Assembly: GCF_000472665.1 (NCBI RefSeq)
Contig: NZ_AXAC01000025.1
Coordinates: 1 to 64,000, forward strand
From: Acetobacterium malicum subsp. dehalogenans DSM 11527
GTDB lineage: Bacteria > Bacillota > Clostridia > Eubacteriales > Eubacteriaceae
Length of the DNA stretch: 64,000 nt
Direction: 5' to 3'
Shown piece by piece: positions 1 to 64,000 of the stretch. A model generated the notes under the pieces. The model made no database searches. It worked only from the letters and a program-made list of their open reading frames with translations, and was not told where the DNA came from. A program made the position numbers and the translations under genes. Position 1 is the first letter of the stretch, and each line of letters begins with the position of its first letter.

Positions 1-167
1 TCATATATACCATCACTGGTTCACTTGCGTTCCGTTCCAACAACCGCCATCAGCTTCCTTCAGACCCTTCCGTCGCCGGAAACGCCCTTGCTTACAGCTT
101 GTCTTCCCAATTAGCCAGGTGACAGGTCTTCTTTCAGACCATTAGCTCGGCAACATGCCTCGCAAAC
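1..167 (-). mobile_element. 5' end of a probable group II intron (cut by the window edge)
   Basis: Read on the minus strand, the segment begins near GTTTGCGAGGC and continues with stretches reminiscent of domain I of bacterial group II introns, such as GAAGACAAGCTGTAAG, GTCTGAAGGAAGC and GGTATATATGA. It contains no coding frame. It starts just after the T-tract of the thi operon terminator and runs in the same direction. This is the target choice known for class C group II introns, which insert downstream of intrinsic terminator hairpins. The 5' end is not a textbook GUGYG, and the reverse transcriptase and 3' end lie outside the window. The call rests on sequence resemblance and position only. 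Confidence 0.45.
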
Positions 168-170
168 CAA

Positions 171-203
171 AAAGGGATAATGGCTAAGCCTTATCCCTTT
201 TTT
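171..203 (-). terminator. Intrinsic terminator of the thi operon
   Basis: A perfect 10-bp stem (AAAGGGATAA with TTATCCCTTT) encloses a loop that itself contains GGC/GCC. It is flanked by A/T runs, so it can work in both directions. On the minus strand it lies about 50 bases after the thiE stop codon and is followed directly by the group II intron-like sequence. Confidence 0.8.
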
Positions 204-252
204 GTTTAAACCCGATCGCTTCAATTGTAGCGGTGTTATTAAAAATAATTCA

Positions 253-837
253 TTAAAAGATAAATCGCTGCGCCAGGGTTTCCGGGTGATCGGTGGTCAT
301 CGCTTCGCTCATGATGCAGACCCCTTTGGCGCCGGCCATCATCGCAATTTTGTAATTGACTTCGCTGATGCCGCCAATGGCATAAACCGGGATGTTGACG
401 GAATCGCATACTTCTTTGAGAAAACGGAGTCCCCGGGCCGGTAGGCCTTTTTTGCAATCGGTGGGGAAAACATGACCAGCAATCAAGTAGTCGGCTCCCA
501 ATCTTTCCGCTTCGCAGGCCTGTTCCACCGAGTGAACCGATACCCCAACCTGATCGAAAGCTTTGATTGCTTGGCCCTTTTTCCGGATATCATCAATCGA
601 TACCTGAACTGCGCCCACCTTTAATCGTTCGGCCGTTTCAATATTATGATTGATGATCAGTTTCACCTGATACCGATCACAGATTTCTTTCACTTTAATA
701 GCCAGCTCTAGATAGTCTGGTTCATCCAGTTCTTTTTCTCGCAGCATAATGGCATCGGGTTTCCCACTGGCAATTTCATTGATGCGACTCAGAAAATCGT
801 CCCGGCACAATTTCTGGTTAGTTATACAAATCAGCAT
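253..837 (-). CDS. thiE: Thiamine phosphate synthase (ThiE/TenI family)
   Basis: This is a TIM-barrel protein of about 194 residues of the ThiE/TenI family. ThiE joins hydroxymethylpyrimidine diphosphate and thiazole phosphate to give thiamine phosphate; TenI instead tautomerises the thiazole. Visible family motifs are LREK near the N-terminus, HS-x2-Q in the middle, GADYLIAGHVFPT with a following KKGLPARG phosphate loop, and PVYAIGG near the end. I place the start at the ATG at 837, because the Shine-Dalgarno AAGGAG lies inside the five upstream codons of the longer frame (to 852) and sits 6 bases before this ATG. It is the last gene of thiS-thiG-thiH-thiE. The operon context favours ThiE, but the phosphate loop is not the classic TxTKxxxxxxG, so a TenI role remains possible. 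Confidence 0.82.
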   Translation of the reverse strand: MLICITNQKLCRDDFLSRINEIASGKPDAIMLREKELDEPDYLELAIKVKEICDRYQVKLIINHNIETAERLKVGAVQVSIDDIRKKGQAIKAFDQVGVSVHSVEQACEAERLGADYLIAGHVFPTDCKKGLPARGLRFLKEVCDSVNIPVYAIGGISEVNYKIAMMAGAKGVCIMSEAMTTDHPETLAQRFIF

Positions 838-910
838 AATAGGCTCCTTCATTTTTCTTGTTTATAGTCTATCATATTTTGAGAAAAAGAAAACCGTCAA
901 TTAATAAGCT

Positions 911-2065
911 TTATACCCGGATATAGTCGCGATAAACTGGCTGAAGGCCACGGTTTAAAATCATCTGATGCACTTCGGTAACGCTGCGGGGATCAGAAAT
1001 CTCAAACTGTTCATCGCCCTTTTCTTCCTGTTCATGACCGCCCACGCCGACCCTGACACCAGCCGAAATTTTTGTCGCCACCATCCCGATGACATGATCC
1101 CGAAAGCCGGCCCGTTCCCGGGTTGAAATGGTGATTCCCGCAAAGGGCATCAGCAAGCGGTAGGCCAGCATCACCTGCAGCAACTGTTGCTCATGGACAT
1201 CATTAGGGTTGTTATTGGCATTGTTTATAAAGGGCCTGAGTCGGGGGGTGGAAAAGCCGATTTCGGCATGAGGGTATTTCTGCTGAATAAAAAAAGCATG
1301 AAGCCCGGTGGCAAAGGCGTCTTTTCTGAAGTCATCCAAACCCAGCAAGGCCCCAAAGGACACTCCCCGCATGCCCCCCATCAAGGCCCGCTCCTGGGCG
1401 TCAAACCGATAGGGAAAGACCCGCTTGGGCCCACTTAAATGAACCTGTTGATATTTGTCGAGATTATAGGTTTCCTGATAGACCGAGACAAAATCGGCGC
1501 CGCATTTTTTAAGATAGGCGTATTCATCAGCATTCAGGGGATAGATTTCAATCCCCACGGTAGCAAAATATTCTGCCGCCAGCTTAACCGCGGCCCCAAT
1601 ATACTCCACTCCGGAATGATGCCGGGATTCTCCGGTTAAAATCAATATCTCTGTTAATCCAGTTTTGGCAATGGCTTCCAGCTCACTCTCCATTTCCGCC
1701 CGACTAAGCTTGCCCCGGCGGATTTTATTTTTGCAATTAAATCCACAGTATACACAGTTATTTTCACAGTAATTGGCAATATAAAGGGGGGTGAACAGAC
1801 CGATACTGTTGCCAAAGTATCTTCTGGTTTCAATAATGGCTTTTTTTGCCATTTCTTCTAAATATGGTGTCGCAGCGGGTGATAATAAGGCTCCATAATC
1901 TTCCAGCGATAAATGATTTTTTTTCAGGGCTTCTTCCACATCCCGGGCTGACACCTTGGAATAGTCATAGTTATCCACATTTATTAAGACCTTATCCCGG
2001 ATATCCGAAGCGATCATTGCCATTCCCGGTTGATAGGCCATCGGATCCGTTCGTTTCACTGCCAT
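911..2065 (-). CDS. thiH: 2-iminoacetate synthase ThiH (radical SAM)
   Basis: This radical SAM enzyme cleaves tyrosine to dehydroglycine (2-iminoacetate) and p-cresol, supplying the C2-N unit of the thiamine thiazole in anaerobes. The 384-residue length is normal for ThiH. The 4Fe-4S motif is CX3CX2C at residues 100, 104 and 107, within a YCENNCVYCGF context. The C-terminal part carries the SFGALLGL and STRERAGFRDH signatures of the family. The ATG at 2065 is preceded by GGAGGA at 5 bases. It is one base from the thiG stop codon, so the two are probably translationally coupled. Use of ThiH rather than the oxygen-dependent ThiO fits a strict anaerobe. Confidence 0.93.
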   Translation of the reverse strand: MAVKRTDPMAYQPGMAMIASDIRDKVLINVDNYDYSKVSARDVEEALKKNHLSLEDYGALLSPAATPYLEEMAKKAIIETRRYFGNSIGLFTPLYIANYCENNCVYCGFNCKNKIRRGKLSRAEMESELEAIAKTGLTEILILTGESRHHSGVEYIGAAVKLAAEYFATVGIEIYPLNADEYAYLKKCGADFVSVYQETYNLDKYQQVHLSGPKRVFPYRFDAQERALMGGMRGVSFGALLGLDDFRKDAFATGLHAFFIQQKYPHAEIGFSTPRLRPFINNANNNPNDVHEQQLLQVMLAYRLLMPFAGITISTRERAGFRDHVIGMVATKISAGVRVGVGGHEQEEKGDEQFEISDPRSVTEVHQMILNRGLQPVYRDYIRV

Positions 2066-2066
2066 C

Positions 2067-2831
2067 CTAATCCTCCAAAAATCCGGTTAAGGGACTGGAT
2101 GCTTCCGCCTCGGTTAAGACCCGACCGAGACCAGCCAGATAGGCATTTCGGCCCGATTCAATAGCCTGACCAAAGGCCCTGGCCATCAGTGGTATATTTT
2201 TGGCCGTCGCCACCGCTGTATTGCACATCACTGCATCGACCCCCATTTCCATCGCCTCACAGGCCTGGGACGGCCGCCCGATGCCAGCATCGACGATAAT
2301 CGGAACCGCAATTTCATTGACCAGAATCTCAATAAAATCCCGGGTGCTCAGTCCCTTGTTGCTGCCAATCGGGGCCGCCAATGGCATGACTGCCGCCGCT
2401 CCGGCACTGACTAAATCCCGGGCGACATTTAAATCCGGATACATATAGGGCAGCACCACAAAACCATCTTTGGCCAGGATCTCCGTAGCTTTAATGGTTT
2501 CATAGTTATCAGGAAACAGATATTTGGAATCCCTGATGACTTCGACCTTAACAAAATTCCCGCAATTGATTTCCCGGGCCAGCCGGGCGATTTTAACCGC
2601 TTCTTCAGCGGTTCTGGCTCCGGAGGTGTTGGGCAGCAACGTAACATTTAAGGGAATATAATCGAGAATATTTTCTTCGCCGCCCAGATTGGCCCGCCGT
2701 AGCGCCAGGGTTACTATTTCCGCGCCGCCATTCTCTATCACCGCCTTCACAATTTCCAGTGAAAACTTTCCCGACCCCAAAATAAACCGGGAATTAAAAG
2801 GGTGTCCGCCAATTACTAATTGATCTGTCAT
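2067..2831 (-). CDS. thiG: Thiazole synthase ThiG
   Basis: ThiG condenses deoxyxylulose phosphate, ThiS-thiocarboxylate sulfur and dehydroglycine into the thiazole phosphate of thiamine. The protein has 254 residues, the normal length, with a TIM-barrel pattern. The Schiff-base lysine is probably Lys95 in the FVKVEVI segment. The phosphate-binding region is [12 protein letters not shown] followed by [13 protein letters not shown], both typical of ThiG. It lies between thiS and thiH with short gaps. There is no thiF, the ThiS-adenylating enzyme, between thiS and thiG; many clostridial operons have it there. Confidence 0.95.
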
Positions 2832-2917
2832 TTTTTCTCCTTTGTGACTTTATTATTGGTATTTATAAAACATCTCATTTGAACAATCATTGCCAGCGTT
2901 TTGTTGCCTAATGAGGA

Positions 2918-3112
2918 TCAACCACCACCCACAAAGCGAACTACTTCGAGAGTATCCTCCTCACATAGTACCACTGTATCATAGGTCGGTTTCGGGATGA
3001 TTTCACCATTTCTGGCCACCGCCAGGGTAGCCACATCAAACTGATTGACTTCCAAAAACTGTAATAGATTTTGACAGTTGCCCAGGGTCATTTCTTTTCC
3101 ATTAACTCTCAT
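2918..3112 (-). CDS. thiS: Sulfur carrier protein ThiS
   Basis: This is a 64-residue beta-grasp, ubiquitin-like sulfur carrier ending in VGGG. The C-terminal glycine is adenylated by ThiF and thiocarboxylated to donate sulfur to ThiG. The frame stays open to 3178, but the first 22 codons of the longer frame do not resemble ThiS. The ATG at 3112 begins MRVNGKEM, the usual ThiS start, with an AAGGA site upstream. It is the first gene of the thi operon, behind a leader of roughly 260 nucleotides from the promoter at 3378-3406. Confidence 0.9.
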   Translation of the reverse strand: MRVNGKEMTLGNCQNLLQFLEVNQFDVATLAVARNGEIIPKPTYDTVVLCEEDTLEVVRFVGGG

Positions 3113-3166
3113 TTTGATTACATCCTTCTTTGTTTGTAAAAATTTGAACAAAATTTGCTTTGATGT

Positions 3167-3253
3167 CGGTTTCCGCAAACAATTTTTTAACGTGTAGGCG
3201 AACAGGCGGTAGCCTGTCCGACGTACAGTGTAAAAATTGTTTAGCGCAAACCG
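3167..3253. repeat. Long imperfect palindrome in the thi leader
   Basis: The arms at about 3167-3196 and 3224-3253 are nearly complementary (CGGTTT, GCAAAC and AATTTTT blocks). The centre contains a second hairpin, ACAGGC-GGTA-GCCTGT. There is no open frame. It may be a structured part of the thi leader RNA or a small MITE-like palindromic insertion; a second copy was not seen in this window. Confidence 0.6.
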
Positions 3254-3300
3254 GCAGCGAAGCTAACGGCACTTTATTAACTAACCATATTTTAAACGCA

Positions 3301-3354
3301 AAAAAAGCACAAAACGCGATTACACCCTTTCGGTGGTGTACCCCATTTTGCGCT
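3301..3354 (-). terminator. Terminator-like hairpin at the 5' end of the thi leader
   Basis: On the minus strand an outer stem GCGCAAAA/TTTTGTGC and an inner stem TACACC/GGTGTA are followed by seven T residues. It starts about 17 nucleotides after the predicted transcription start, so RNA from the promoter at 3378-3406 meets it before thiS. It therefore looks like an attenuator. The TPP-riboswitch CUGAGA and GAUC-type motifs were searched for by eye in the leader and not found. Confidence 0.6.
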
Positions 3355-3377
3355 ACTATTTATCTCTTGCTGTTCTA

Positions 3378-3406
3378 ATATTATTACATCACATCGCTAA
3401 AGTCAA
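3378..3406 (-). promoter_or_regulatory. Promoter of the thi operon
   Basis: On the minus strand TTGACT is separated by exactly 17 bases from TAATAT, close to a sigma-70/SigA consensus. Transcription would start near 3371, giving a leader of about 260 nucleotides before thiS. Confidence 0.75.
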
Positions 3407-3430
3407 GCCCCGATTTTAATCCGGATTCTG

Positions 3431-3721
3431 CTATTGACGAGTGTAGGCATTGAAGGCTGCCATTTTGCTCTTATCTTCTTCAATTTCTTGGATTTCTTTT
3501 TTTAAAGCTTCCAGTCGGGCTGTCAGGGCGCCAACTTCCTCTTCATCCACCGAACGATTGGTCACTTCCTTTTTAATCCCCAGCGCCAAAAGCTGATCGT
3601 CTTTTTCCTCATATTCTTTGCGGAGCAGGTCTAGCTTTGATTCACAGTTAATCAGCTGTTTTTTGATCATCCGCATCACACGCATATCATCATAATTTTT
3701 TAAGATTGTCTCCATTTGCAT
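3431..3721 (-). CDS. Small coiled-coil protein of unknown function
   Basis: The product is about 96 residues, highly charged and heptad-like along most of its length (for example KLDLLRKEYEEKD and ARLEALKKEIQEIEEDKS), so it is probably a helical coiled coil. There is no signal peptide or membrane segment. The frame stays open to 3769. I prefer the ATG at 3721 (MQMETILKN) because a GGAAGG/AAAGGA purine stretch precedes it; the ATG at 3715 is equally possible. I do not recognise the family. It stands alone between the thi promoter region and the divergent HAD gene, so context gives no functional hint. Confidence 0.6.
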   Translation of the reverse strand: MQMETILKNYDDMRVMRMIKKQLINCESKLDLLRKEYEEKDDQLLALGIKKEVTNRSVDEEEVGALTARLEALKKEIQEIEEDKSKMAAFNAYTRQ

Positions 3722-3942
3722 TCCTTTGCCTTCCTGAAACAGTATTTTTCCTGTTTTTGAGTTTATCACAGTTGCCCGGGCAAATACTTATGCGAAGACG
3801 AAAAATTTTTGCCATTCCTAGTTTAAGTTAAATTTTTACATTTATTTACATCTTTTTACATAAATTAACCCTATTTTTAAGATGAATCCGGATTAAATAG
3901 GGTATAATATTGTAAATAAATGAAAAAAATGGAGGTACAAAA

Positions 3943-4746
3943 ATGAATGAAGAATTATTAGAACTGATAAAAAATAAAAAAGGCTTTATTTGCGATATGG
4001 ATGGCGTTATCTATCACGGTAATCGGCTGCTGCCAGGCGTAAAAGAATTTGTCGATTGGCTTTACGCTACCGATAAAAATTTCCTCTTCCTGACCAATTC
4101 CAGTGAACGTTCACCCATTGAACTAAAGGAAAAGCTGGCGCGTCTGGGTCTGGACATTGATGAAAGCCATTTTTATACCAGCGCCCTGGCGACCGCAAAA
4201 TTTTTGAAAGATCAATCCCCCGGTTGTTCGGCCTATGTCATTGGTGAACCGGGTCTGGTCAATGCCCTTTATGATGTCGGAATTACCATGAATGATGTGG
4301 ATCCGGACTATGTCGTTTTTGGCGAGACCCGCTCTTATAATTACGACTCTGTTCTCCGCGCTGTGAAGCTGATTCAAAAAGGTGCTAAACTGATTGCCAC
4401 TAACCCGGATTTAACCGGTCCCACCGAAGACGGTATTGTGCCGGCCTGTCGGGCCTTTGTCGCGCCGATCGAATTGGCCACCGGCAAGGAAGCCTATTAC
4501 GTCGGTAAACCCAACCCACTGATGATGCGTACCGGGATTAAACGGCTGGGCGTTCACAGTGATGATGCCCTGATTATTGGCGACCGCATGGATACTGATA
4601 TTATTGCCGGAATCGAATCCGGTCTCACCACTTTTCTGGTTCTCAGCGGTGTGTCCACCCGGGCAACGGTTAAAGATTTTCCTTACCGTCCCAACTATAT
4701 TCTCACCGGCATTGATGAGATTGTAGCCGGACTGGGACTACAGTAA
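3943..4746 (+). CDS. NagD-like HAD-IIA phosphatase
   Basis: This is a haloacid dehalogenase superfamily hydrolase of the IIA (NagD/AraL/phosphoglycolate phosphatase-like) type, 267 residues. Motif I is DMDGV with nucleophile Asp18 and acid/base Asp20. Motif II is LTNSS near residue 50, Lys189 is in a VGKPNP motif III, and motif IV is GDRMDTD at 213-219. The cap lies between motifs II and III, as in class IIA. It probably dephosphorylates a small sugar phosphate or nucleotide in the cytoplasm; the substrate cannot be read from sequence. GGAGG lies 8 bases before the start, and a TATAAT at 3903-3908 is a likely -10 box. It is monocistronic, ending at the terminator at 4803-4844. Confidence 0.88.
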   Translation: MNEELLELIKNKKGFICDMDGVIYHGNRLLPGVKEFVDWLYATDKNFLFLTNSSERSPIELKEKLARLGLDIDESHFYTSALATAKFLKDQSPGCSAYVIGEPGLVNALYDVGITMNDVDPDYVVFGETRSYNYDSVLRAVKLIQKGAKLIATNPDLTGPTEDGIVPACRAFVAPIELATGKEAYYVGKPNPLMMRTGIKRLGVHSDDALIIGDRMDTDIIAGIESGLTTFLVLSGVSTRATVKDFPYRPNYILTGIDEIVAGLGLQ

Positions 4747-4802
4747 AACACATTAATTTAAAATCTATTTTAACTTAATCTTAATCTTAATAGCTTAACA
4801 AC

Positions 4803-4844
4803 AAAAAAGTTGCGATGTTTTTTCTTAAACATCGCAACTTTTTT
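4803..4844. terminator. Bidirectional terminator between HAD and TMEM165-like genes
   Basis: The 18-bp perfect arms (AAAAAAGTTGCGATGTTT and its complement) enclose a 6-base loop, with A and T runs on both sides. It lies between convergent genes and almost touches the stop codon at 4847. Confidence 0.92.
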
Positions 4845-4846
4845 GA

Positions 4847-5602
4847 CTAATTATTATGATTCTCTTTGCTGTCCCCTTCATCAATTTTACAATAACATGG
4901 TGGTTCACTTTCTTTTTTTTCTTCTTCCCGTTCTTTTTTAATCAAGTAGTAGGATGCCCCAGCCGTCACAATCAACAATGCAATCATTAACAAAATTATC
5001 GTTGCGATCCCCAACTGCAATTGCTGGGAGGCCACCTGATAGGTGCCAATAAATCCAAATAACATAAAGGCCCCGGCGGATACCAGCTTAACTGTTCGTT
5101 CAGGGATTTTTTTACATAGTACCACCCCAATGATAATCCCGATGGCATCGGCAATCAGCATCCCGGTGGTCGTTCCCACCAGAACACCAATGGCATTCTC
5201 AGGAAATTTGGTGGCCAGCGCAATCGTCGCCAACTGGGTTTTATCACCCATTTCAGCGATAAAAAAGGCGATTGTAACGGTGATAATCGGGCCGAATTTA
5301 GTTGCCCTATTTTCCTCACCATTAAGCTTATCCCCTCTGATGGTCCATAATCCAAAGAAAATAAAAGATAACGAAGCAATTCCCTGAATCCAGATCTGGG
5401 CGCCATCAAACCGGGTAATATAATTTCCCACTGCCACCGCCAGAGCATGGTTAAATACCGTGGCAATAAAAACCCCGATCATTACCTTGGAAGCCTTATA
5501 CTTGGTGGCAAAGGCCATTGCTAACAGTTGGGTCTTATCCCCCATTTCAGCCAGAACCACCGCCCCGACAGCAACTAAAAACGCGACAAAATTTAAATAC
5601 AT
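4847..5602 (-). CDS. TMEM165/GDT1-family cation (Mn2+) transporter
   Basis: This is a 251-residue membrane protein with the two EMGDKTQ signature motifs of the UPF0016/GDT1/TMEM165 family (about residues 19-25 and 117-123), one in each half of an internally duplicated six- to seven-helix fold. Members move Mn2+ or Ca2+ out of the cytoplasm. The cytoplasmic tail is acidic and carries a CYC pair. I start at the ATG at 5602, preceded by GGAAGGAAAG, because the 26 upstream codons of the longer frame are encoded by leader sequence. The gene follows a yybP-ykoY manganese riboswitch, which supports a manganese efflux role. Confidence 0.9.
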   Translation of the reverse strand: MYLNFVAFLVAVGAVVLAEMGDKTQLLAMAFATKYKASKVMIGVFIATVFNHALAVAVGNYITRFDGAQIWIQGIASLSFIFFGLWTIRGDKLNGEENRATKFGPIITVTIAFFIAEMGDKTQLATIALATKFPENAIGVLVGTTTGMLIADAIGIIIGVVLCKKIPERTVKLVSAGAFMLFGFIGTYQVASQQLQLGIATIILLMIALLIVTAGASYYLIKKEREEEKKESEPPCYCKIDEGDSKENHNN

Positions 5603-5650
5603 TTTTCTTTCCTTCCAACTATATTTAAGCAGTACCACCTTTTCCAAAAT

Positions 5651-5778
5651 AAAAAGACTCTTAGCATAATCCACCCGCAAATGGACTACGCTAAAAGTCT
5701 CGTTACCAGAATTGGCTACAAAGCCAGGTGATGAATCACCAGTATGTTGACTTTGTATAACAACTACTCCCTCTCAAC
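5651..5778 (-). ncRNA. yybP-ykoY manganese riboswitch with terminator
   Basis: The minus strand contains GGGAGTAG, then GCCAATTCTGGTAACGAGAC, matching the conserved junction sequences of the yybP-ykoY Mn2+ riboswitch. The final arm, GACTTTTAGC pairing with GCTAAGAGTC at 5656-5700 followed by five T residues, forms an intrinsic terminator. Mn2+ binding is known to disrupt the terminator and switch expression on. The downstream gene is a TMEM165-like transporter, a typical target. Confidence 0.85.
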
Positions 5779-5784
5779 GTTATT

Positions 5785-5814
5785 ATTTTACAATAATCTC
5801 CCCATCATTGTCAA
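5785..5814 (-). promoter_or_regulatory. Promoter for the Mn riboswitch transcript
   Basis: On the minus strand TTGACA and TAAAAT are separated by 18 bases. The riboswitch aptamer begins just downstream. Confidence 0.7.
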
Positions 5815-5817
5815 CCT

Positions 5818-5860
5818 AAAAACGGCGAAGTGCTATTCTAAAGTGGCACTTCGCTGTTTT
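5818..5860 (-). terminator. Terminator of ABC transporter cluster 1
   Basis: GCGAAGTGC pairs with GCACTTCGC and the stem is flanked by A and T runs. It directly follows the stop codon at 5862 on the minus strand. Confidence 0.88.
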
Positions 5861-5861
5861 C

Positions 5862-6626
5862 CTAAACCTCAAAGGGAATCACCGACGCCAGCAAATCCCG
5901 GGCATACTTGTTTTTTGCCATCGCCAATTCGCCGCTTTGCAGTTCTTCGACGATCTGTCCCTGATACAAAAAAAGTATCTTATTACACAGATGAGACACC
6001 GCCTGCAGATCATGAGCGACAAAGAGGTAGGTGATATTCATCTCAATGCGCAACCGATGGAGCAATTTAAGGATCTGGGATTGCACCGAAACATCCAGGG
6101 AGCTGATCGCTTCGTCCAGCACAATAAACCGGGGGTTGGTGGCAATGGCTCTGGCAATACACACCCGCTGCAACTGACCGCCACTGAGTTCATGGGGGTA
6201 ACGGTTTTTAATTTCATGCTCCAGCCCCACCTTCACCAGCAATCGATCGATGCGCTGATCCAAATCTGTTACCGCACCGCTGGCGTAAATGGGTTCAGCA
6301 ATCGCTTCTACCACGGTATAGCGGGGATTTACCGACGCCGTATAATCCTGAAATACCACCGACATTTTTCCCTTATTGTTTTTAATCCATTGTTTTGCCG
6401 GGATCCCTTCAAATAAGATGCTGCCCTTATCTGGCTTCTCCAGACCCATAATCAGTCGCGCCAGGGTACTTTTTCCACTGCCACTTTCACCAATCAAGCC
6501 GACGCAGGATCCGGCTTCAATGGTCAGGTTCACCCCGTTTAGGATCTTCACCCGGGAGCCGCCAAAATTGACGCCCACCTTCAGATAACTTTTTTCCAGG
6601 TCCTTTATCTCAAGTAGATTGGCCAT
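5862..6626 (-). CDS. Peptide/nickel-type ABC transporter ATPase (NikE/DppF-like), cluster 1
   Basis: This is a 254-residue ABC ATPase. Walker A is GESGSGKST at about 46-54, the signature motif is LSGGQLQR, and Walker B is FIVLDE. It lacks the C-terminal Oligo_HPY extension, as in the NikE type. With the upstream ATPase it powers import through the two permeases of cluster 1. The start at 6626 has AAGGAG 7 bases upstream and overlaps the end of the preceding gene by 17 bases, which indicates coupled translation. It is the last gene of the riboswitch-controlled cluster. The substrate is inferred (see findings), since family members also carry peptides. Confidence 0.88.
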   Translation of the reverse strand: MANLLEIKDLEKSYLKVGVNFGGSRVKILNGVNLTIEAGSCVGLIGESGSGKSTLARLIMGLEKPDKGSILFEGIPAKQWIKNNKGKMSVVFQDYTASVNPRYTVVEAIAEPIYASGAVTDLDQRIDRLLVKVGLEHEIKNRYPHELSGGQLQRVCIARAIATNPRFIVLDEAISSLDVSVQSQILKLLHRLRIEMNITYLFVAHDLQAVSHLCNKILFLYQGQIVEELQSGELAMAKNKYARDLLASVIPFEV

Positions 6627-7452
6627 TATGGTCTCCTTTTCTCATCGCCTTTCGGAACGACTCCGTCAGTTCCATTCGGGTGTCAATGAGATATTTAGTA
6701 TAAGCATGCTGGGGATTTGCAAAAATGTCGGCTGCATCCCCATACTCCACCGCGGCTCCATCCTTCATGACCAGCAGCCGATCCGACAGATGTTTAACCA
6801 CCCCCAGATCATGCGAAATAAAGATCAGTGCCGTTCCCATTTTTTCGCGGATCATTTTAAATTCTTCCACCACCTGTCCCTGATTAATCGAATCCAGGGC
6901 AGTGGTGGGTTCATCCGCCACAATCAGATCCGGCTCCATCGCCAGAGCGGTGGCAATCATGCAGCGCTGCAGCATCCCGCCGGATAGCTGATGGGGATAT
7001 TTTTTCAGCACCTGCTCCGGGTCATGAATATTTATCAGGCCCAGGGCTTCTTTAGCCAGTGTTAGACTCTGTTTTTTGGTAAGTTGCTTATTCTCGACAA
7101 AGGTCTCGGCCATCTGATCACCGATTTTGGCAATCGGATCAAAGGCTGACATGGCATCCTGAAGGATCATCGCAATTTGTTTGCCGCGAATCTTCCGCAT
7201 CGTATTTTCGTCCTCCCGGAGCAGGTCCAACTCGCTGTTCCGGGACTTAAAAACGGCCAATCCCTGACTTTTCAACCAGGGATTGGTAATTCCCAACAGC
7301 GCTCTGGTAATCATCGATTTTCCGCTGCCGCTTTCACCGACAATCCCCAGACAGCTGTTTTCTGCCACGGCAAAGCTGACATCATGAATAATTTCATCCT
7401 GATCCCGTTCATCAGTGACTCTGAGATTTCTGACTTCTAATAGTACGCTCAT
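6610..7452 (-). CDS. Peptide/nickel-type ABC transporter ATPase (NikD/DppD-like), cluster 1
   Basis: This is a 280-residue ABC ATPase. Walker A is GESGSGKSM at 39-47, the signature is LSGGMLQR, and Walker B is LIVADEPTTALD followed by the switch histidine in FISHDL. The C-terminus has no cysteine-rich extension. Its start overlaps the permease stop by 4 bases (ATGA type), so it belongs to the same operon. It should form a heterodimer with the next ATPase. Confidence 0.88.
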   Translation of the reverse strand: MSVLLEVRNLRVTDERDQDEIIHDVSFAVAENSCLGIVGESGSGKSMITRALLGITNPWLKSQGLAVFKSRNSELDLLREDENTMRKIRGKQIAMILQDAMSAFDPIAKIGDQMAETFVENKQLTKKQSLTLAKEALGLINIHDPEQVLKKYPHQLSGGMLQRCMIATALAMEPDLIVADEPTTALDSINQGQVVEEFKMIREKMGTALIFISHDLGVVKHLSDRLLVMKDGAAVEYGDAADIFANPQHAYTKYLIDTRMELTESFRKAMRKGDHNGQST

Positions 7453-8345
7453 TCGGTCACCACCTTTTTTCGGCCAAATAAAGAATCAAGTAAAGAATAT
7501 CGTTTCGTCTTAAAGCCCCTATTGATTTTGGGATTAAGCGCCTCCTGAATGCTGTCGCCGAGAAAATTAAAGGCTGCCACTACCAGAAAGATAGCCATCC
7601 CCGGCGCCAGCATCTGGCCGGGATTGGTGGTCATAACATTTTTGGCTTCATTGAGCATCATCCCCCATTCGGCCGTCGGTGGCTGAACCCCCAGACCCAG
7701 AAAGGAAAGCGCCGAAATATTCAAAATAATCGCTGCCGTATCCAGGGTCGCCAGCACCGCAATCTCGCCGATAGCACCAACCAGCAGATGTTTTCTGACA
7801 ATGTGCCCGGTTGAGCAGCCGGCGACCTTGGCAAAGCGGATATAGTTGCTGTCCATAAACTGGATTACAATCGAGCGAATCATCCGCACATACCAGGCCC
7901 ATTTGGCGATCACCGTGGCCAGAACAATGTTGGTTATTCCGGTTCCCAAAATCCCCACAATCGCCAGGATCAGCACCTCGCTGGGGAAGGACAGCATGAT
8001 ATCGCAGATCCGCATGATCACATCGTCGACGGTTCCCCTGAAATAACCGGCCATCACCCCCAGCACCGTACCAATAACAATGGTCACCACCATCGTCAGC
8101 ACTGAAACGAGGATCGTCACCCGGCCGCCAAATAAAATCCGCGAAAAGACATCCCGGCCTAATTGATCGGTGCCAAACCAATGAGTCAGCGATGGTCCCT
8201 GAAACTTATCAATGATGTTCTGAGCCGTGGGATCGTAGGGCGCTAACAAAGGCGCCAGAATAGCCAGCGTAATCACCATTAACAGAAATAAGCTGACCCC
8301 CATGGCCAGGTTATCATTTCGGAACCGTTTCCAGAATCCTGCCAT
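7449..8345 (-). CDS. ABC transporter permease (NikC/DppC-like), cluster 1
   Basis: This is a 298-residue inner-membrane permease with an N-terminal helix, the OppC-type HWFGTDQLGRDVFSR segment, and the EAA loop around LSFLGLGVQPPTAEWG. About six membrane helices are visible. The frame is open to 8417, but AAGGAGG sits 6 bases before the ATG at 8345 (MAGFWKRF), one base from the upstream stop codon. It pairs with the NikB-like permease upstream to form the channel. Confidence 0.9.
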   Translation of the reverse strand: MAGFWKRFRNDNLAMGVSLFLLMVITLAILAPLLAPYDPTAQNIIDKFQGPSLTHWFGTDQLGRDVFSRILFGGRVTILVSVLTMVVTIVIGTVLGVMAGYFRGTVDDVIMRICDIMLSFPSEVLILAIVGILGTGITNIVLATVIAKWAWYVRMIRSIVIQFMDSNYIRFAKVAGCSTGHIVRKHLLVGAIGEIAVLATLDTAAIILNISALSFLGLGVQPPTAEWGMMLNEAKNVMTTNPGQMLAPGMAIFLVVAAFNFLGDSIQEALNPKINRGFKTKRYSLLDSLFGRKKVVTE

Positions 8346-8346
8346 C

Positions 8347-9276
8347 TCAGGCCTCCTTTCTTCTACGGGGATCGATCCAGACGGATCCCAGATCCACCAG
8401 TAAATTACAAAATACAAAAAGCACCGCCATGATCAGCACATAGGCCTGAATCATCGGAAAATCGCGGTTGAATATCGCCGTCACACAAAGCCTCCCGATT
8501 CCCGGCCAGGCAAAAATGTTTTCAATCACGACCGTTCCGGCAATCAGCTTGGGAATCGACATCCCCAGGGCCGTTAAGGAGGTTTGCAGGGAATTTTTAA
8601 AGACATGTTTCATAATTGTCTGTTCCTTCAATCCCCGGACCCGTCCATACAGCACATAATTCTCCCGCTTGTTATGAATCATATTGTTCCGGATCAGCCG
8701 GACATAGGTTGCAATGTATCCCAGCGACAAGGTCACCGCTGGCAGAAGCACCGCAACCGGGGTCGTCATCCCGCTGGTCGGCAGCCATTTTAGTTTCACG
8801 GCAAAAAGCCACATCAGCAGAATACCCGCCCAGAAGCCGGGAATGGCGGTTCCCACAAAAACGATCGCCCGCATCGTTTTATCGGTGATGCTATCCTCTT
8901 TTACGGCACATAAAACCCCGGCACCGACCGAGACAACAACGATGATTAACAGCGAAACACCGGCTAGATAAAGGGTCGGCGGCAGCGCCTTGGCGATTTC
9001 TTCCCCAACTGGTTTATTATTCGCATAGCTGTTGCCAAAATCCCCCTGAAGGGCATTGCTAAGCCAGGTCAGATAGCGGGTCATAAAGGGATCGTCCAGT
9101 CCCAACTGCTCCCGCATCTGGGCAATATTTTCTGCGGTGGGGGTGATCTCATTGACCCGAATGGCCACCTCGGCCGGATCACTGGGGCTTAAATTGATTA
9201 AAACAAAGGCAAAAAAGGAGATTCCGATTAAAATCGGAATCATCCACAGGAGCCTTTTGACAATGTAATTCTTCAT
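8347..9276 (-). CDS. ABC transporter permease (NikB/DppB-like), cluster 1
   Basis: This is a 309-residue permease that begins with the usual KRLLWMIPILIGISFF helix and has the DppB-type periplasmic region (LGLDDPFMTRYLTWL) and the GTVVIENIFAWPGIGRL segment near the C-terminus. Five to six membrane helices are visible. It is the first permease after the binding-protein gene and is followed almost without gap by the NikC-like partner. Confidence 0.9.
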   Translation of the reverse strand: MKNYIVKRLLWMIPILIGISFFAFVLINLSPSDPAEVAIRVNEITPTAENIAQMREQLGLDDPFMTRYLTWLSNALQGDFGNSYANNKPVGEEIAKALPPTLYLAGVSLLIIVVVSVGAGVLCAVKEDSITDKTMRAIVFVGTAIPGFWAGILLMWLFAVKLKWLPTSGMTTPVAVLLPAVTLSLGYIATYVRLIRNNMIHNKRENYVLYGRVRGLKEQTIMKHVFKNSLQTSLTALGMSIPKLIAGTVVIENIFAWPGIGRLCVTAIFNRDFPMIQAYVLIMAVLFVFCNLLVDLGSVWIDPRRRKEA

Positions 9277-9316
9277 GGTCTTACTCCCTTTTGTTATTCC
9301 AATTTGTCATACCTGA

Positions 9317-10912
9317 TTAATTGGAAAAGTACATTTTTTCGAATGGTATTTCATATTGCGAATCATTAAAGGTTACCCCTTCTAAACCAGTAATGGCTAC
9401 CGCTTTTGTTTTTGAATAAGAAATCGGTATGTACACAAACTGGTCATTAATATAAGTCAGTACCTCTTTATACATTGCTGCCCGTTTGGTTTCATCTGAC
9501 TCCGTCATAATTTTGGTAATGGTTTCATCCAGCCACTGTTTCTTTTCCAATCCAGCCTGAGCCTGATAATCGCCATGAGCGGGAATTCGCCAGGATGAAA
9601 CATAGGATTGCGGGTCATAGGGCGTTCCCCAGGACAGTGAATACTGAAGATCAAAATCTCCGGTTTTCTGACGATCCAAAAACGCCTGTTTTTCTTCTCC
9701 GAGAATATTCATCTTAATCCCAACGGCGGCCAAATCTGCCTGAATCGAGGTGGCAATAGTGCCTTCCTGAGCGTTTTTGGAATTATAGGAAAGAGTGATT
9801 TCGCATTTCTGGCCATCCTTTTCGCGAACCCCATCAGTTCCCAGCTTCCAGCCGGCTTCTTCCAATAATTGTTTGGTTTTTTCCTGATTATAGGTAATGG
9901 TTTTAAGCTCAATGTTGCAATAAGGCACATCTTTTGATAACAGCGTATCAGCCTGATCCTCCGAACCATTTAAAATGCCCTGAATAATGTTGGTCTTATT
10001 GACCGCATATTCAATCGCTTCCCGGACTTTAATGTCTTTGGTGATCGGTGCTTTACTATTAATGAGAATCGCTCGGGACGCTACCGGTTCACTGCTATAG
10101 GTTTTATAGGCGCCTTCTTCTTCCAGCTTTTTATACGAATCCAGGTCAACCTGATCGCCATCCGCCCCAAAGAGCAGATCCACTTCACCGTTCTGGAGAG
10201 CTAATAAAATTGTCTGGGGATCTGGCATGACCTTCCAGTTGATGGTTTTGATTTTAGTCTTTTCGCCCCAGTACGTTTCATTCTGGGTAAAGGTGGCGTA
10301 CTGATTATCGACATGCTCGGATAACACCCAGGGACCGGTACCAACATAGCCATTGACCCCTTCTTTGGTTGTGCCATTGACAAAACAATTGGGTGAAATA
10401 AAGCGGAACGGACGGGTCAGACCCAACTCAACCAGGGTCGGATAATAAGGATGCTTTAACACCAGCTTAAAGGTATGTTCATCAACCACCACATTTTCCT
10501 TGATCTCATTGACCATATCCAACCAGGCATGGCGTTCCAGGTTTCCGACGATGGCATCCATGTTTAGTTTGACCGCGGCCGCATTAAAAGCAGCCCCATC
10601 CGTAAAGGTAACCCCTTTTCGTAGATGGAAGGTATATTCCAGTCCATCCGCCGAGATTTCCCAGCTTTCCGCCAGCGCTGGCTTCACTTCGCCGCCCTCA
10701 TTTTTCGTCAACCCTTCAAAAACCATATTTTGGGCCGACATCTCGCCCGAATAGAGATGGGGGTTAATGTCCCGGATATCCTTGGTACAGGCATAATTCA
10801 ATTCTTCCTTGGTGGAAACATCGGTTTTGGCCGATGCACCACTGCAACCGGCCAAGATGCTGGTACACAACACAGCGGTGATTAGCACCGCTAAACCTTT
10901 TTTCAGCTTCAT
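9317..10912 (-). CDS. Substrate-binding lipoprotein (NikA/DppA-like, SBP_bac_5), cluster 1
   Basis: This is a 531-residue extracellular solute-binding protein of family 5. The signal peptide ends in a lipobox LAGC near residue 23, so it should be anchored to the outer face of the membrane. The family landmarks YTFHLRKGVTFTDG and ALQNGEVDLLFG are present. It is the first gene of cluster 1 and lies about 135 bases after the terminator of a cobalamin riboswitch. Control by cobalamin suggests that the cargo is cobalt, nickel or a corrinoid or metal-ligand complex rather than ordinary peptides. Sequence alone does not prove this. Confidence 0.9.
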   Translation of the reverse strand: MKLKKGLAVLITAVLCTSILAGCSGASAKTDVSTKEELNYACTKDIRDINPHLYSGEMSAQNMVFEGLTKNEGGEVKPALAESWEISADGLEYTFHLRKGVTFTDGAAFNAAAVKLNMDAIVGNLERHAWLDMVNEIKENVVVDEHTFKLVLKHPYYPTLVELGLTRPFRFISPNCFVNGTTKEGVNGYVGTGPWVLSEHVDNQYATFTQNETYWGEKTKIKTINWKVMPDPQTILLALQNGEVDLLFGADGDQVDLDSYKKLEEEGAYKTYSSEPVASRAILINSKAPITKDIKVREAIEYAVNKTNIIQGILNGSEDQADTLLSKDVPYCNIELKTITYNQEKTKQLLEEAGWKLGTDGVREKDGQKCEITLSYNSKNAQEGTIATSIQADLAAVGIKMNILGEEKQAFLDRQKTGDFDLQYSLSWGTPYDPQSYVSSWRIPAHGDYQAQAGLEKKQWLDETITKIMTESDETKRAAMYKEVLTYINDQFVYIPISYSKTKAVAITGLEGVTFNDSQYEIPFEKMYFSN

Positions 10913-11046
10913 TTTCTTTTCTCCTCTTAAATACTTGTTTTATTTGATCAACTTCCTGTTTCATACTACTGCGCATTGTAGCAAAAACCTCAGCTTTATC
11001 ACAAAATTAAAAATTTGCACCGGTATTTTTGAGGTATTTTTTCCAT

Positions 11047-11082
11047 AAAAAAACCCCACCATCTCAGAAAAGATAGTGAGGT
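11047..11082 (-). terminator. Terminator of cobalamin riboswitch 1
   Basis: On the minus strand a 12-bp stem (ACCTCACTATCT with AGATGGTGGGGT, including G-T pairs) is followed by seven T residues. It lies between the B12 box and the binding-protein gene, as expected for a transcription-terminating expression platform. Confidence 0.85.
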
Positions 11083-11145
11083 CGCAAAAAAAGCCTGCCA
11101 AAAAAAACACCTCCTCTATCACGCGTAGAGATTGAGTAATTAAAG

Positions 11146-11310
11146 CAGGCAGGTCTTCTGGCTAAAGCGTCAACATTGCCTCCTGCCTTCCCATATTCTG
11201 GTGGCATTCCTGGAGGAACTCTTCTCTTACAGCGGCGGGACCGCGGGGGATTTTCACCCCTCTTCCCTTTTCACCAGCCTGTAATACATTCGATTACCGC
11301 CGGCACCTGT
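11146..11310 (-). ncRNA. Cobalamin riboswitch 1 (controls ABC cluster 1)
   Basis: The minus strand carries the B12 box (GCCAGAAGACCTGCC at 11148-11162) and, upstream of it, the conserved core GGGTGAAAATCCC...GCGGTCCCGCCGCTGTAAG. Both are hallmarks of AdoCbl riboswitches. A terminator follows. When cobalamin is plentiful, transcription of the 5862-10912 ABC cluster should stop. The remaining non-coding DNA between 10913 and 11532 holds this element, its terminator and the csoR terminator. Confidence 0.93.
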
Positions 11311-11370
11311 TTTATTAATATTCAATTTAATTTATCAGCCCGTGTTTTAATAAAAAACAATCAAGCCACT

Positions 11371-11418
11371 AAAAAACAGAAACAATGCCACAATCACGTG
11401 TTTTTCATTGTTTCTGTT
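11371..11418 (-). terminator. Terminator after the CsoR-like gene
   Basis: AACAGAAACAATG pairs perfectly with CATTGTTTCTGTT over 13 bp and is followed on the minus strand by a T run. It separates the regulator gene from riboswitch 1. Confidence 0.88.
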
Positions 11419-11532
11419 TGCCATTTTAACATGCTTAAACCGCCTGTGCAAGTCTCTTTTTAAGAAATGGTATTCTGTTTTGGAATGTCTTTCCATGCCA
11501 GTCGCTATTTGTCCGACTTTAACCCACGGCGC

Positions 11533-11871
11533 TTATTTCATAAAGCGGTCAATCGCTTTTCTGAGTTCTTCTAAAGCCTTTTCGTCGTTATTCTCCACCG
11601 CATCAACGATGCAGTGCTCAATGTGATCCTGTAAAATAATTTTGCCGACGTTATTAATAGCTGATTTCACCGCTGAAAGCTGGATCAGCACCTCGGTGCA
11701 GTCTCTTCCCGACTCGACCATTTTTTTCACCGATTCAAGATGACCCGCAGCCCGAGAAAGACGATTCAATACTGATTTGGTCTGGGTATGTTCATGATGA
11801 TGGTGGTGGTGATCTCCGCCGTGGCCACTATCACGTCCACCATCGATCCCTTCACCCTGATGTTCATGCAT
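11533..11871 (-). CDS. His-rich CsoR/RcnR-family metal-sensing repressor
   Basis: This is a 112-residue helical DNA-binding repressor of the CsoR/RcnR/FrmR family, which releases DNA on metal binding. Residues Cys58, His83 and Cys87 reproduce the C-H-C spacing (25 and 4) of the family. His26, 32 residues before Cys58, matches the extra N-terminal ligand of nickel/cobalt sensors such as InrS and RcnR. The N-terminus is strikingly rich in His (six in a row at 21-26, then His28, plus several Gly/His residues). The gene follows ABC cluster 2 and has its own TATAAT inside a 10-bp inverted repeat. I infer nickel or cobalt sensing; copper is the main alternative. Confidence 0.88.
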   Translation of the reverse strand: MHEHQGEGIDGGRDSGHGGDHHHHHHEHTQTKSVLNRLSRAAGHLESVKKMVESGRDCTEVLIQLSAVKSAINNVGKIILQDHIEHCIVDAVENNDEKALEELRKAIDRFMK

Positions 11872-11890
11872 CTCCGTTCACCTCATTTTC

Positions 11891-11921
11891 TATATCTGTT
11901 TAACCCATTATAACAGATATA
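11891..11921 (-). promoter_or_regulatory. Inverted repeat over the -10 box of the CsoR-like gene
   Basis: Arms TATATCTGTT and AACAGATATA are perfectly complementary over 10 bp with an 11-base spacer, and a TATAAT -10 box (11907-11912, minus strand) lies within the spacer and one arm. The position suggests an operator for autoregulation. It is AT-rich and unlike the G-tract operators known for CsoR/RcnR, so the binding protein is uncertain. Confidence 0.55.
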
Positions 11922-11923
11922 AC

Positions 11924-11955
11924 AAAAGGACACCACCCAATGGGAGATGCCCTTT
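11924..11955 (-). terminator. Probable terminator of ABC cluster 2
   Basis: A hairpin with arms AAAGGGCATC and GGTGTCCTTT (imperfect) and an inner CCCA/TGGG stem is followed by TTTTG. It lies between the last cluster 2 gene and the promoter of the CsoR-like gene. Confidence 0.55.
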
Positions 11956-11961
11956 CATATC

Positions 11962-12717
11962 TTACAGAATCGAATCGATCAGTTTTTTGGTATAGGCTTC
12001 CCGGGGATTCGCAATCACCTCGTCCGGGGTACCGGTTTCTATCACCCGACCCTGATGCATCACCAGCACCCGGTCGCAGCATTGCTGGACCAGAGCCAGA
12101 TCATGACAGATCATCAGTTGTGACATCCCCTGATTTTTCTGCAATTCCATCAGTAGTTTTACAATCTGAGTCTGGACGGTGACATCCAGAGCGCTGGTGG
12201 CTTCATCGCAGATGAGCAGCTGGGGTTGCCGGGCAATAGCCCGGGCAATCGAGGCCCGCTGACACTCACCGCCGCTGACCTCGCTGGGATAGCGACTGGC
12301 AAATTCCAGACCAAGGCCACAGATTTCCAGGTATTCAATGGCTTTGTTTTTAGCCGCCCGACGACCCATGCCCTGATTGATCAGCCCTTCCATGACACTT
12401 TCCCCCAGCCGAATCCGGGGATTAAAGGAATCCACCGGCATCTGAAAAACCATCTGAACCAGTTGGTAAACCCGTTTGCGTTCTTTTCGTCCGGGGTTTT
12501 TAAGTGTTTTGCCATCCAGAATAATATCACCGCCATCCAAAGATTCCAGTCCGGTAATCATCTTGGCAACTGTGCTTTTACCGCTGCCACTTTCGCCCAC
12601 CAGCGCCAGGCATTCGCCTTTGTCGACATGGAAGCTGATCTCATCAACCGCACAAATAGTGCTTTTTCCTTTGGTATAGGTTTTTTTTAAATTGCTGACT
12701 GCTAAAATCCTATTCAT
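11962..12717 (-). CDS. Peptide/nickel-type ABC transporter ATPase (NikE-like), cluster 2
   Basis: This is a 251-residue ABC ATPase. Walker A is GESGSGKST, the signature is VSGGECQR and Walker B is LLICDEATSALD. It is short, without the Oligo_HPY tail, as in NikE. It is the last gene of cluster 2 and starts 3 bases after the NikD-like gene. A CsoR-like metal sensor follows, which supports a metal-linked substrate. Confidence 0.88.
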   Translation of the reverse strand: MNRILAVSNLKKTYTKGKSTICAVDEISFHVDKGECLALVGESGSGKSTVAKMITGLESLDGGDIILDGKTLKNPGRKERKRVYQLVQMVFQMPVDSFNPRIRLGESVMEGLINQGMGRRAAKNKAIEYLEICGLGLEFASRYPSEVSGGECQRASIARAIARQPQLLICDEATSALDVTVQTQIVKLLMELQKNQGMSQLMICHDLALVQQCCDRVLVMHQGRVIETGTPDEVIANPREAYTKKLIDSIL

Positions 12718-12720
12718 GTC

Positions 12721-13503
12721 TCACCTTTTTATCCGGGGCATGGCCGCAATCAGCTGGCGGGTGTAATCCTGCTGAGGATGATCAATCACCTCCCGGGCCT
12801 TACCGTATTCAACCAGCTGACCCTTGCACATCACTGCCACGGTATCGGCCATAAATGACACCACCCCAATATTATGGGTCACCACCACAATTCCGGTTCC
12901 AAATGCTTCCCGCATCGCCATCATTTCCCTAACCACCTGGGCCTGAACAGTGACATCCAGAGCCGAGGTCGGTTCATCAGCAAAAAGTAGCTCCGGTTCC
13001 AGTAGCATTGCCATGACAATGCCGACCCGTTGATTCATCCCACCGGATAGTTCAAAGGGATAGCTATTTAAAATTCGCTCGGCATCCCTTAAATGAATCT
13101 TCTCAAACAGGGCGGTGGCCTTTTCCCGGACCAGCTGACGGTCACTAACGCCGTGCTCGGCCATGGTTTCATAAAGCTGTTCGCCAATCGTCCTTATCGG
13201 ACACAGGGCACTGCCACAGTTTTGAAAAATCATCCCCATTTCCGGACCCCGCAGCATCCGCAGTGCTTCATCATCAAGATCAAGAACCGGCTGACCCTTA
13301 TAGCAAATCTCACCTCGGTTGACCAGACCGGCCGGGCCCAGAAGACCCATGGCCGCCTTGATCAGGGTGCTTTTACCACTGCCGGACTCGCCGACAATCC
13401 CGAGGATCTCACCTGATTGCATGTTTAAGTTGATCTCTCGAACCGTCGGCTCGCCGTCGTAGGATATTTCGACGTTTTGAAATTCCAGTAATGGTTGTTG
13501 CAT
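12721..13503 (-). CDS. Peptide/nickel-type ABC transporter ATPase (NikD-like), cluster 2
   Basis: This is a 260-residue ABC ATPase. Walker A is GESGSGKST, the signature is LSGGMNQR and Walker B is LLFADEPTSALD. It is close in pattern to the NikD-like protein of cluster 3 (26169-26966), which shares an MIFQ(N/D)-G Q-loop region and a VVTHN or LVTHN switch. It follows the binding-protein gene by 26 bases. Confidence 0.88.
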   Translation of the reverse strand: MQQPLLEFQNVEISYDGEPTVREINLNMQSGEILGIVGESGSGKSTLIKAAMGLLGPAGLVNRGEICYKGQPVLDLDDEALRMLRGPEMGMIFQNCGSALCPIRTIGEQLYETMAEHGVSDRQLVREKATALFEKIHLRDAERILNSYPFELSGGMNQRVGIVMAMLLEPELLFADEPTSALDVTVQAQVVREMMAMREAFGTGIVVVTHNIGVVSFMADTVAVMCKGQLVEYGKAREVIDHPQQDYTRQLIAAMPRIKR

Positions 13504-13529
13504 AAACTCTTCTTTCTGATCGGGACTAT

Positions 13530-15089
13530 TTATTCGTTGATATCCAGATCGGCTGTGATTTCATAATAATCCGATGGATGGGCCGTAAAGCCGGTGACAC
13601 TCTTTTTCATCACAAAGGACATTTTTAAATGAGAGGCATAGATATAGGCATTGTCGTCAAGAACTTGCTGGGCAATTGAAACCGCCAGCGCTGCCCGTTT
13701 TTCGGTGTCAAATTCATTTCGTAACTGTGCAACAAGGGTTTCCACCTTGTCATTATGATAGTGCCCACGATTGTAATCGGAATTATCAACCACATGGGTG
13801 GTGAAATAATATTGGGGATCTCCGGTTGGCGCAGTTACAAAGGCGTTGGCAAAAACATCATAGTCTCCTGCTTTCAGAAAATCCTTGTAGGAATCGGTGG
13901 CGTTGACCTGAACATCAATGCCTGCTTGTTTATAGGTAGCCTGAACCGATTCGGCCAGCAGCGGCAGCTCCTGACGGGAGGTGTAGGTCAGCCATTTGAT
14001 CGATAATTTCTGGCCATCTTTTTCGCGGATGCCATCGCCATCGGTATCAACCCAGCCCGCTGCTTCCAGCACTTTTTTTGCGCCGTCAATGTCATAAGCG
14101 GTGTCCTTAACGGCGTCGCCGCCAAATGTAAAGTTAGCCGGGAAAGGACCTGCTGCCGGCGTTCCATTGCCCTTTAACAACACCGTGGTAAAGCCGTCCT
14201 TGTCCATGCTCATGGCCATCGCTTTACGAACGGCATCGTCTTTAATCACCGCTGAATTATAGTTAAGAGCGGCCTGATAAACCCGGGAAGTATTGGTGGA
14301 GCTGATGGTGTAGTCATCGTTGTTTTGAAACAGTTCCAGATTGGCATAGGGCAGACCCTGGGCGGCATCAATTTCGCCGCTTTGCAGGGCCATGGTTAAG
14401 GTATCGCCGTCGGTGATACTCTTAACATTAACTTTGCCCACCTTTGGTTTGCCGCCCCAGTAGTCCGCATTGGCTTCCAGATTAACCTCCGTATCGGTGA
14501 CGGTTTTGGCTACATAAGGACCCGTACCCACCACATTTTTACCATCGGGTGTTACGCCAGCTTCCATATCAAAAATGACGCCATAAGGATCACACAAATA
14601 ATTGACCAGGGCTGGCGACTTAATTTCCGTTGTAATGGTGATACTTTGTCCATCAGCGCTAATCGACTTAATCTGCAGGTCTTTAGGCGCCCGGTCATGA
14701 ACGGCAATCAGATCATCCAGACAAGCCTTTACTGCTTCACCAGTCATTTTCTTGCCATTGGAGAAGGTAACATCATCCCGTAAATTGATTTTAACGGTAT
14801 AATCATCAATCTGTTCATAATCTTTGGCCAGCCAGGGCTCCAACTCCATCTTTTCATTGAATTTAAACAGTGTTTCACCAACCCCATAACGCAGGGTCGA
14901 CCAGCCACTGTAGCCATCATGGGGATTAAGTCCGACATTCCCCATAGCCGCCCCATAAGCCATGGTTCCATAATTAAATACCTTTTCTTCCGCACTTTTG
15001 GTGCCAGTCGAACCGGCACAGCCGGTCAACATCCCGCCAACCAGTGTGGTGGTCAGCAGTAATGCCAGAATTTTACTTTTTACTTTCAT
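13530..15089 (-). CDS. Substrate-binding lipoprotein (NikA-like, SBP_bac_5), cluster 2
   Basis: This is a 519-residue family 5 solute-binding lipoprotein. The signal peptide ends in lipobox LTGC. I start at the ATG at 15089 (MKVKSKIL) because it has AAGGAGA upstream and gives a normal signal peptide; the longer frame to 15131 lies inside the permease gene. It resembles the cluster 3 protein in details such as NGWS/SGWSTLR after the mature N-terminus, DTDGDGIREKDGQK, and PTGDPQ(Y/A)Y near the C-terminus. This suggests the two bind related cargo, while the cluster 1 protein is more distant. It lies between the permease and ATPase genes. Confidence 0.9.
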   Translation of the reverse strand: MKVKSKILALLLTTTLVGGMLTGCAGSTGTKSAEEKVFNYGTMAYGAAMGNVGLNPHDGYSGWSTLRYGVGETLFKFNEKMELEPWLAKDYEQIDDYTVKINLRDDVTFSNGKKMTGEAVKACLDDLIAVHDRAPKDLQIKSISADGQSITITTEIKSPALVNYLCDPYGVIFDMEAGVTPDGKNVVGTGPYVAKTVTDTEVNLEANADYWGGKPKVGKVNVKSITDGDTLTMALQSGEIDAAQGLPYANLELFQNNDDYTISSTNTSRVYQAALNYNSAVIKDDAVRKAMAMSMDKDGFTTVLLKGNGTPAAGPFPANFTFGGDAVKDTAYDIDGAKKVLEAAGWVDTDGDGIREKDGQKLSIKWLTYTSRQELPLLAESVQATYKQAGIDVQVNATDSYKDFLKAGDYDVFANAFVTAPTGDPQYYFTTHVVDNSDYNRGHYHNDKVETLVAQLRNEFDTEKRAALAVSIAQQVLDDNAYIYASHLKMSFVMKKSVTGFTAHPSDYYEITADLDINE

Positions 15090-15966
15090 TTTTTCTCCTT
15101 TTTTCTCTTTTAGTTTTGGGATCCAGTACATCTCTGACCGTATCCCCCAGTAAATTAAATAATGTTACTGATATAAAAATAGCACAACCGGGTGCTAGAA
15201 TTACCCATGGCGAGGTTTGCAGCATGCTACGACCTTCACTCATCATCGAACCCCACTCGGCAATCGGCGGCATCGCCCCCAGTCCCAGAAAGGACAGTCC
15301 CGCCAGTTCCATCATCATGGTACCAATATCAAGGGTGGCGGTTACCAGAATCGGGCCGATTATATTGGGCAGAATATGCTTAAAAACAATCTTGATCGAA
15401 CCGGAACCGCTAAGCCTGGCGGCGGCGATATAGGGCATATTTTTAATCGCCAGCACCTGCCCTCTGGCCAACCGGGCAAATTTGGGCCAGGAAATACAGG
15501 CCAGCGCCACCACCGCATTGATCAGCCCACCACCTAAAATGCCGGCCACGGCAATGGCAAAAACCATTCCCGGAAACGCCAGAAAGACATCCGAAATCCT
15601 CATAATCAGGGAATCAATTTTGCCACCCTGGTACCCGCAGAACAACCCTACCAGAGTCCCAAATCCAGTGATCATCGCCACCAGCAGCAGCGCCGAGTAA
15701 ATAGTGGTTTGTCCCCCCATTATCACCCGGGACAACATATCCCGGCCATAGCGATCCGTCCCCAGCAGATGCTCCGGGCTGGGCGGCTGCAAGGCCTTCA
15801 TTAGATCCTGAGCATAAGGGTCATAGGGGACTATCTGGGGGGCCAGGGCCGCCACCAGTAATAATAGAATCACCAAAGTCAGAAAAATATAGAATTTCGT
15901 CATCGTTTGATCTTTTTTTATTTTCCGGGTTCTGATCCGGACCGCTGTACGCTCTGTTACTTCCAT
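15073..15966 (-). CDS. ABC transporter permease (NikC-like), cluster 2
   Basis: This is a 297-residue permease with the OppC-type HLLGTDRYGRDMLSR segment and the EAA loop near LSFLGLGAMPPIAEWG. Its ATG overlaps the NikB-like stop codon (ATGA), and its end overlaps the binding-protein start by 17 bases, so the genes form one tightly coupled operon. The C-terminus is basic (KREKRRKNESKK) and cytoplasmic. Confidence 0.9.
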   Translation of the reverse strand: MEVTERTAVRIRTRKIKKDQTMTKFYIFLTLVILLLLVAALAPQIVPYDPYAQDLMKALQPPSPEHLLGTDRYGRDMLSRVIMGGQTTIYSALLLVAMITGFGTLVGLFCGYQGGKIDSLIMRISDVFLAFPGMVFAIAVAGILGGGLINAVVALACISWPKFARLARGQVLAIKNMPYIAAARLSGSGSIKIVFKHILPNIIGPILVTATLDIGTMMMELAGLSFLGLGAMPPIAEWGSMMSEGRSMLQTSPWVILAPGCAIFISVTLFNLLGDTVRDVLDPKTKREKRRKNESKK

Positions 15967-16904
15967 CAGCCCTCCTGTTCTAATCGAATCCGGGGATCCA
16001 GATAATGATAAATGATATCGGTCACCAGATTAACGCCCACATAAATAATGGCCATCCAGATGACATAGGCCTGGATCATCGGGTAATCCCGATTCAAAAT
16101 CGAATCCACTGCCAGTTTTCCGACCCCATCCCACATAAAAATTGATTCAATAATTGCTGTTCCACCCAGCAGCGAACCGATCGATAAGGCCAGCAGGGTG
16201 ATAATGGTCAGCATCGCGGTCTTCAGCACACTGGCAAAAAGCACCACTGGCTCCCTGATCCCCCTGGCCCGGGCCCCGATGACATAGTCCTTATTCAGCT
16301 CATCCAGTACCGTGGTGCGAACCTGGCGGGTGTATTTTGCCGACATGGCTATTGCCAGGGTCAGCGTCGGCAAAACGATGCTCTTTAAGCTGCCATTGCC
16401 CATAACCGGAAACAGCTTTAGCTGTAAGGCTAAAAAATAGATCAGCAGCAATGAGACAAAAAAGCCCGGTAAGGCATTGCCAATAAAACTGAAAAAGCGG
16501 ATCAGATAATCGGTGAAACGATTATGCCGGACGGCCGCTAAAACGCCAAAGGGAATCGAAATCAGGACGGTAAGTATTATTGAGGTCAGCGTCAGATAAA
16601 TTGTCGCTGGCAATTTTGACACAAAGGTTTCAAAAACCGGTTTATTGGAAATGTAGGAAACACCCATATCGCCGGTTAATACCCCGCCCAGCCAGCTGGT
16701 ATACTGGATAATAAAGGGCTGATCGAGCCCCAGTTCGTGCCTTTTTTCGGCCTTGACTTCTTCGGATACGCCGCCACTGGCATTGTCGTATAGCGCATCC
16801 ACGGCATCCCCGGCGGCTGACTGCATCAGGGTGAAGGATAACAGGGTGATACCCAGAATGATTGGTATTAATTGTAATAGACGTTTTCCAACGTATTTTT
16901 TCAT
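15966..16904 (-). CDS. ABC transporter permease (NikB-like), cluster 2
   Basis: This is a 312-residue permease with the typical N-terminal KRLLQLIPIILGITLL helix, the LGLDQPFIIQYTSWL periplasmic motif, and GGTAIIESIFMWDGVGKL near the end. It is the first gene of cluster 2. Its promoter (16945-16973) overlaps the terminator of the LysR gene and is itself overlapped by a perfect palindrome. No cobalamin riboswitch precedes it, unlike clusters 1 and 3. Confidence 0.9.
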   Translation of the reverse strand: MKKYVGKRLLQLIPIILGITLLSFTLMQSAAGDAVDALYDNASGGVSEEVKAEKRHELGLDQPFIIQYTSWLGGVLTGDMGVSYISNKPVFETFVSKLPATIYLTLTSIILTVLISIPFGVLAAVRHNRFTDYLIRFFSFIGNALPGFFVSLLLIYFLALQLKLFPVMGNGSLKSIVLPTLTLAIAMSAKYTRQVRTTVLDELNKDYVIGARARGIREPVVLFASVLKTAMLTIITLLALSIGSLLGGTAIIESIFMWDGVGKLAVDSILNRDYPMIQAYVIWMAIIYVGVNLVTDIIYHYLDPRIRLEQEG

Positions 16905-16932
16905 TGATGCAAAACCTTTCTCGCATTAGCGC

Positions 16933-16973
16933 ATTTACCGGTAAATTTTATCACTTAAAAAATGGCGTTACAA
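16933..16973 (-). promoter_or_regulatory. Promoter of ABC cluster 2 with a palindromic operator candidate
   Basis: On the minus strand TTGTAA (16968-16973) and TAAAAT (16945-16950) are 17 bases apart. The perfect 14-bp palindrome ATTTACCGGTAAAT (16933-16946) starts at the edge of the -10 box and covers the expected transcription start. This is the position of a repressor site. The -35 lies within the terminator hairpin of the upstream LysR gene. Confidence 0.6.
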
Positions 16974-16999
16974 CCTCCATGGGGGGTTATTTCGCCATT
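16955..16999 (-). terminator. Terminator of the LysR-family gene
   Basis: On the minus strand AATGGCG and TAACC pair with GGTTG and CGCCATT, followed by a T run. It lies about 30 bases after the LysR stop codon. Confidence 0.75.
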
Positions 17000-17026
17000 C
17001 CAATTTAGCATACCTTCTTATTCCAT

Positions 17027-17959
17027 TTAGCCTTTAATGGGATCCCCCGATTCCAGATTTACCAAAATAAATTCCAGAAACCGCTTGCCCCATTCACTGT
17101 GCTCTTCTTGCCGTCTGCGAATATAGCCAAACATCACCACATTCTCCTTTTCGTATAAGGGAATACCGTTGATTTCCTTCTCGTCCACATCAGCAGTGAT
17201 ATAACCGCTTCCGATATTAGCCAGATCAGTGGTTTGCAGCAACTGCATCATAACACAGTCGCTGTTGGTCACCACCACACTCTCCAGGGCGGGCATGTCT
17301 TTACCTTGTGGATTGGTTATTTTCCAGTAATTATTGAGATCAAATTCGTCTTCATAGCACTGAACCAGCTTGAGCTTCTGCAGTTCTGCTTCACTGATCT
17401 CACGGGCCTGATAGAGCGGGTGTTTCTGCCCCAGATACAAAACCACCTGGGTTTTTTTAAGCTCCACAAACTCCAGGTGGTTTCTGGTCAAGATATACTG
17501 AAAGGCGGTATTCTGACTGTCCATCACATAGACAAAGCCCAGTTCGTCCTGATAACCGGCCACCCGCTTGATAATTTCTGCCACCGAGGCCGTATAAAGC
17601 TCAAAATGCAATTGTTTGACGTGAAAGCGATTATAAAAATCGGCAAATATCTTAGCCATCCAGGCACTGGGATTACTGGCGATCTGCAATTGCTCAATCC
17701 GATCCGTCTGCGAAAACGAGGCCAGCATTTCGATGTTATCAATGGCTTTGCAGGCATACTCATAGACGTGTTTGCCCCGGGATGACAACAAAATTCCCCG
17801 GCTTTTACGATGAAAAAGGCTAAATCCGAGATGTTCTTCCAGCGCCTTGATCGCCTTGCTGACATTGGGTTGGGTCGTATAGAGGATTTCGGCAGCTTTA
17901 CTGAATGATCCCACATCGGCACAGACCACAAAATATTTCAGTTGCTTAAGTTCAATCAT
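17027..17959 (-). CDS. LysR-family transcriptional regulator
   Basis: This protein of about 310 residues has an N-terminal winged helix (SFSKAAEILYTTQPNVSKAIKALEEHLG) and a co-inducer-binding domain. I use the ATG at 17959 (MIELKQLKYF), which gives the standard LysR N-terminus and has AAAGGTGTG upstream; the frame is open to 17992, where another ATG also has a purine-rich site. It follows the zinc hydrolase gene by about 80 bases with no clear terminator between, so they may share the transcript from riboswitch 2. Its target is unknown; the hydrolase or ABC cluster 2 are candidates. Confidence 0.85.
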   Translation of the reverse strand: MIELKQLKYFVVCADVGSFSKAAEILYTTQPNVSKAIKALEEHLGFSLFHRKSRGILLSSRGKHVYEYACKAIDNIEMLASFSQTDRIEQLQIASNPSAWMAKIFADFYNRFHVKQLHFELYTASVAEIIKRVAGYQDELGFVYVMDSQNTAFQYILTRNHLEFVELKKTQVVLYLGQKHPLYQAREISEAELQKLKLVQCYEDEFDLNNYWKITNPQGKDMPALESVVVTNSDCVMMQLLQTTDLANIGSGYITADVDEKEINGIPLYEKENVVMFGYIRRRQEEHSEWGKRFLEFILVNLESGDPIKG

Positions 17960-18041
17960 ATCACACACCTTTTTGAAGCGATTATCCTTCATTTAAAACC
18001 ATCCTTCTGCTAAAATCAATTGTCATCACGTTTTACTTTTT

Positions 18042-19022
18042 TTATTTCTCGTTTGCATCATACCCATCATTTTTTATTTTTCCATAGGCAATCATCGCGC
18101 TCTTTTTTAGTATTGTCAGCGAACTGACCTGATAAAGAACGATCCCATCATATTTGGCGATGGACGTTTGCAAAACTTTGCCAAAATAATCTTTGATTAC
18201 GCCCAGATTCTCGCCTTTTAAAAACGCCCCCCCCGCTTTTTTATTAGGGTACCAGCATCCCGTGACTTCGGCCTCTTCATAAACGGCATCCACCACCTCC
18301 AGCTGTTTACATGCGGATGTTCGCATCGGCTCATTCAAAACCTTTAAACAGCGCAAGACATTTTTAACATCTTCCTGGTATTTTTTAATCTCATCTTCAG
18401 ACCAGCGGGCTTCGCCGCCACGTTCAATCAGAATCCCGGGAATTCCCATCGAACCGGCATAATTATAGGCGCCACTGGTAGCCAGATACGATTTAACCCG
18501 ATAGGGCACCAATACCGCCGCTGCCATGGCTTTGGCTTCACTGACAACTGCCTCTTTGGCCGCACCGACATAATAAACGTAAGGGGTCAGAGACTCATAA
18601 CCATCCCCGGCATGAAGGTCAATAAAACGATCAGCTTTTTTAAAAAACATTTCTGTTAAAAAAGCCGCCAGCTTATCGCCGATTGTGCCGTCCGGATCAC
18701 CCGGAAAAATCCGGTTGAGGTTTTTTCCATCCTCGGCCACCACACTCATCGTCCGGTTTTCAAAGCCACTGATATTGACCGGATGAATGATGATCAGGCA
18801 GCCGGCTACTGCTTCTGGGATGATTTCCTGAGCCAGACGAATCGCCGTTTCAATGCCGGTATATTCGGCGTTATGGACTCCGCCGGTAATCAGCACTGTT
18901 TTTCCGGCACTTTGGCCATTAATAATGGTCACCGGCAATTTCAGCTCCGTTTGGGGAACCGCCACATAGCCGGAAACTTTTGCTCCCTTTTTTACCACCA
19001 GATTACCAATTACTATTTCCAA
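18042..19022 (-). CDS. AstE/AspA-family zinc hydrolase under cobalamin control
   Basis: This protein of about 326 residues belongs to the succinylglutamate desuccinylase/aspartoacylase (M14-like) family, which cleaves amide or peptide-like bonds with one zinc. Likely zinc ligands are His50 and Glu53 in GVHNAEYTG and His137 in DLHAGDG; GKNLNRIFPGD gives the substrate-binding Asn/Arg. I assign a TTG start at 19022 because AAAGGAGG lies 7 bases before it, inside the codons of the longer frame (ATG at 19043). Cobalamin riboswitch 2 sits directly upstream. A role in processing an imported ligand, corrinoid side chain or metallophore is inferred from this context only. Confidence 0.83.
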   Translation of the reverse strand: MEIVIGNLVVKKGAKVSGYVAVPQTELKLPVTIINGQSAGKTVLITGGVHNAEYTGIETAIRLAQEIIPEAVAGCLIIIHPVNISGFENRTMSVVAEDGKNLNRIFPGDPDGTIGDKLAAFLTEMFFKKADRFIDLHAGDGYESLTPYVYYVGAAKEAVVSEAKAMAAAVLVPYRVKSYLATSGAYNYAGSMGIPGILIERGGEARWSEDEIKKYQEDVKNVLRCLKVLNEPMRTSACKQLEVVDAVYEEAEVTGCWYPNKKAGGAFLKGENLGVIKDYFGKVLQTSIAKYDGIVLYQVSSLTILKKSAMIAYGKIKNDGYDANEK

Positions 19023-19045
19023 GTGTCTTCCTCCTTTTGTCAAAT

Positions 19046-19079
19046 AAAAAAGCTCCTTTACCCACCGGGCTTAAGGAGC
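19046..19079 (-). terminator. Terminator of cobalamin riboswitch 2
   Basis: On the minus strand GCTCCTTA pairs with TAAAGGAGC and is followed by six T residues, just before the Shine-Dalgarno of the zinc hydrolase gene. Confidence 0.85.
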
Positions 19080-19159
19080 ACAAATGATTGTATAAAAAAT
19101 CTCACACAATAATATCCATCTTCCCATCTTTCTCGCAGGTCAACAACGAATCTCATTAC

Positions 19160-19325
19160 AAGCAGGTCTTCTGGCTTACGGATCATCATCTTGATTTCGC
19201 CTTCCCGGTGTTTATACACCAGTGGCATCATGAAATCAGACTCCTCGCTTACAGCTGCGGGACAGCATGGGTTTTCAACCCATTTTCCTATTCTCCGTTG
19301 AATTTCAATTCAACAGCACTCGTAA
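19160..19325 (-). ncRNA. Cobalamin riboswitch 2 (controls the AstE-like gene)
   Basis: The minus strand has the B12 box AAGCCAGAAGACCTGC (19162-19177) and the conserved core with GGGTTGAAAACCC and CTGTCCCGCAGCTGTAAG. A terminator hairpin follows at 19046-19079. A promoter at 19347-19375 lies immediately upstream. Confidence 0.92.
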
Positions 19326-19333
19326 CGCATTAT

Positions 19334-20701
19334 TCAATTAGGGCTAACTATGCCATAGTTTCTGACTCCTGTCAAGGGTATTCCGGTTTTACTTGTGCTG
19401 TTGCAAAATAACGGTTCCAGCTCAACAAAGGTAAAATACTGCTTCAGTTTTTCTTCAATCAGGCGTAAACAACGATCCCCGGCATCCATCACCCCAATAA
19501 AATAAAGGTTATCGGGTATCAATAAACGCTGCGCCTTATATTTGGGGTCCATCTCATTTTTTAAGGAATTGCGTTTAAAAAGAAGTAACAGATCGGGCAT
19601 AATCGTATTAATATTTTCACGATTAATCCCATCGATGATCAGATAGTAACTATTTTGTTGATCCTCTATGGCCCGATTGCAAAAATCTATAAACCCCCAG
19701 GTTTCGAGCAGAAATTCATGTTCAGGTACTTCTTTTAAGGGCTTACTGATGATCGCCTGCTGTGGCAGTACGCAGTAAATGACCCGGTTTTCATCCTTCT
19801 TTTTCAGATACGAAAACACCAGTTTTTTGGCCATAAAGCTTTTACCTACTCCGGGTGATCTCCTTAAGATGATGCTCTTGTCTTTTTTGAGAAGATTCGA
19901 AATTTCTTCATATTTTGCTGTTTCCATTAAGGATTCTGCCAGAAATTTTTCCTGTGAATAGCTTTCCGTTCTCACCTTTGCCTTATTTCTTAGGCCCCAA
20001 ACATCACTCGAAAAGGACTTTCGGTAAAACAAATCTTCACCCTTCGCAAAAGATTTCGAATCGCTGCTGAATTTTTGCAGCGTGAAGCGAACCTCTGCCC
20101 GCCAGCCTGGATTTGTTTTCAGGTTTTTTATTTTATTTCGCTTTAATATCATTTCCTGAATATATGACAATTGGGCTTCGCCGTTAAAATCCTTTAAAAT
20201 TGCGACAATCTCATCACGATACGTTACTTCTTTATGAAAGCGCTTCTGCCAATAGGGTTCATTTAAAAACCGCTGATAATCCTGCGGTTGATCGTAAAAG
20301 GTAAAGTCAATCAACGCCTGGGACATCCAATTTTGGGGATTCGGTTTGACTTTCCAGACACTCCGGATAAAGGTGAAAAAATACCACTGCTTCTTTTTAG
20401 ATAAAGCGATCCAGTTGACATCAATCTTTCTTCGATTAAAATAATTTCCAGTCACAACACCCAGGGCCGTTATCTCCATTACCGAAACCACTTTCCCATT
20501 GGTTTCAAAGGGAATCCGACTTTTTCGATTATGGGTTGTTTTTAATGCGATCCGATCTCCCACTTTAATGGTATCAATGAGATCTCCGAGTTGATCTGAA
20601 CACTGGTTTTCCCAATACCCTCCGGTGATGAACTGCGACAACTGATCGTTTTTATTATCCGAAAAATCACTGACAAACCAGCTTGGTCGATTATCCTTCA
20701 T
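19334..20701 (-). pseudogene. C-terminally truncated, orphan McrB-like AAA+ ATPase
   Basis: The 455-residue frame resembles McrB-type AAA+ GTPases of type IV restriction systems. The N-terminal part (about 1-120) has an EVE/PUA-like pattern (GGYWEN, VGDRIALKT, WYFFTF). Walker A SPGVGKS is at 282-288, a Walker B-like IIDGINREN at 355-363, and the McrB motif MNTADR appears as MDAGDR at 405-410. The usual acidic residue after the Walker B Asp is Gly358. The family continues for roughly another hundred residues after FVELEP, but here the frame runs into the promoter of riboswitch 2 and stops. No McrC gene is adjacent. I infer a decayed remnant cut by a recombination event. The start at 20701 has AAGGAG upstream. 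Confidence 0.65.
19347..19375 (-). promoter_or_regulatory. Promoter of cobalamin riboswitch 2
   Basis: On the minus strand TTGACA and CATAGT are 17 bases apart. The promoter lies inside the last codons of the truncated McrB-like frame, so those codons are really regulatory DNA. Confidence 0.6.
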
Positions 20702-20753
20702 TACATTTTACTCCTTCCAAAATTTTTATTCTGCGAAGTTTTAGCGCTAATAT

Positions 20754-20795
20754 AAAAGTGAGACAGTAATTCCTTTCTGGGAATAACTGCCTCAC
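20754..20795 (-). terminator. Terminator after methyltransferase 1
   Basis: On the minus strand GTGAGGCAGTTATTCC pairs imperfectly with GGAATTACTGTCTCAC, followed by TTTTAT. It separates the methyltransferase gene from the McrB-like frame. Confidence 0.82.
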
Positions 20796-20814
20796 CGGCT
20801 TCTTTTAACATTAT

Positions 20815-21576
20815 TTATTTTTCTGCAAAAATCATAAACATTGGCGTCGATGCATAATTTATCTGTTCTTCCTGATCCCAGACTACCGCCCCAATCCCCT
20901 GCTCAACCATAACCTTATTAAAGCCAGTATTAATCAGAACCGCGGCATCCCATTGGGGCCGCATGGTTCGGCTCAGGGGCAGATTCATGGCAATCTCCTC
21001 CATCGCTGTGGTATCGGTCTTGATATAGTGATCGTTTACCCCTTCTTTTTGGGAATTGATACGATCATTAAAGTATTCCTGTCGTTTTTCTCCGTCATAA
21101 AGATGGAGATACCAGTTGGCATCAAAATTCAGAATCCGTCCCCCCGGAGCCAGTACCCGATGCCATTCCTTGTAGGCTTCGTCAGGACGTTCCAGATTCC
21201 AGGTCAGATTGCGGGTGACAATCAGATCAAAACTGTTATCTGCAAAACTCAAGTGATGGGCATCCATCTGCATAAACTTGATTTGATTTTGGTAATAACC
21301 GGCATTTTGTTTGGCCTTATGAAGCATGGCATCAGTATAGTCAACCGCTGTTACATCATAACCGCAGGATGCCATGGTAATGGCAAAGAAACCCGGGCCG
21401 GTACCAATATCCAAAACTTTTAGCTTACGGCCAATCACTGCCGGCTTATGACGATTGATCAGTTCTTTCCAGACATCCATTTTGTAGCTGTTCAGCTCCG
21501 CCACATTGACCTCGGAATAACCTTCCGAACGTTTATCCCAATAATTTTCCACTTTTTCAAGGATGTTTTCCATCAT
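20815..21576 (-). CDS. Class I SAM-dependent methyltransferase 1
   Basis: This 253-residue Rossmann-fold enzyme of the Methyltransf_11/UbiE type has SAM-binding motif LDIGTGPGFF near residue 53, VTAVDY (motif II) and an APGGRIL segment. It shares with methyltransferases 2 and 3 in this window unusual blocks: (S/T)RN(L/V)TW-L, a DANW-HxxD-like His/Trp-rich stretch, LPLS...RP-WD, and a C-terminal (T/S)PMFMI. The three are therefore one family. I start at the ATG at 21576 (AAAAGGGG upstream); the longer frame is encoded by the leader hairpin. The substrate is unknown. Tandem genes 1 and 2 near three metal/peptide transporters suggest modification of a metal-binding ligand. Confidence 0.82.
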   Translation of the reverse strand: MMENILEKVENYWDKRSEGYSEVNVAELNSYKMDVWKELINRHKPAVIGRKLKVLDIGTGPGFFAITMASCGYDVTAVDYTDAMLHKAKQNAGYYQNQIKFMQMDAHHLSFADNSFDLIVTRNLTWNLERPDEAYKEWHRVLAPGGRILNFDANWYLHLYDGEKRQEYFNDRINSQKEGVNDHYIKTDTTAMEEIAMNLPLSRTMRPQWDAAVLINTGFNKVMVEQGIGAVVWDQEEQINYASTPMFMIFAEK

Positions 21577-21603
21577 TTTTCCCCTTTTTTTCCTGTAATC
21601 ACT

Positions 21604-21658
21604 AAAAAAAGCCATGAAGAAATAAGCTGATCTTCTGATCAAATTAAGTCTTCATGAC
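21604..21658 (-). terminator. Terminator hairpin in the leader of methyltransferase 1
   Basis: GTCATGAAGA pairs with TCTTCATGGC, with an inner GATC-AGAA-GATC hairpin, followed by seven T residues. It lies between the promoter (21692-21720) and the start codon of methyltransferase 1, so it should attenuate the gene. It shares the CATGAAG stem with the leader at 22557-22588 and the hairpin at 31452-31507. Confidence 0.7.
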
Positions 21659-21691
21659 TTTCTTGTATATACGTGTATTTAATTTAGCCGT

Positions 21692-21720
21692 ATTTTCTCA
21701 TAATCTTCTTTATCTGTCAA
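21692..21720 (-). promoter_or_regulatory. Promoter of methyltransferase 1
   Basis: On the minus strand consensus TTGACA is 17 bases from GAAAAT. The leader to the start codon is about 110 nucleotides long and contains the terminator hairpin. Confidence 0.6.
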
Positions 21721-21783
21721 GAATTATTCTTAATTTGTGGAAGTACATGAAGCTTATTTGCAAAATCATCCTTCACCCGATCT

Positions 21784-22530
21784 TTATGATTCTTTAATCG
21801 CCGAAATCATAAACATCGGGGAAGTACCATATAGCATTTTTTCTTTTGCATCCCAAACCTTTTCAGTAATATCCCGGATATAATCAACCTCCACAAAACC
21901 ATTACTTTTAAGAACGTTAATATCCCAATCCGGGCGCTTCACCTTGCTCAGAGGCAACAGTTCAAAGTTAATCATTTGATCGTGGTTATTCGAATCGGAA
22001 AAGGTTGATCCAAAAACTTCAAGACAACGCTGCTCCCGTTCCTTCACCTCTGCCATCAATGCATCATCAAAATAATGGTGATGCCAATTGGCATCAAAGA
22101 TTAACAGTTTTCCGCCGGGTTTTAAAATCCGATGCCATGATTCATAAACAACAGTGGGGTTTTTAAGTGTCCAGGTGACATTCCTGCTTAAAATCAGATC
22201 AAAGGAATCATCCTCAAAGTTTAATTCCTGACTATCCATTATTTTTAAAACCGGCCAGACTCCGTGTTTCTTGGCATTCTTTTTGGCAATTTCCAGCATT
22301 CCCTGGGAACTGTCAATCCCGGTAACATCATGACCGACCTGACTTAGAATAATTGAGAAAAACCCCGGACCAGTACCGATATCGAGAATTTTTAACTTTT
22401 GCTGCTGCGAAACCTCACCAAAAATGATTGATTTCCAGGCGGCCGAGCGGAAACTGTTCAATTCATCATCGATAATCCGACCATAATTATCAGCTGCCTG
22501 ATCCCAATACTGACTCATCTTATTACTCAT
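21784..22530 (-). CDS. Class I SAM-dependent methyltransferase 2
   Basis: This 248-residue paralog of methyltransferases 1 and 3 has LDIGTGPGFFSI as SAM motif I, DSFDLILSRNVTW, a His-rich DANWHHHYFD stretch, and LPLSKVKRPDWD. The C-terminus ends TSPMFMISAIKES. I use the ATG at 22530 (MSNKMSQYW), preceded by AGAAGG; the frame is open to 22578 through the leader hairpin. It has its own consensus promoter and an attenuator-like terminator directly before the gene. It lies upstream of methyltransferase 1 but has a separate promoter. The His-rich motif could contact a metal or an imidazole-containing substrate; this is speculation. Confidence 0.82.
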   Translation of the reverse strand: MSNKMSQYWDQAADNYGRIIDDELNSFRSAAWKSIIFGEVSQQQKLKILDIGTGPGFFSIILSQVGHDVTGIDSSQGMLEIAKKNAKKHGVWPVLKIMDSQELNFEDDSFDLILSRNVTWTLKNPTVVYESWHRILKPGGKLLIFDANWHHHYFDDALMAEVKEREQRCLEVFGSTFSDSNNHDQMINFELLPLSKVKRPDWDINVLKSNGFVEVDYIRDITEKVWDAKEKMLYGTSPMFMISAIKES

Positions 22531-22550
22531 TATACACCTTCTTTCTAAAC

Positions 22551-22588
22551 AAAAAAGCCATGACGATCGCCTTAGCAACCTTCATGGC
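22551..22588 (-). terminator. Terminator hairpin in the leader of methyltransferase 2
   Basis: GCCATGA pairs with TCATGGC and is followed by six T residues, about 20 bases before the start codon. The promoter at 22629-22657 lies upstream, so this is a leader attenuator and not the end of another gene. Confidence 0.7.
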
Positions 22589-22628
22589 CCATTTAATGTT
22601 CTCCGAACAAGTTAAAATTATATAAACT

Positions 22629-22657
22629 ATTATACATGTCTATACCTGTTATGTCAA
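22629..22657 (-). promoter_or_regulatory. Consensus promoter of methyltransferase 2
   Basis: On the minus strand TTGACA and TATAAT, both perfect, are 17 bases apart. Transcription would start near 22622, giving a leader of about 90 nucleotides that holds the terminator hairpin at 22551-22588. Confidence 0.85.
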
Positions 22658-22726
22658 GTTCCAAACAATTTCTATGTAAGTTTCTATTATCTAATTAACA
22701 CGATCAAATCATCTGTATTAATTGAT

Positions 22727-24088
22727 TTATTCTAACCCCTCCAGGGCATTAAGTCGTTTGAATTCACCCATCCAGTCGCCTTTGAAATAATAAATCGCCA
22801 TTCCCAATACCGTGGAAGCCCAGGTAATCGGATAGGTCATAGCAATCCCGGTGATACTCTGATTGGATGCCATAATCATAAACAGCAGTACGGTCCGCAA
22901 TACGCAGATATTGGTTAAAATAATCACCATCGGGGGCACTGCTTTACCGGCTCCGCGAATGGTGCCACCCAGCACTTCCAGAATCAGGTAGATAAAATAA
23001 AACGGTACCGTCACCGAAATGATCTGAACCCCCAGATCCAGTACCCCCGGATCACTGTTGATGGCGCTAAAAGCCTGGCGGCCAAAGGCCAGTACCAGGG
23101 CGCTCATAACAGCAGTAACCCCAACACCCATCGCCAGACAAACCCGGGTGCCTTTTTTAACCCGCTCGTATTCATTGGCTCCCAGATTCTGGCTGGTAAA
23201 GGTCGAAATCGCCTGCCCAAAAGCCAGAATCGGCAGATAGATTAACAACTCGACTTTAAAATAGGCGGTAAAGGCCGCAATTGAATCGACCCCCAAACTA
23301 TTAACATGAAATTGTACAAAGACGTTGGACACTGTAATTACTAAGGCTTGTAGACCGCTGGGAATGCCAATTTTTAAAATACTTTTAAAAAACTGAACAT
23401 CCACCCGAATCTTTTTCCACTCCAGCCGGGATTCCGGCTCCAGACGCATCAGATATAATAATGCCAGCCCGGCGGCCACCGACTGCGAAAACAGGGTCGC
23501 CAGCGCAACGCCGACCACACCGTTTTTAAAAAGGAGAATAAAAACCGCATCCATCACTACATTGACCAGACCGCCAATTAGCTGAATATACATCGTGGCC
23601 CGGGAATCCCCCAGGGCTCTGATAATCCCGGCCACCATATTATAGGTAACCACCGCAATAATGCTGATAAAGTATACCCGGACATAAGAAACCGCCATAC
23701 CCATGATCTCATCTGGCGTATTAATCATCTTAAGAAAATAGGGTGCCCCGATCAGACCGATCACCATCATGATCAAACCACAGATAAAAGCCAACCCTAC
23801 GGTGGTGTGAATCACCTTTTTTAATTCACTTTTCTTGCCACTGCCAAATACGTAAGCGGTCACCGCACTGGAACCGACCGACATCCCCGAAAAAAAACCA
23901 ACCAGACAGGTGACAAATAACGTACTGGCACCGACTGCAGCGGCAGCTTCCTTGCCCAGAAAATTTCCCACGTAGATCAGATCAACGGTATTGTAAAGTT
24001 GCTGAATAAAGCTGGTTCCCAATAGCGGTAGGGCAAAAGATAGCAACTTTTTCCAAATGACGCCTTCTGTTAAACTGTTGTTTTTCAT
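22727..24088 (-). CDS. MATE-family multidrug/metabolite exporter
   Basis: This 453-residue membrane protein has twelve predicted helices in two halves. The first begins with the family pattern LLSFALPLLGTSFIQQLYNTVD-like, and the second with LKIGIPSGLQ. MATE proteins export organic cations or metabolites using Na+ or H+. The promoter is at 24107-24135. It is monocistronic between the exporter end of operon 3 and the methyltransferase 2 promoter. The neighbourhood of ligand-modifying enzymes and importers makes export of a small ligand thinkable, but ordinary drug efflux is the default reading. Confidence 0.9.
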   Translation of the reverse strand: MKNNSLTEGVIWKKLLSFALPLLGTSFIQQLYNTVDLIYVGNFLGKEAAAAVGASTLFVTCLVGFFSGMSVGSSAVTAYVFGSGKKSELKKVIHTTVGLAFICGLIMMVIGLIGAPYFLKMINTPDEIMGMAVSYVRVYFISIIAVVTYNMVAGIIRALGDSRATMYIQLIGGLVNVVMDAVFILLFKNGVVGVALATLFSQSVAAGLALLYLMRLEPESRLEWKKIRVDVQFFKSILKIGIPSGLQALVITVSNVFVQFHVNSLGVDSIAAFTAYFKVELLIYLPILAFGQAISTFTSQNLGANEYERVKKGTRVCLAMGVGVTAVMSALVLAFGRQAFSAINSDPGVLDLGVQIISVTVPFYFIYLILEVLGGTIRGAGKAVPPMVIILTNICVLRTVLLFMIMASNQSITGIAMTYPITWASTVLGMAIYYFKGDWMGEFKRLNALEGLE

Positions 24089-24106
24089 CTTTCACCTCCA
24101 GTCGTA

Positions 24107-24135
24107 ATTTTAAACGAAAATAATTAAGCGTTCAA
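24107..24135 (-). promoter_or_regulatory. Promoter of the MATE gene
   Basis: On the minus strand TTGAAC and TAAAAT are 17 bases apart; GGAGGTG lies just before the start codon. Confidence 0.6.
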
Positions 24136-24218
24136 CCTTTTTGATGACGGCTGCTTGTGTTCTTCCTGGCTCAGTCGATGGCTAGCGAAGGACTGCTGAC
24201 TTACTACTGCTGGTTGAC

Positions 24219-24241
24219 AAAAAGATCACCGCTAAGTGACC
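24219..24241 (-). terminator. Terminator of ABC operon 3
   Basis: On the minus strand GGTCAC pairs with GTGATC, followed by TTTTT. It overlaps the end of the EamA gene and so closes the long operon. Confidence 0.65.
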
Positions 24242-25149
24242 TATTTGATGGTCTCTTTTTCGATCATCAAATGCTTATTGACGCTCTCTTCTTTTGGGGT
24301 GTTTTTAATCCGCCCAATGGCAATACATCCAAAAACAATCATCACTCCGCCGATGATCGTATAAATACTGGGAATCTCTTTCCAAAATGCAAATCCCCAA
24401 AAAGCATTGAAAACAATACCGATATAACGGACAAACTCGACGGTTACAGCATTTTCACTGGTAAAAGCACGCGTCAGAAAGACCTGCGCCAATAACGATA
24501 CCACTCCAATAATAATTAAGCCACACCATTCGATAATATTTGGCATCACAAAATTACTCCACATCAGTGGTATCGATACTATTGTTGCCGTGATCATAAA
24601 ATAAAAAATTATTTCATAGGCATGATATCGTTGTCCCAGATAACGAATACAAACAGCTGCAATTCCAGAAAACATGGCGGCCAGAATTCCCCAAACGGCA
24701 ACCATTGAGAAGGTTGAATAGGAAAATGGGTTAATTGTAATCATCGCGCCGACAAAAACCACCGGTAAGATTGGATACATTTTGGGTAAAATTTTTTCTT
24801 TGAGAAAAAAATGTGCGAAAACAATCACAAAAACTGGTGACATATTGACCAGGACGATGGCATCGATTAATGGCATATTGGAAATTGCATAAAAATAAGC
24901 AATCATATAAAAAGCACCAGCACAGCCTCTTAACAGCAGCATTGGAATTCCTGATTTTGAAAATTCCACCTGCTCTTTTTTCATAAAAAACAAAATTAAA
25001 ACGGTTCCGATGATGCTTCTGAAAAATACAATTTCATTTGACGGGATTGCAGTACTGACCGCCTTAACCAATACATTCATAACACTAAATGTCAGTGATG
25101 ATAACAAAGCATAGGTGATTCCATTAATGATATTTTTTTGTTTATCCAA
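24241..25149 (-). CDS. EamA/DMT-family transporter, last gene of ABC operon 3
   Basis: The product of about 302 residues has ten membrane helices in two EamA repeats, typical of drug/metabolite exporters. I assign a TTG start at 25149 (MDKQKNIING) because AAAGGA lies 7 bases before it; the longer frame, whose first codon is also TTG (25239), would overlap the preceding ATPase gene by 38 bases. The gene follows the ATPase by about 50 bases with no terminator, so it is probably cotranscribed with methyltransferase 3 and the cluster 3 transporter. In Pseudomonas a protein of this family (CntI) exports the metallophore pseudopaline. The position here allows a similar role, which is inferred. Confidence 0.85.
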   Translation of the reverse strand: MDKQKNIINGITYALLSSLTFSVMNVLVKAVSTAIPSNEIVFFRSIIGTVLILFFMKKEQVEFSKSGIPMLLLRGCAGAFYMIAYFYAISNMPLIDAIVLVNMSPVFVIVFAHFFLKEKILPKMYPILPVVFVGAMITINPFSYSTFSMVAVWGILAAMFSGIAAVCIRYLGQRYHAYEIIFYFMITATIVSIPLMWSNFVMPNIIEWCGLIIIGVVSLLAQVFLTRAFTSENAVTVEFVRYIGIVFNAFWGFAFWKEIPSIYTIIGGVMIVFGCIAIGRIKNTPKEESVNKHLMIEKETIK

Positions 25150-25201
25150 ATCAACATCCTTTCCGATAAATAGGGCTGTCTTACTTCTCGTTGAGACAAC
25201 T

Positions 25202-26179
25202 TTATTTGATCTCGCATTTTTCCAGTCGATGACAGGCAATTAAATGATTATCTTTACACTTCTTTAATTCCGGCATTTTCAGCAAACACTTTTCGCATGC
25301 CATAACACATCTTTTAACAAAAGGACATCCTCCGGAACGGTTCATCGGACTCGGTGGTTCCCCAAATAAAACATTGATTTCTTTTTTGCGGTCACCATGA
25401 ACTGAAAAGACCGAATTCAATAATTCCTGTGTGTAGGGATGGTGGGCGGTATGCCCCAGTTCATCACTTTTCATCACCTCCACAATATTGCCCAGATACA
25501 TCACCACCACCCGATCACAAAAACTCTGAACCAGAGCCAGATCATGACTGATGAATAGATTGGTCATTCCCGTTTCTTGATGAATTTTTGTAAGCAGCTC
25601 AATAATCTGTTTCTGAATCGAAACATCGAGGGCACTGGTCACTTCATCACAAACGATCAAACTGGGATTTAGCGCCATCGCTCTGGCAATAACAACGCGC
25701 TGAAGTTCTCCTCCGCTTAACTGATGGGGAAATTTATCAAGATAGGACTGATCCAATTCCACCGCTTCCAGCATACGTTTTGATTCTTCCCGGGCTGTGT
25801 TTTTATTCATTTTTTTATAATTAATAAAAGGTTCATTGAGAAAAGCCCCTATTTTCATCCGCGGACTAAAGACATTAAAAGGATCTTGAAAAATAATCTG
25901 AAGCTCCTGTCTTAATTCTCTAAGCTGACCGCGCTGTAATTTAGAAATATCTTTCCCCTTAAAATAAATTTTTCCGTCGCTGACCTTTTCAATACAGGTA
26001 ACAAGCTTTCCCAGGGTGCTTTTCCCACAGCCACTTTCACCAACAATTGCCAACCGTTCGCCTTGGTACAAGTTGAGGCTGACTTCATTGACAGCAATCA
26101 GATTTTGATTTTTTTCTAACCGGTACTGCTTTGATACGGATTCCAGTTTTAATATTGTCTTCACTTGTTTATCCAACAC
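25202..26179 (-). CDS. Peptide/nickel-type ABC transporter ATPase (NikE/OppF-like), cluster 3
   Basis: This 325-residue ABC ATPase has Walker A GESGCGKST, signature LSGGELQR and Walker B LIVCDEVTSALD. Unlike the partners in clusters 1 and 2, it has the C-terminal Oligo_HPY extension, which here is rich in cysteine (CPFVKRC, ACEKC, KKC, ACHRLEKC). Four or more Cys in this tail could hold an iron-sulfur cluster or metal, as reported for some Opp/Dpp ATPases. It overlaps the NikD-like gene by 11 bases. Confidence 0.88.
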   Translation of the reverse strand: MLDKQVKTILKLESVSKQYRLEKNQNLIAVNEVSLNLYQGERLAIVGESGCGKSTLGKLVTCIEKVSDGKIYFKGKDISKLQRGQLRELRQELQIIFQDPFNVFSPRMKIGAFLNEPFINYKKMNKNTAREESKRMLEAVELDQSYLDKFPHQLSGGELQRVVIARAMALNPSLIVCDEVTSALDVSIQKQIIELLTKIHQETGMTNLFISHDLALVQSFCDRVVVMYLGNIVEVMKSDELGHTAHHPYTQELLNSVFSVHGDRKKEINVLFGEPPSPMNRSGGCPFVKRCVMACEKCLLKMPELKKCKDNHLIACHRLEKCEIK

Positions 26180-26966
26180 AACCCACCTTTAATTCCGGTA
26201 CTGCTGACAGTAATTGTCTGGTATAGGGATCCTGAGGATGATCTATAATCTGATCACAGGCTCCCCATTCCACCAGCTGTCCGGCTTTCATCACCACTAC
26301 ATAATCTGCCAGATAGGCTGCCACCCCCATATTATGGGTTACCAGCAGGATGGTTGTACCATAATCATTTCGCAACTCGGCCATCTGTCTGACCACCTGT
26401 GCCTGGATGGTGACATCCAGGGCACTGGTTGGTTCATCCGCCAACAGCAGCTGGGGATTCATTGTCATTCCCATGGCTATGGCCACCCGCTGACACATGC
26501 CACCCGACAGCATGAACGGGTAAGCATTCATTACCCGTTCGGCATCACAGAGACAAAGCTGTTTAAGCATTTCGATGGCTTTTTCTCTGGCTGCTATTTT
26601 GGAAATTTTCAGATGGCTGCGAATTGTTTCAACAAACTGATAACCAATCTTTTTTTTGCTGTCGAGATAACTGCCTCCATCCTGGAAAATCATCGAAATT
26701 TTGTTGCCGCGGATCTCATGCATTTCTTGATTACTGTAGGTTACCAGGTTTTTTTCCTGAAACCAGATTTCTCCTGATTCAATGGTTCCACCTGATGTCA
26801 TCAATCCGATAATTGACCGGATAAGAGTTGATTTTCCACTGCCGCTTTCCCCAACAATGGCGACAATCGACTGTTGTGGAACATTAAAACTGACATCCTC
26901 CACAGCAGTTTTCTGGTTATGATAACGGATCGTCAGATTCTTTATTTCCAGAAGTTTCTCATTCAA
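26169..26966 (-). CDS. Peptide/nickel-type ABC transporter ATPase (NikD-like), cluster 3
   Basis: This 265-residue ABC ATPase has Walker A GESGSGKST, signature LSGGMCQR and Walker B LLLADEPTSALD, followed by LVTHN. It overlaps the binding-protein gene by 8 bases, so translation is coupled. It resembles the cluster 2 NikD-like protein more than the cluster 1 one, in agreement with the shared B-C-A-D-E gene order of clusters 2 and 3. Confidence 0.88.
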   Translation of the reverse strand: MNEKLLEIKNLTIRYHNQKTAVEDVSFNVPQQSIVAIVGESGSGKSTLIRSIIGLMTSGGTIESGEIWFQEKNLVTYSNQEMHEIRGNKISMIFQDGGSYLDSKKKIGYQFVETIRSHLKISKIAAREKAIEMLKQLCLCDAERVMNAYPFMLSGGMCQRVAIAMGMTMNPQLLLADEPTSALDVTIQAQVVRQMAELRNDYGTTILLVTHNMGVAAYLADYVVVMKAGQLVEWGACDQIIDHPQDPYTRQLLSAVPELKVGCVG

Positions 26967-28491
26967 TGGTAATATCCTTGTTCATCAAATAATAATCAGC
27001 GGGATGTGCTTTAAAATTCTTTACCTTGGTTGAACCAACAATATTAGAAGGCGTGTAACTGACAAACAGGTTAACCGCGTCATCGAGTAAAATCTGTGAA
27101 GCTTCCTGGGCCAATTTCTGACGGTCTTCAATGACGAAAGTACTATTAAGTTTGCTGACCAGGTTATCCATTTTTTCACTGCTGTAATAGCTGTAATTAC
27201 TGGAACCAGCAGTTTTATAAGTCAGTGATAAATAAGCCTGGGGATCTCCGGTGGGTGCGGCATTACTGCCATTATAATACATATCAAAGGTTCCAGCTTT
27301 ACGGATATCCGATAAGTTTTCTGATTGAATCAACTCGACTTCAATCCCGATATTTTTCAGATCGGCCTGAATAGCCTGCGACAGGGTTTCACCTGTTCCA
27401 CCACTGGTATCCAGGTAAAATTGCAGATGAATCTTTTCACCGTTAATTTCCCGAATGCCATCCCCATTGGTATCCACATAACCGGCATCCTGTAGAATCT
27501 TATTGGCTTTAGCCTGATCAAAAGCATAGCTTTTTAATTTATCACTACCAAACGGTAGCGCCGTTGAGAATAATCCTGTGGCCGGAACGGCATGAATCAG
27601 CTCAGCATATTTATCTTTGTCGATCCCATAAGAAATGGCCTGACGAACTTCCAATTTGGACAAGGCTGGTCGCTGCAAATTCATGCAAATGGTTGAGCCC
27701 CGGAGGCCGGTAACTTCCGAAATCTGATATTCTTTTTCATCTTCAAACAAGGCTAAGCTGGTCGCTGGAATGGTTTGCGCAAGATCAATCTCACCAGATT
27801 GGAGAGCCAGTACCCGACTATCAGGATCCTTGATATACTGGTAGCTGACCGTTTCCAGTCCCGGTTTTCCATCCCAGTAATCAGCATTGACAACACATTC
27901 CGCACTGAGTTCGGAAACATATTCGGTTACCGCATATGGGCCGGTTCCCACCGGGGTATTAGCAATGGTTGCTTGATCGACTGAGACATCGATAACTGAA
28001 AAGATCGGCTCCACCAGATTATTAAGAATGGCTCCGCATGGTTCACTGGTAACAATTGTCAGCTCCTGTCCCTCAGCGATCATTTTATCCAGTTTAAAGT
28101 AGGTGGTCGCCCGTTTATTTTTATCGAAGGTGCGCTGGAAACAATTTTTAACCGCTTCTGCTGTAAGCGGATTTCCATTTTGAAATTTAACCCCTTCGCG
28201 AATATGAAACTTCCAGGTCAGATCATCAACCTGTTCCCATTTATCTGCCAGGCAGGCCTCGACTTCAATATTTTCATTTAGTTTTGTTAAAGTTTCCGCA
28301 ATCCCTGTCCGGGTTAATGACCAGCCATTATACTCGTTAGCCGGATCCAGATCTGTACCAAGCCAGTATATTCCCATATTTAAATGCTTTTCAGAACCGG
28401 AATCACTACTCCCTGAAGCACTTGAACAACCACTAAACAGCATCCCCACCAGGGAAACAATCAAACACAACGACAACATTCTTTTTTTCAT
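26959..28491 (-). CDS. Substrate-binding lipoprotein (NikA-like, SBP_bac_5), cluster 3
   Basis: This 510-residue family 5 solute-binding protein has a signal peptide ending in lipobox FSGC, followed by a Ser/Gly-rich linker. Family landmarks are WKFHIREGVKFQNG and ALQSGEIDLAQ. It shares several blocks with the cluster 2 protein (DTNGDGIREINGEK, PTGDPQAYLS, KAHPADYY at the C-terminus). It sits between permease and ATPase genes in an operon headed by a methyltransferase and controlled by cobalamin riboswitch 3, so a cobalt- or nickel-ligand complex is a plausible cargo. Confidence 0.9.
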   Translation of the reverse strand: MKKRMLSLCLIVSLVGMLFSGCSSASGSSDSGSEKHLNMGIYWLGTDLDPANEYNGWSLTRTGIAETLTKLNENIEVEACLADKWEQVDDLTWKFHIREGVKFQNGNPLTAEAVKNCFQRTFDKNKRATTYFKLDKMIAEGQELTIVTSEPCGAILNNLVEPIFSVIDVSVDQATIANTPVGTGPYAVTEYVSELSAECVVNADYWDGKPGLETVSYQYIKDPDSRVLALQSGEIDLAQTIPATSLALFEDEKEYQISEVTGLRGSTICMNLQRPALSKLEVRQAISYGIDKDKYAELIHAVPATGLFSTALPFGSDKLKSYAFDQAKANKILQDAGYVDTNGDGIREINGEKIHLQFYLDTSGGTGETLSQAIQADLKNIGIEVELIQSENLSDIRKAGTFDMYYNGSNAAPTGDPQAYLSLTYKTAGSSNYSYYSSEKMDNLVSKLNSTFVIEDRQKLAQEASQILLDDAVNLFVSYTPSNIVGSTKVKNFKAHPADYYLMNKDITIE

Positions 28492-28503
28492 CAGTTACTC
28501 CTC

Positions 28504-29391
28504 TTAATCATTATCTTTTGGATCTAATATATCTCTCAGGCTGTCGCCCAGTAGATTAAACACAATTACCACAAGCAGTAAAGCCATCCCCGGATAAATC
28601 ATCATCCACGGGGCGGTTTGCATATATTGCCGGCTTTCATTGATCATGTATCCCCATTCCGGGGTCGGTGGCTGGGAGGCCAATCCCAAAAACGAAAGTC
28701 CGGCCAGAGACATCATCATCATGCCAATGTCCAGTGTTGCCATAATCACCAGTGGTGTAATTAAATTCGGTAAAACATATTTGAACATAATCTGAACTTC
28801 TGTTGCTCCACCAAAGCGAGCCTGTTCGATATAATTCTTCTCTCGAATCGAGGAAGCCAGACTCCTGGTCATCCGTGCGTATTTGGTCCACTGAATGAGA
28901 GACAGGGCAATAATCGTATTAACCAGCCCCGGCCCTAATATTCCGGCTACAGCGATTGCAAAAACCATACTGGGGAAGGCCAGAAAAATATCTGTAATCC
29001 GCATAATCACCGTATCAAACCGGCCCCCGATATAGCCTGAGGTTGTTCCCAGCACAATACCAATGCCGGCCACAATCGTTACCATCAGAAATGAAAGCGA
29101 AAATGAGTTGCTGGCACCACAAAGAATTCGCGAAAAAACATCGCGCCCCAAAACATCGGTTCCACAGAGGTATTCACGACTGGGCGGCTTTAAGGTCATA
29201 TCATAGTTTGTCAGTAATGGATCCATTGGTGCCAGAATATTCCCCAGCGCAGCAATGATGACCAGTAAAACCGCCAGTGACAATAAAATCCCAAAGCGTA
29301 ACCGCTTTCCGGTGACCGTTTTTATTTGAAGCGGCGAAGTAAGACGTTTTTCCGCCCGGCTGGCCTTGTACTTTTCAATTATCTGTTCCAT
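28504..29391 (-). CDS. ABC transporter permease (NikC-like), cluster 3
   Basis: This 295-residue permease has the YLCGTDVLGRDVFSR segment and the EAA loop near LSFLGLASQPPTPEWG. Its start overlaps the NikB-like stop (ATGA), and it is followed by the binding-protein gene after 12 bases. About six helices are visible. Confidence 0.9.
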   Translation of the reverse strand: MEQIIEKYKASRAEKRLTSPLQIKTVTGKRLRFGILLSLAVLLVIIAALGNILAPMDPLLTNYDMTLKPPSREYLCGTDVLGRDVFSRILCGASNSFSLSFLMVTIVAGIGIVLGTTSGYIGGRFDTVIMRITDIFLAFPSMVFAIAVAGILGPGLVNTIIALSLIQWTKYARMTRSLASSIREKNYIEQARFGGATEVQIMFKYVLPNLITPLVIMATLDIGMMMMSLAGLSFLGLASQPPTPEWGYMINESRQYMQTAPWMMIYPGMALLLVVIVFNLLGDSLRDILDPKDND

Positions 29392-30329
29392 TATATCCTT
29401 CCCTTCATTCTAATTTGCGGATCGAGTAAATGGTAACAGATATCAACGATCAGATTAACTGTTACAAAAATGATCGCCATCCAAACGACATATCCCTGTA
29501 TTAAGGGATAATCCCGAACTGCGATGGCTTCCACCACCATGCTGCCGATACCATGCCAGGAAAAAATTGTTTCCACTATTGCTGCTCCACCAAGCAAGTG
29601 TCCCACTGACAGACCAATCAGGGTCACCAGGGTCAGCATCGCATTGGGAATTACATGAAAAATAAGAATCTGTTTTTCACTGATCCCTCTGGCCCGGGCA
29701 CCGACCACATATTCCTGGGTTAGTTCCCCTAATACAGCGCCCCGGATATGACGAACATAGGTTGACACCATCGGGATGGTCAGGGTTATGACCGGCAGGA
29801 TCAACCCCTTTAAATTATCGGTGCTGACTACCTTAAACCAGCCCAGTTTTACTGACATCACATAAATCAGAATCAGAGCCAGCCAAAAATTAGGCATTGA
29901 AATACCCATAAATGAAAAGAAACGAATCAGATAATCGACAAATTTATTCTTTTTCACGGCCGCTGTAATTCCCAATGGAAAGGCAATCAGGAACATCACC
30001 ACCATCGATGTCCCAGCCAGCTTTAAGGTTCCCGGCAATTTTTTACTCATCTGATCAAAAACCGAATCGCCAAACTTATAGGAACTTCCAAAATCACCTT
30101 GAAGCACATTTCCTAACCAGCTCAAGTAACGCATCAAAAAAGGTTGATTCAGCCCCATTTCGTCCCGGGTTGCTTCCAATAATTCTTCAGTTGGTGTTGT
30201 TCCCATCGACAGATACTTCATTTCCGCTGCGTCACTGGGTGCCAGCGTGGTTACAAAAAAAGTTAAAAAAGAGACGCCCAGTAAGACAATCACTAATTGC
30301 CCCAGTCTTTTTAAAATATATGTCTTCAC
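29391..30329 (-). CDS. ABC transporter permease (NikB-like), cluster 3
   Basis: This 312-residue permease begins with KRLGQLVIVLLGVSFL, has the MGLNQPFLMRYLSWL periplasmic motif, and GGAAIVETIFSWHGIGSM near the end. Its start lies 17 bases after the methyltransferase 3 stop codon with no terminator between, which ties the methyltransferase to the transporter. Confidence 0.9.
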   Translation of the reverse strand: MKTYILKRLGQLVIVLLGVSFLTFFVTTLAPSDAAEMKYLSMGTTPTEELLEATRDEMGLNQPFLMRYLSWLGNVLQGDFGSSYKFGDSVFDQMSKKLPGTLKLAGTSMVVMFLIAFPLGITAAVKKNKFVDYLIRFFSFMGISMPNFWLALILIYVMSVKLGWFKVVSTDNLKGLILPVITLTIPMVSTYVRHIRGAVLGELTQEYVVGARARGISEKQILIFHVIPNAMLTLVTLIGLSVGHLLGGAAIVETIFSWHGIGSMVVEAIAVRDYPLIQGYVVWMAIIFVTVNLIVDICYHLLDPQIRMKGRI

Positions 30330-30346
30330 TATCCACCTCTTCGATA

Positions 30347-31093
30347 TTATTTTTCAGCAAAGATCATAAATCCCTTAATGACTTCCCTTTCCACATCACT
30401 CCGCCGAATCGTCTCTTTATTCGTAATTTTAATCGCAAAATCTGTGACCCCTAATTCAATCAAGGCATTGCTATCCCACTGGGGTCTGATTTCTTTTGAC
30501 AATGGTAAGTCTCTGGCGATATTATCGATGATGGTCATATCCACTCCGTCAATGACGCCATGCTGGTTTATGGCTTTTTTATTATTATAGGATTGTTGAT
30601 AAAATTGATCACAATAGTGATAATAATGATTACCATCATGATTTAACATTTTTCCCTGGGGTCTTAATACCCGCAGCCATTCCGAATAAGCCTTCATCGG
30701 GTACTCCAGATTCCAGGTTAAATTTCTACTGACCACAAAATCAAAACTTTCATCCTCAAAGGCCAGATTCTGGGCATCCATCTGTAAAAAGTCGATTGAA
30801 ACACCAAAACGCTCGGCATTTTTTTGGGCTTCAACTAACATGTTGTCAGTATAATCAACGGCAGTCACCTGATAACCGGACTGGGCCAGCATGATCGAAA
30901 AAAAACCCGGACCACAGCCAATATCCAACACCCGCTGATAATCAGGTAGTGGTGCAAAGCTAACAATATTTTTTATCCACGTTTCTTTTTCACGGCTTTC
31001 TAGTTCCTCGACATTCCCCCTTGAAAAGCTGGGGGCCCTCATATTCCAATACGATCTGATTTGTTCAAGTTTTTCTGGTTGGTAAATCACCAT
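30347..31093 (-). CDS. Class I SAM-dependent methyltransferase 3, first gene of ABC operon 3
   Basis: This 248-residue enzyme is of the same family as methyltransferases 1 and 2: SAM motif LDIGCGPGFFSI, VTAVDYTDNML, DESFDFVVSRNLTWNLEYP, a His/Tyr-rich GNHYYHYCD stretch and LPLSKEIRPQWD. I start at the ATG at 31093, which has AGGAGG 7 bases upstream; the frame is open to 31210 through leader sequence. It heads the operon NikB-NikC-NikA-NikD-NikE-EamA and lies behind cobalamin riboswitch 3. It could methylate, or transfer the aminocarboxypropyl group of SAM to, a metal ligand that the transporter then takes up. Which reaction it performs cannot be told from sequence. Confidence 0.83.
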   Translation of the reverse strand: MVIYQPEKLEQIRSYWNMRAPSFSRGNVEELESREKETWIKNIVSFAPLPDYQRVLDIGCGPGFFSIMLAQSGYQVTAVDYTDNMLVEAQKNAERFGVSIDFLQMDAQNLAFEDESFDFVVSRNLTWNLEYPMKAYSEWLRVLRPQGKMLNHDGNHYYHYCDQFYQQSYNNKKAINQHGVIDGVDMTIIDNIARDLPLSKEIRPQWDSNALIELGVTDFAIKITNKETIRRSDVEREVIKGFMIFAEK

Positions 31094-31128
31094 AACAATT
31101 CCTCCTGCTAAATTTCTCATTTTTTTAT

Positions 31129-31163
31129 AAAAAAAAAGAGTTTCTTTATTTAAAAAGAAACCC
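31129..31163 (-). terminator. Terminator of cobalamin riboswitch 3
   Basis: On the minus strand GGGTTTCTTT pairs with AAAGAAACTC and is followed by a run of nine T residues, between the B12 box and the start of methyltransferase 3. Confidence 0.85.
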
Positions 31164-31225
31164 TTCCCATTTACAGGTATCATTTTGCATGACTGTTTTT
31201 TCCCCGGCATTCATGCGTGTTAATT

Positions 31226-31372
31226 AAGGCAGGTCTCCTGACTCATAGTTCATCCGCCTTCTTCCCTTCCCAAGCTCTGGCTCAGTGGTTAAAAGAATTT
31301 GTCCCTACATACAGTGGTGGGTCCGTGCTTTTTAAGCTTCCCTATTCTCCAATTTTCGAATTGGCACCTTGA
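31226..31372 (-). ncRNA. Cobalamin riboswitch 3 (controls ABC operon 3)
   Basis: The minus strand has the B12 box AGTCAGGAGACCTGCC (31228-31243) and an upstream core GGGAAGCTTAAAAAGCACGG...CCCACCACTGTATG. A promoter lies at 31401-31429 and a terminator at 31129-31163. Cobalamin should repress the methyltransferase 3-ABC-EamA operon. Confidence 0.93.
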
Positions 31373-31400
31373 TTTAGTTTAATTTATTTAATTTTTTTGA

Positions 31401-31429
31401 AGTTTAGCATACCCTAATAGTAAAGTCAA
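31401..31429 (-). promoter_or_regulatory. Promoter of cobalamin riboswitch 3
   Basis: On the minus strand TTGACT and TAAACT are 17 bases apart, just upstream of the aptamer. Confidence 0.6.
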
Positions 31430-31441
31430 CTTTAATTTATT

Positions 31442-31552
31442 AAAAAACAAACAATAGAAAACGCCATGAAAGCTAATCACACTTAACCTTCATGGCGTTT
31501 TCTATTGATTTCACATCAATATTTGTTATCCTCTTCGTTTTTAGATCCAACC
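31442..31552 (-). ncRNA. Candidate small RNA or orphan leader
   Basis: A promoter at 31559-31588 would start a transcript near 31552 that ends after about 110 nucleotides at a very strong hairpin (19-bp perfect arms, 31452-31507) followed by a T run. There is no sizeable open frame. The stem contains the same GCCATGAAGGTT block as the leader of methyltransferase 2. It may be a small RNA, or the leader of a lost gene; the next element downstream is the promoter of riboswitch 3. Confidence 0.5.
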
Positions 31553-31558
31553 AGATTT

Positions 31559-31588
31559 ATTATACGTTAAATTATTATCAATTGTCAA
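31559..31588 (-). promoter_or_regulatory. Promoter of the candidate small RNA
   Basis: On the minus strand TTGACA and TATAAT, both perfect, are 18 bases apart, immediately downstream of the PTS IIB stop codon. Confidence 0.65.
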
Positions 31589-31590
31589 TT

Positions 31591-31875
31591 TTATTTTTTC
31601 AATATCTCAATCAACTGATCAATGGTACTTTGGAGATTAATTCCCGTTAAAAAAGCACGGCCATTAATCACCGGGATATCAATATCCCCTTCCAGCTGAC
31701 AGGTACACACAATCGCATCCGGATGTAATTCTTGATATTTTTTAAATGCATCAACCGCTTTGGCTTGAACTGTCCGACACTCAATGCCATTTTCCTGAGC
31801 AATCTGTTCAATCTTTTTGGCAACCACTGTTGATGTTGCCAGGGCTGTTCCACACGCAACTAAAACAAGTTTCAT
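31591..31875 (-). CDS. PTS IIB component (galactitol/GatB-like)
   Basis: This 94-residue cytoplasmic phosphocarrier has phospho-accepting Cys8 in VACGTALATSTVV, the loop typical of GatB-type IIB proteins. I start at the ATG at 31875, preceded by GAGGG; the longer frame to 31893 starts with TTG. It lies downstream of rpe and a IIA gene, forming a IIA-rpe-IIB string after gyrA. The membrane component IIC, needed for sugar uptake, is not present in the window. Confidence 0.83.
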   Translation of the reverse strand: MKLVLVACGTALATSTVVAKKIEQIAQENGIECRTVQAKAVDAFKKYQELHPDAIVCTCQLEGDIDIPVINGRAFLTGINLQSTIDQLIEILKK

Positions 31876-31902
31876 CGTTTTTCCCTCTTTCAATTTTAGA
31901 AT

Positions 31903-32553
31903 TTATCTCTGGATGATTTTTCTAAATTGTCCTATGTTCTCTTTCATATCACCTTTAAACAAACAGGATCCGGAAACAACCACATTGGCCCCGGCTGCTA
32001 CCACCTCTGTTAAGGTATTAAAATTAATCCCCCCATCAACCTGAAGGTCAATGTTCCGGTTGCCAATCATTTGGCGACAGGCTCTTATTTTGGCGGTACT
32101 GGCCGGGATATAGCTTTGTCCGCCAAAACCGGGATAAACACACATAATCAGGATCATCCTGAGTTGATCAAGATAAGGTTCGATCACCGTCAGGGATGTG
32201 TCCGGTGAAACCACCAGCCCGGGTCTGACCCCTTTCTTGACAATGGCATCCAGACACGCCTGGATATCCCCGTCCGATTCCACATGAACGGTGATAATAT
32301 CTGCTCCAGCATCAGCAAACTGGTCAATATACTTAAGCGGTTCCGTAATCATCAAATGGACATCAAAAGGAATATCCACCACCTTTCGCAGCTGTGCGAC
32401 CTGATCGGGGCCGATAGTGATATTGGGGACAAAATGACCATCCATAATGTCGACATGGAGATAATCGGCGCCATTTTTTTCTACTTCTTTGAGATCCCGT
32501 TCCAGATTGGCAAAATCTGCACTGAGCATGGAAGGTGCTATTTTAATATTCAT
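31903..32553 (-). CDS. rpe: Ribulose-phosphate 3-epimerase
   Basis: This 216-residue TIM-barrel enzyme interconverts ribulose 5-phosphate and xylulose 5-phosphate in the pentose phosphate pathway. Family motifs are IAPSMLSADF at the N-terminus, VDIMDGHFVPN with a metal-binding His/Asp, DVHLM, VYPGFGGQ and VDGGI. I start at the ATG at 32553 (MNIKIAP); an in-frame GTG lies nine bases upstream at 32562. Its place between PTS IIA and IIB genes suggests a pentose or pentitol phosphate as PTS product, but a second housekeeping rpe may exist elsewhere. Confidence 0.93.
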   Translation of the reverse strand: MNIKIAPSMLSADFANLERDLKEVEKNGADYLHVDIMDGHFVPNITIGPDQVAQLRKVVDIPFDVHLMITEPLKYIDQFADAGADIITVHVESDGDIQACLDAIVKKGVRPGLVVSPDTSLTVIEPYLDQLRMILIMCVYPGFGGQSYIPASTAKIRACRQMIGNRNIDLQVDGGINFNTLTEVVAAGANVVVSGSCLFKGDMKENIGQFRKIIQR

Positions 32554-32587
32554 TCGCTTCACTTTCTTTTATTTCCTGTGTTTTTTT

Positions 32588-33040
32588 TTACAAAAATGTC
32601 TTAATGAGATTATAAATGGTATAGGGGTCTTTTGCTGCTTTTATTTTTTTTAGCATTTTTTCATTTTGAATAATGGTAATAATGGTCTGTAATATCCTTA
32701 GTTGTTTTTCAGGATCATTGATGGCCAGCAAAAAAACAATCTGGACCGGAATACTCTCTTTGGGGTTTCCCATGCCGGCAAAAACAATGGTATTTTTTAA
32801 GGTAACAATAGAGATACTTTCTTTTAATACATATTTCGCTTCAGTATGGGGCAAAGCTACCCCTATTTTGGTGGGTAAACCAGTGGGAAAGGTTCGTTCC
32901 CTTTCCACCGCCGCTTCAACAAAATCTTCAGTGATACACCCTTGCTTAAGCAGCGGTCTGGCTGCTAAAGCAATGGCATCAAACTGATCATTGACCGTAC
33001 AGTTGACTTGAATGCGATCAATATGGATTAACGAGTCCAT
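32588..33040 (-). CDS. PTS IIA component (fructose/mannitol type, GatA-like)
   Basis: This 150-residue EIIA of the PTS_EIIA_2 family has phospho-accepting His65 in VALPHTEAKYV. Its ATG overlaps the gyrA stop codon (TAATG), so it is read from the gyrase transcript or coupled to it. This is an unusual position for a sugar-uptake component. With the IIB gene downstream and no IIC in view, it may serve a remote IIC or act in regulation. Confidence 0.87.
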   Translation of the reverse strand: MDSLIHIDRIQVNCTVNDQFDAIALAARPLLKQGCITEDFVEAAVERERTFPTGLPTKIGVALPHTEAKYVLKESISIVTLKNTIVFAGMGNPKESIPVQIVFLLAINDPEKQLRILQTIITIIQNEKMLKKIKAAKDPYTIYNLIKTFL

Positions 33041-35544
33041 TATTCTTTTTCAGTGGTGTCAACGAGTGTTATTTGATTTTCGCCTTCATCGTCGTCGAGA
33101 TCATCCACTGGATCCTCCTTATAAACTTTAGAAATGGTGGCAATGGATTCTTCCGGTTTTAATTTCATCAGACGGACACCCTGGGTATTGCGACCAACCG
33201 CGGTAATGTCATTGCCTTCCAGCTTGATCACAACCCCCTGATTATTGATCATCATGATTTCGCCATCTCGGCTGATCACACAGAAGCCCACCAGTTCACC
33301 GGTTTTCTTGGTGACCTTATAGGTTTGAACACCCTTACCACCCCGTTTTTGCGGACGGTATAAATCAGATGCACTGAGTTTTCCATAGCCGTTTTCACTG
33401 ACACAAAGGACAAACAGCTCTTCTTTGACAATATCCATCCCGACGACCACGTCATCTTCGCGCAGATCAATTCCCCGAACGCCAATGGATGTTCGGCTGA
33501 TCGGTCTTACTTCTTCTGAATTGAAGCGAATCGCATAACCGCACTGGGTTCCCATAACGATTTCTTCATCTTGTTCAACTAACCGCACATTGATCAGCTC
33601 ATCCCCTTCTCGCAAGTTAATGGCGATAATACCATTTTTACGGGAGGTGTCATACTCGGTTAAATCGGTTTTCTTGATAATCCCCTGCTTGGTCGCCATA
33701 ATCAGATACTTGTCAGCGGTGAATTCTTTGACCGGAATCATGGTGGCAATCTGCTCGCCTTCTTCCAATGGCAGGAGGTTGACAATGGCCGTTCCTCTGG
33801 CCGTTCTTCCACCTTCGGGAATCTCAAAGGCTTTTAAGCGATAGACCTTACCAAGATTGGTAAAGAACATCAGATAGTGATGGGTTGTGGTCGTAAAGAG
33901 GTGTTCGACAAAGTCATTCTCTCTCGTACTGAGGGCCGTGATACCCTTGCCGCCCCGTTTTTGTGAGCGGTAATTATCAGCCGTAATCCGCTTGACATAG
34001 CCAATATGGGTCATCGTAATAACCACTTCTTCTTCTTCTATGAGATCTTCAATTTCAAAGTCTTCAACATCGATATCAAAGTTGGTGCGACGTTTATCAC
34101 CATATTTTTCTTTGATCTCAATTAATTCTTCTTTGATAATATTGAGAACCAGCTGACCGTCCGATAGAATAGCTTTTAGTTTAGCAATGGTAAGCATCAG
34201 TTCTTTATATTCTTCTTCGATCTTTTCCCGTTCCAGACCAGTTAAACGCTGGAGACGCATATCCAGAATCGCCTGGGCCTGGACTTCGGAAAGGCTGAAG
34301 CGTTCAATTAATTGCTCCTTGGCTACTTTGCCATCGGCAGCCGCCCGGATTAACTTAATCACCTCATCAATATGATCGAGGGCAATTTTTAACCCTTCCA
34401 GAATATGAGCGCGAGCTTCGGCTTTTTTTAGATCAAAAATAGTCCGTCTGGTGATGATTTCTTTTTGATGTTCAATATAGTGAAAGAGGATCTCTTTTAA
34501 ATTAAGCACTTTCGGTTCATTATTGACCAATGCCAGCATAATCACCCCAAAGGTTTCCTGGAGCTGAGTATGCTTATAGAGCTGATTTAAAATAATCGTT
34601 TCGTTAGCATCCCGTTTTAAATCAATGATAATTGACATCCCTTTTTTCAGGTCGGATTCATCTCTTAAGTCGGAGATTCCTTCGATTTTTTTCTCTTTAA
34701 CCAGCTCGGCGATTTTCTCAACCAGCTTGGATTTATTAACCATATAGGGGATCTCAGTAATAACAATCTGTTTTTTGCCTTTTTTGGTTGTGACAATATC
34801 AACCTTACCGCGAACCTTAATCCGGCCCCGACCGGTGCGATAAGCACTTTTAATACCGGATTTACCGAGAATAATCCCGGCGGTGGGGAAATCTGGTCCC
34901 TTGACATGCTTCATCAGATCATCAATGGTAATTTCCGGGTCTTCAATAAAGGCCACGGTGCCATCGATGATTTCGCCCAGATTGTGGGGTGGAATATTGG
35001 TGGCCATCCCAACCGCAATTCCGGAGGAACCATTAACTAAAAGGTTGGGATATTTTGATGGTAAAACCGATGGTTCGGTTTCTGATTCATCAAAGTTAGG
35101 AATAAAATCGACGGTTTCTTTATTAATATCTCGTAGCAGTTCGGCGGCTATTTTACCCATTTTTGCTTCGGTATAACGCATCGCCGCGGCACTGTCACCA
35201 TCGACTGAACCAAAGTTACCCTGACCATTAACAATCAGATAACGAATCGACCACTCCTGGGCCATCCGCACCATCGCATCGTAAACTGACGAATCACCAT
35301 GAGGGTGATACTTACCGAGAACATCCCCGACAATACGGGCCGACTTACGAAATGTTTTATCGGGAGTTAAGCCCAGTTGGCTCATGGCGTAAATGATCCG
35401 GCGATGAACCGGTTTTAAGCCATCCCGAACATCCGGTAAGGCCCGACCTATGATGACACTCATAGCGTAGTCAATATAGGAAGTTTTCATTTCTTCTTCA
35501 ATATTGATCGATTTTATCCGATCAAATTCAATTATTTCTTGCAT
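33040..35544 (-). CDS. gyrA: DNA gyrase subunit A
   Basis: This 834-residue type II topoisomerase subunit cleaves and religates DNA. The catalytic tyrosine is Tyr124 in AMRYTEAKM. The quinolone-resistance region reads [17 protein letters not shown], with Ser85 and Asp89 at the positions of E. coli Ser83 and Asp87, so it has the quinolone-sensitive residues. The C-terminal beta-pinwheel has the GyrA box QKRGGKG, seen again in a degenerate repeat near RPQKRGGKG. An acidic tail closes the protein. It follows gyrB by about 20 bases. Confidence 0.97.
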
Positions 35545-35564
35545 TTAACGTTACTCCTTCTTGA

Positions 35565-37511
<1,947 letters not shown>

Positions 37512-37514
37512 TTA

Positions 37515-38630
37515 TTATTTATTAATGATTACCTGGGCCTTACCCTGAACAATCTCAATGATGTGTCGGTTTTCTTGTTCACCTTTGCCATCGTTTAAGA
37601 TATCTTCGGTACAGGTGATAAATGCCTGGGTTTTATTTAAAAGCGAGAGAATGCTCTTGCGGCGATGTTCATCCAATTCAGAAAAGATATCGTCCAACAG
37701 GACCACCGGGTATTCTCCAGTGTTGTCATAATAGATCTCTATTTGGGACAATTTAAGGGAAATGGCGGCAGAACGCTGTTGACCCTGGGATCCATAGCGC
37801 CTGGCATCCTTTCCGTTAATTTGAATGATCATGTCGTCCACATGGGGTCCATAAATCGTGGAACCCCGTGAAATTTCTTCCTCCCGGCTGGATTCTAAAC
37901 GTTTTTTATATAAATTTTTTATTTCTGACAGTTCTTCCAAGGAATCGATAATATTATTCAGATAGGATAATGAAAGAGTTTCTTTGCCAAGACTGAGTAT
38001 TTGATGCAGATTATTTGCTTCCCGGTTAAGTCGATGGAGATAGCGAATCCGGTGATTCATTAACCGAACCCCGGTTTGAATAAGCTGATCATCCCAAACA
38101 TCCAGGGTCGTGATCAGGCTGGGTTCATAATGAATACTCTTTAACAGCGAATTTCTCTGATTCAATATTTTTTCATAATCTCTTAGAATATAGTGGTACT
38201 CTGGACGGAAGCCGGATATTTCCTGATTAAGAAACCGTCGTCTTTTATCAGGCCCTTCTTTGACAATTTTCAAATCATCCGGTTCAAAGAGGATGGTATT
38301 GAAAATCCCATTGATCTTATCTCTTTTTTTCACCTTGCCATCCAGTAAAAATTGGCGTTTTCCCTGATGACTTTTGGCTGAGAGGGTATGTTTGACCCCT
38401 TCGCTGACAACCCGGGCATTCATAAAAAAATCATCATGATCCCATTGGGCAAGTTCTGCCACATTTGAAGCACGATGACTGTAACCTCGGGATAAAAAAA
38501 ACATAGCTTCAATAAGATTTGTTTTTCCCTGGGCATTTTCGCCCATGATAATATTGATTCCTCTATGAGGTGTGATGCATTCATTTTCATAATTGCGATA
38601 ATGAATGAGTTTTAATTCTTCGATAAACAT
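37515..38630 (-). CDS. recF: DNA replication/repair protein RecF
   Basis: This 371-residue SMC-like ATPase helps load RecA at gaps with RecO and RecR. Walker A is GENAQGKTN at 30-38, the signature is near YGSQGQQRSAAISLKLS and Walker B is VVLLDDIFSELD. The start overlaps the S4-domain gene by 19 bases, as in many Bacillota origin regions. Confidence 0.95.
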   Translation of the reverse strand: MFIEELKLIHYRNYENECITPHRGINIIMGENAQGKTNLIEAMFFLSRGYSHRASNVAELAQWDHDDFFMNARVVSEGVKHTLSAKSHQGKRQFLLDGKVKKRDKINGIFNTILFEPDDLKIVKEGPDKRRRFLNQEISGFRPEYHYILRDYEKILNQRNSLLKSIHYEPSLITTLDVWDDQLIQTGVRLMNHRIRYLHRLNREANNLHQILSLGKETLSLSYLNNIIDSLEELSEIKNLYKKRLESSREEEISRGSTIYGPHVDDMIIQINGKDARRYGSQGQQRSAAISLKLSQIEIYYDNTGEYPVVLLDDIFSELDEHRRKSILSLLNKTQAFITCTEDILNDGKGEQENRHIIEIVQGKAQVIINK

Positions 38631-38851
38631 GGTTTCCCGATCCCTTTTACTTGCAGGGTATCATAATCTTCAATTTCTACCAGATCACCATCTCTTATTT
38701 TTTTATTTCGCTGGGTACACAACTCCCCGTTGACCCGAATCAGGCCGTCTAAAATCATCAATTTGACATCGCTGCCATTACCGACAATACCGGCATATTT
38801 AATCAGCTGATCAATTTTTATGAACTCTGTGTTAATTTCAATTATTTGCAT
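38612..38851 (-). CDS. S4-domain RNA-binding protein (YaaA type)
   Basis: This 79-residue protein is almost entirely an S4 domain (IKIDQLIKYAGIVGNGSDVK, GLIRVNGELCTQRNKKI, GD-VEI). Such proteins occur between dnaN and recF in Bacillota and probably bind RNA, perhaps the ribosome. I prefer the ATG at 38851, with GGGGAAAA upstream; an in-frame GTG lies at 38863. It starts the transcript S4-recF-gyrB-gyrA from the promoter at 38963-38991. Confidence 0.9.
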   Translation of the reverse strand: MQIIEINTEFIKIDQLIKYAGIVGNGSDVKLMILDGLIRVNGELCTQRNKKIRDGDLVEIEDYDTLQVKGIGKPCLSKN

Positions 38852-38962
38852 ATTTTTCCCCACGCATTATATTTTTGGCAAAAATGAAAGAGCATTACAC
38901 GAATCCCCTTTATTTATGCCAAAATTGATTAAATTTTTATATGTTTATCTGCGAATCAAACT

Positions 38963-38991
38963 ATTATAACATAAAAATAAAAAATAGTCTA
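38963..38991 (-). promoter_or_regulatory. Promoter of S4-recF-gyrB-gyrA
   Basis: On the minus strand TAGACT and TATAAT are 17 bases apart in a very AT-rich intergenic region of about 250 bases. Nothing else was recognised there. Confidence 0.5.
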
Positions 38992-39100
38992 AAATTTCAA
39001 CGAATCATTTGCATAATTCTGATCTTTTAAACTACTTTTAATGCTATTTTAAAATCACTGTTTTCTTTACTATTTTAAATCATTATTTTAGATTGCGTAT

Positions 39101-40213
39101 TTAATTTTCTTCAGCAATCCGAACCGGTAGAATTAAATAGATAAAATCATTACCTTCGATAGGAAGCAAAACCCCCGGACCAACTGAGGTAGTCATATCA
39201 ATCATCAATTCTTCTCCTTCAATCACCCGCAGAGCTTCAATCAGAAATTTGGAATTGAAGGCTATTTTTAAAGACTCGCCGCGGTTTTCAATCGGAATTA
39301 CTTCAAAAACATCGCCAATTTCGGCATTGGAGGTTAAAATCAGCTGATCCTGATTAAAATCCATTTTAATCAGGTTATTTTTGCCTTCCCGGGCCAGCAG
39401 TGCGGCCCGTTCGCTGCTTTCCAGCAGCAGCCGGCGGTTGACTTTAACCTGGGTGGCCTTTTCACCGGGAATGATCTGTTTGTAATTGATAAAGTCCCCT
39501 TCCAATAGCCTTGAAGTGAACTGGGTATTATCCATTTCAAAAAAGATCTGATTTTTGGAAAATTTAACCACCACATCACCACTGTAACTGGCCAGTACCT
39601 TATTGATTTCAGATAAGGATTTTGACGGAATAATAACACTGAGGTCTTCCGCTACCGGATTTTTTATTTTTCCGGATCTGAGGGCTAACCGGTACCCGTC
39701 AAGGGCAATCAAATTGATGTTATCTTCATGAAGCTCTATTTTAACACCAGTCAAAACCGGAATATTTTCATTGATGGCCACTGAAAACAAGGTACCTTTA
39801 ATCAGTTCTTTCAAAACAGCAGCATCAATAGTAAAAATATGATCGTCAATGACTTCCGGGAAATCCGGGAATTCTTCATCGGATAATCCTTTTAAGGTGA
39901 AATTAGATAACAGACATTCTATTTTTATTTGATGATGCTCATCACTTTCAAAGAAAATATCAGAACCGGACATTTTACGAATCAATTCACTAATGATCGA
40001 AGCCGTTAAAACAATTTCGCCAACCCTTTCCACTTCAGCCGGAATTGTAACTTCCACGCCGATTTCCAGATCGGTACTTCTTAATAATAATTTATTATCA
40101 GAGGCACTAAAAAGAATACCTTCCAATATTTTCATAGTTGTTTTTGATGAAACTGCTTTTTGAGCAATCGATAACGCCGCCATTAAACTTTCTTTTGAAC
40201 AATTGAATTTCAT
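39101..40213 (-). CDS. dnaN: DNA polymerase III sliding clamp (beta subunit)
   Basis: This 370-residue protein has three repeats of the clamp fold, beginning MKFNCSKESL and ending LPVRIAEEN; the C-terminal VRI-type end is typical of DnaN. The dimeric ring tethers the replicative polymerase to DNA. GGAGCG precedes the ATG. The intergenic region towards dnaA holds the presumed origin-unwinding site rather than a simple promoter. Confidence 0.96.
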   Translation of the reverse strand: MKFNCSKESLMAALSIAQKAVSSKTTMKILEGILFSASDNKLLLRSTDLEIGVEVTIPAEVERVGEIVLTASIISELIRKMSGSDIFFESDEHHQIKIECLLSNFTLKGLSDEEFPDFPEVIDDHIFTIDAAVLKELIKGTLFSVAINENIPVLTGVKIELHEDNINLIALDGYRLALRSGKIKNPVAEDLSVIIPSKSLSEINKVLASYSGDVVVKFSKNQIFFEMDNTQFTSRLLEGDFINYKQIIPGEKATQVKVNRRLLLESSERAALLAREGKNNLIKMDFNQDQLILTSNAEIGDVFEVIPIENRGESLKIAFNSKFLIEALRVIEGEELMIDMTTSVGPGVLLPIEGNDFIYLILPVRIAEEN

Positions 40214-40249
40214 AAATAATCGCTCCTTTTTGAATTTGAAAACCCCTTT

Positions 40250-40313
40250 TATATATAAATATATAGATTAAAATAATAGTAATAGTAGTAGGGGGTGTTG
40301 ATACTGTTAATAA
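40250..40313. other. Candidate origin-unwinding site: DUE, DnaA-trios and paired DnaA boxes
   Basis: In plus-strand order there is an AT-only stretch around 40250-40273, six triplets TAA-TAG-TAA-TAG-TAG-TAG at 40274-40291, a run of G ending near 40295, then two adjacent reverse-oriented DnaA boxes (40296-40304 and 40305-40313, each 7 of 9 matches to the consensus). This is the order described for the DnaA-trio basal unwinding system of Bacillus subtilis. A further perfect box lies at 40368-40376. The dnaA-dnaN gap is otherwise without genes. Confidence 0.65.
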
Positions 40314-40367
40314 CTCTGCAAATGAGTTGACAGTACAAAAAAACCGGAAAAAAACCGGGGGATAAAT

Positions 40368-40376
40368 TGTGGATAA
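40368..40376 (-). other. DnaA box (TTATCCACA) between dnaA and dnaN
   Basis: A perfect consensus DnaA box on the minus strand, about 60 bases from the paired boxes of the unwinding site. Confidence 0.8.
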
Positions 40377-40409
40377 CTGCTGCATTGCACCGACAGAGAT
40401 TGTGGGTTG

Positions 40410-41765
40410 TTAATTACCGTTGATTTCCCGTTCAATCCGTAGAATTAAGTTTTTAAAATCAGTATTGGTATCCATTTCTTCAGCTATTTTCTGACAGGCA
40501 TGGATTACCGTGGAATGATCCCGGCCCCCGAATTCTTCGCCAATCCGTGGCAGCGACAGATCGGTAATTTCGCGGGTAATATACATCGCCACCTGACGGG
40601 GCAGAGAAATGGAACGGGTTCTTTTTTTGGAATTCATATCTTCCACCGTAATATTGAAATATTTGGCGGTGACTTCCTTAATATATTCGCCAGTGATGAC
40701 AATATCTTCTTTTTTTCTAAAGATATCTTTCAGGGCATTTTTGGCTGAGTCCAGATTGATCGGCACCTTATGTAATTTTGAATAAGCAAAGACGGTCGTT
40801 AAAGCGCCTTCGAGCTCCCGGATATTGGAATGGATACTGTCAGCGATAAAACTCAGGACCTCGTTGGGGATCTCATCGCTGAAGGATTCGGCTTTTTTTC
40901 GGATAATAGCGATCCGGGTTTCAAAATTAGGGGCATAAATATCAGTAATTAGACCACTTTCAAAACGGGAACGGAGCCGTTCTTCTAGGGTTGGTATTTC
41001 TTTGGGCGGACGGTCACTACTGATAACGATCTGTTTATTTTCCTGGTGCAGGGTATTAAAGGTATGGAAAAATTCTTCCTGAGTTCCTTCTTTTTTTGCT
41101 AAAAACTGGATATCATCAATTAACAAGATATCGGCGCTACGGTATTTATTACGAAACGAAATGTTGGTTTTGTTCTGAATCGCATCGATAAAGTCGTTGG
41201 TAAACTTTTCACAGGATACATAAACCACCTTCTTATGGGGTGCATAGGATAAAATGTAATGACCGATGGCCTGCATCAGATGGGTTTTTCCCAAACCAAC
41301 GCCACCATAGATAAAGAGTGGATTATAACGTTCTGATGGTGCTTCGGAAACGGCTACACAGGCAGCATGGGCGAAACGGTTGTTTTCGCCGATAACAAAA
41401 CTATCAAAGGTATACTTGGGATTCATCGAGTTATTCTGATAATTTGATATTTTATCCTCTACATTGGTGATCGAGATCTGCGGTGAAGCGTCATTTTGGG
41501 GGATCATCGCATCTTCTTCTTTTAAAACGATTTTCACCTGGCCGGTTTTTCCGGTAACCTCAGCCAGGGCATTGGTGATTAAAGGAATATGTCGACTTTC
41601 CAGGATGCCTTTTTCGAATTCATTTTCTGATAGGAAATAATAGGTGTTATTGACGTAGTTTATGGGCTTTATTTTTAAGAACCAGGTGTTAAAACTGGTT
41701 GGACTAATATCCGGTTTGATAATTTCAAGTGCGGCATCCCATATTTTTTTAAAGGAAGTGTCCAT
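40410..41765 (-). CDS. dnaA: Chromosomal replication initiator DnaA
   Basis: This 451-residue AAA+ initiator has an N-terminal helicase-loading domain, Walker A GGVGLGKTH near 154-162, Walker B ILLIDDIQFL, and the C-terminal DNA-binding signature GGRDHSTVIHACQKI. I start at the ATG at 41765, with GGAGG 8 bases upstream; the longer frame begins with TTG inside that Shine-Dalgarno. It is transcribed away from the origin cluster from the promoter at 41842-41870, which is surrounded by DnaA boxes and so is likely autoregulated. Confidence 0.97.
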   Translation of the reverse strand: MDTSFKKIWDAALEIIKPDISPTSFNTWFLKIKPINYVNNTYYFLSENEFEKGILESRHIPLITNALAEVTGKTGQVKIVLKEEDAMIPQNDASPQISITNVEDKISNYQNNSMNPKYTFDSFVIGENNRFAHAACVAVSEAPSERYNPLFIYGGVGLGKTHLMQAIGHYILSYAPHKKVVYVSCEKFTNDFIDAIQNKTNISFRNKYRSADILLIDDIQFLAKKEGTQEEFFHTFNTLHQENKQIVISSDRPPKEIPTLEERLRSRFESGLITDIYAPNFETRIAIIRKKAESFSDEIPNEVLSFIADSIHSNIRELEGALTTVFAYSKLHKVPINLDSAKNALKDIFRKKEDIVITGEYIKEVTAKYFNITVEDMNSKKRTRSISLPRQVAMYITREITDLSLPRIGEEFGGRDHSTVIHACQKIAEEMDTNTDFKNLILRIEREINGN

Positions 41766-41806
41766 TAAATGAACCTCCAATTTCTAATAAATTTAAGTCG
41801 TGTCAT

Positions 41807-42044
41807 TGTGGATAAAATTTTAACTTATGCACAGAGAATCTATTTTAATGTGAATAGCCAAATAAATCAAGCAAATTATAAGAATAATTGTTGATAACTT
41901 AAAAAAGTTTTACCAACAAAAAAAGATGAAAATAAACGGAAAGTTGAAAAATATCGACAAGTTATCCCCAATTAATCCACAGAATCCCGAAATTTGTGGA
42001 TTAATTGGACAATTTCAGAGAACTTATCCACATTTCGGTTGATA
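41807..42044. other. oriC DnaA-box cluster between dnaA and rpmH
   Basis: The region is gene-free. Perfect TTATCCACA boxes are at 41807-41815 (minus) and 42024-42032 (plus). One- or two-mismatch boxes are at 41825-41833, 41889-41897 (TTATCAACA), 41962-41970 (TTATCCCCA), 41973-41981, 41995-42003 (TAATCCACA facing each other) and 42036-42044. Strong AT bias continues to about 42180. With the second group at 40296-40376 this makes a two-part origin around dnaA, as in Bacillus. Confidence 0.9.
41842..41870 (-). promoter_or_regulatory. Promoter of dnaA
   Basis: On the minus strand TTGATT and TAAAAT are 17 bases apart. DnaA boxes flank it closely on both sides. Confidence 0.6.
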
Positions 42045-42133
42045 AACCTAGTATAACAAATTGTGGGGAGGCATTCAATATAATTAAAATAAACATAAAG
42101 CTTGCGAAAACGCCCCAGATTTGATAATATGAC

Positions 42134-42162
42134 TTGACATAAAATAAGCGAGATTATATAAT
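42134..42162 (+). promoter_or_regulatory. Consensus promoter of rpmH-rnpA
   Basis: TTGACA and TATAAT, both perfect, are 17 bases apart, about 65 bases before rpmH. Confidence 0.88.
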
Positions 42163-42228
42163 TCTAGGGTAAAAGTCTTATTTGCTTATAAACAAATGAA
42201 TATAAAGTATTAGTCAGGGGGTGTCGAA

Positions 42229-42363
42229 GTGAAAAGAACTTATCAACCAAAAGTTAGACAACGTAAAAAAGAACATGGTTTCCGAAAAAGAATGTTTACC
42301 AAAAGCGGTCGACTTATTTTGAAGAAGAGAAGACAAAAAGGAAGAGAAAAATTATCAGCATAA
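42229..42363 (+). CDS. rpmH: Ribosomal protein bL34
   Basis: This 44-residue, very basic protein begins [20 protein letters not shown], the unmistakable L34 sequence, and ends KLSA. It starts with GTG at 42229, preceded by AGGGGGTG. It is the first gene of the plus-strand arm, directly after oriC, as in nearly all bacteria. Confidence 0.97.
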
Positions 42364-42370
42364 TCCTTTG

Positions 42371-42400
42371 TAGACCGTTTTTCAAAAGCGGTCTTTTGTT
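42371..42400 (+). terminator. Hairpin between rpmH and rnpA
   Basis: AGACCG pairs with CGGTCT across a loop containing TTTTTCAAAAG, followed by TTTTG. It is a weak terminator that may set the ratio of rpmH to rnpA transcripts. Confidence 0.55.
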
Positions 42401-42424
42401 TAATAAAAATTAAGGAGAATTCCT

Positions 42425-42766
42425 TTGGTGAAAATAAAGTCCCTGAGTAAGGAAAATGAATTTAAACGTGTTTTTAAAGCTGGGGATGTGTTCGGAAACA
42501 AAGTCTTTGTGATCTATTATATTAAGAACGAAGCGAATACTAATCGTTTGGGAATAATAGTCAGTAAAAAAGTTTCTAAAAAAGCTGTTATTAGAAATAA
42601 GGTAAAAAGACGAATAAAAGAGGCATATCGTCTTAATGAAGATTCTTTTTCAAACGGTTATGATATTATTCTAATTGCTAAGGAATCCATTAAAGAAGTG
42701 CCATATAGTAGTTTGGAAAAATCGTTAAAACATTTGTTTTATAAGAAGAATCTCATGAGGCCATAG
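42425..42766 (+). CDS. rnpA: Ribonuclease P protein component
   Basis: This 113-residue basic protein helps the RNase P RNA process pre-tRNA 5' ends. The signature [13 protein letters not shown] lies near residues 57-69. The start is a TTG at 42425 with AAGGAG 7 bases upstream; the GTG that follows immediately is the alternative. It ends one base before yidD. Confidence 0.95.
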
Positions 42767-42767
42767 G

Positions 42768-42980
42768 ATGTTCAAGAAATTCCTAGTTTTAATTGTCAGA
42801 GGATATCAGAAATTTATTTCGCCTCTGTTAGGAAATAATTGTCGTTTCAGTCCCACTTGTTCAGAGTATTTTATTTTGGCCGTTGAAAAATACGGTGTCA
42901 TAAAGGGAAGCTATTTGGGTGGAAAACGCATTCTTAGATGCCATCCTTTTAATCCCGGGGGATATGATCCCCTTCCTTAG
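42768..42980 (+). CDS. yidD: Membrane protein insertion efficiency factor YidD
   Basis: This 70-residue protein has an N-terminal amphipathic helix and the family core [21 protein letters not shown] and [12 protein letters not shown]. It aids YidC-dependent insertion at the inner membrane face. It is in the standard position between rnpA and yidC. Confidence 0.95.
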
Positions 42981-43013
42981 AACGTTAGGGAGAAGAACTT
43001 AAGGAGTTAATGA

Positions 43014-43976
43014 ATGGAGTTTTTATACCAGATCTTTGGTTGGATGCTATTCCAGATTTATGAAATTGTTCATAATTATGGATTATCAATCATCATTTTT
43101 ACAATATTTATGAAGGTGTTATTACTGCCTCTTAATATTAAACAAACCAAATCCATGAAGGATATGCAACGCCTTCAGCCAGAATTACAGAAGCTTAACA
43201 AAAAGTACAAGAATAATAAAGAAAAATTAAATGAAGAAACCTTAAAACTCTACAAAACTTTTAAGGTTAACCCAGCAGGCGGCTGTTTACCGCTATTATT
43301 ACAGTTTCCAATCTTAATTGGTCTCTATCAGACCTTGTTGCATCCAGAAACCTGGGTGTTTGTCAATGGAACCATCAGCGGAATTGACATGTCCTTTTTA
43401 TGGATGGAAAGTTTAAGTGTCCCGGATCCGATTTATGTATTACCGATCTTAGCGGCACTATTTACCTTTATCACACAAAAATTTACGATGGCAGCACAAC
43501 CGGTTACCAATCCGGATGATCCCAATGCTAAAACGCAGAAAATCATGCTTTATGCCATGCCGATTATGATTGGATATATTTCCATTTCGATGCCGGCCGG
43601 GGTCGCGCTTTACTGGGTCGTTCAGAACATCTTTACCTTTGTGCAGCAATTTATCATGTTGCGAATTCCGGAACCGGATATTTCTATCGAAGAAGCTGAA
43701 CGTCGGGTTCAAGAAGCTGAAGAAGAACGAAAAGCTGAATTGGCAGCCAAACGGGCTGCAGCCAATCCCAATGCCCCTAAAGGCAGTAAGAAGGATCATA
43801 GTGATGAGCCGAAAAAGCCATTAACACGGCCGGCTTCAAATAAAAAAATACAAAGTTCAAAATCCTATCAGCCAGCGGAGCAACAGCGAAAAAAACCATC
43901 AGTTGAAATTCCCGAGCGCGATGCAGCTCAGGAAGAAGCCTATCAAAAAGCCAAGGAACGTTATGATAACAAGTAA
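43014..43976 (+). CDS. yidC: Membrane protein insertase YidC
   Basis: This 320-residue Oxa1/YidC/SpoIIIJ-type insertase has five core helices, including IIIFTIFMKVLLLPLNIKQTKSM, the cytoplasmic coiled coil, and the later GVALYWVVQNIFTF helix. I see no lipobox, so the N-terminus may be uncleaved, unlike Bacillus SpoIIIJ. A charged, low-complexity cytoplasmic tail of about 90 residues (rich in Glu, Lys, Ala, Pro) follows the last helix. GGAG occurs upstream of the ATG. Confidence 0.93.
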   Translation: MEFLYQIFGWMLFQIYEIVHNYGLSIIIFTIFMKVLLLPLNIKQTKSMKDMQRLQPELQKLNKKYKNNKEKLNEETLKLYKTFKVNPAGGCLPLLLQFPILIGLYQTLLHPETWVFVNGTISGIDMSFLWMESLSVPDPIYVLPILAALFTFITQKFTMAAQPVTNPDDPNAKTQKIMLYAMPIMIGYISISMPAGVALYWVVQNIFTFVQQFIMLRIPEPDISIEEAERRVQEAEEERKAELAAKRAAANPNAPKGSKKDHSDEPKKPLTRPASNKKIQSSKSYQPAEQQRKKPSVEIPERDAAQEEAYQKAKERYDNK

Positions 43977-44006
43977 AATGATGACTGAAAGCTAAGGAGA
44001 GGGAAA

Positions 44007-44636
44007 ATGAATAAGACAGTAACGGGTACTGGTAAAACCGTAGAAGATGCTATTAACCATGGTTTGCAACAGCTTGGTGTGACGAAAGAACAAGTTGAAA
44101 CAAACGTATTGCAAGTACCGGACAGTGGGTTAATGAAGATTTTTGGAAAAAAAGAAGCCATTGTTGAGGTATCACTGATAAATAATCCTGAACAGCGGGC
44201 CCTTGATTTTTTAAATGATGTCCTCGATGCCATGAAAATCAGCTGTAAAATCCATACCCGTCTCGAGGATAAAGTATTATTCATTGATCTGGAAGGTAAG
44301 GATATGGGCGTCTTAATTGGTCGCCGTGGTCAAACCCTTGATTCTCTCCAATATTTAGTCAGTTTAGTTATCAACCGACAACATGAAGAATACGTTCGGG
44401 TTATTCTGGACACCGAAAACTACCGGGCTAAGCGGGAAAAGACGTTAGAAGATCTGGGCGAAAAAATGGCCAATAAAGCGGTTTATTATCAGAAGAAAAT
44501 GCTGCTAGAACCCATGAATCCTTCGGAACGGCGTGTCATCCATGCAAAACTTCAGAATCACGACAAGGTTTTTACCTTTAGTGAAGGGGAAGAGCCTTAT
44601 CGCCGGGTTGTTATCCAATTAAAAGATAAAAACTAG
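44007..44636 (+). CDS. jag: RNA-binding protein KhpB/Jag
   Basis: This 209-residue protein has an N-terminal Jag-N domain (VTGTGKTVEDAINHGLQQLG), a KH domain with the GRRGQTLDSLQYLVS loop in the middle, and a C-terminal R3H domain (MNPSERRVIHAKLQ, GEEPYRRVVI). In Bacillota it follows yidC and acts as a small-RNA-binding factor linked to cell division and envelope growth. Confidence 0.94.
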   Translation: MNKTVTGTGKTVEDAINHGLQQLGVTKEQVETNVLQVPDSGLMKIFGKKEAIVEVSLINNPEQRALDFLNDVLDAMKISCKIHTRLEDKVLFIDLEGKDMGVLIGRRGQTLDSLQYLVSLVINRQHEEYVRVILDTENYRAKREKTLEDLGEKMANKAVYYQKKMLLEPMNPSERRVIHAKLQNHDKVFTFSEGEEPYRRVVIQLKDKN

Positions 44637-44647
44637 TAAAAAAGCAG

Positions 44648-44693
44648 AGCACTTTGCAAGTTAGCTTAAGAGTTAATTGTAAAGTGCTTTTTT
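44648..44693 (+). terminator. Terminator after jag
   Basis: AGCACTTT pairs with AAAGTGCT across a long loop and is followed by six T residues. Confidence 0.82.
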
Positions 44694-44772
44694 ATTGGAC
44701 CATACTTGTCAACCCCAGGGTTTTAATATATTATAAGAGATTAGGAAACGATTATTGAGACAGGAGAAAAAA

Positions 44773-46152
44773 TTGGAAGTCTTATTACAAAACGAAGATA
44801 CCATTGCCGCGGTGGCCACCGGGATGGGTGGTGCCGGAATTGGCATTATCAGAATTAGTGGATCCGAGGCTGTGGCATTGGGCAATAAACTGTTTGTCAA
44901 TCCCCGGGGAAAAACCCTGGCCGCGGCCAAAAGTCATGAATTGATTTACGGAAGAATTGTTGATCCAACTGAAAATAAAGATATTGATGAGGTCCTCATT
45001 TCTAAAATGATGGGTCCTCACTCTTATACAGCCGAAGATGTAGTCGAGATTAACTGTCATGGGGGAATTGTCCCGATGCGAAAGATATTAAAGCTGGTCA
45101 TTCAATCCGGAGCCCGATTGGCCGAACCCGGAGAATTTACCAAACGGGCTTTTTTAAATGGACGCATGGATCTGACTCAGGCCGAAGCCGTTATCGATAT
45201 TATTAATGCCAAAACCGAAAAGAGTCTGGAGTATTCGGTGGCTCAACTGGAAGGGCGACTGTCCCAGAAACTGGAAGAACTGGATGAGATCCTGGTGGGG
45301 ATTTTGTCCCATATGGAAGTGAATATTGATTATCCCGAATATGATATTGAAGAAATCTCCTATGATTTTGTCAATAGCCAGATCCTGGGACTATTAAGTC
45401 GAATCAAAGAAATCCTGGTGGTGGCAGAAACCGGTAAAATTTACCGGGAGGGTATTACCACAGCGATTCTGGGTGAGCCGAATGTGGGGAAATCATCGTT
45501 ATTAAATACCTTATTAATGGAAAACAAAGCGATTGTTACCGATATTCCTGGAACAACCCGAGATACCATCGAAGAGTATCTTAATATCGAAGGGATTCCT
45601 TTTAAAATTATCGATACCGCCGGGATTAGAGAAACCGATAATCTGGTCGAAAAAATAGGCGTTGAAAAATCAAAGGCTCTTTTAAATCAAACCAATCTGG
45701 TCATCTTTATGCGCGATATCTCAAAGGAAATGTCCGCCGGGGAAAAGGAACTGATTGAGTTGCTAAAAAACCGCAAAACCATTTATATAGCCAATAAGAC
45801 CGATGCTATCAGTGGCATGGATATTGCGATACCAGAGCCCTGGATTCCGATGTCGCTGCTGGAAGATCAGGGGATCGAAACGTTGCGACAGAAAATGCTG
45901 GAAATGGTTTTTGCAGGAACGGTCAATCAGGATGCGGACTACCTGATCACCAATACCCGGCATATTCAATTACTGGAAACAACCCAAAACAGTCTAAAAA
46001 ATGCGATTAACACCATGGCCAGCCAAATGCCTCTGGAACTTGTCAGCATTGACGTCATGGAAGCCCTGGAAGCGCTAAGGGGGATCACCGGCAAGGCCGT
46101 TGGAATGGATATTATTGATCAGATTTTTAAAAATTTTTGCATTGGAAAGTAG
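44773..46152 (+). CDS. mnmE: tRNA modification GTPase MnmE
   Basis: This 459-residue GTPase, with MnmG, makes 5-carboxymethylaminomethyl-uridine at tRNA position 34. The N-terminal tetrahydrofolate-binding domain begins [19 protein letters not shown], the G domain has GEPNVGKSS and DTAGIRET, and the C-terminus is the diagnostic CIGK. I choose the TTG at 44773, with AGGAG 7 bases upstream, over the TTG at 44755. It is followed immediately by mnmG. Confidence 0.95.
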
Positions 46153-46162
46153 AGGAAAGCGA

Positions 46163-48064
46163 ATGACATACCCAGGAGGAGACTACGACATTATCGTCAT
46201 CGGCGCCGGCCATGCCGGTTCCGAAGCGGCATTGGCCAGTGCCCGAATTGGACTAAAAACCCTGTTATTAACCATCAATCTGGATTCGGTGGCGATGATG
46301 CCCTGCAACCCATCGATTGGTGGCACCGGAAAAGGACATCTGGTTAGAGAAATTGATGCTCTTGGCGGTGAAATGGGAAAGAACATAGATGCAACGATGA
46401 TTCAATGTAAGATGTTAAATACCGCCAAAGGTCCGGCGGTTCATTCATTGCGAGCCCAAGCTGATAAAAAAGCCTACCAGTTTCGGATGAAAGAAGTGAT
46501 TGAGAACCAGGTGAACCTTCTCTTAAAACAACAGGAAGCTACCGAAATTATTGTCGAAGATGGAAAGATCACCGGTGTGATGGTTAATACCGGCGCGGTT
46601 TATAACTGTCAAGCCGCAATCATTTGCAGTGGCACCTATTTAAAGGGACGCATTATTATCGGCGATGTTCAATACGATGGTGGACCAAACGGCTTATTTC
46701 CAGCCATGTATTTATCCGACAGTCTGGAAAAAAATGGCATTGCGCTACAGCGTTTTAAAACCGGAACGCCAGCCCGGGTGGATGCCAAAACCCTGGATTA
46801 TTCCAAAATGATTATCCAGGAAGGTGACGAACATATCGTGCCCTTTTCCTTTGAAACCGATCAGATTGATATTGACCAGGTGCCCTGCTACCTGACCTAT
46901 ACCAATCCGGAAACCCATGATATTATCAATGCCAACATTGAGCGATCACCGCTATACACCGGAGAAGTAGTGGGGATCGGCCCCCGTTACTGCCCTTCGA
47001 TTGAGACCAAGGTGATGCGCTTTCATGATAAGGACCGACATCAGATTTTTATGGAACCGGAAGGATTAAATACCAATGAAATCTACGTCCAGGGGATGTC
47101 CTCCTGTTTGCCGGAGGATGTTCAGATTGCCTTATACCGAACGGTGCCGGGAATGGAAAAGGTGGAGTTTATGCGTTCGGCCTATGCCATTGAGTATGAC
47201 TGCATCCATCCCACCCGACTAAAAGCCTCTCTGGAATCCAAAGAAGTGGCGGGTCTATTTTTTGCCGGACAGATCAACGGTACTTCCGGTTACGAAGAAG
47301 CGGGAGCTCAGGGGCTGATTGCCGGCATCAATGCGTCCCTCTATTTACGGGGTGAACAACCAGTGGTTATTGATCGGTCAGAAGGTTACATAGGGGTACT
47401 TATCGATGATATTATCACTAAGGGGATCGACGAACCATATCGGATGATGACTTCCCGGGCTGAATATCGTTTATTGTTGCGACAGGACAACGCCGATTTG
47501 CGGCTAACTGAGATTGGATATCGGGTGGGGCTGATCAGCGAGAACCGTTATCAGAAGTTCATGGCGAAAAAGGAACAGATTAAACAGGAGATTACTCGTC
47601 TTAATCAGGTCATTGTCAAACCGAACCCGGAGAATAATGAAGTGCTAAAATCTTTGGGCAGTTCAGAGATCCAGCATGGATTGTCAATTGGTGAACTGAT
47701 CAGACGGCCGGAAGTTAAATATCAGCAAACCGAAGTCTTCGATCCGGAACGACCACTCCTGCACTGGAGTGTGGTGGAACAGGTTGAAGTTCAGATCAAG
47801 TATGAAGGCTATATTAAAAAGCAGTTGCAACAGGTGGAGCAATTTAAAAAGCTTGAACACAAACTGATCCCCCCGGAACTTGATTATGCTAAAATCGGCG
47901 GGCTACGGATTGAAGCGGCCGAAAAACTTCAGGAAATAAAGCCATTATCGATGGGGCAGGCGTCGCGAATTTCTGGCGTCTCGCCGGCGGATATTTCAGT
48001 TTTGTTAATAGCCCTGGAACAGCGCAGAAGAAGTTCAGATAAGGATGGATCAAATCATGAATAA
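46163..48064 (+). CDS. mnmG: tRNA uridine-5-carboxymethylaminomethyl synthase subunit MnmG
   Basis: This 633-residue FAD enzyme is the partner of MnmE. The FAD-binding motif is [15 protein letters not shown] at the N-terminus, followed by [14 protein letters not shown], with GTYLKGRI and [10 protein letters not shown] further on. I start at the ATG at 46163, with AGAGGAAAGCG upstream; the longer frame to 46100 lies inside mnmE. It overlaps the rsmG start by 8 bases. Confidence 0.95.
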
Positions 48065-48779
48065 TCGGATCGAAAAGTTAATTGACCTCGGTAATCAGGT
48101 AGAAATAACTATTAATGAAAAGCAGGCCGAAAAGTTGATCGCTTATATGGACCGGCTGCTGGAAAAAAACCAGTATATCAATCTGACGCGGATTACTGAG
48201 AAAGATGAGTTTATTAAGCTCCATTTACTGGATTCCCTGACCCTGCTTAAACTGATTAAAAATTCTCAGGCAAGTATTTTAGATGTCGGAACCGGGGGTG
48301 GTTTTCCGGGTATTCCACTAGCAATCATGCTGGAAGATGCGCAGATTACCCTGATGGATTCGACTAAAAAGAAACTGAATGTGGTCCAGTCCATTGCCGC
48401 GGAGTTAGGGATTAGCAACGTTCAAATCCTCCATGGCAGAGCCGAAGAATTAGGGCAGAACAGCGCTTATCGGGAAAAATATGAAGTTGTCACGTCCCGG
48501 GCGGTGGCAAACCTAACCCTTCTTTCAGAATATTGTTTGCCACTAACAAAGGTTGGCGGTCAATTTTTATCGATGAAAGGTCGAGACTATCAGGACGAGC
48601 TGGCAGCAGCTAGAAAACCGATCGCCGTTTTAGGTGGGAAAATAGTTGAAATCGAAAAGGGTTTATTACTGCAAAGTGATTATGTTCATGTTATAATGAA
48701 TGTGGAAAAAATAAAACCAACCCCTGATCTTTTTCCGCGCATCAACGGCAAGATTAAAAAGGAAGCATTTCCAGTTTAG
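48057..48779 (+). CDS. rsmG: 16S rRNA (guanine527-N7)-methyltransferase RsmG
   Basis: This 240-residue SAM-dependent methyltransferase modifies G527 of 16S rRNA. Motifs are [11 protein letters not shown] and HLLDSLTLL near the N-terminus, [16 protein letters not shown] for SAM, and VTSRAVANL later. I prefer the ATG at 48057, which overlaps the mnmG stop; an ATG at 48045 in the same frame has its purine site directly adjacent, which is too close. Confidence 0.94.
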
Positions 48780-48831
48780 AGCTAAAAATAGCAAGCAGAA
48801 ATAAAGGGTTTTATGATACTATTTGACCTGG

Positions 48832-48869
48832 TTTTTAAGAGATGTTTCACGTGAAACATCTCTTAAAAA
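48832..48869. other. parS site 1 within a 38-bp perfect palindrome
   Basis: TGTTTCACGTGAAACA (48843-48858) is a perfect match to the bacterial parS consensus bound by ParB. It is centred in a perfect palindrome with 19-base arms, longer than needed for ParB binding. It lies between rsmG and parA. Confidence 0.95.
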
Positions 48870-48894
48870 TGAAAATCGGCAGACAGTCAATCAT

Positions 48895-48922
48895 ACGACA
48901 TGTTTCACGTGAAACATGTCGT
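48895..48922. other. parS site 2 within a 28-bp perfect palindrome
   Basis: This is a second perfect parS (48901-48916) with palindromic flanks ACGACA/TGTCGT, 58 bases from the first. Two parS sites directly upstream of parA-parB would nucleate ParB near the origin. Confidence 0.95.
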
Positions 48923-49015
48923 CGATAAAAATCAACACGATCAGAACTAAAAAGACTGGTTGTTTATGGTAACGTCCCAAGCAGCAAAAGAGTGATTAAA
49001 TTTAAGGAGTAGAAT

Positions 49016-49780
49016 ATGGCGAAAATCGTGGCAGTATTTAATCAAAAAGGTGGAGTTGGAAAAACAACCACAAATATTAACTTAACCACTGCCCTCAGTT
49101 TGGAAGGATACCGGATCCTGGTCATTGACATCGACCCCCAGGGGAATACCAGCAGTGGATTCGGAATTGAGAAGAATAATCTGGAAAAAAGCGTCTACAA
49201 TGGGATCATCCACGGCGATGATCTTAAAGAGATCATTCTGACGACTTCCTATGATAATCTTCATATTCTGCCATCCCATCCAGATCTGGCCGGAGCAGAG
49301 ATTGAACTGACAAATATGCCACAGCGAGAGTTGCGCCTTAAAAACAGTATCGAAAATGTCAAACCATTCTATGACTATATCTTTATTGACTGCCCGCCAT
49401 CATTAGGTTTATTGACGATTAATGCCCTGGCCATGACCAATACGGTGTTGATCCCGATCCAATGCGAGTTTTATGCCTTGGAGGGGGTGAGCCAACTGAT
49501 GAATACGATCAGTCTGGTCAAACAGGGGTTGAATCCGCAACTGGAAATAGAGGGCGTATTGATGACCATGTTTGATAGCCGGACCAACTTATCCAACCAG
49601 GTTGTCGATGAAGTGGTCGATTACTTTAAAGATAAGGTTTATGAAACGATGATTCCCAGAAATGTTCGGTTGGCTGAAGCACCCAGTTATGGGCAGACAA
49701 TTTTTGAATATGCCAACACATCAAAAGGATCAAAAGCATATCTGGCACTGGCCAAAGAGTTTATACAGAGACAGGAGTAG
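49016..49780 (+). CDS. parA: Chromosome-partitioning ATPase ParA (Soj)
   Basis: This 254-residue deviant Walker-type ATPase has KGGVGKTT at 11-18, DIDPQGN and FIDCPPSLG. Without a long N-terminal extension it is of the chromosomal Soj type. It works with ParB and parS in origin segregation and can regulate DnaA. AAGGAG lies 7 bases upstream, just beyond the two parS sites. Confidence 0.96.
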   Translation: MAKIVAVFNQKGGVGKTTTNINLTTALSLEGYRILVIDIDPQGNTSSGFGIEKNNLEKSVYNGIIHGDDLKEIILTTSYDNLHILPSHPDLAGAEIELTNMPQRELRLKNSIENVKPFYDYIFIDCPPSLGLLTINALAMTNTVLIPIQCEFYALEGVSQLMNTISLVKQGLNPQLEIEGVLMTMFDSRTNLSNQVVDEVVDYFKDKVYETMIPRNVRLAEAPSYGQTIFEYANTSKGSKAYLALAKEFIQRQE

Positions 49781-49782
49781 TT

Positions 49783-50679
49783 ATGGGAAAAAACACAGGT
49801 TTAGGAAAAGGTCTGAGAGCGTTATTTCCCGACGAAGCGGTGGTTACCTCACAAGAAGATGAAGTGCTGGAGGTTGACCTTGAAAAACTTGTTTTTTATG
49901 TAAAAACAAATAACGTTCGACCAAACCCGAAGCAACCCCGAAAAACATTTGACCGGAATAAGTTGGAAGAACTGGGCGCATCGATCAAGGAACACGGCAT
50001 CGTTCAGCCACTGGTGGTCAAACCGGAAACAAAGGGTTATACCATTATTGCCGGCGAAAGGCGTTGGCGGGCAGCAAACATGATCGGCCTCAAAGAGGTT
50101 CCGGTTATTGTCAAAGATCTGCCTCCGGAGGAAGTTCTGGAGATCGCTATAATTGAAAATGTGCAGCGGGAAAACTTGAACAGCATTGAAGAAGCGATGG
50201 CCTTTGAGGCCTTGATGGAGAATTTCAACCTCACTCAAGGCGAAATTGGTATTCGAATCGGAAAAAGCCGAACCGCTATTGCCAATACGCTCAGGCTGCT
50301 GAAATTACCGAAAACAATTCAGGAACAATTGGCACAGGGACAGATTACCTCGGGCCATGCCCGGGCCATTCTGATTCTGGAAGACCCGGAAAAAATGGAA
50401 GCCTTTGCCAATGAGATCATTGAAAAAGGGATGAGTGTCAGGGAAGCAGAAAATCGCATCAAAAAAATGCAAACTGAAGGCCTGGCGAAACCGTTGCAAA
50501 AGAAAAAAGAAGACAACAGTGGTTATATCATCGAAATTGAGGATGCGCTGGAGAAGAAATTTGAAACCAAAGTGCATTTAAGTAGCCGTGGTAAAAAAGG
50601 AAAAATTGAGTTTGTCTATTCGTCACTGGAAGAATTGGATCGTCTGCTCGAACAATTGGGATATGAAAAAACAAACTAG
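49783..50679 (+). CDS. parB: Chromosome-partitioning protein ParB (Spo0J)
   Basis: This 298-residue protein has an N-terminal ParA-interacting segment GLGKGLRALFP, the CTPase/ParB domain (PNPKQPRKTFD, GERRWRAA, ENVQREN), and a helix-turn-helix around GKSRTAIANTLRLLKLP. The C-terminal dimerisation domain follows. It binds the parS sites at 48843 and 48901 and spreads as a clamp. It lies two bases after parA. Confidence 0.96.
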   Translation: MGKNTGLGKGLRALFPDEAVVTSQEDEVLEVDLEKLVFYVKTNNVRPNPKQPRKTFDRNKLEELGASIKEHGIVQPLVVKPETKGYTIIAGERRWRAANMIGLKEVPVIVKDLPPEEVLEIAIIENVQRENLNSIEEAMAFEALMENFNLTQGEIGIRIGKSRTAIANTLRLLKLPKTIQEQLAQGQITSGHARAILILEDPEKMEAFANEIIEKGMSVREAENRIKKMQTEGLAKPLQKKKEDNSGYIIEIEDALEKKFETKVHLSSRGKKGKIEFVYSSLEELDRLLEQLGYEKTN

Positions 50680-50722
50680 CTCAGTCAAATTATGACAATT
50701 CAATTATGAAATGGAGAAAATA

Positions 50723-51805
50723 ATGAATCAAATCAAAAGAAAGAGACGATTGTCAGCGCTGGAAGCCGCAGTATTAGGTAATATCCTCTATATTGTGATT
50801 GTTCTGATATTTAAAAATGTATTTGATCTGATCCGAACAAGCGATTTCAACTATCTGTTCAATGGCATCCAGTTATTGACCGTAGGCGCATTCTGGATCA
50901 CCTTATTTGCAATCTGTTTTAAGAATATCAGCGGAAATGAAAAGCCGAAGGCGTTTAGATATGTTCTTTACAGTCTTGTTCCGATTATCGTTTTAACCGG
51001 GACATTAACCGTTGTTTCGACAATGTTTCCAGGTCAGGATACCAACAGCATCTGGAATCAATTTGCTTTTATTGCCGCACCCACCATTTTCTGGTATCTG
51101 CCCTATGGCTTAATTTATCAATTAATTGGCGGTGAAACATCAATTTTTATATTATTCGGAATCGGATTAGTATTAACGATTGTATTTCAAGTGTTCGGGA
51201 TAATTTTAGGGCGAATTCTGGGTCGCAAGTATTGGGAAGAAACAAAAGCTGAAGATCAGCGGGATCTGGAGTATGATCTGGAAACCAAGAAAGAGAAGAA
51301 AAAACCCCGAAAAAAATCCCGAATGCCAAAACGCGAAAGTATTGGGTTGGAAGGTCTTTCCGATGAACAGATCAACGAAGGATTCACCCCGAAGGCACCG
51401 GAAACCATGACTATGACTGAGGTCATCCTTGATGATGCCTATGCGGAGACAGAACGAACAAATTATAAAAAACCCCGCCGAAACAAATCAGAAACTGGGC
51501 TTTTTGAAACAATTGATCCGGTCGTGGACGAAAAGATATTTTCCTCAGAAAAAGTTCAGCCCACCTATGAGTCTGAAATAAAGCCAGCCGCGATGCCGGA
51601 AATTACCTTCGAGACCGTAAACAGTAAGACCCAGTCAGAAACAGTCGGCGACTGGAACCGGTCTCATCCCATCGATCTGGAAAACTTAAATAAAGGGCTG
51701 AACCAACATGAAGAAACCGACGATAAATCCTTTTTAATGGAAACCAGTGCCGTGCGAATCATCAACGAAGAAGACATCGAAGAATATTACAGGAATAAGA
51801 AATGA
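50723..51805 (+). CDS. Membrane protein of unknown function with a long charged tail
   Basis: This protein of about 360 residues has four likely membrane helices in the first 170 residues, followed by a basic KKEKKKPRKKSR block and a long, acidic, probably disordered cytoplasmic tail of about 170 residues. I do not recognise a family. I start at the ATG at 50723 (MNQIKRKRR), since GGAGAAAA lies directly before it and inside the codons of the ATG at 50711. Its stop overlaps the start of the CvpA-like gene, so the two are coupled. The position after parB makes a link to envelope or chromosome anchoring conceivable, without direct evidence. Confidence 0.75.
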   Translation: MNQIKRKRRLSALEAAVLGNILYIVIVLIFKNVFDLIRTSDFNYLFNGIQLLTVGAFWITLFAICFKNISGNEKPKAFRYVLYSLVPIIVLTGTLTVVSTMFPGQDTNSIWNQFAFIAAPTIFWYLPYGLIYQLIGGETSIFILFGIGLVLTIVFQVFGIILGRILGRKYWEETKAEDQRDLEYDLETKKEKKKPRKKSRMPKRESIGLEGLSDEQINEGFTPKAPETMTMTEVILDDAYAETERTNYKKPRRNKSETGLFETIDPVVDEKIFSSEKVQPTYESEIKPAAMPEITFETVNSKTQSETVGDWNRSHPIDLENLNKGLNQHEETDDKSFLMETSAVRIINEEDIEEYYRNKK

Positions 51806-52455
51806 GTTTTTCAGCATTGACATCACTGGATTTCATTTGCATCCTGATTTGCTCGCTTTCAGGAATTATAGGATACAAACGAGGTGCAATAAATACCCTG
51901 ATCAGTTTCGGGGGATTTATTGCATCTTTTGTAATAGCCTGGATTTTTTCGCCGCTGCTGGCTGACTGGTTGATCGAATCGGGCGTACTTAACGGCTTGT
52001 TCAAAACTATCAATGTGGAAGCTATTTCCCAGTCGCTGATGAATCTGGGTACTCAGCAAAGCGGCTTAACCACCTCACTCTTAGGCGAAGCCGCCATTAG
52101 CGTCGGTCAAGCCATCGTCGATCAGAGCCTCACCATGATCACTGAGTTGATCATGCATGGCATTGCTCAAAGTATCAGTTTTGGGATCATCGTCATGGGA
52201 GTTTCGGTTTTTTGCTGGGTCCTGCAGATTATTTTTTTTGGAGTTTCTAAAGTTCCCGTCATCGGAACAATCAATCACCTGGCGGGAATGTTGATCGGTC
52301 TGATTTTAGGGGGGGCCATTGTCGCTGTGATGTTGTGGATTTTTTCAGTTATTAATCTTTCCACCGGCGGCGTGTCAAATCTGCCAACTGCCGAAAACAG
52401 TAACCTGATGCAGCTGGCGATACCAATGATACTTAACTATATGGGAATTCAATAG
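51802..52455 (+). CDS. CvpA-family membrane protein
   Basis: This 217-residue protein has four to five membrane helices. The N-terminal part (DFICILICSLSGIIGYKRGAINTL) matches the CvpA/colicin V production family, including the helix-GYKRG turn. The role is uncertain; members are linked to envelope homeostasis. It overlaps the upstream gene by 4 bases (ATGA) and is followed by an MscS-like gene after 9 bases. Confidence 0.75.
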   Translation: MSFSALTSLDFICILICSLSGIIGYKRGAINTLISFGGFIASFVIAWIFSPLLADWLIESGVLNGLFKTINVEAISQSLMNLGTQQSGLTTSLLGEAAISVGQAIVDQSLTMITELIMHGIAQSISFGIIVMGVSVFCWVLQIIFFGVSKVPVIGTINHLAGMLIGLILGGAIVAVMLWIFSVINLSTGGVSNLPTAENSNLMQLAIPMILNYMGIQ

Positions 52456-52464
52456 GAGACAATA

Positions 52465-53364
52465 ATGGAATATTTAACAACAAGTTTTACATCCTATTTA
52501 AATCAAATTGATTTTTCGCATCTTTTGCAAAAATGTCTGGTTTCGGGAATTGTCCTGATTGTGGTTGTAATCAGCTTAAAAATTACTTATAGCGTTGTCG
52601 ACCGGATCTTTGACGGGGAAAAGGTTGGTCTTGAACCCAGAGATGCCCGGCGCATCACGACCTTAAACCACGTCACTAAAGCGGCCGCCAGAGCAGGCAT
52701 CTGGACCCTGGCCGGCCTGATTATTCTGGGTCAGTTTATCAATGTCGGTTCACTGCTGGCGGTAGCCGGCGTCGGAACTCTGGCCATTGGTTTTGGGGCC
52801 CAGGGCATTGTCGAAGACGTGATGAGTGGTTTTGTCATCGTTTTTGAAAATCAATTCAGTGTCGGAGATTATGTAATTATTGACGAAACACATTATGGAA
52901 TTGTCGAGGCCATTGGCATTCGCACCACCAGTGTCCGGGAATTTAATGGCGGACTTTTTATTATTCATAATGGAAAAATTGACCGTTTGATCAACTATTC
53001 CAAGGGACACATAAAAGTCCTGGTGGATGTAAGCATTGCCTATGAAGAAGATGTCAACAAGGTACTCGATTTACTGGAAGAAATTTGCGAGGATCTTTAT
53101 CAAAATCATGAAGAATTATTTAAGATACGTCCGGAGGTTCAGGGGGTGACCCGCCTGGATCCATCAGCAGTCAATATCCGAATCAGTTGCGATGAAGATG
53201 CCGGATCTAAATTCATGGCCGAAAATGTCCTGCGGCACCGAATTAAAGAGGTATTCCAGGAACAGGGAATCGAAGTGCCATACAACAAATCAATTATTTA
53301 CAACCGCGAACCGCTTAAAAATGTGGATAAAGCAAAAGAAGCAGAGGTAAAAGATGGAAACTAA
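52465..53364 (+). CDS. MscS-family mechanosensitive ion channel
   Basis: This 299-residue protein has two to three N-terminal helices. The pore helix is in the Gly/Ala-rich VGSLLAVAGVGTLAIGFGAQGIVEDVMSG segment, and the cytoplasmic beta domain begins QFSVGDYV. It opens at high membrane tension to release solutes during osmotic down-shock. GGAGAC lies upstream, and the end overlaps the DUF951 gene by 11 bases. Confidence 0.92.
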   Translation: MEYLTTSFTSYLNQIDFSHLLQKCLVSGIVLIVVVISLKITYSVVDRIFDGEKVGLEPRDARRITTLNHVTKAAARAGIWTLAGLIILGQFINVGSLLAVAGVGTLAIGFGAQGIVEDVMSGFVIVFENQFSVGDYVIIDETHYGIVEAIGIRTTSVREFNGGLFIIHNGKIDRLINYSKGHIKVLVDVSIAYEEDVNKVLDLLEEICEDLYQNHEELFKIRPEVQGVTRLDPSAVNIRISCDEDAGSKFMAENVLRHRIKEVFQEQGIEVPYNKSIIYNREPLKNVDKAKEAEVKDGN

Positions 53365-53560
53365 GGTTTATGCATTAGGGGATCGGGTAGAAATGAAAAA
53401 AAAGCACCCCTGCGGGAGCTTTCAGTGGGAAATTATCCGGGTTGGGGCAGATATAAAAATAAAATGCCTGGGTTGTGGCCATATTGTCATGCTCCAGCGG
53501 TCTAAATTCAATAAACAGATCAAGAAAATTCTGGATAGTGATAACAAGGGAGCAGTATGA
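53354..53560 (+). CDS. DUF951 family protein
   Basis: This 68-residue protein has the DUF951 pattern: YALGDRVEMKKKHPCG, then CLGCGH with a probable zinc-binding Cys set (HPCG plus CxxC). It is a small cytoplasmic protein conserved in Bacillota near mscS and rpsF; its function is unknown. It overlaps both neighbours by a few bases. Confidence 0.88.
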   Translation: METKVYALGDRVEMKKKHPCGSFQWEIIRVGADIKIKCLGCGHIVMLQRSKFNKQIKKILDSDNKGAV

Positions 53561-54189
53561 AAACTTTTTTTATGACGCAATGGTATGGAGCAGAAAGCTA
53601 CTTCGAAAAAAACCTGAAGCCAACATTCTATTTTTGCCTGGCTTTTTTTGGGATTATGATTGTTTTAAATACCCTGCTTTTTTTGAGTGATCCAACCTTG
53701 AGTCAAAGCTATTTTAATGAGTTGCAGTCGCTGTTTAACCAGAAGGAATTTCTCGATGGCACCGGCATCGACCTATGGTTTGGCATTTTTTTGAATAATA
53801 TCATTGCCAGTGGAATCAGCAGTCTTTTGGGTGTTATTCCGTTCTTGTTTTTGCCGCTGTTTTCGCTGGCCTCCAATGCCATCATTATCGGCCTGATTGG
53901 CGCTGTTTATCAAACCAATGGTATCGGTTGGTTTGCTTTTCTGGTTGGTGTTTTGCCCCACGGTATGATTGAGATTCCGGCCCTGGTTTTAGGCGTAGCT
54001 CTGGGGGTGCATCTCTGTTTAAAATTATCGAAAACAATTTTAAGAAGAAGTTTTAAAGGCGAATTAAAACAGGCCGCGATCGGATGTTTGCGGATTTATC
54101 TATTGTGGCTGATTCCGCTCTTCTTCTTAGCTGCTTTTATCGAAACATTTATGACGCCGATTCTATTCAATGCAGTTGCGCCAGTCTAA
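53557..54189 (+). CDS. SpoIIM-like (DUF95) membrane protein
   Basis: This 210-residue protein has about five membrane helices and the SpoIIM/DUF95 landmarks NNIIASGISSLLGVIPFLFLP and GVLPHGMIEIPA. In Bacillus SpoIIM is part of the engulfment complex, but the wider family also occurs in non-sporulating bacteria, so sporulation cannot be concluded. Its start overlaps the DUF951 stop (ATGA). Confidence 0.85.
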   Translation: MKTFFMTQWYGAESYFEKNLKPTFYFCLAFFGIMIVLNTLLFLSDPTLSQSYFNELQSLFNQKEFLDGTGIDLWFGIFLNNIIASGISSLLGVIPFLFLPLFSLASNAIIIGLIGAVYQTNGIGWFAFLVGVLPHGMIEIPALVLGVALGVHLCLKLSKTILRRSFKGELKQAAIGCLRIYLLWLIPLFFLAAFIETFMTPILFNAVAPV

Positions 54190-54211
54190 AATAAAAAATA
54201 AAAGAAAATCC

Positions 54212-54239
54212 TTGCATCAATTGTAAGATATGATATAAT
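54212..54239 (+). promoter_or_regulatory. Promoter of rpsF-ssb-rpsR
   Basis: TTGCAT and TATAAT are 16 bases apart, about 60 bases before rpsF. The short leader can fold (GCTC...GAGC) and might carry the S6:S18 regulatory motif, but I could not confirm the consensus. Confidence 0.65.
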
Positions 54240-54301
54240 TAAAAGCTGTAATCCTTGCTCGCTGGAAAAGTGAGCCATAGTCCATGAGGAGGTGAAATGG
54301 A

Positions 54302-54589
54302 ATGAGAGTATACGAAACATTATTTGTTTTAAAACCGGATCTTGAAAAAGAAGCGATTGAAGAATTAGTAGGCAAAGTAAAGGCTGTAATTGAAGCAGCT
54401 GGAGAAATTGAAAAAGTCGACGAATGGGGCAAAAGAAAATTAGCCTACGAAATCGATAAAAAGTATCAAGAAGGTTTCTACGTATTAGTAGACTTCAAAG
54501 CTGAGAACTCAGTACTTGATGCATTAGATCATTTATACAAAATTAACGAACAGTTTATTCGAAGCATCGTTATTAAAAAAGAGAAATAG
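54302..54589 (+). CDS. rpsF: Ribosomal protein bS6
   Basis: This 95-residue protein begins MRVYETLFVLKPD and has EWGKRKLAYEI, both typical of S6. It binds S18 in the small subunit. GGAGGTG lies upstream of the ATG. It is the first gene of rpsF-ssb-rpsR. Confidence 0.97.
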   Translation: MRVYETLFVLKPDLEKEAIEELVGKVKAVIEAAGEIEKVDEWGKRKLAYEIDKKYQEGFYVLVDFKAENSVLDALDHLYKINEQFIRSIVIKKEK

Positions 54590-54600
54590 GGGGCAGTTCT

Positions 54601-55044
54601 GTGAATAAAGTAATTCTAGTAGGAAGACTAACCCGAGATCCTGAGGTAAAAAACACAACAACGGGCAAAGCGGTAGCGACATTTACCTTAGCGGTGGATC
54701 GCCGTTTTAAAAACAAAGATGGTCAAAAAGAAGCAGACTTTGTGCCAATTGTCGTGTGGGGAAAACAGGCAGAATTTGCCGGACAATATTTGTCAAAGGG
54801 TAGCCAAATTGGCGTATCAGGACGACTACAAGTAAGAAGTTACGACGCACAGGATGGTCAACGACGTTATGTGACGGAAGTTGTTGCCGATGAAATTAAT
54901 TTTCTGTCATCCAGCCGGAAAGATTCCAACGCCGGATTCCAGCAAGCTTCAGCGCCACGAGTAGATAATAATAACAATATGTCAGTAATGGGACTGGATG
55001 AAGACTTTCATCTGATGGCCGATGATGACGACATACCTTTTTAA
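54601..55044 (+). CDS. ssb: Single-stranded DNA-binding protein
   Basis: This 147-residue SSB has an OB fold beginning MNKVILVGRLTRDPEV and the acidic C-terminal tip DDDIPF that recruits repair and replication partners. It starts with GTG. It lies between rpsF and rpsR, the standard Bacillota order. Confidence 0.97.
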   Translation: MNKVILVGRLTRDPEVKNTTTGKAVATFTLAVDRRFKNKDGQKEADFVPIVVWGKQAEFAGQYLSKGSQIGVSGRLQVRSYDAQDGQRRYVTEVVADEINFLSSSRKDSNAGFQQASAPRVDNNNNMSVMGLDEDFHLMADDDDIPF

Positions 55045-55061
55045 GATAGGAGGAAAATACA

Positions 55062-55289
55062 ATGCCAAAACCATTTAAAAAGAGAAGAAAAGTTTGTGAG
55101 TTCTGCGAACGAAAAGTAGAAAATGTTGATTATAAAGATGTAATCACGCTGAAGAAATTCGTTTCCGAACGTGGAAAAATTCTACCAAGAAGAGCCACTG
55201 GCACCTGTGCTAAACATCAGAGAAAGGTAACTGAAGCGATTAAACGTGCGCGAAACGTTGCTCTTTTACCATATAGCTCAAATAACTAA
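55062..55289 (+). CDS. rpsR: Ribosomal protein bS18
   Basis: This 75-residue basic protein has [27 protein letters not shown], the S18 signature. It has CxxC (CEFC) and a lone Cys near the TGTC motif, so it may be of the zinc-binding type. A terminator follows at 55297-55340. Confidence 0.97.
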
Positions 55290-55296
55290 AAATTGT

Positions 55297-55340
55297 AAAG
55301 CTGTTTGTTTCAGGAAGGACCTGAAGTGAGCAGCTTTTTC
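55297..55340 (+). terminator. Terminator after rpsR
   Basis: AAAGCTG pairs with CAGCTTT, enclosing an inner TTTCAGG/CCTGAAG stem, followed by a T run. Confidence 0.85.
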
Positions 55341-55344
55341 TATG

Positions 55345-55482
55345 TCAGGATATAATTAAGCAATGCTCCAGGTCGCCCGCACCTTCATCAAAACTGTACA
55401 GGGTAGCGGCCTGTAGCGGGTTAATAAACAGATGCTTTTTCCGGCGAAAATCAGGATAAAGGTAAACAAAAATAATGGGCAT
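55345..55482 (-). CDS. Possible small protein of 45 residues, unknown
   Basis: A short minus-strand frame begins MPIIFVYLYPDF and ends GDLEHCLIIS, in the otherwise gene-free space between rpsR and the DUF2232 gene. It has no strong Shine-Dalgarno and runs against the surrounding genes. It may be the remnant of a longer gene or chance. The rest of the gap (55483-55572) holds a TATAAT at 55498-55503 that probably serves the DUF2232 gene. Confidence 0.25.
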   Translation of the reverse strand: MPIIFVYLYPDFRRKKHLFINPLQAATLYSFDEGAGDLEHCLIIS

Positions 55483-55572
55483 TTTCTTTTATTGTGATAT
55501 AATGGTTCAGTAACTTTTTACGCATAAATAAACTGCGTATGGGAACAGTTAAGTTGCCAATTTGGAGGATCA

Positions 55573-56526
55573 ATGAAAACACGTGGAATAACAGAAGGTG
55601 CCATGTTTTGTGCACTGGGAGTAATTCTTACTTTAGTCAGTTATTATCTGCCGTTCTTTGTCTTGCTGGTATTTTTTATACCGGTACCAATGGTTGTACT
55701 GGGGAAGCGCCAGGGACTGAAAGTAAGTGTTCTTTCCAGTATTGCCGCCACGATTCTGATCGGTCTGTTTCTGGGACCGCTTAATGCTATTTCTTTTGGG
55801 GCGCTGATGCTCTTTGTGGGATGTAGCCTGGGGTTTGCCTATAATCGGGATTTATCGTCGTTTAAAAAAGTCGTTATCGGGATTCTTGGTTTTTCAATTC
55901 TGTTGATCGCCGTGGTGGCCAGCTATGAATTGGTGATGGGCGTCGGTTTTACCAGTCTGCTGTTCCAGACTCTGGAGCAGAGCACCAGTGAGGTAATGGC
56001 GTTTTATGAAACGGCCAATCTCATGGATGCGGAACAACTGGCAATCGCCAAAACAGCCATGGAAAAAAATATCGACATGATGAAGCTGGCACTGCCGAGT
56101 GCCTTTTTGTTGCTGCCCGTTGTTTTTGGGATGGTAAATGTTGTGGTGTCAGACATGATTCTTAAACGAATCGGCTATCCGGTTAAAACCTTTAAACCTC
56201 TCAGTCAATGGGTAATGCCGGTAACCCTTAAATATTTTTTAATGGTACTGTTACTCGGTGATTTTATGATCAGTATGTTTCAGGTGTCGACCATACCGCA
56301 GATATACATCGTGACAGTGATGAATTTTGTTAACATCATTTTCTTCGTCATGGGACTGTCACTGATGCTTAATTATATGGAATATAAACAGCTGACCAAC
56401 AAAGGCTTAAAAGTATTAGTTATCGTGCTGGGTTTTTTACTCAGTGCCTTCGTAACCATCATCGGGGTAGCTGATACTTACATCGGAATTCGCCAGATTT
56501 TTCGAAGGGAGTCCCAGATAAAATGA
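55573..56526 (+). CDS. DUF2232 (YybS-type) membrane protein
   Basis: This 317-residue protein has about eight membrane helices and begins KTRGITEGAMFCALGVILTL, as in YybS/DUF2232 proteins. In Bacillota it precedes gdpP and rplI, the arrangement seen here. Its function is unknown; the S-component-like N-terminus has led to suggestions of transport. Its stop overlaps the gdpP start by 4 bases. Confidence 0.88.
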   Translation: MKTRGITEGAMFCALGVILTLVSYYLPFFVLLVFFIPVPMVVLGKRQGLKVSVLSSIAATILIGLFLGPLNAISFGALMLFVGCSLGFAYNRDLSSFKKVVIGILGFSILLIAVVASYELVMGVGFTSLLFQTLEQSTSEVMAFYETANLMDAEQLAIAKTAMEKNIDMMKLALPSAFLLLPVVFGMVNVVVSDMILKRIGYPVKTFKPLSQWVMPVTLKYFLMVLLLGDFMISMFQVSTIPQIYIVTVMNFVNIIFFVMGLSLMLNYMEYKQLTNKGLKVLVIVLGFLLSAFVTIIGVADTYIGIRQIFRRESQIK

Positions 56527-58496
56527 AAGAATCAAAGAAAGACGTTGTCCGGTTCGCCATTGCGGCTCAATTGATTGTTTCGATTGCGCTTGGTTTTTAT
56601 AATATTTTCCTGGGCGTGGCCGGAGTTGTGATCTTTGTGGTCCTGATTATTTATTACACCAAAAACACCAGTATTGACGAGATTAAAATCGATAAAGCCA
56701 TTGACGAAATATACAGTGACCTGGATAAAATCAATCAGGAGCGGATGTATGAAATGCCCATCGCCATGTCTATTGTTGATAATGAAGGGATTATTTACTG
56801 GTATAACCAGGCCTTTGGAAAGGCCTTCAAGAAGGAAAAAGAAGGTTTATTCAAAAAGAGTATCATTGAAGAGTTGGAATTTAACCTGAGTGATGCAGTT
56901 AAGGCCGATGAATTTACCTTCCATTACGAAGAGCGGGATTATGGGGTGGTTACCAACGCCTTCTCAGACAAGGTTCACAGTTTTGAACTGCTCCATTTTT
57001 TTGATATCACTGAACAAAGCAAGCAGCGTCAGCTTTACCGGAAGAATTCGCCGTTGTTTTGCTATATTGTCATCGATAACTACGATGATATTATCGAGCA
57101 GATCCCCAGTCATAAGCGCTCGGCGATTCTCGGCAAGGTTGATCTGAAGCTCAACGAATGGGCTAAACAGCTGGGCAGTGTCATTATCGAGTATGAAAGT
57201 GACCGCTATCTGATGATTTTTGAGCGGGGGAAAATCTGTGCCCTGCAAAAAGAAAATTTCAAAATACTGGATGAGATTCGGGAAATTGAAAATGATGAAA
57301 AAGTTCCCATTACCCTCAGTATTGGCATCGGGATCTCGGAGAATATTCTGGGAATTATCGAATCCCAGGAATTATCCCATTCAGCGTTGGACATCGCCCT
57401 GGCCCGGGGAGGCGATCAGGCGGTGGTCCGTCAGGATGAAAAGATGTCCTTTTATGGCGGCAAAACCGAAGCTACCGAAAAAAGAACCAAGGTTAAGGCC
57501 CGGGTTAAGGCCTACGGTCTGAAAGAGTTGATTAAAGAGTCGGATCATGTACTGCTGATGGGTCATCAGAACCCGGATATGGATTGTCTGGGCTCGGCAG
57601 TCGGGCTGCTGGGGGCTTGTAAATCACTGGGTAAAGAAGGCAAAATTGTGATTCGGGAGATAAACTATTCGATCAAATCACTTTTTGATTATCTGCTGGA
57701 GAACGAAGCCTATCAGGATGCCTTTATTACCCCCAAGGAAGCTGAGAGCTATGCCACTAAAAATACCCTGTTGATTATTTTAGATACGCAAACCGTAAAT
57801 TATCTGGAAATGCCATCGCTGGTGGATCAGATTCCTAAAATTGTGGTCATTGATCATCATCGGCGTTCCGGCAAGGCGATCAAGGAAACCCTACTGAGCT
57901 ATACCGAAGCTTACGCTTCTTCGACTTGCGAACTGGTCACCGAGCTGCTCCAATATTTTGACGAGAAAAATCAACTCAATGTCATTGAAGCTAATGCTTT
58001 GATGGCCGGGATCTGTATGGACACGAAAATGTTTACCCTGAAAACCGGGGTACGAACCTTTGAAGCAGCCTCTTATTTAAAGCGCAAGGGTGCCGATACG
58101 CTGATCAGCAAAATTCTACTGCAGGATGACCTCAATACTTATACGGCCAAATCGGATGCAGTCAAGAATGCCAAAATATATTTTGACAACATTGCTATCT
58201 CAACCTTTGAAAACAACACCGACTATGGCAAGGTTATTGCCGCTCAGGCCGCTGATGAACTGCTCAATATCAAAGGGATTGTGGCCTCTTTTATCATTTT
58301 AAAAAATGATGAGGGACTGGCCATCAGTGCCCGTTCGATGGGCGAAGTCAATGTTCAGGTAATCTTGGAAACACTCGGCGGAGGCGGCCATTTGGCCATT
58401 GCCGGAGCGCAATTCCCGGGGGAAAAGAATCTTGAAACCGGAAAAGAGCTGCTGCTCACCGCCATTAAAAAATATAAGAAGGAGAATGGATCATGA
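56523..58496 (+). CDS. gdpP: Cyclic-di-AMP phosphodiesterase GdpP
   Basis: This 657-residue membrane-bound protein has two N-terminal helices, a PAS-like domain, a degenerate GGDEF domain (about 170-310), then a DHH domain with GHQNPDMDCLGSA near 347 and DHHR near 442, and a DHHA1 domain with GGGGH near 618. It degrades c-di-AMP to pApA, affecting cell-wall and potassium homeostasis. It overlaps the rplI start by 4 bases. Confidence 0.95.
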   Translation: MKESKKDVVRFAIAAQLIVSIALGFYNIFLGVAGVVIFVVLIIYYTKNTSIDEIKIDKAIDEIYSDLDKINQERMYEMPIAMSIVDNEGIIYWYNQAFGKAFKKEKEGLFKKSIIEELEFNLSDAVKADEFTFHYEERDYGVVTNAFSDKVHSFELLHFFDITEQSKQRQLYRKNSPLFCYIVIDNYDDIIEQIPSHKRSAILGKVDLKLNEWAKQLGSVIIEYESDRYLMIFERGKICALQKENFKILDEIREIENDEKVPITLSIGIGISENILGIIESQELSHSALDIALARGGDQAVVRQDEKMSFYGGKTEATEKRTKVKARVKAYGLKELIKESDHVLLMGHQNPDMDCLGSAVGLLGACKSLGKEGKIVIREINYSIKSLFDYLLENEAYQDAFITPKEAESYATKNTLLIILDTQTVNYLEMPSLVDQIPKIVVIDHHRRSGKAIKETLLSYTEAYASSTCELVTELLQYFDEKNQLNVIEANALMAGICMDTKMFTLKTGVRTFEAASYLKRKGADTLISKILLQDDLNTYTAKSDAVKNAKIYFDNIAISTFENNTDYGKVIAAQAADELLNIKGIVASFIILKNDEGLAISARSMGEVNVQVILETLGGGGHLAIAGAQFPGEKNLETGKELLLTAIKKYKKENGS

Positions 58497-58942
58497 AAGT
58501 AGTATTATTAGAAAATGTAAAAAATGTTGGAAATAAAGGTGAAATTGTTGAAGTTAAAGACGGTTACGGCCGGAACTTCCTAATTAAAACCGGTAAGGGT
58601 GTCATTGGTAATAAAGAAAATATTGCCATGGCTGAACAAACCAAGGCTGACGAAGCAAAAAAAGTTGAAGCAGAGCGACAGGCAGCTGTCGAACTGGCCA
58701 AAACGATCGATGAAACAGAAATTAACATCACTGAACGGGCTGGTGAAGACGGCAAGCTGTTCGGATCGGTAACCAGCAAAGATATTACCGAAGCGCTGGA
58801 AAAGCAAAAAGGCATCAAGGTCGATAAACGCAAGGTTGAGTTGGAAATGCCGCTGCGCAATGTGGGCCGGGCTGAAGTTAAGATTAAAACCTATCAGGGT
58901 GTGATTGGAAAACTGACCGTAATCATCAAAGGCGAAGCCTAG
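58493..58942 (+). CDS. rplI: Ribosomal protein bL9
   Basis: This 149-residue protein has the L9 N-terminal signature VVLLENVKNVGNKGEIVEVKDGYGRN, a long connecting helix, and a C-terminal domain with GKLFGSVTS. It follows gdpP and precedes dnaB, the normal order. Confidence 0.97.
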   Translation: MKVVLLENVKNVGNKGEIVEVKDGYGRNFLIKTGKGVIGNKENIAMAEQTKADEAKKVEAERQAAVELAKTIDETEINITERAGEDGKLFGSVTSKDITEALEKQKGIKVDKRKVELEMPLRNVGRAEVKIKTYQGVIGKLTVIIKGEA

Positions 58943-58953
58943 GAGACTAAGCG

Positions 58954-60312
58954 GTGATGAATCCCAAAGTCCCTCCCCATAATTTAGAAGCGGAGCAGTC
59001 TGTTTTAGGCGCCATCCTGATGGATGAGTCAAATATTGCCCGGGCTGAAGAGCTTTTATCGCCCCATGATTTTTATCGGGGGGCCCATAAAGAAATTTAT
59101 GAATCGATGTTGGATCTCCATAATGAAAGAAAACCCATCGATACGGTCACCCTGATCAACTCCCTCAGAAATCGTGGGGTACTGGAAAAAATCGGCGGGA
59201 TTGGCTATCTCAGTGAACTGATTGAGATGGTGCCGATCAACCGGAATTATCTGGAATACTGTCAGATCGTCCATGAAAAGGCCGTCATTCGCAATCTTAT
59301 TCATACCGCGACCCAGATTCTCGAAGACAGTTATGGCCAGTATGATAATATCGGAGATGTGATTGACCGTGCCGAACAGGAAATCTTCAAGGTTTCCCAG
59401 GGCCGGCGGACCGGTGATTTTCAGAGCATTCAGGAAACCCTGAGCACCACCCTGGCCCAGATTGAGGCGATCGAAAGTAAAAAAGGTAAGCTCACCGGCA
59501 TCGAAACCGGCTTTACCGAGCTCAACCATATTACCTCCGGCTTACAACCATCCGACCTGATTATCGTAGCGGCCCGGCCGTCGATGGGAAAAACCGCCTT
59601 TGCCTTGAATATCGCGCAAAATGCGGCTATCAAAGATAATCGCTCGGTGGCTATTTTCAGTCTCGAAATGTCCAAGGAACAGCTGGTTCAGCGGATGCTT
59701 TGCGCGGCCTCATTGGTTGACAGCAACAACGTCAGAACCGGTAATCTCAGCAAGGAAGATTGGGAGCGGATGGTGGTAGGTTACAATACTCTCTATGGTG
59801 CCAGTATTTTTATTGATGATACCCCGGGGATCACGGTTTCTGAAGTCCGCTCCAAATGCCGGCGGCTAAAAACTGAAAAAGCCCTGGATCTGATTGTAAT
59901 TGACTACCTGCAACTGATGAGTGGCGGCAGCCGCAGCGAAAACCGGCAAAATGAAATTTCTGAAATGTCCCGGGGTCTGAAAGCCCTGGCCCGAGAAATG
60001 GAAGCCCCGGTTATCGCTTTATCCCAGCTCAGCCGGGCCCCGGATGCCCGAACCGATCATCATCCGGTCATGTCGGATTTGCGTGAATCCGGTTCAATCG
60101 AACAGGATGCTGATGTCATCATGCTGTTGTACCGGGAATTTTATTACGATAAAAACCCGGAATTAAAAAACTTATCAGAGGTAATCATTGCCAAACAACG
60201 TAATGGCCCAACCGGGACCGTGCGCCTGGCATGGATTCCTGAATATACAAAATTCAACGATCTGGCTGTCGGTTATAATGAAGATGACTACGGCCCGGAT
60301 GCGTTTGCATAA
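58954..60312 (+). CDS. dnaB: Replicative DNA helicase DnaB
   Basis: This 452-residue RecA-type hexameric helicase has an N-terminal domain beginning PPHNLEAEQSVLGAIL, Walker A RPSMGKT near residue 207, FSLEMSKEQLVQRM, and the Walker B IVIDYLQLM. The start is a GTG at 58954, 8 bases after GGAG, with ATG as the next codon. Gram-positive naming would be DnaC in Bacillus. No intein is present. Confidence 0.96.
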   Translation: MMNPKVPPHNLEAEQSVLGAILMDESNIARAEELLSPHDFYRGAHKEIYESMLDLHNERKPIDTVTLINSLRNRGVLEKIGGIGYLSELIEMVPINRNYLEYCQIVHEKAVIRNLIHTATQILEDSYGQYDNIGDVIDRAEQEIFKVSQGRRTGDFQSIQETLSTTLAQIEAIESKKGKLTGIETGFTELNHITSGLQPSDLIIVAARPSMGKTAFALNIAQNAAIKDNRSVAIFSLEMSKEQLVQRMLCAASLVDSNNVRTGNLSKEDWERMVVGYNTLYGASIFIDDTPGITVSEVRSKCRRLKTEKALDLIVIDYLQLMSGGSRSENRQNEISEMSRGLKALAREMEAPVIALSQLSRAPDARTDHHPVMSDLRESGSIEQDADVIMLLYREFYYDKNPELKNLSEVIIAKQRNGPTGTVRLAWIPEYTKFNDLAVGYNEDDYGPDAFA

Positions 60313-60324
60313 AGGAAGAATAAC

Positions 60325-61713
60325 ATGAAATATGATGTGATAATCATCGGAGCGGGACCAGGTGGTATTTTTGCGGCCATGGAACTGGCCAAAAAAAATA
60401 AAGAACTTAAGATCCTGATGCTGGAAAAGGGCAATTCAATTGAAAAACGAATCTGTCCCAAACGCCAGACCAATGTTTGTATTGGCTGTAAACCCTGTAA
60501 TATTACCACCGGCTTTGCCGGAGCGGGAGCCTATTCAGACGGTAAACTGTCACTTTCACCCGATGTCGGGGGTGAATTACCGGAATATATCGGTTACAAT
60601 GCGACGGTCGACCTGATTAAATATGTGGATGATCTCTACATTGAATTTGGCGCCGATAAACGGGTCCATGGTCTCGATAATCCCGACAAGATCCGGGATA
60701 TCCGCACCAAGGCGATCCAGAGCAATCTGAAATTGATTGAGTGCCCGGTGCGTCATATGGGTACCGAGGTGGGTTATACCATTTACCAGCGGATTCAGAA
60801 CTATCTGATCGACGATCTGGGCATCGATATCAAATTCCGGACCCCGGTTCAAAGTCTGGTGGTCGAGGATGATGCCGTGGTCGGTGTGGTCGCCAAGGGA
60901 GAAACCTATCGGGCTGACAAGGTGCTGGTAGCCGTGGGCCGGGATGGCTCGGAATGGTTTACCAGTATGTGTGAAGAATACAAGGTTGAAACCAAGGTCG
61001 GAAAGATCGATATCGGGATTCGTCTGGAAACCCGCAACGAGGTCATGCAGGAAATCAACGATGCCCTTTACGAAGGTAAACTGGTCTATTATACCCCCAC
61101 CTTTGATGACAGTGTCCGGACCTTCTGTTCCAACCCCGGGGGTGTCGTGTCGACCGAATATTATGATAACCAACTGGCGGTGGTCAATGGCCACAGCTAT
61201 AAGTCGGATAGTTTAAAAACCCATAATACCAATTTTGCGCTGCTGGTCTCCAAAAGCTTTACCGAACCCTTTAAAGAAGCGGTTGCCTATGGCAAGCACA
61301 TTGCCGGATTGGGAAATATGCTGACTGGCAACAAGATCATGGTTCAGCGCTACGGCGATTTTTTAAGAGGCCGCCGTACCACCCAGGAACGGTTGATGCG
61401 CAATAATATTCGGCCGACCTTAATCGATGCGGTACCCGGCGATCTTTGTTTAGTCTTGCCCTACCGGATCATGAAGGACATTGATGAAATGATCCAGGCC
61501 CTGGATCATGTTTCGCCCGGCCTGGCCAGTGACGAAACTCTGCTTTATGGAGTGGAGGTCAAGTTCTATTCCAATAAGGTCACCGTTGATAAAAACTTCC
61601 AGTCCAGCATTAAAAATCTCTATGTGCTGGGTGATGGCGCCGGGGTCACCCGAGGGTTGATGCAGGCATCCGCCAATGGGGTGTATGTGGCCAGAAACCT
61701 CTATAACGAATAG
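60325..61713 (+). CDS. FAD-dependent oxidoreductase (COG2509 type)
   Basis: This 462-residue protein has an N-terminal dinucleotide-binding motif IIIGAGPGGIFAA, a Cys cluster (Cys44, then CX2CX2C at 52, 55 and 58) and GFAGAGAYSDGKLS, all typical of the uncharacterised FAD-dependent dehydrogenases of COG2509. A C-terminal GDGAGVTRG...ANG block closes the FAD site. Substrate and partner are unknown. The Cys cluster may be structural or redox-active. It lies between dnaB and rsmI without a visible promoter. Confidence 0.88.
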   Translation: MKYDVIIIGAGPGGIFAAMELAKKNKELKILMLEKGNSIEKRICPKRQTNVCIGCKPCNITTGFAGAGAYSDGKLSLSPDVGGELPEYIGYNATVDLIKYVDDLYIEFGADKRVHGLDNPDKIRDIRTKAIQSNLKLIECPVRHMGTEVGYTIYQRIQNYLIDDLGIDIKFRTPVQSLVVEDDAVVGVVAKGETYRADKVLVAVGRDGSEWFTSMCEEYKVETKVGKIDIGIRLETRNEVMQEINDALYEGKLVYYTPTFDDSVRTFCSNPGGVVSTEYYDNQLAVVNGHSYKSDSLKTHNTNFALLVSKSFTEPFKEAVAYGKHIAGLGNMLTGNKIMVQRYGDFLRGRRTTQERLMRNNIRPTLIDAVPGDLCLVLPYRIMKDIDEMIQALDHVSPGLASDETLLYGVEVKFYSNKVTVDKNFQSSIKNLYVLGDGAGVTRGLMQASANGVYVARNLYNE

Positions 61714-62556
61714 ATGTCCGGAAAACTATATATAGTCGGTACCCCAATTGGGAATCTGGATGATATGAGCATCCGCGGGCTAAGGGTGTTACAGGAGGTC
61801 GATCTGATCGCCGCCGAAGACACGAGACATTCGATTAAGCTGCTCAATCACTTTGAGATTTCTAAAAAGATGGTGGCCTATCATCAGCATAACGAACAGC
61901 AGTCCAGCGAAGGACTGATTGACCTGCTGAAACAAGGTCAGAATATCGCCCTGATCTCGGATGCCGGGATGCCGCTGATTTCCGATCCGGGATCGGTGCT
62001 GGTAAAAAATTGCGTTGCCAATGACATTGCCCTGGAGGTGGTTCCCGGTCCTAACGCCGGGCTCTGCGGTCTGGTGCTGTCGGGACTGGATACCCGGGCG
62101 TTTCTATTTCTCGGTTTTTTAGGTAAAGAAAATAAGGCCATTAAAGAAGGCCTGAAACGAATCGAAGCATCAGAGTTTACCGTCGTCCTTTACGAATCGC
62201 CGCACCGGTTACCGAAAACCCTGGAGATTCTTGATCAGCATGGTTTGGGCCATCGGCAGATGAGCATTTCCAGAGAAATTACCAAACGTTATGAGGAAAC
62301 CCGCTATGGCACGATCGCGGAACATCGTCACTATTATCAGGAACAGGCCCCCCGGGGCGAGTATGTGCTCTGTATTGAAGGCCGGACCGCCGACGAAGGC
62401 AACGCCGCCGCCGGGCTGGAACTGGAAAGCCTGAGTCTCGAAGAACATCTGGAATATTATCTCAATACGGGTCTGCTGGAAAAAGAAGCCATGAAAGCCG
62501 TGGCCAAAGATCGGAATATTTCCAGGCGGGATGTTTATAATGCGGTTAAACGATAA
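61714..62556 (+). CDS. rsmI: 16S rRNA (cytidine1402-2'-O)-methyltransferase RsmI
   Basis: This 280-residue tetrapyrrole-methylase-fold protein has LYIVGTPIGNLDDMSIR at the N-terminus, AEDTRHS, SDAGMPLISDPG and VVPGPNA, diagnostic of RsmI. It methylates the ribose of C1402 in 16S rRNA. The start codon follows the upstream stop codon directly, so translation is probably coupled. Confidence 0.95.
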   Translation: MSGKLYIVGTPIGNLDDMSIRGLRVLQEVDLIAAEDTRHSIKLLNHFEISKKMVAYHQHNEQQSSEGLIDLLKQGQNIALISDAGMPLISDPGSVLVKNCVANDIALEVVPGPNAGLCGLVLSGLDTRAFLFLGFLGKENKAIKEGLKRIEASEFTVVLYESPHRLPKTLEILDQHGLGHRQMSISREITKRYEETRYGTIAEHRHYYQEQAPRGEYVLCIEGRTADEGNAAAGLELESLSLEEHLEYYLNTGLLEKEAMKAVAKDRNISRRDVYNAVKR

Positions 62557-62561
62557 ATCCC

Positions 62562-62589
62562 TTGAAAAAATCTGGAATTAAAGTATAAT
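62562..62589 (+). promoter_or_regulatory. Promoter of the metG T-box transcript
   Basis: TTGAAA and TATAAT are 16 bases apart, directly after rsmI. Confidence 0.7.
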
Positions 62590-62621
62590 AGGGATAGCAA
62601 TTAAAAAAGTAATAAAAAATT

Positions 62622-64000
<1,379 letters not shown>

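Follow-up and report, generated by a model that had tools for sequence, protein, structure and literature searches.

A cobalamin riboswitch-preceded operon in Acetobacterium malicum subsp. dehalogenans pairs a probable Nik-type cobalt/nickel importer with a class I methyltransferase whose relatives accompany similar importers

Behind a cobalamin riboswitch, Acetobacterium malicum subsp. dehalogenans DSM 11527 carries an operon that pairs a NikBCADE-type metal-chelate importer with a small-molecule methyltransferase (MT1). Relatives of MT1 sit beside cobalt- or nickel-type importers in many bacteria and some archaea, which points to an unrecognised step in the uptake of these metals. In 80 loci retrieved by methyltransferase similarity alone, 57 carry NikA, NikB and NikC homologues within 8 kb. 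In 40 Eubacteriaceae genomes, 43 of 52 family members lie within 10 kb of a NikB homologue, compared with 1 of 24 control methyltransferases.

Organization of the operon

The window analysed is a stretch of 64,000 nucleotides (positions 1 to 64,000 of contig NZ_AXAC01000025.1, assembly GCF_000472665.1). An earlier note, made from the sequence alone, described within it a cobalamin-repressed operon joining a methyltransferase, a Nik-type importer and an EamA exporter, and this gene arrangement behind a cobalamin riboswitch was confirmed. The elements of the operon and its neighbors, all on the minus strand, are as follows.

31211..31386 (-), cobalamin riboswitch aptamer (RF00174), the first element of the operon; covariance-model score 94.5 bits, gathering threshold 31.5
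31133..31168 (-), intrinsic terminator between the aptamer and the first gene (expression platform), a hairpin of 15 pairs with a T run; fold z -2.88
30347..31093 (-), MT1, class I SAM-dependent methyltransferase, 248 aa; Pfam Methyltransf_11, structure model pLDDT 93.9
29391..30329 (-), NikB/Opp2B-type permease; NCBIfam NF045470 378.9 bits, cut-off 350
28504..29391 (-), NikC/Opp2C-type permease; NCBIfam NF045474 324.1 bits, cut-off 300
26959..28491 (-), NikA-type substrate-binding lipoprotein (NikA3); SBP_bac_5, best matching solved chains are the nickel-binding proteins 3t66 and 4ofj
26169..26966 (-), NikD-type ATPase
25202..26179 (-), NikE-type ATPase
24241..25149 (-), EamA/DMT family transporter (Pfam EamA), probable exporter, accessory
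24223..24242 (-), terminator-like hairpin after EamA
22727..24088 (-), MATE family transporter (Pfam MatE), a recurrent but not constant neighbor
21784..22533 (-), MT2, paralogue of MT1 (38 percent identity) behind its own 12-of-12 sigma-70-like promoter
20815..21576 (-), MT3, paralogue of MT1 (45 percent identity)
19144..19338 (-), second cobalamin riboswitch (123 bits), before AstE-LysR-NikBCADE-CsoR, with a terminator-like hairpin behind it
18042..19040 (-), AstE/AspA-family hydrolase (PF24827); nearest equivalog DoeB, TIGR02994, 88.8 bits, below the cut-off of 402.7; its relatives are fused to family methyltransferases in other organisms
11962..17992 (-), LysR regulator and second Nik-type importer (NikB2 C2 A2 D2 E2)
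11533..11871 (-), CsoR/RcnR-family metal sensor (PF02583) with a His-rich N-terminus
11131..11325 (-), third cobalamin riboswitch (99.2 bits), before NikA1 B1 C1 D1 E1, with a terminator-like hairpin
5862..10912 (-), third Nik-type importer (NikA1 B1 C1 D1 E1)

We took ATG 31093 as the start of MT1, although the mechanically called open reading frame begins at 31210. The genes are tightly spaced: from MT1 onward the coordinates give a 17-base gap, a 1-base overlap, a 12-base gap, overlaps of 8 and 11 bases, and a 52-base gap before EamA. No minus-strand terminator candidate lies in the spaces between these genes, although weak candidates are scored inside genes (23 on both strands of the region, with 11.4 expected). 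The genome holds four NikB homologues, three of them in this window (a fifth, weak match is NikC), and its three strong matches to MT1 (E 1e-40 or better) are all here. The paralogues MT2 and MT3 and the MATE protein, which follow the operon, were not mentioned in the earlier note, and each of the three riboswitches of the window precedes a Nik-type operon.

MT1 has a canonical small-molecule methyltransferase fold in its structure model, with VIA Z scores of about 20 to UbiG, CouO and glycine-sarcosine N-methyltransferase, which are tied, and it has a Rossmann methyltransferase domain with a glycine-rich SAM motif; G59, G61 and D80 are present in 76 of 76 family members. R123, N124, W127, R203 and D207 are also conserved. 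Although both permeases pass the NCBIfam cut-offs for nickel permeases, NikA3 remains below those for NikA (Opp5A_nikA, 374.2 against 600; nickel_nikA, 227.4 against 393). A comparison of NikA3 with the ligand residues of E. coli NikA gave no usable result because the residue numbering could not be fixed.

The methyltransferase family is linked to Nik-type and other chelate importers

The earlier note had proposed a neighborhood search across genomes as a test of its interpretation, and the outcome is positive for importers. Of the 80 loci retrieved by methyltransferase similarity, 63 have at least one Nik component within 8 kb (including the 57 with all of A, B and C), five more have only a FecCD-type permease, four more have only a TonB receptor, and eight have no recognised importer nearby; these counts rest on tblastn. 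Selenomonas pSRC1 also shows no importer in the stretch read. The enrichment near NikB in Eubacteriaceae (43 of 52 against 1 of 24) has a p value of 3e-11, not corrected for phylogeny. The control search gave 37 rows, of which 13 overlapped family members and were dropped before the count, and the one control near NikB (G013:C4:24138, in one of the 40 Eubacteriaceae genomes, denoted G) is itself probably a divergent family member. Conversely, 54 of 89 NikB loci in Eubacteriaceae have no family member within 10 kb, and 17 of the 40 genomes have no match to the family at E 1e-20. A tree was used only loosely, since its bootstrap was unsettled and its control branches were long.

In a subset of loci the family is also linked to cobalamin riboswitches; because the profile used was built from the 14 riboswitches of this genome and may miss divergent ones, the riboswitch share among the 80 loci is a lower bound. 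Cobalt or nickel is further indicated by neighboring genes. LarC occurs in 3 of 80 loci, LarC and an AIRC-domain (LarB-type) protein occur in L113 (L denotes loci with a family member) and the latter also in L132, CbiK occurs in a riboswitch-CbiK-MT-MT-Nik series in L148, and two CobN proteins occur in L093. In addition, Sinorhizobium meliloti pSymB carries a riboswitch-Peripla_BP_2-FecCD-ATPase-MT series, which by the literature should be the cobalt importer CbtJKL (PMC7689651, PMC12239276), with the family member directly after the ATPase gene. This methyltransferase is divergent (34 percent identity over 154 aa) but scores 146.5 bits to the family profile, compared with 27.7-65.6 for nine controls.

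Neighbors other than importers recur less. EamA was found by phmmer at this locus only of 114, using a single query sequence, and MATE at 15 of 114; the 114 loci include near-duplicates (for example L089 and L109). A Pfam scan of 77 further genes that are co-directional with and close to the methyltransferase, from 34 of the 80 loci, found as families with three or more members only Peripla_BP_2, FecCD, TonB receptor (barrel and plug), Ni_insertion and AIRC. Two MFS_1 proteins are among these 77 neighbors, and EamA occurs at most once there. The EamA, MATE and operon-neighbor counts rest on a custom gene caller and can miss genes. We recognised no recurrent synthase among the neighbor clusters. 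The methyltransferase is fused to an AstE/DoeB-like hydrolase in nine loci, as MT-AstE-MT in five and AstE-MT in four, and an ATC_hydrolase-family protein lies beside the methyltransferase in L092.

In a literature search of openly licensed papers (CC0, CC BY and CC BY-SA), which leaves out the CbtJKL paper itself (PMC3165532), we saw no description of a link between such a methyltransferase and these importers, including in PMC4285132, PMC5140060, PMC11247825, PMC7438024, PMC12239276, PMC7689651, PMC4207669 and PMC11026637, nor any biochemical or genetic datum on a family member.

Comparison with opine metallophore systems

The interpretation in the earlier note, a candidate metallophore system analogous to those built on CntL, is partly supported. 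The association of the methyltransferase with Nik-type importers and, in a subset, with cobalamin riboswitches held, and cobalt/nickel is the likely metal class. In contrast, EamA as a core part is not supported, and neither is the parallel to CntL as a ligand synthase. The nicotianamine-synthase family PF03059, into which CntL itself may not fall, exceeded its cut-off in 0 of 40 genomes (two weak rows of 19 bits in G027 and G028, none in this genome), whereas a control search detected it in Methanosarcina acetivorans. A search for CntM (PF10100) gave 0 of 40 genomes, with no match in any control genome either. No NAS structure was among the 50 rows shown from each of two fold searches, which proves nothing. 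The exact MT1-NikBCADE-EamA grouping is not fixed either, since in the relative with the closest MT1 (67 percent, G004) the MT1 orthologue is followed by MATE and MT2.

A tentative model of ligand processing

We favor, tentatively and as inference, that the operon is a high-affinity uptake system for a cobalt (or nickel) chelate made only when cobalamin is scarce. In this view, cobalamin binds the leader and lets the terminator form, so that expression stops; NikA would catch the metal-ligand complex, NikBCDE would pump it in, and the dedicated MT1 would act in the cytoplasm on the ligand. We propose that methylation of a donor atom weakens the chelate and frees the metal for corrinoid synthesis, or stops the spent ligand from binding metal again; EamA (here) or MATE (elsewhere) may then expel the spent ligand, and AstE-type hydrolases would be a second ligand-breaking step. 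Our computational analysis shows the gene order, the regulatory leader, the family, and the broad link of this family to Co/Ni-type chelate importers, whereas repression by cobalamin, the substrate and the release step are inferred, as would be any secretion of a metal ligand made by the operon.

Processing rather than synthesis is suggested by the lack, among the neighbors recognised, of a recurrent partner synthase or constant exporter and by the hydrolase fusions, and it is consistent with the fact that Co(II) and Ni(II) are not known to undergo a biological reductive release comparable to that of Fe(III). On the other hand, Ni-(His)2 and staphylopine importers work, as far as is known, without such an enzyme, many NikB loci lack a family member, exporters do occur at some loci, as expected for a secreted ligand, and CbtJKL was described as moving Co(II), with no ligand named (PMC7689651). 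It is possible, though less likely than not, that a whole class of Co(II)/Ni(II) uptake systems releases the metal inside the cell by enzymatic methylation of the chelator, a redox-free counterpart of siderophore reduction, with one methyltransferase family serving Nik-type, FecBCD-type, TonB-linked and perhaps ECF/YbtPQ-like importers from Acetobacterium to rhizobia and haloarchaea, including CbtJKL. How bacteria free cobalt and nickel from tight chelates, and which ligands carry them, is poorly known, and a family that accompanies several unrelated importer types and sits next to LarC, CbiK, CobN and what should be CbtJKL gives a genetic handle. Loss of CbtJKL in S. meliloti already has a growth phenotype at trace cobalt (PMC7689651, PMC12239276). 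If the enzyme makes or processes the ligand, the ligand could be found by comparing metabolites of wild type and mutant.

Alternative explanations

The main rival, which we consider somewhat unlikely, is metallophore biosynthesis or tailoring, in which MT1 methylates a metabolite (for example an amino-acid-like ligand) and the product is exported by EamA or MATE, binds Co/Ni outside and returns through NikABCDE; this is the model of the earlier note with a methyl group in place of the aminobutyrate of CntL. The transporter palette matches that of opine zincophore clusters, with Opp- or FecCD-type importers, EamA, MFS or MatE exporters and TonB receptors, and Morey and Kehl-Fie report extra methyltransferases in some of these clusters (PMC7438024), a methyltransferase being a normal tailoring enzyme. 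EamA and MATE lie in and next to the operon, tandem and fused methyltransferases could make differently methylated private ligands, and glycine-sarcosine N-methyltransferase is among the tied best fold matches. However, EamA and MATE are found at only 1 and 15 of 114 loci, no partner synthase was seen to recur, and one methylation alone rarely creates a strong chelator. Less likely still is scavenging of foreign metal complexes without metal release by the methyltransferase, which would instead detoxify or trap the free ligand afterwards, as the S-methyltransferases GtmA/TmtA do for gliotoxin. GtmA and TmtA appear among the Foldseek matches (ranks 18, 28, 34, 45 and 46 of 1,990), but so do many unrelated methyltransferases and the fold matches are generic; hydrolase fusions fit ligand breakdown, and this reading is close to the favored one and not separable from it by sequence.

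Import of corrinoids or other tetrapyrroles, with the methyltransferase acting on a corrin or on a corrinoid protein (CpaM-like), appears very unlikely. The cobalamin riboswitches and the CobN proteins beside the L093 member are compatible with it, and CpaM is the best NCBIfam model for MT1, but the score (NF043040, 65.6 bits) does not reach the cut-off of 180. The L093 member was likewise considered as CpaM because of its corrinoid-type neighbors, but Pfam showed these to be two CobN, a VWA protein and Peripla_BP_2, and its CpaM score is 61.1 against 180. Moreover, the genome has separate riboswitch-controlled operons that we read as BtuFCD-like and CbiMNQO-like, and the CsoR and LarC neighbors and CbtJKL point to the metal ion. 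The least likely explanation is that methyltransferase and importer are merely inherited together on a mobile transport island. Although modules are shuffled among Acetobacterium genomes, the link recurs with unrelated importer types and in Alphaproteobacteria and Halobacteria, and the methyltransferase is also fused to a hydrolase.

Relationship to known systems

The CbtJKL operon shares with this operon a cobalamin riboswitch, a chelate-type ABC importer and, by this work, a methyltransferase of the same family, but its importer is of the FecCD/Peripla_BP_2 type whereas that of the window is SBP_bac_5/BPD_transp_1 type, and no exporter was noticed among the ORFs listed for it. Opine metallophore systems (staphylopine cnt, pseudopaline) share a SAM-using enzyme, a Nik/Opp- or FecCD-type importer, an EamA or MatE exporter and, in Gram-negatives, a TonB receptor. 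An importer plus exporter of these kinds is present in the window, although the exporter is not conserved with the family, and the operon differs in the methyltransferase fold of its enzyme and in its cobalamin leader. Compared with NikABCDE nickel importers (E. coli, S. aureus NikA/Opp2), the permeases pass the nickel cut-offs and NikA is nearest to the SaNikA and 3t66 structures, but the operon carries a dedicated methyltransferase and a cobalamin leader. Finally, the CbiMNQO cobalt ECF importers, of which we read two operons in this genome, likewise provide a cobalamin-riboswitch-controlled cobalt supply, but they have no binding protein and no methyltransferase of this family and import the ion rather than a chelate.

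Organization of the riboswitch-led operon

The window lies within a 4.05 Mb genome containing 14 cobalamin riboswitches, and its third methyltransferase, MT3, is 96 percent identical to that of Acetobacterium wieringae (locus L109). The operon opens with two regulatory elements:

31386-31211, minus strand, cobalamin riboswitch
31168-31133, minus strand, terminator

These are followed on the same strand by MT1, NikB, NikC, NikA, NikD, NikE, EamA and a terminator-like hairpin, and then by MATE, MT2 and MT3. The operon that the earlier note described, in which a methyltransferase, a Nik-type importer and an EamA protein lie behind a cobalamin riboswitch, was confirmed. Each of the three riboswitches of the window precedes a Nik-type operon and has a terminator-like hairpin behind it; one leads MT1-NikBCADE-EamA, one AstE-LysR-NikBCADE-CsoR and one NikABCDE. 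Since MT2 has its own perfect sigma-70-like promoter (22657-22629), control of MT2 and MT3 by cobalamin is not indicated. In addition, a 455-aa protein with a weak nSTAND3 match (29.5 bits) is encoded at 19334-20701 of the window and has homologues next to MT3 in several relatives (loci L064, L069, L076, L077, L080 and L081). The same block of small genes (100, about 216 and 150 aa), found at 31591-33040 of the window and in L067, L075 and L077, borders different Nik/MT modules in several relatives, as if this chromosomal place exchanges import modules.

The methyltransferase family

MT1, MT2 and MT3 are paralogues, whereas nine other methyltransferases of the genome match MT1 far more weakly (E 1e-9 or worse). 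The predicted structure of MT1 has a mean pLDDT of 93.9 and matches small-molecule class I methyltransferases. None of the 25 NCBIfam models examined for MT1, of 67 matched, was reached at its cut-off. A profile built from 76 family members gave 135 bits or more to the nine plasmid-borne members tested, including that of Sinorhizobium meliloti, and 27.7 to 65.6 bits to the nine controls. Residues W16, D80, D153, R203, P204 and D207 are present in 76 of 76 members. In a tree whose bootstrap was unsettled, the rhizobial and haloarchaeal members fall among the others, and seven of the nine controls lie outside; the remaining two, of the FmdE-linked type, lie inside on a long branch.

Association with importers

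To assess whether the methyltransferase co-occurs with Nik-type importers, a test that the earlier note had proposed, we examined 80 loci (of 484 relatives found) that were chosen by methyltransferase similarity only, from Clostridia, Negativicutes, Desulfovibrio, Helicobacter, Citrobacter, Proteus, Yersinia, Gilliamella, Sutterella and Parasutterella, Paenibacillus and methanogenic archaea among others. NikA, NikB and NikC homologues all lie within 8 kb in 57 of the 80 loci, and at least one of them in 63. Of the other 17 loci, five have a FecCD permease, four have a TonB receptor and eight have none of these; in 18 of the 80 loci the methyltransferase is within 3 kb of an end of the locus.

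A search of 40 Eubacteriaceae genomes identified 52 family members in 23 genomes, of which 43 lie within 10 kb of a NikB homologue, against 1 of 24 control methyltransferases found with a different query and 0 of 9 in the Acetobacterium genome studied here. Because these genomes are related, the p value of 3e-11 is only indicative. Conversely, 35 of 89 NikB loci have a family member within 10 kb. Of the nine members away from NikB, four lie in other metal-type settings, namely what we read as ECF systems (genomes G031 and G022), CobN (G003) and a FecCD-type importer by gene order and size (G002); three more are on contigs of under 8 kb (one in G011 and two in G039), and two have no importer that we recognized (G026 and G029). 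Up to nine family members occur in one genome (G013), and in this and other genomes (G004, G011 and G001; loci L064-L073) some are in open frames of about 435-450 or 527 aa that hold two methyltransferase matches, between Nik-type operons.

More distant members were examined in nine of 77 plasmid-collection records with a match. Proteus mirabilis has MT-NikABCDE; this organism uses two nickel importers, Nik and Ynt, for urease (PMC11026637), and the one linked to the methyltransferase may be either. Natronococcus and Haloterrigena have the methyltransferase beside nikB/nikC, and Ensifer, Shinella, Sulfitobacter and Sagittula have it beside an ABC importer annotated as iron-type, while Selenomonas pSRC1 has no importer in the stretch examined. 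The ninth record is that of S. meliloti.

Evidence for the metal

On S. meliloti 1021 pSymB, a cobalamin riboswitch (66246-66475) precedes Peripla_BP_2, FecCD, an ABC ATPase and the methyltransferase, whose start lies 3 bases behind the ATPase stop. CbtJKL has been reviewed as a pSymB cobalt importer under an adenosylcobalamin riboswitch (PMC7689651). Our search found one other such riboswitch on pSymB, at 580 kb, which is inside the stretch 122,109-1,129,757 removed from a replicon that keeps the region with cbtJKL (PMC12239276), indicating that the locus at 66 kb should be cbtJKL.

There are other signs of the metal among the neighbors. LarC is found near the methyltransferase in 3 of 80 loci, with an AIRC-domain (LarB-type) protein in L113 and L132 and a possible LarE-like ORF, which had no Pfam match and was identified by inspection only. 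CbiK occurs in the series riboswitch-CbiK-MT-MT-Nik (L148), DUF4198 proteins lie beside the methyltransferase in L099 and L065, and CsoR-family sensors are present in 8 of 80 loci. In L093 (43-11699), a family member lies beside two CobN/Mg-chelatase proteins, a VWA protein, Peripla_BP_2 and a radical SAM protein. Apart from these metal signs, in L092 (2859-14536) and L096 a family member lies between what we read as two ECF-type systems, with a pair of 580-aa ABC half-transporters and MATE, and in L092 it is preceded by an ATC_hydrolase-family protein.

Using a home-made riboswitch profile and the next seven co-directional genes, we found a riboswitch preceding both an importer and a family methyltransferase in the window and in L162 (twice), L135, L148, L091 (partial match), L075, L077 and L078. 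Rfam places one before the FecCD-type operons of the plasmid loci L179, L182 and L183 and none at gathering score in the five other plasmid loci scanned, indicating that the riboswitch is a feature of a subset.

Synthesis or processing of the ligand

The interpretation in the earlier note, that the operon is a candidate metallophore system comparable to opine metallophore systems, was partly supported. Opine zincophore clusters use Opp- or FecCD-type importers and EamA, MFS or MatE exporters, and some carry extra methyltransferases (PMC7438024), so the resemblance is real. However, EamA was found at this locus only of 114 loci, and MATE at 15. Neighbor clusters present in 3 or more of the 80 loci contain importers, AstE, LysR, CsoR, MATE, TonB receptors, LarC, CbiK-like, FmdE and ABC half-transporter proteins, together with spurious antisense ORFs and a few housekeeping types, but no synthase that we recognized. 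Of 77 further genes in tight co-directional runs with the methyltransferase (from 34 of the 80 loci), the families with three or more members are Peripla_BP_2 (6), FecCD (5), TonB receptor (5), Ni_insertion (3) and AIRC (3); among those with two members are MFS_1, class I/II aminotransferase and glutamine amidotransferase domains.

AstE-type hydrolases are within 8 kb in 14 of 80 loci and are fused to the methyltransferase as MT-AstE-MT in five loci and as AstE-MT in four. The MT-AstE-MT proteins (L117, L123, L131, L159 and L168) are single chains of 813-819 aa with a methyltransferase, an AstE-type hydrolase and a second methyltransferase. A hydrolase and a methyltransferase on one chain, next to an importer, read more easily as ligand processing. 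Since reductive release is not known to be open to Co(II) and Ni(II), we propose that methylation of a donor atom loosens the chelate; this step is inference. Taken together, the earlier reading is widened from an isolated metallophore operon to one instance of a widespread coupling of a methyltransferase family to Co/Ni-type chelate import, a coupling not described in the literature that we could search.

Related operons with nitrogenase-like genes

A second kind of methyltransferase-importer operon was observed elsewhere in the same genome (contig C7; locus L035, 1-7701), where a cobalamin riboswitch is followed by NifH-like, Oxidored_nitro, Peripla_BP_2 and FecCD proteins, a further ORF in the ATPase position, FmdE and a class I methyltransferase of another family. 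In L075 (2491-9680), a riboswitch is followed by a NifH-like protein, two Oxidored_nitro proteins, Peripla_BP_2, a 335-aa protein, an ATPase and then a member of the MT family, placing an as yet unexplained nitrogenase-like reductase in a putatively cobalamin-controlled uptake operon. Similar gene sizes are found in L078 (9376-16511), although the Pfam assignments are for L075 only.
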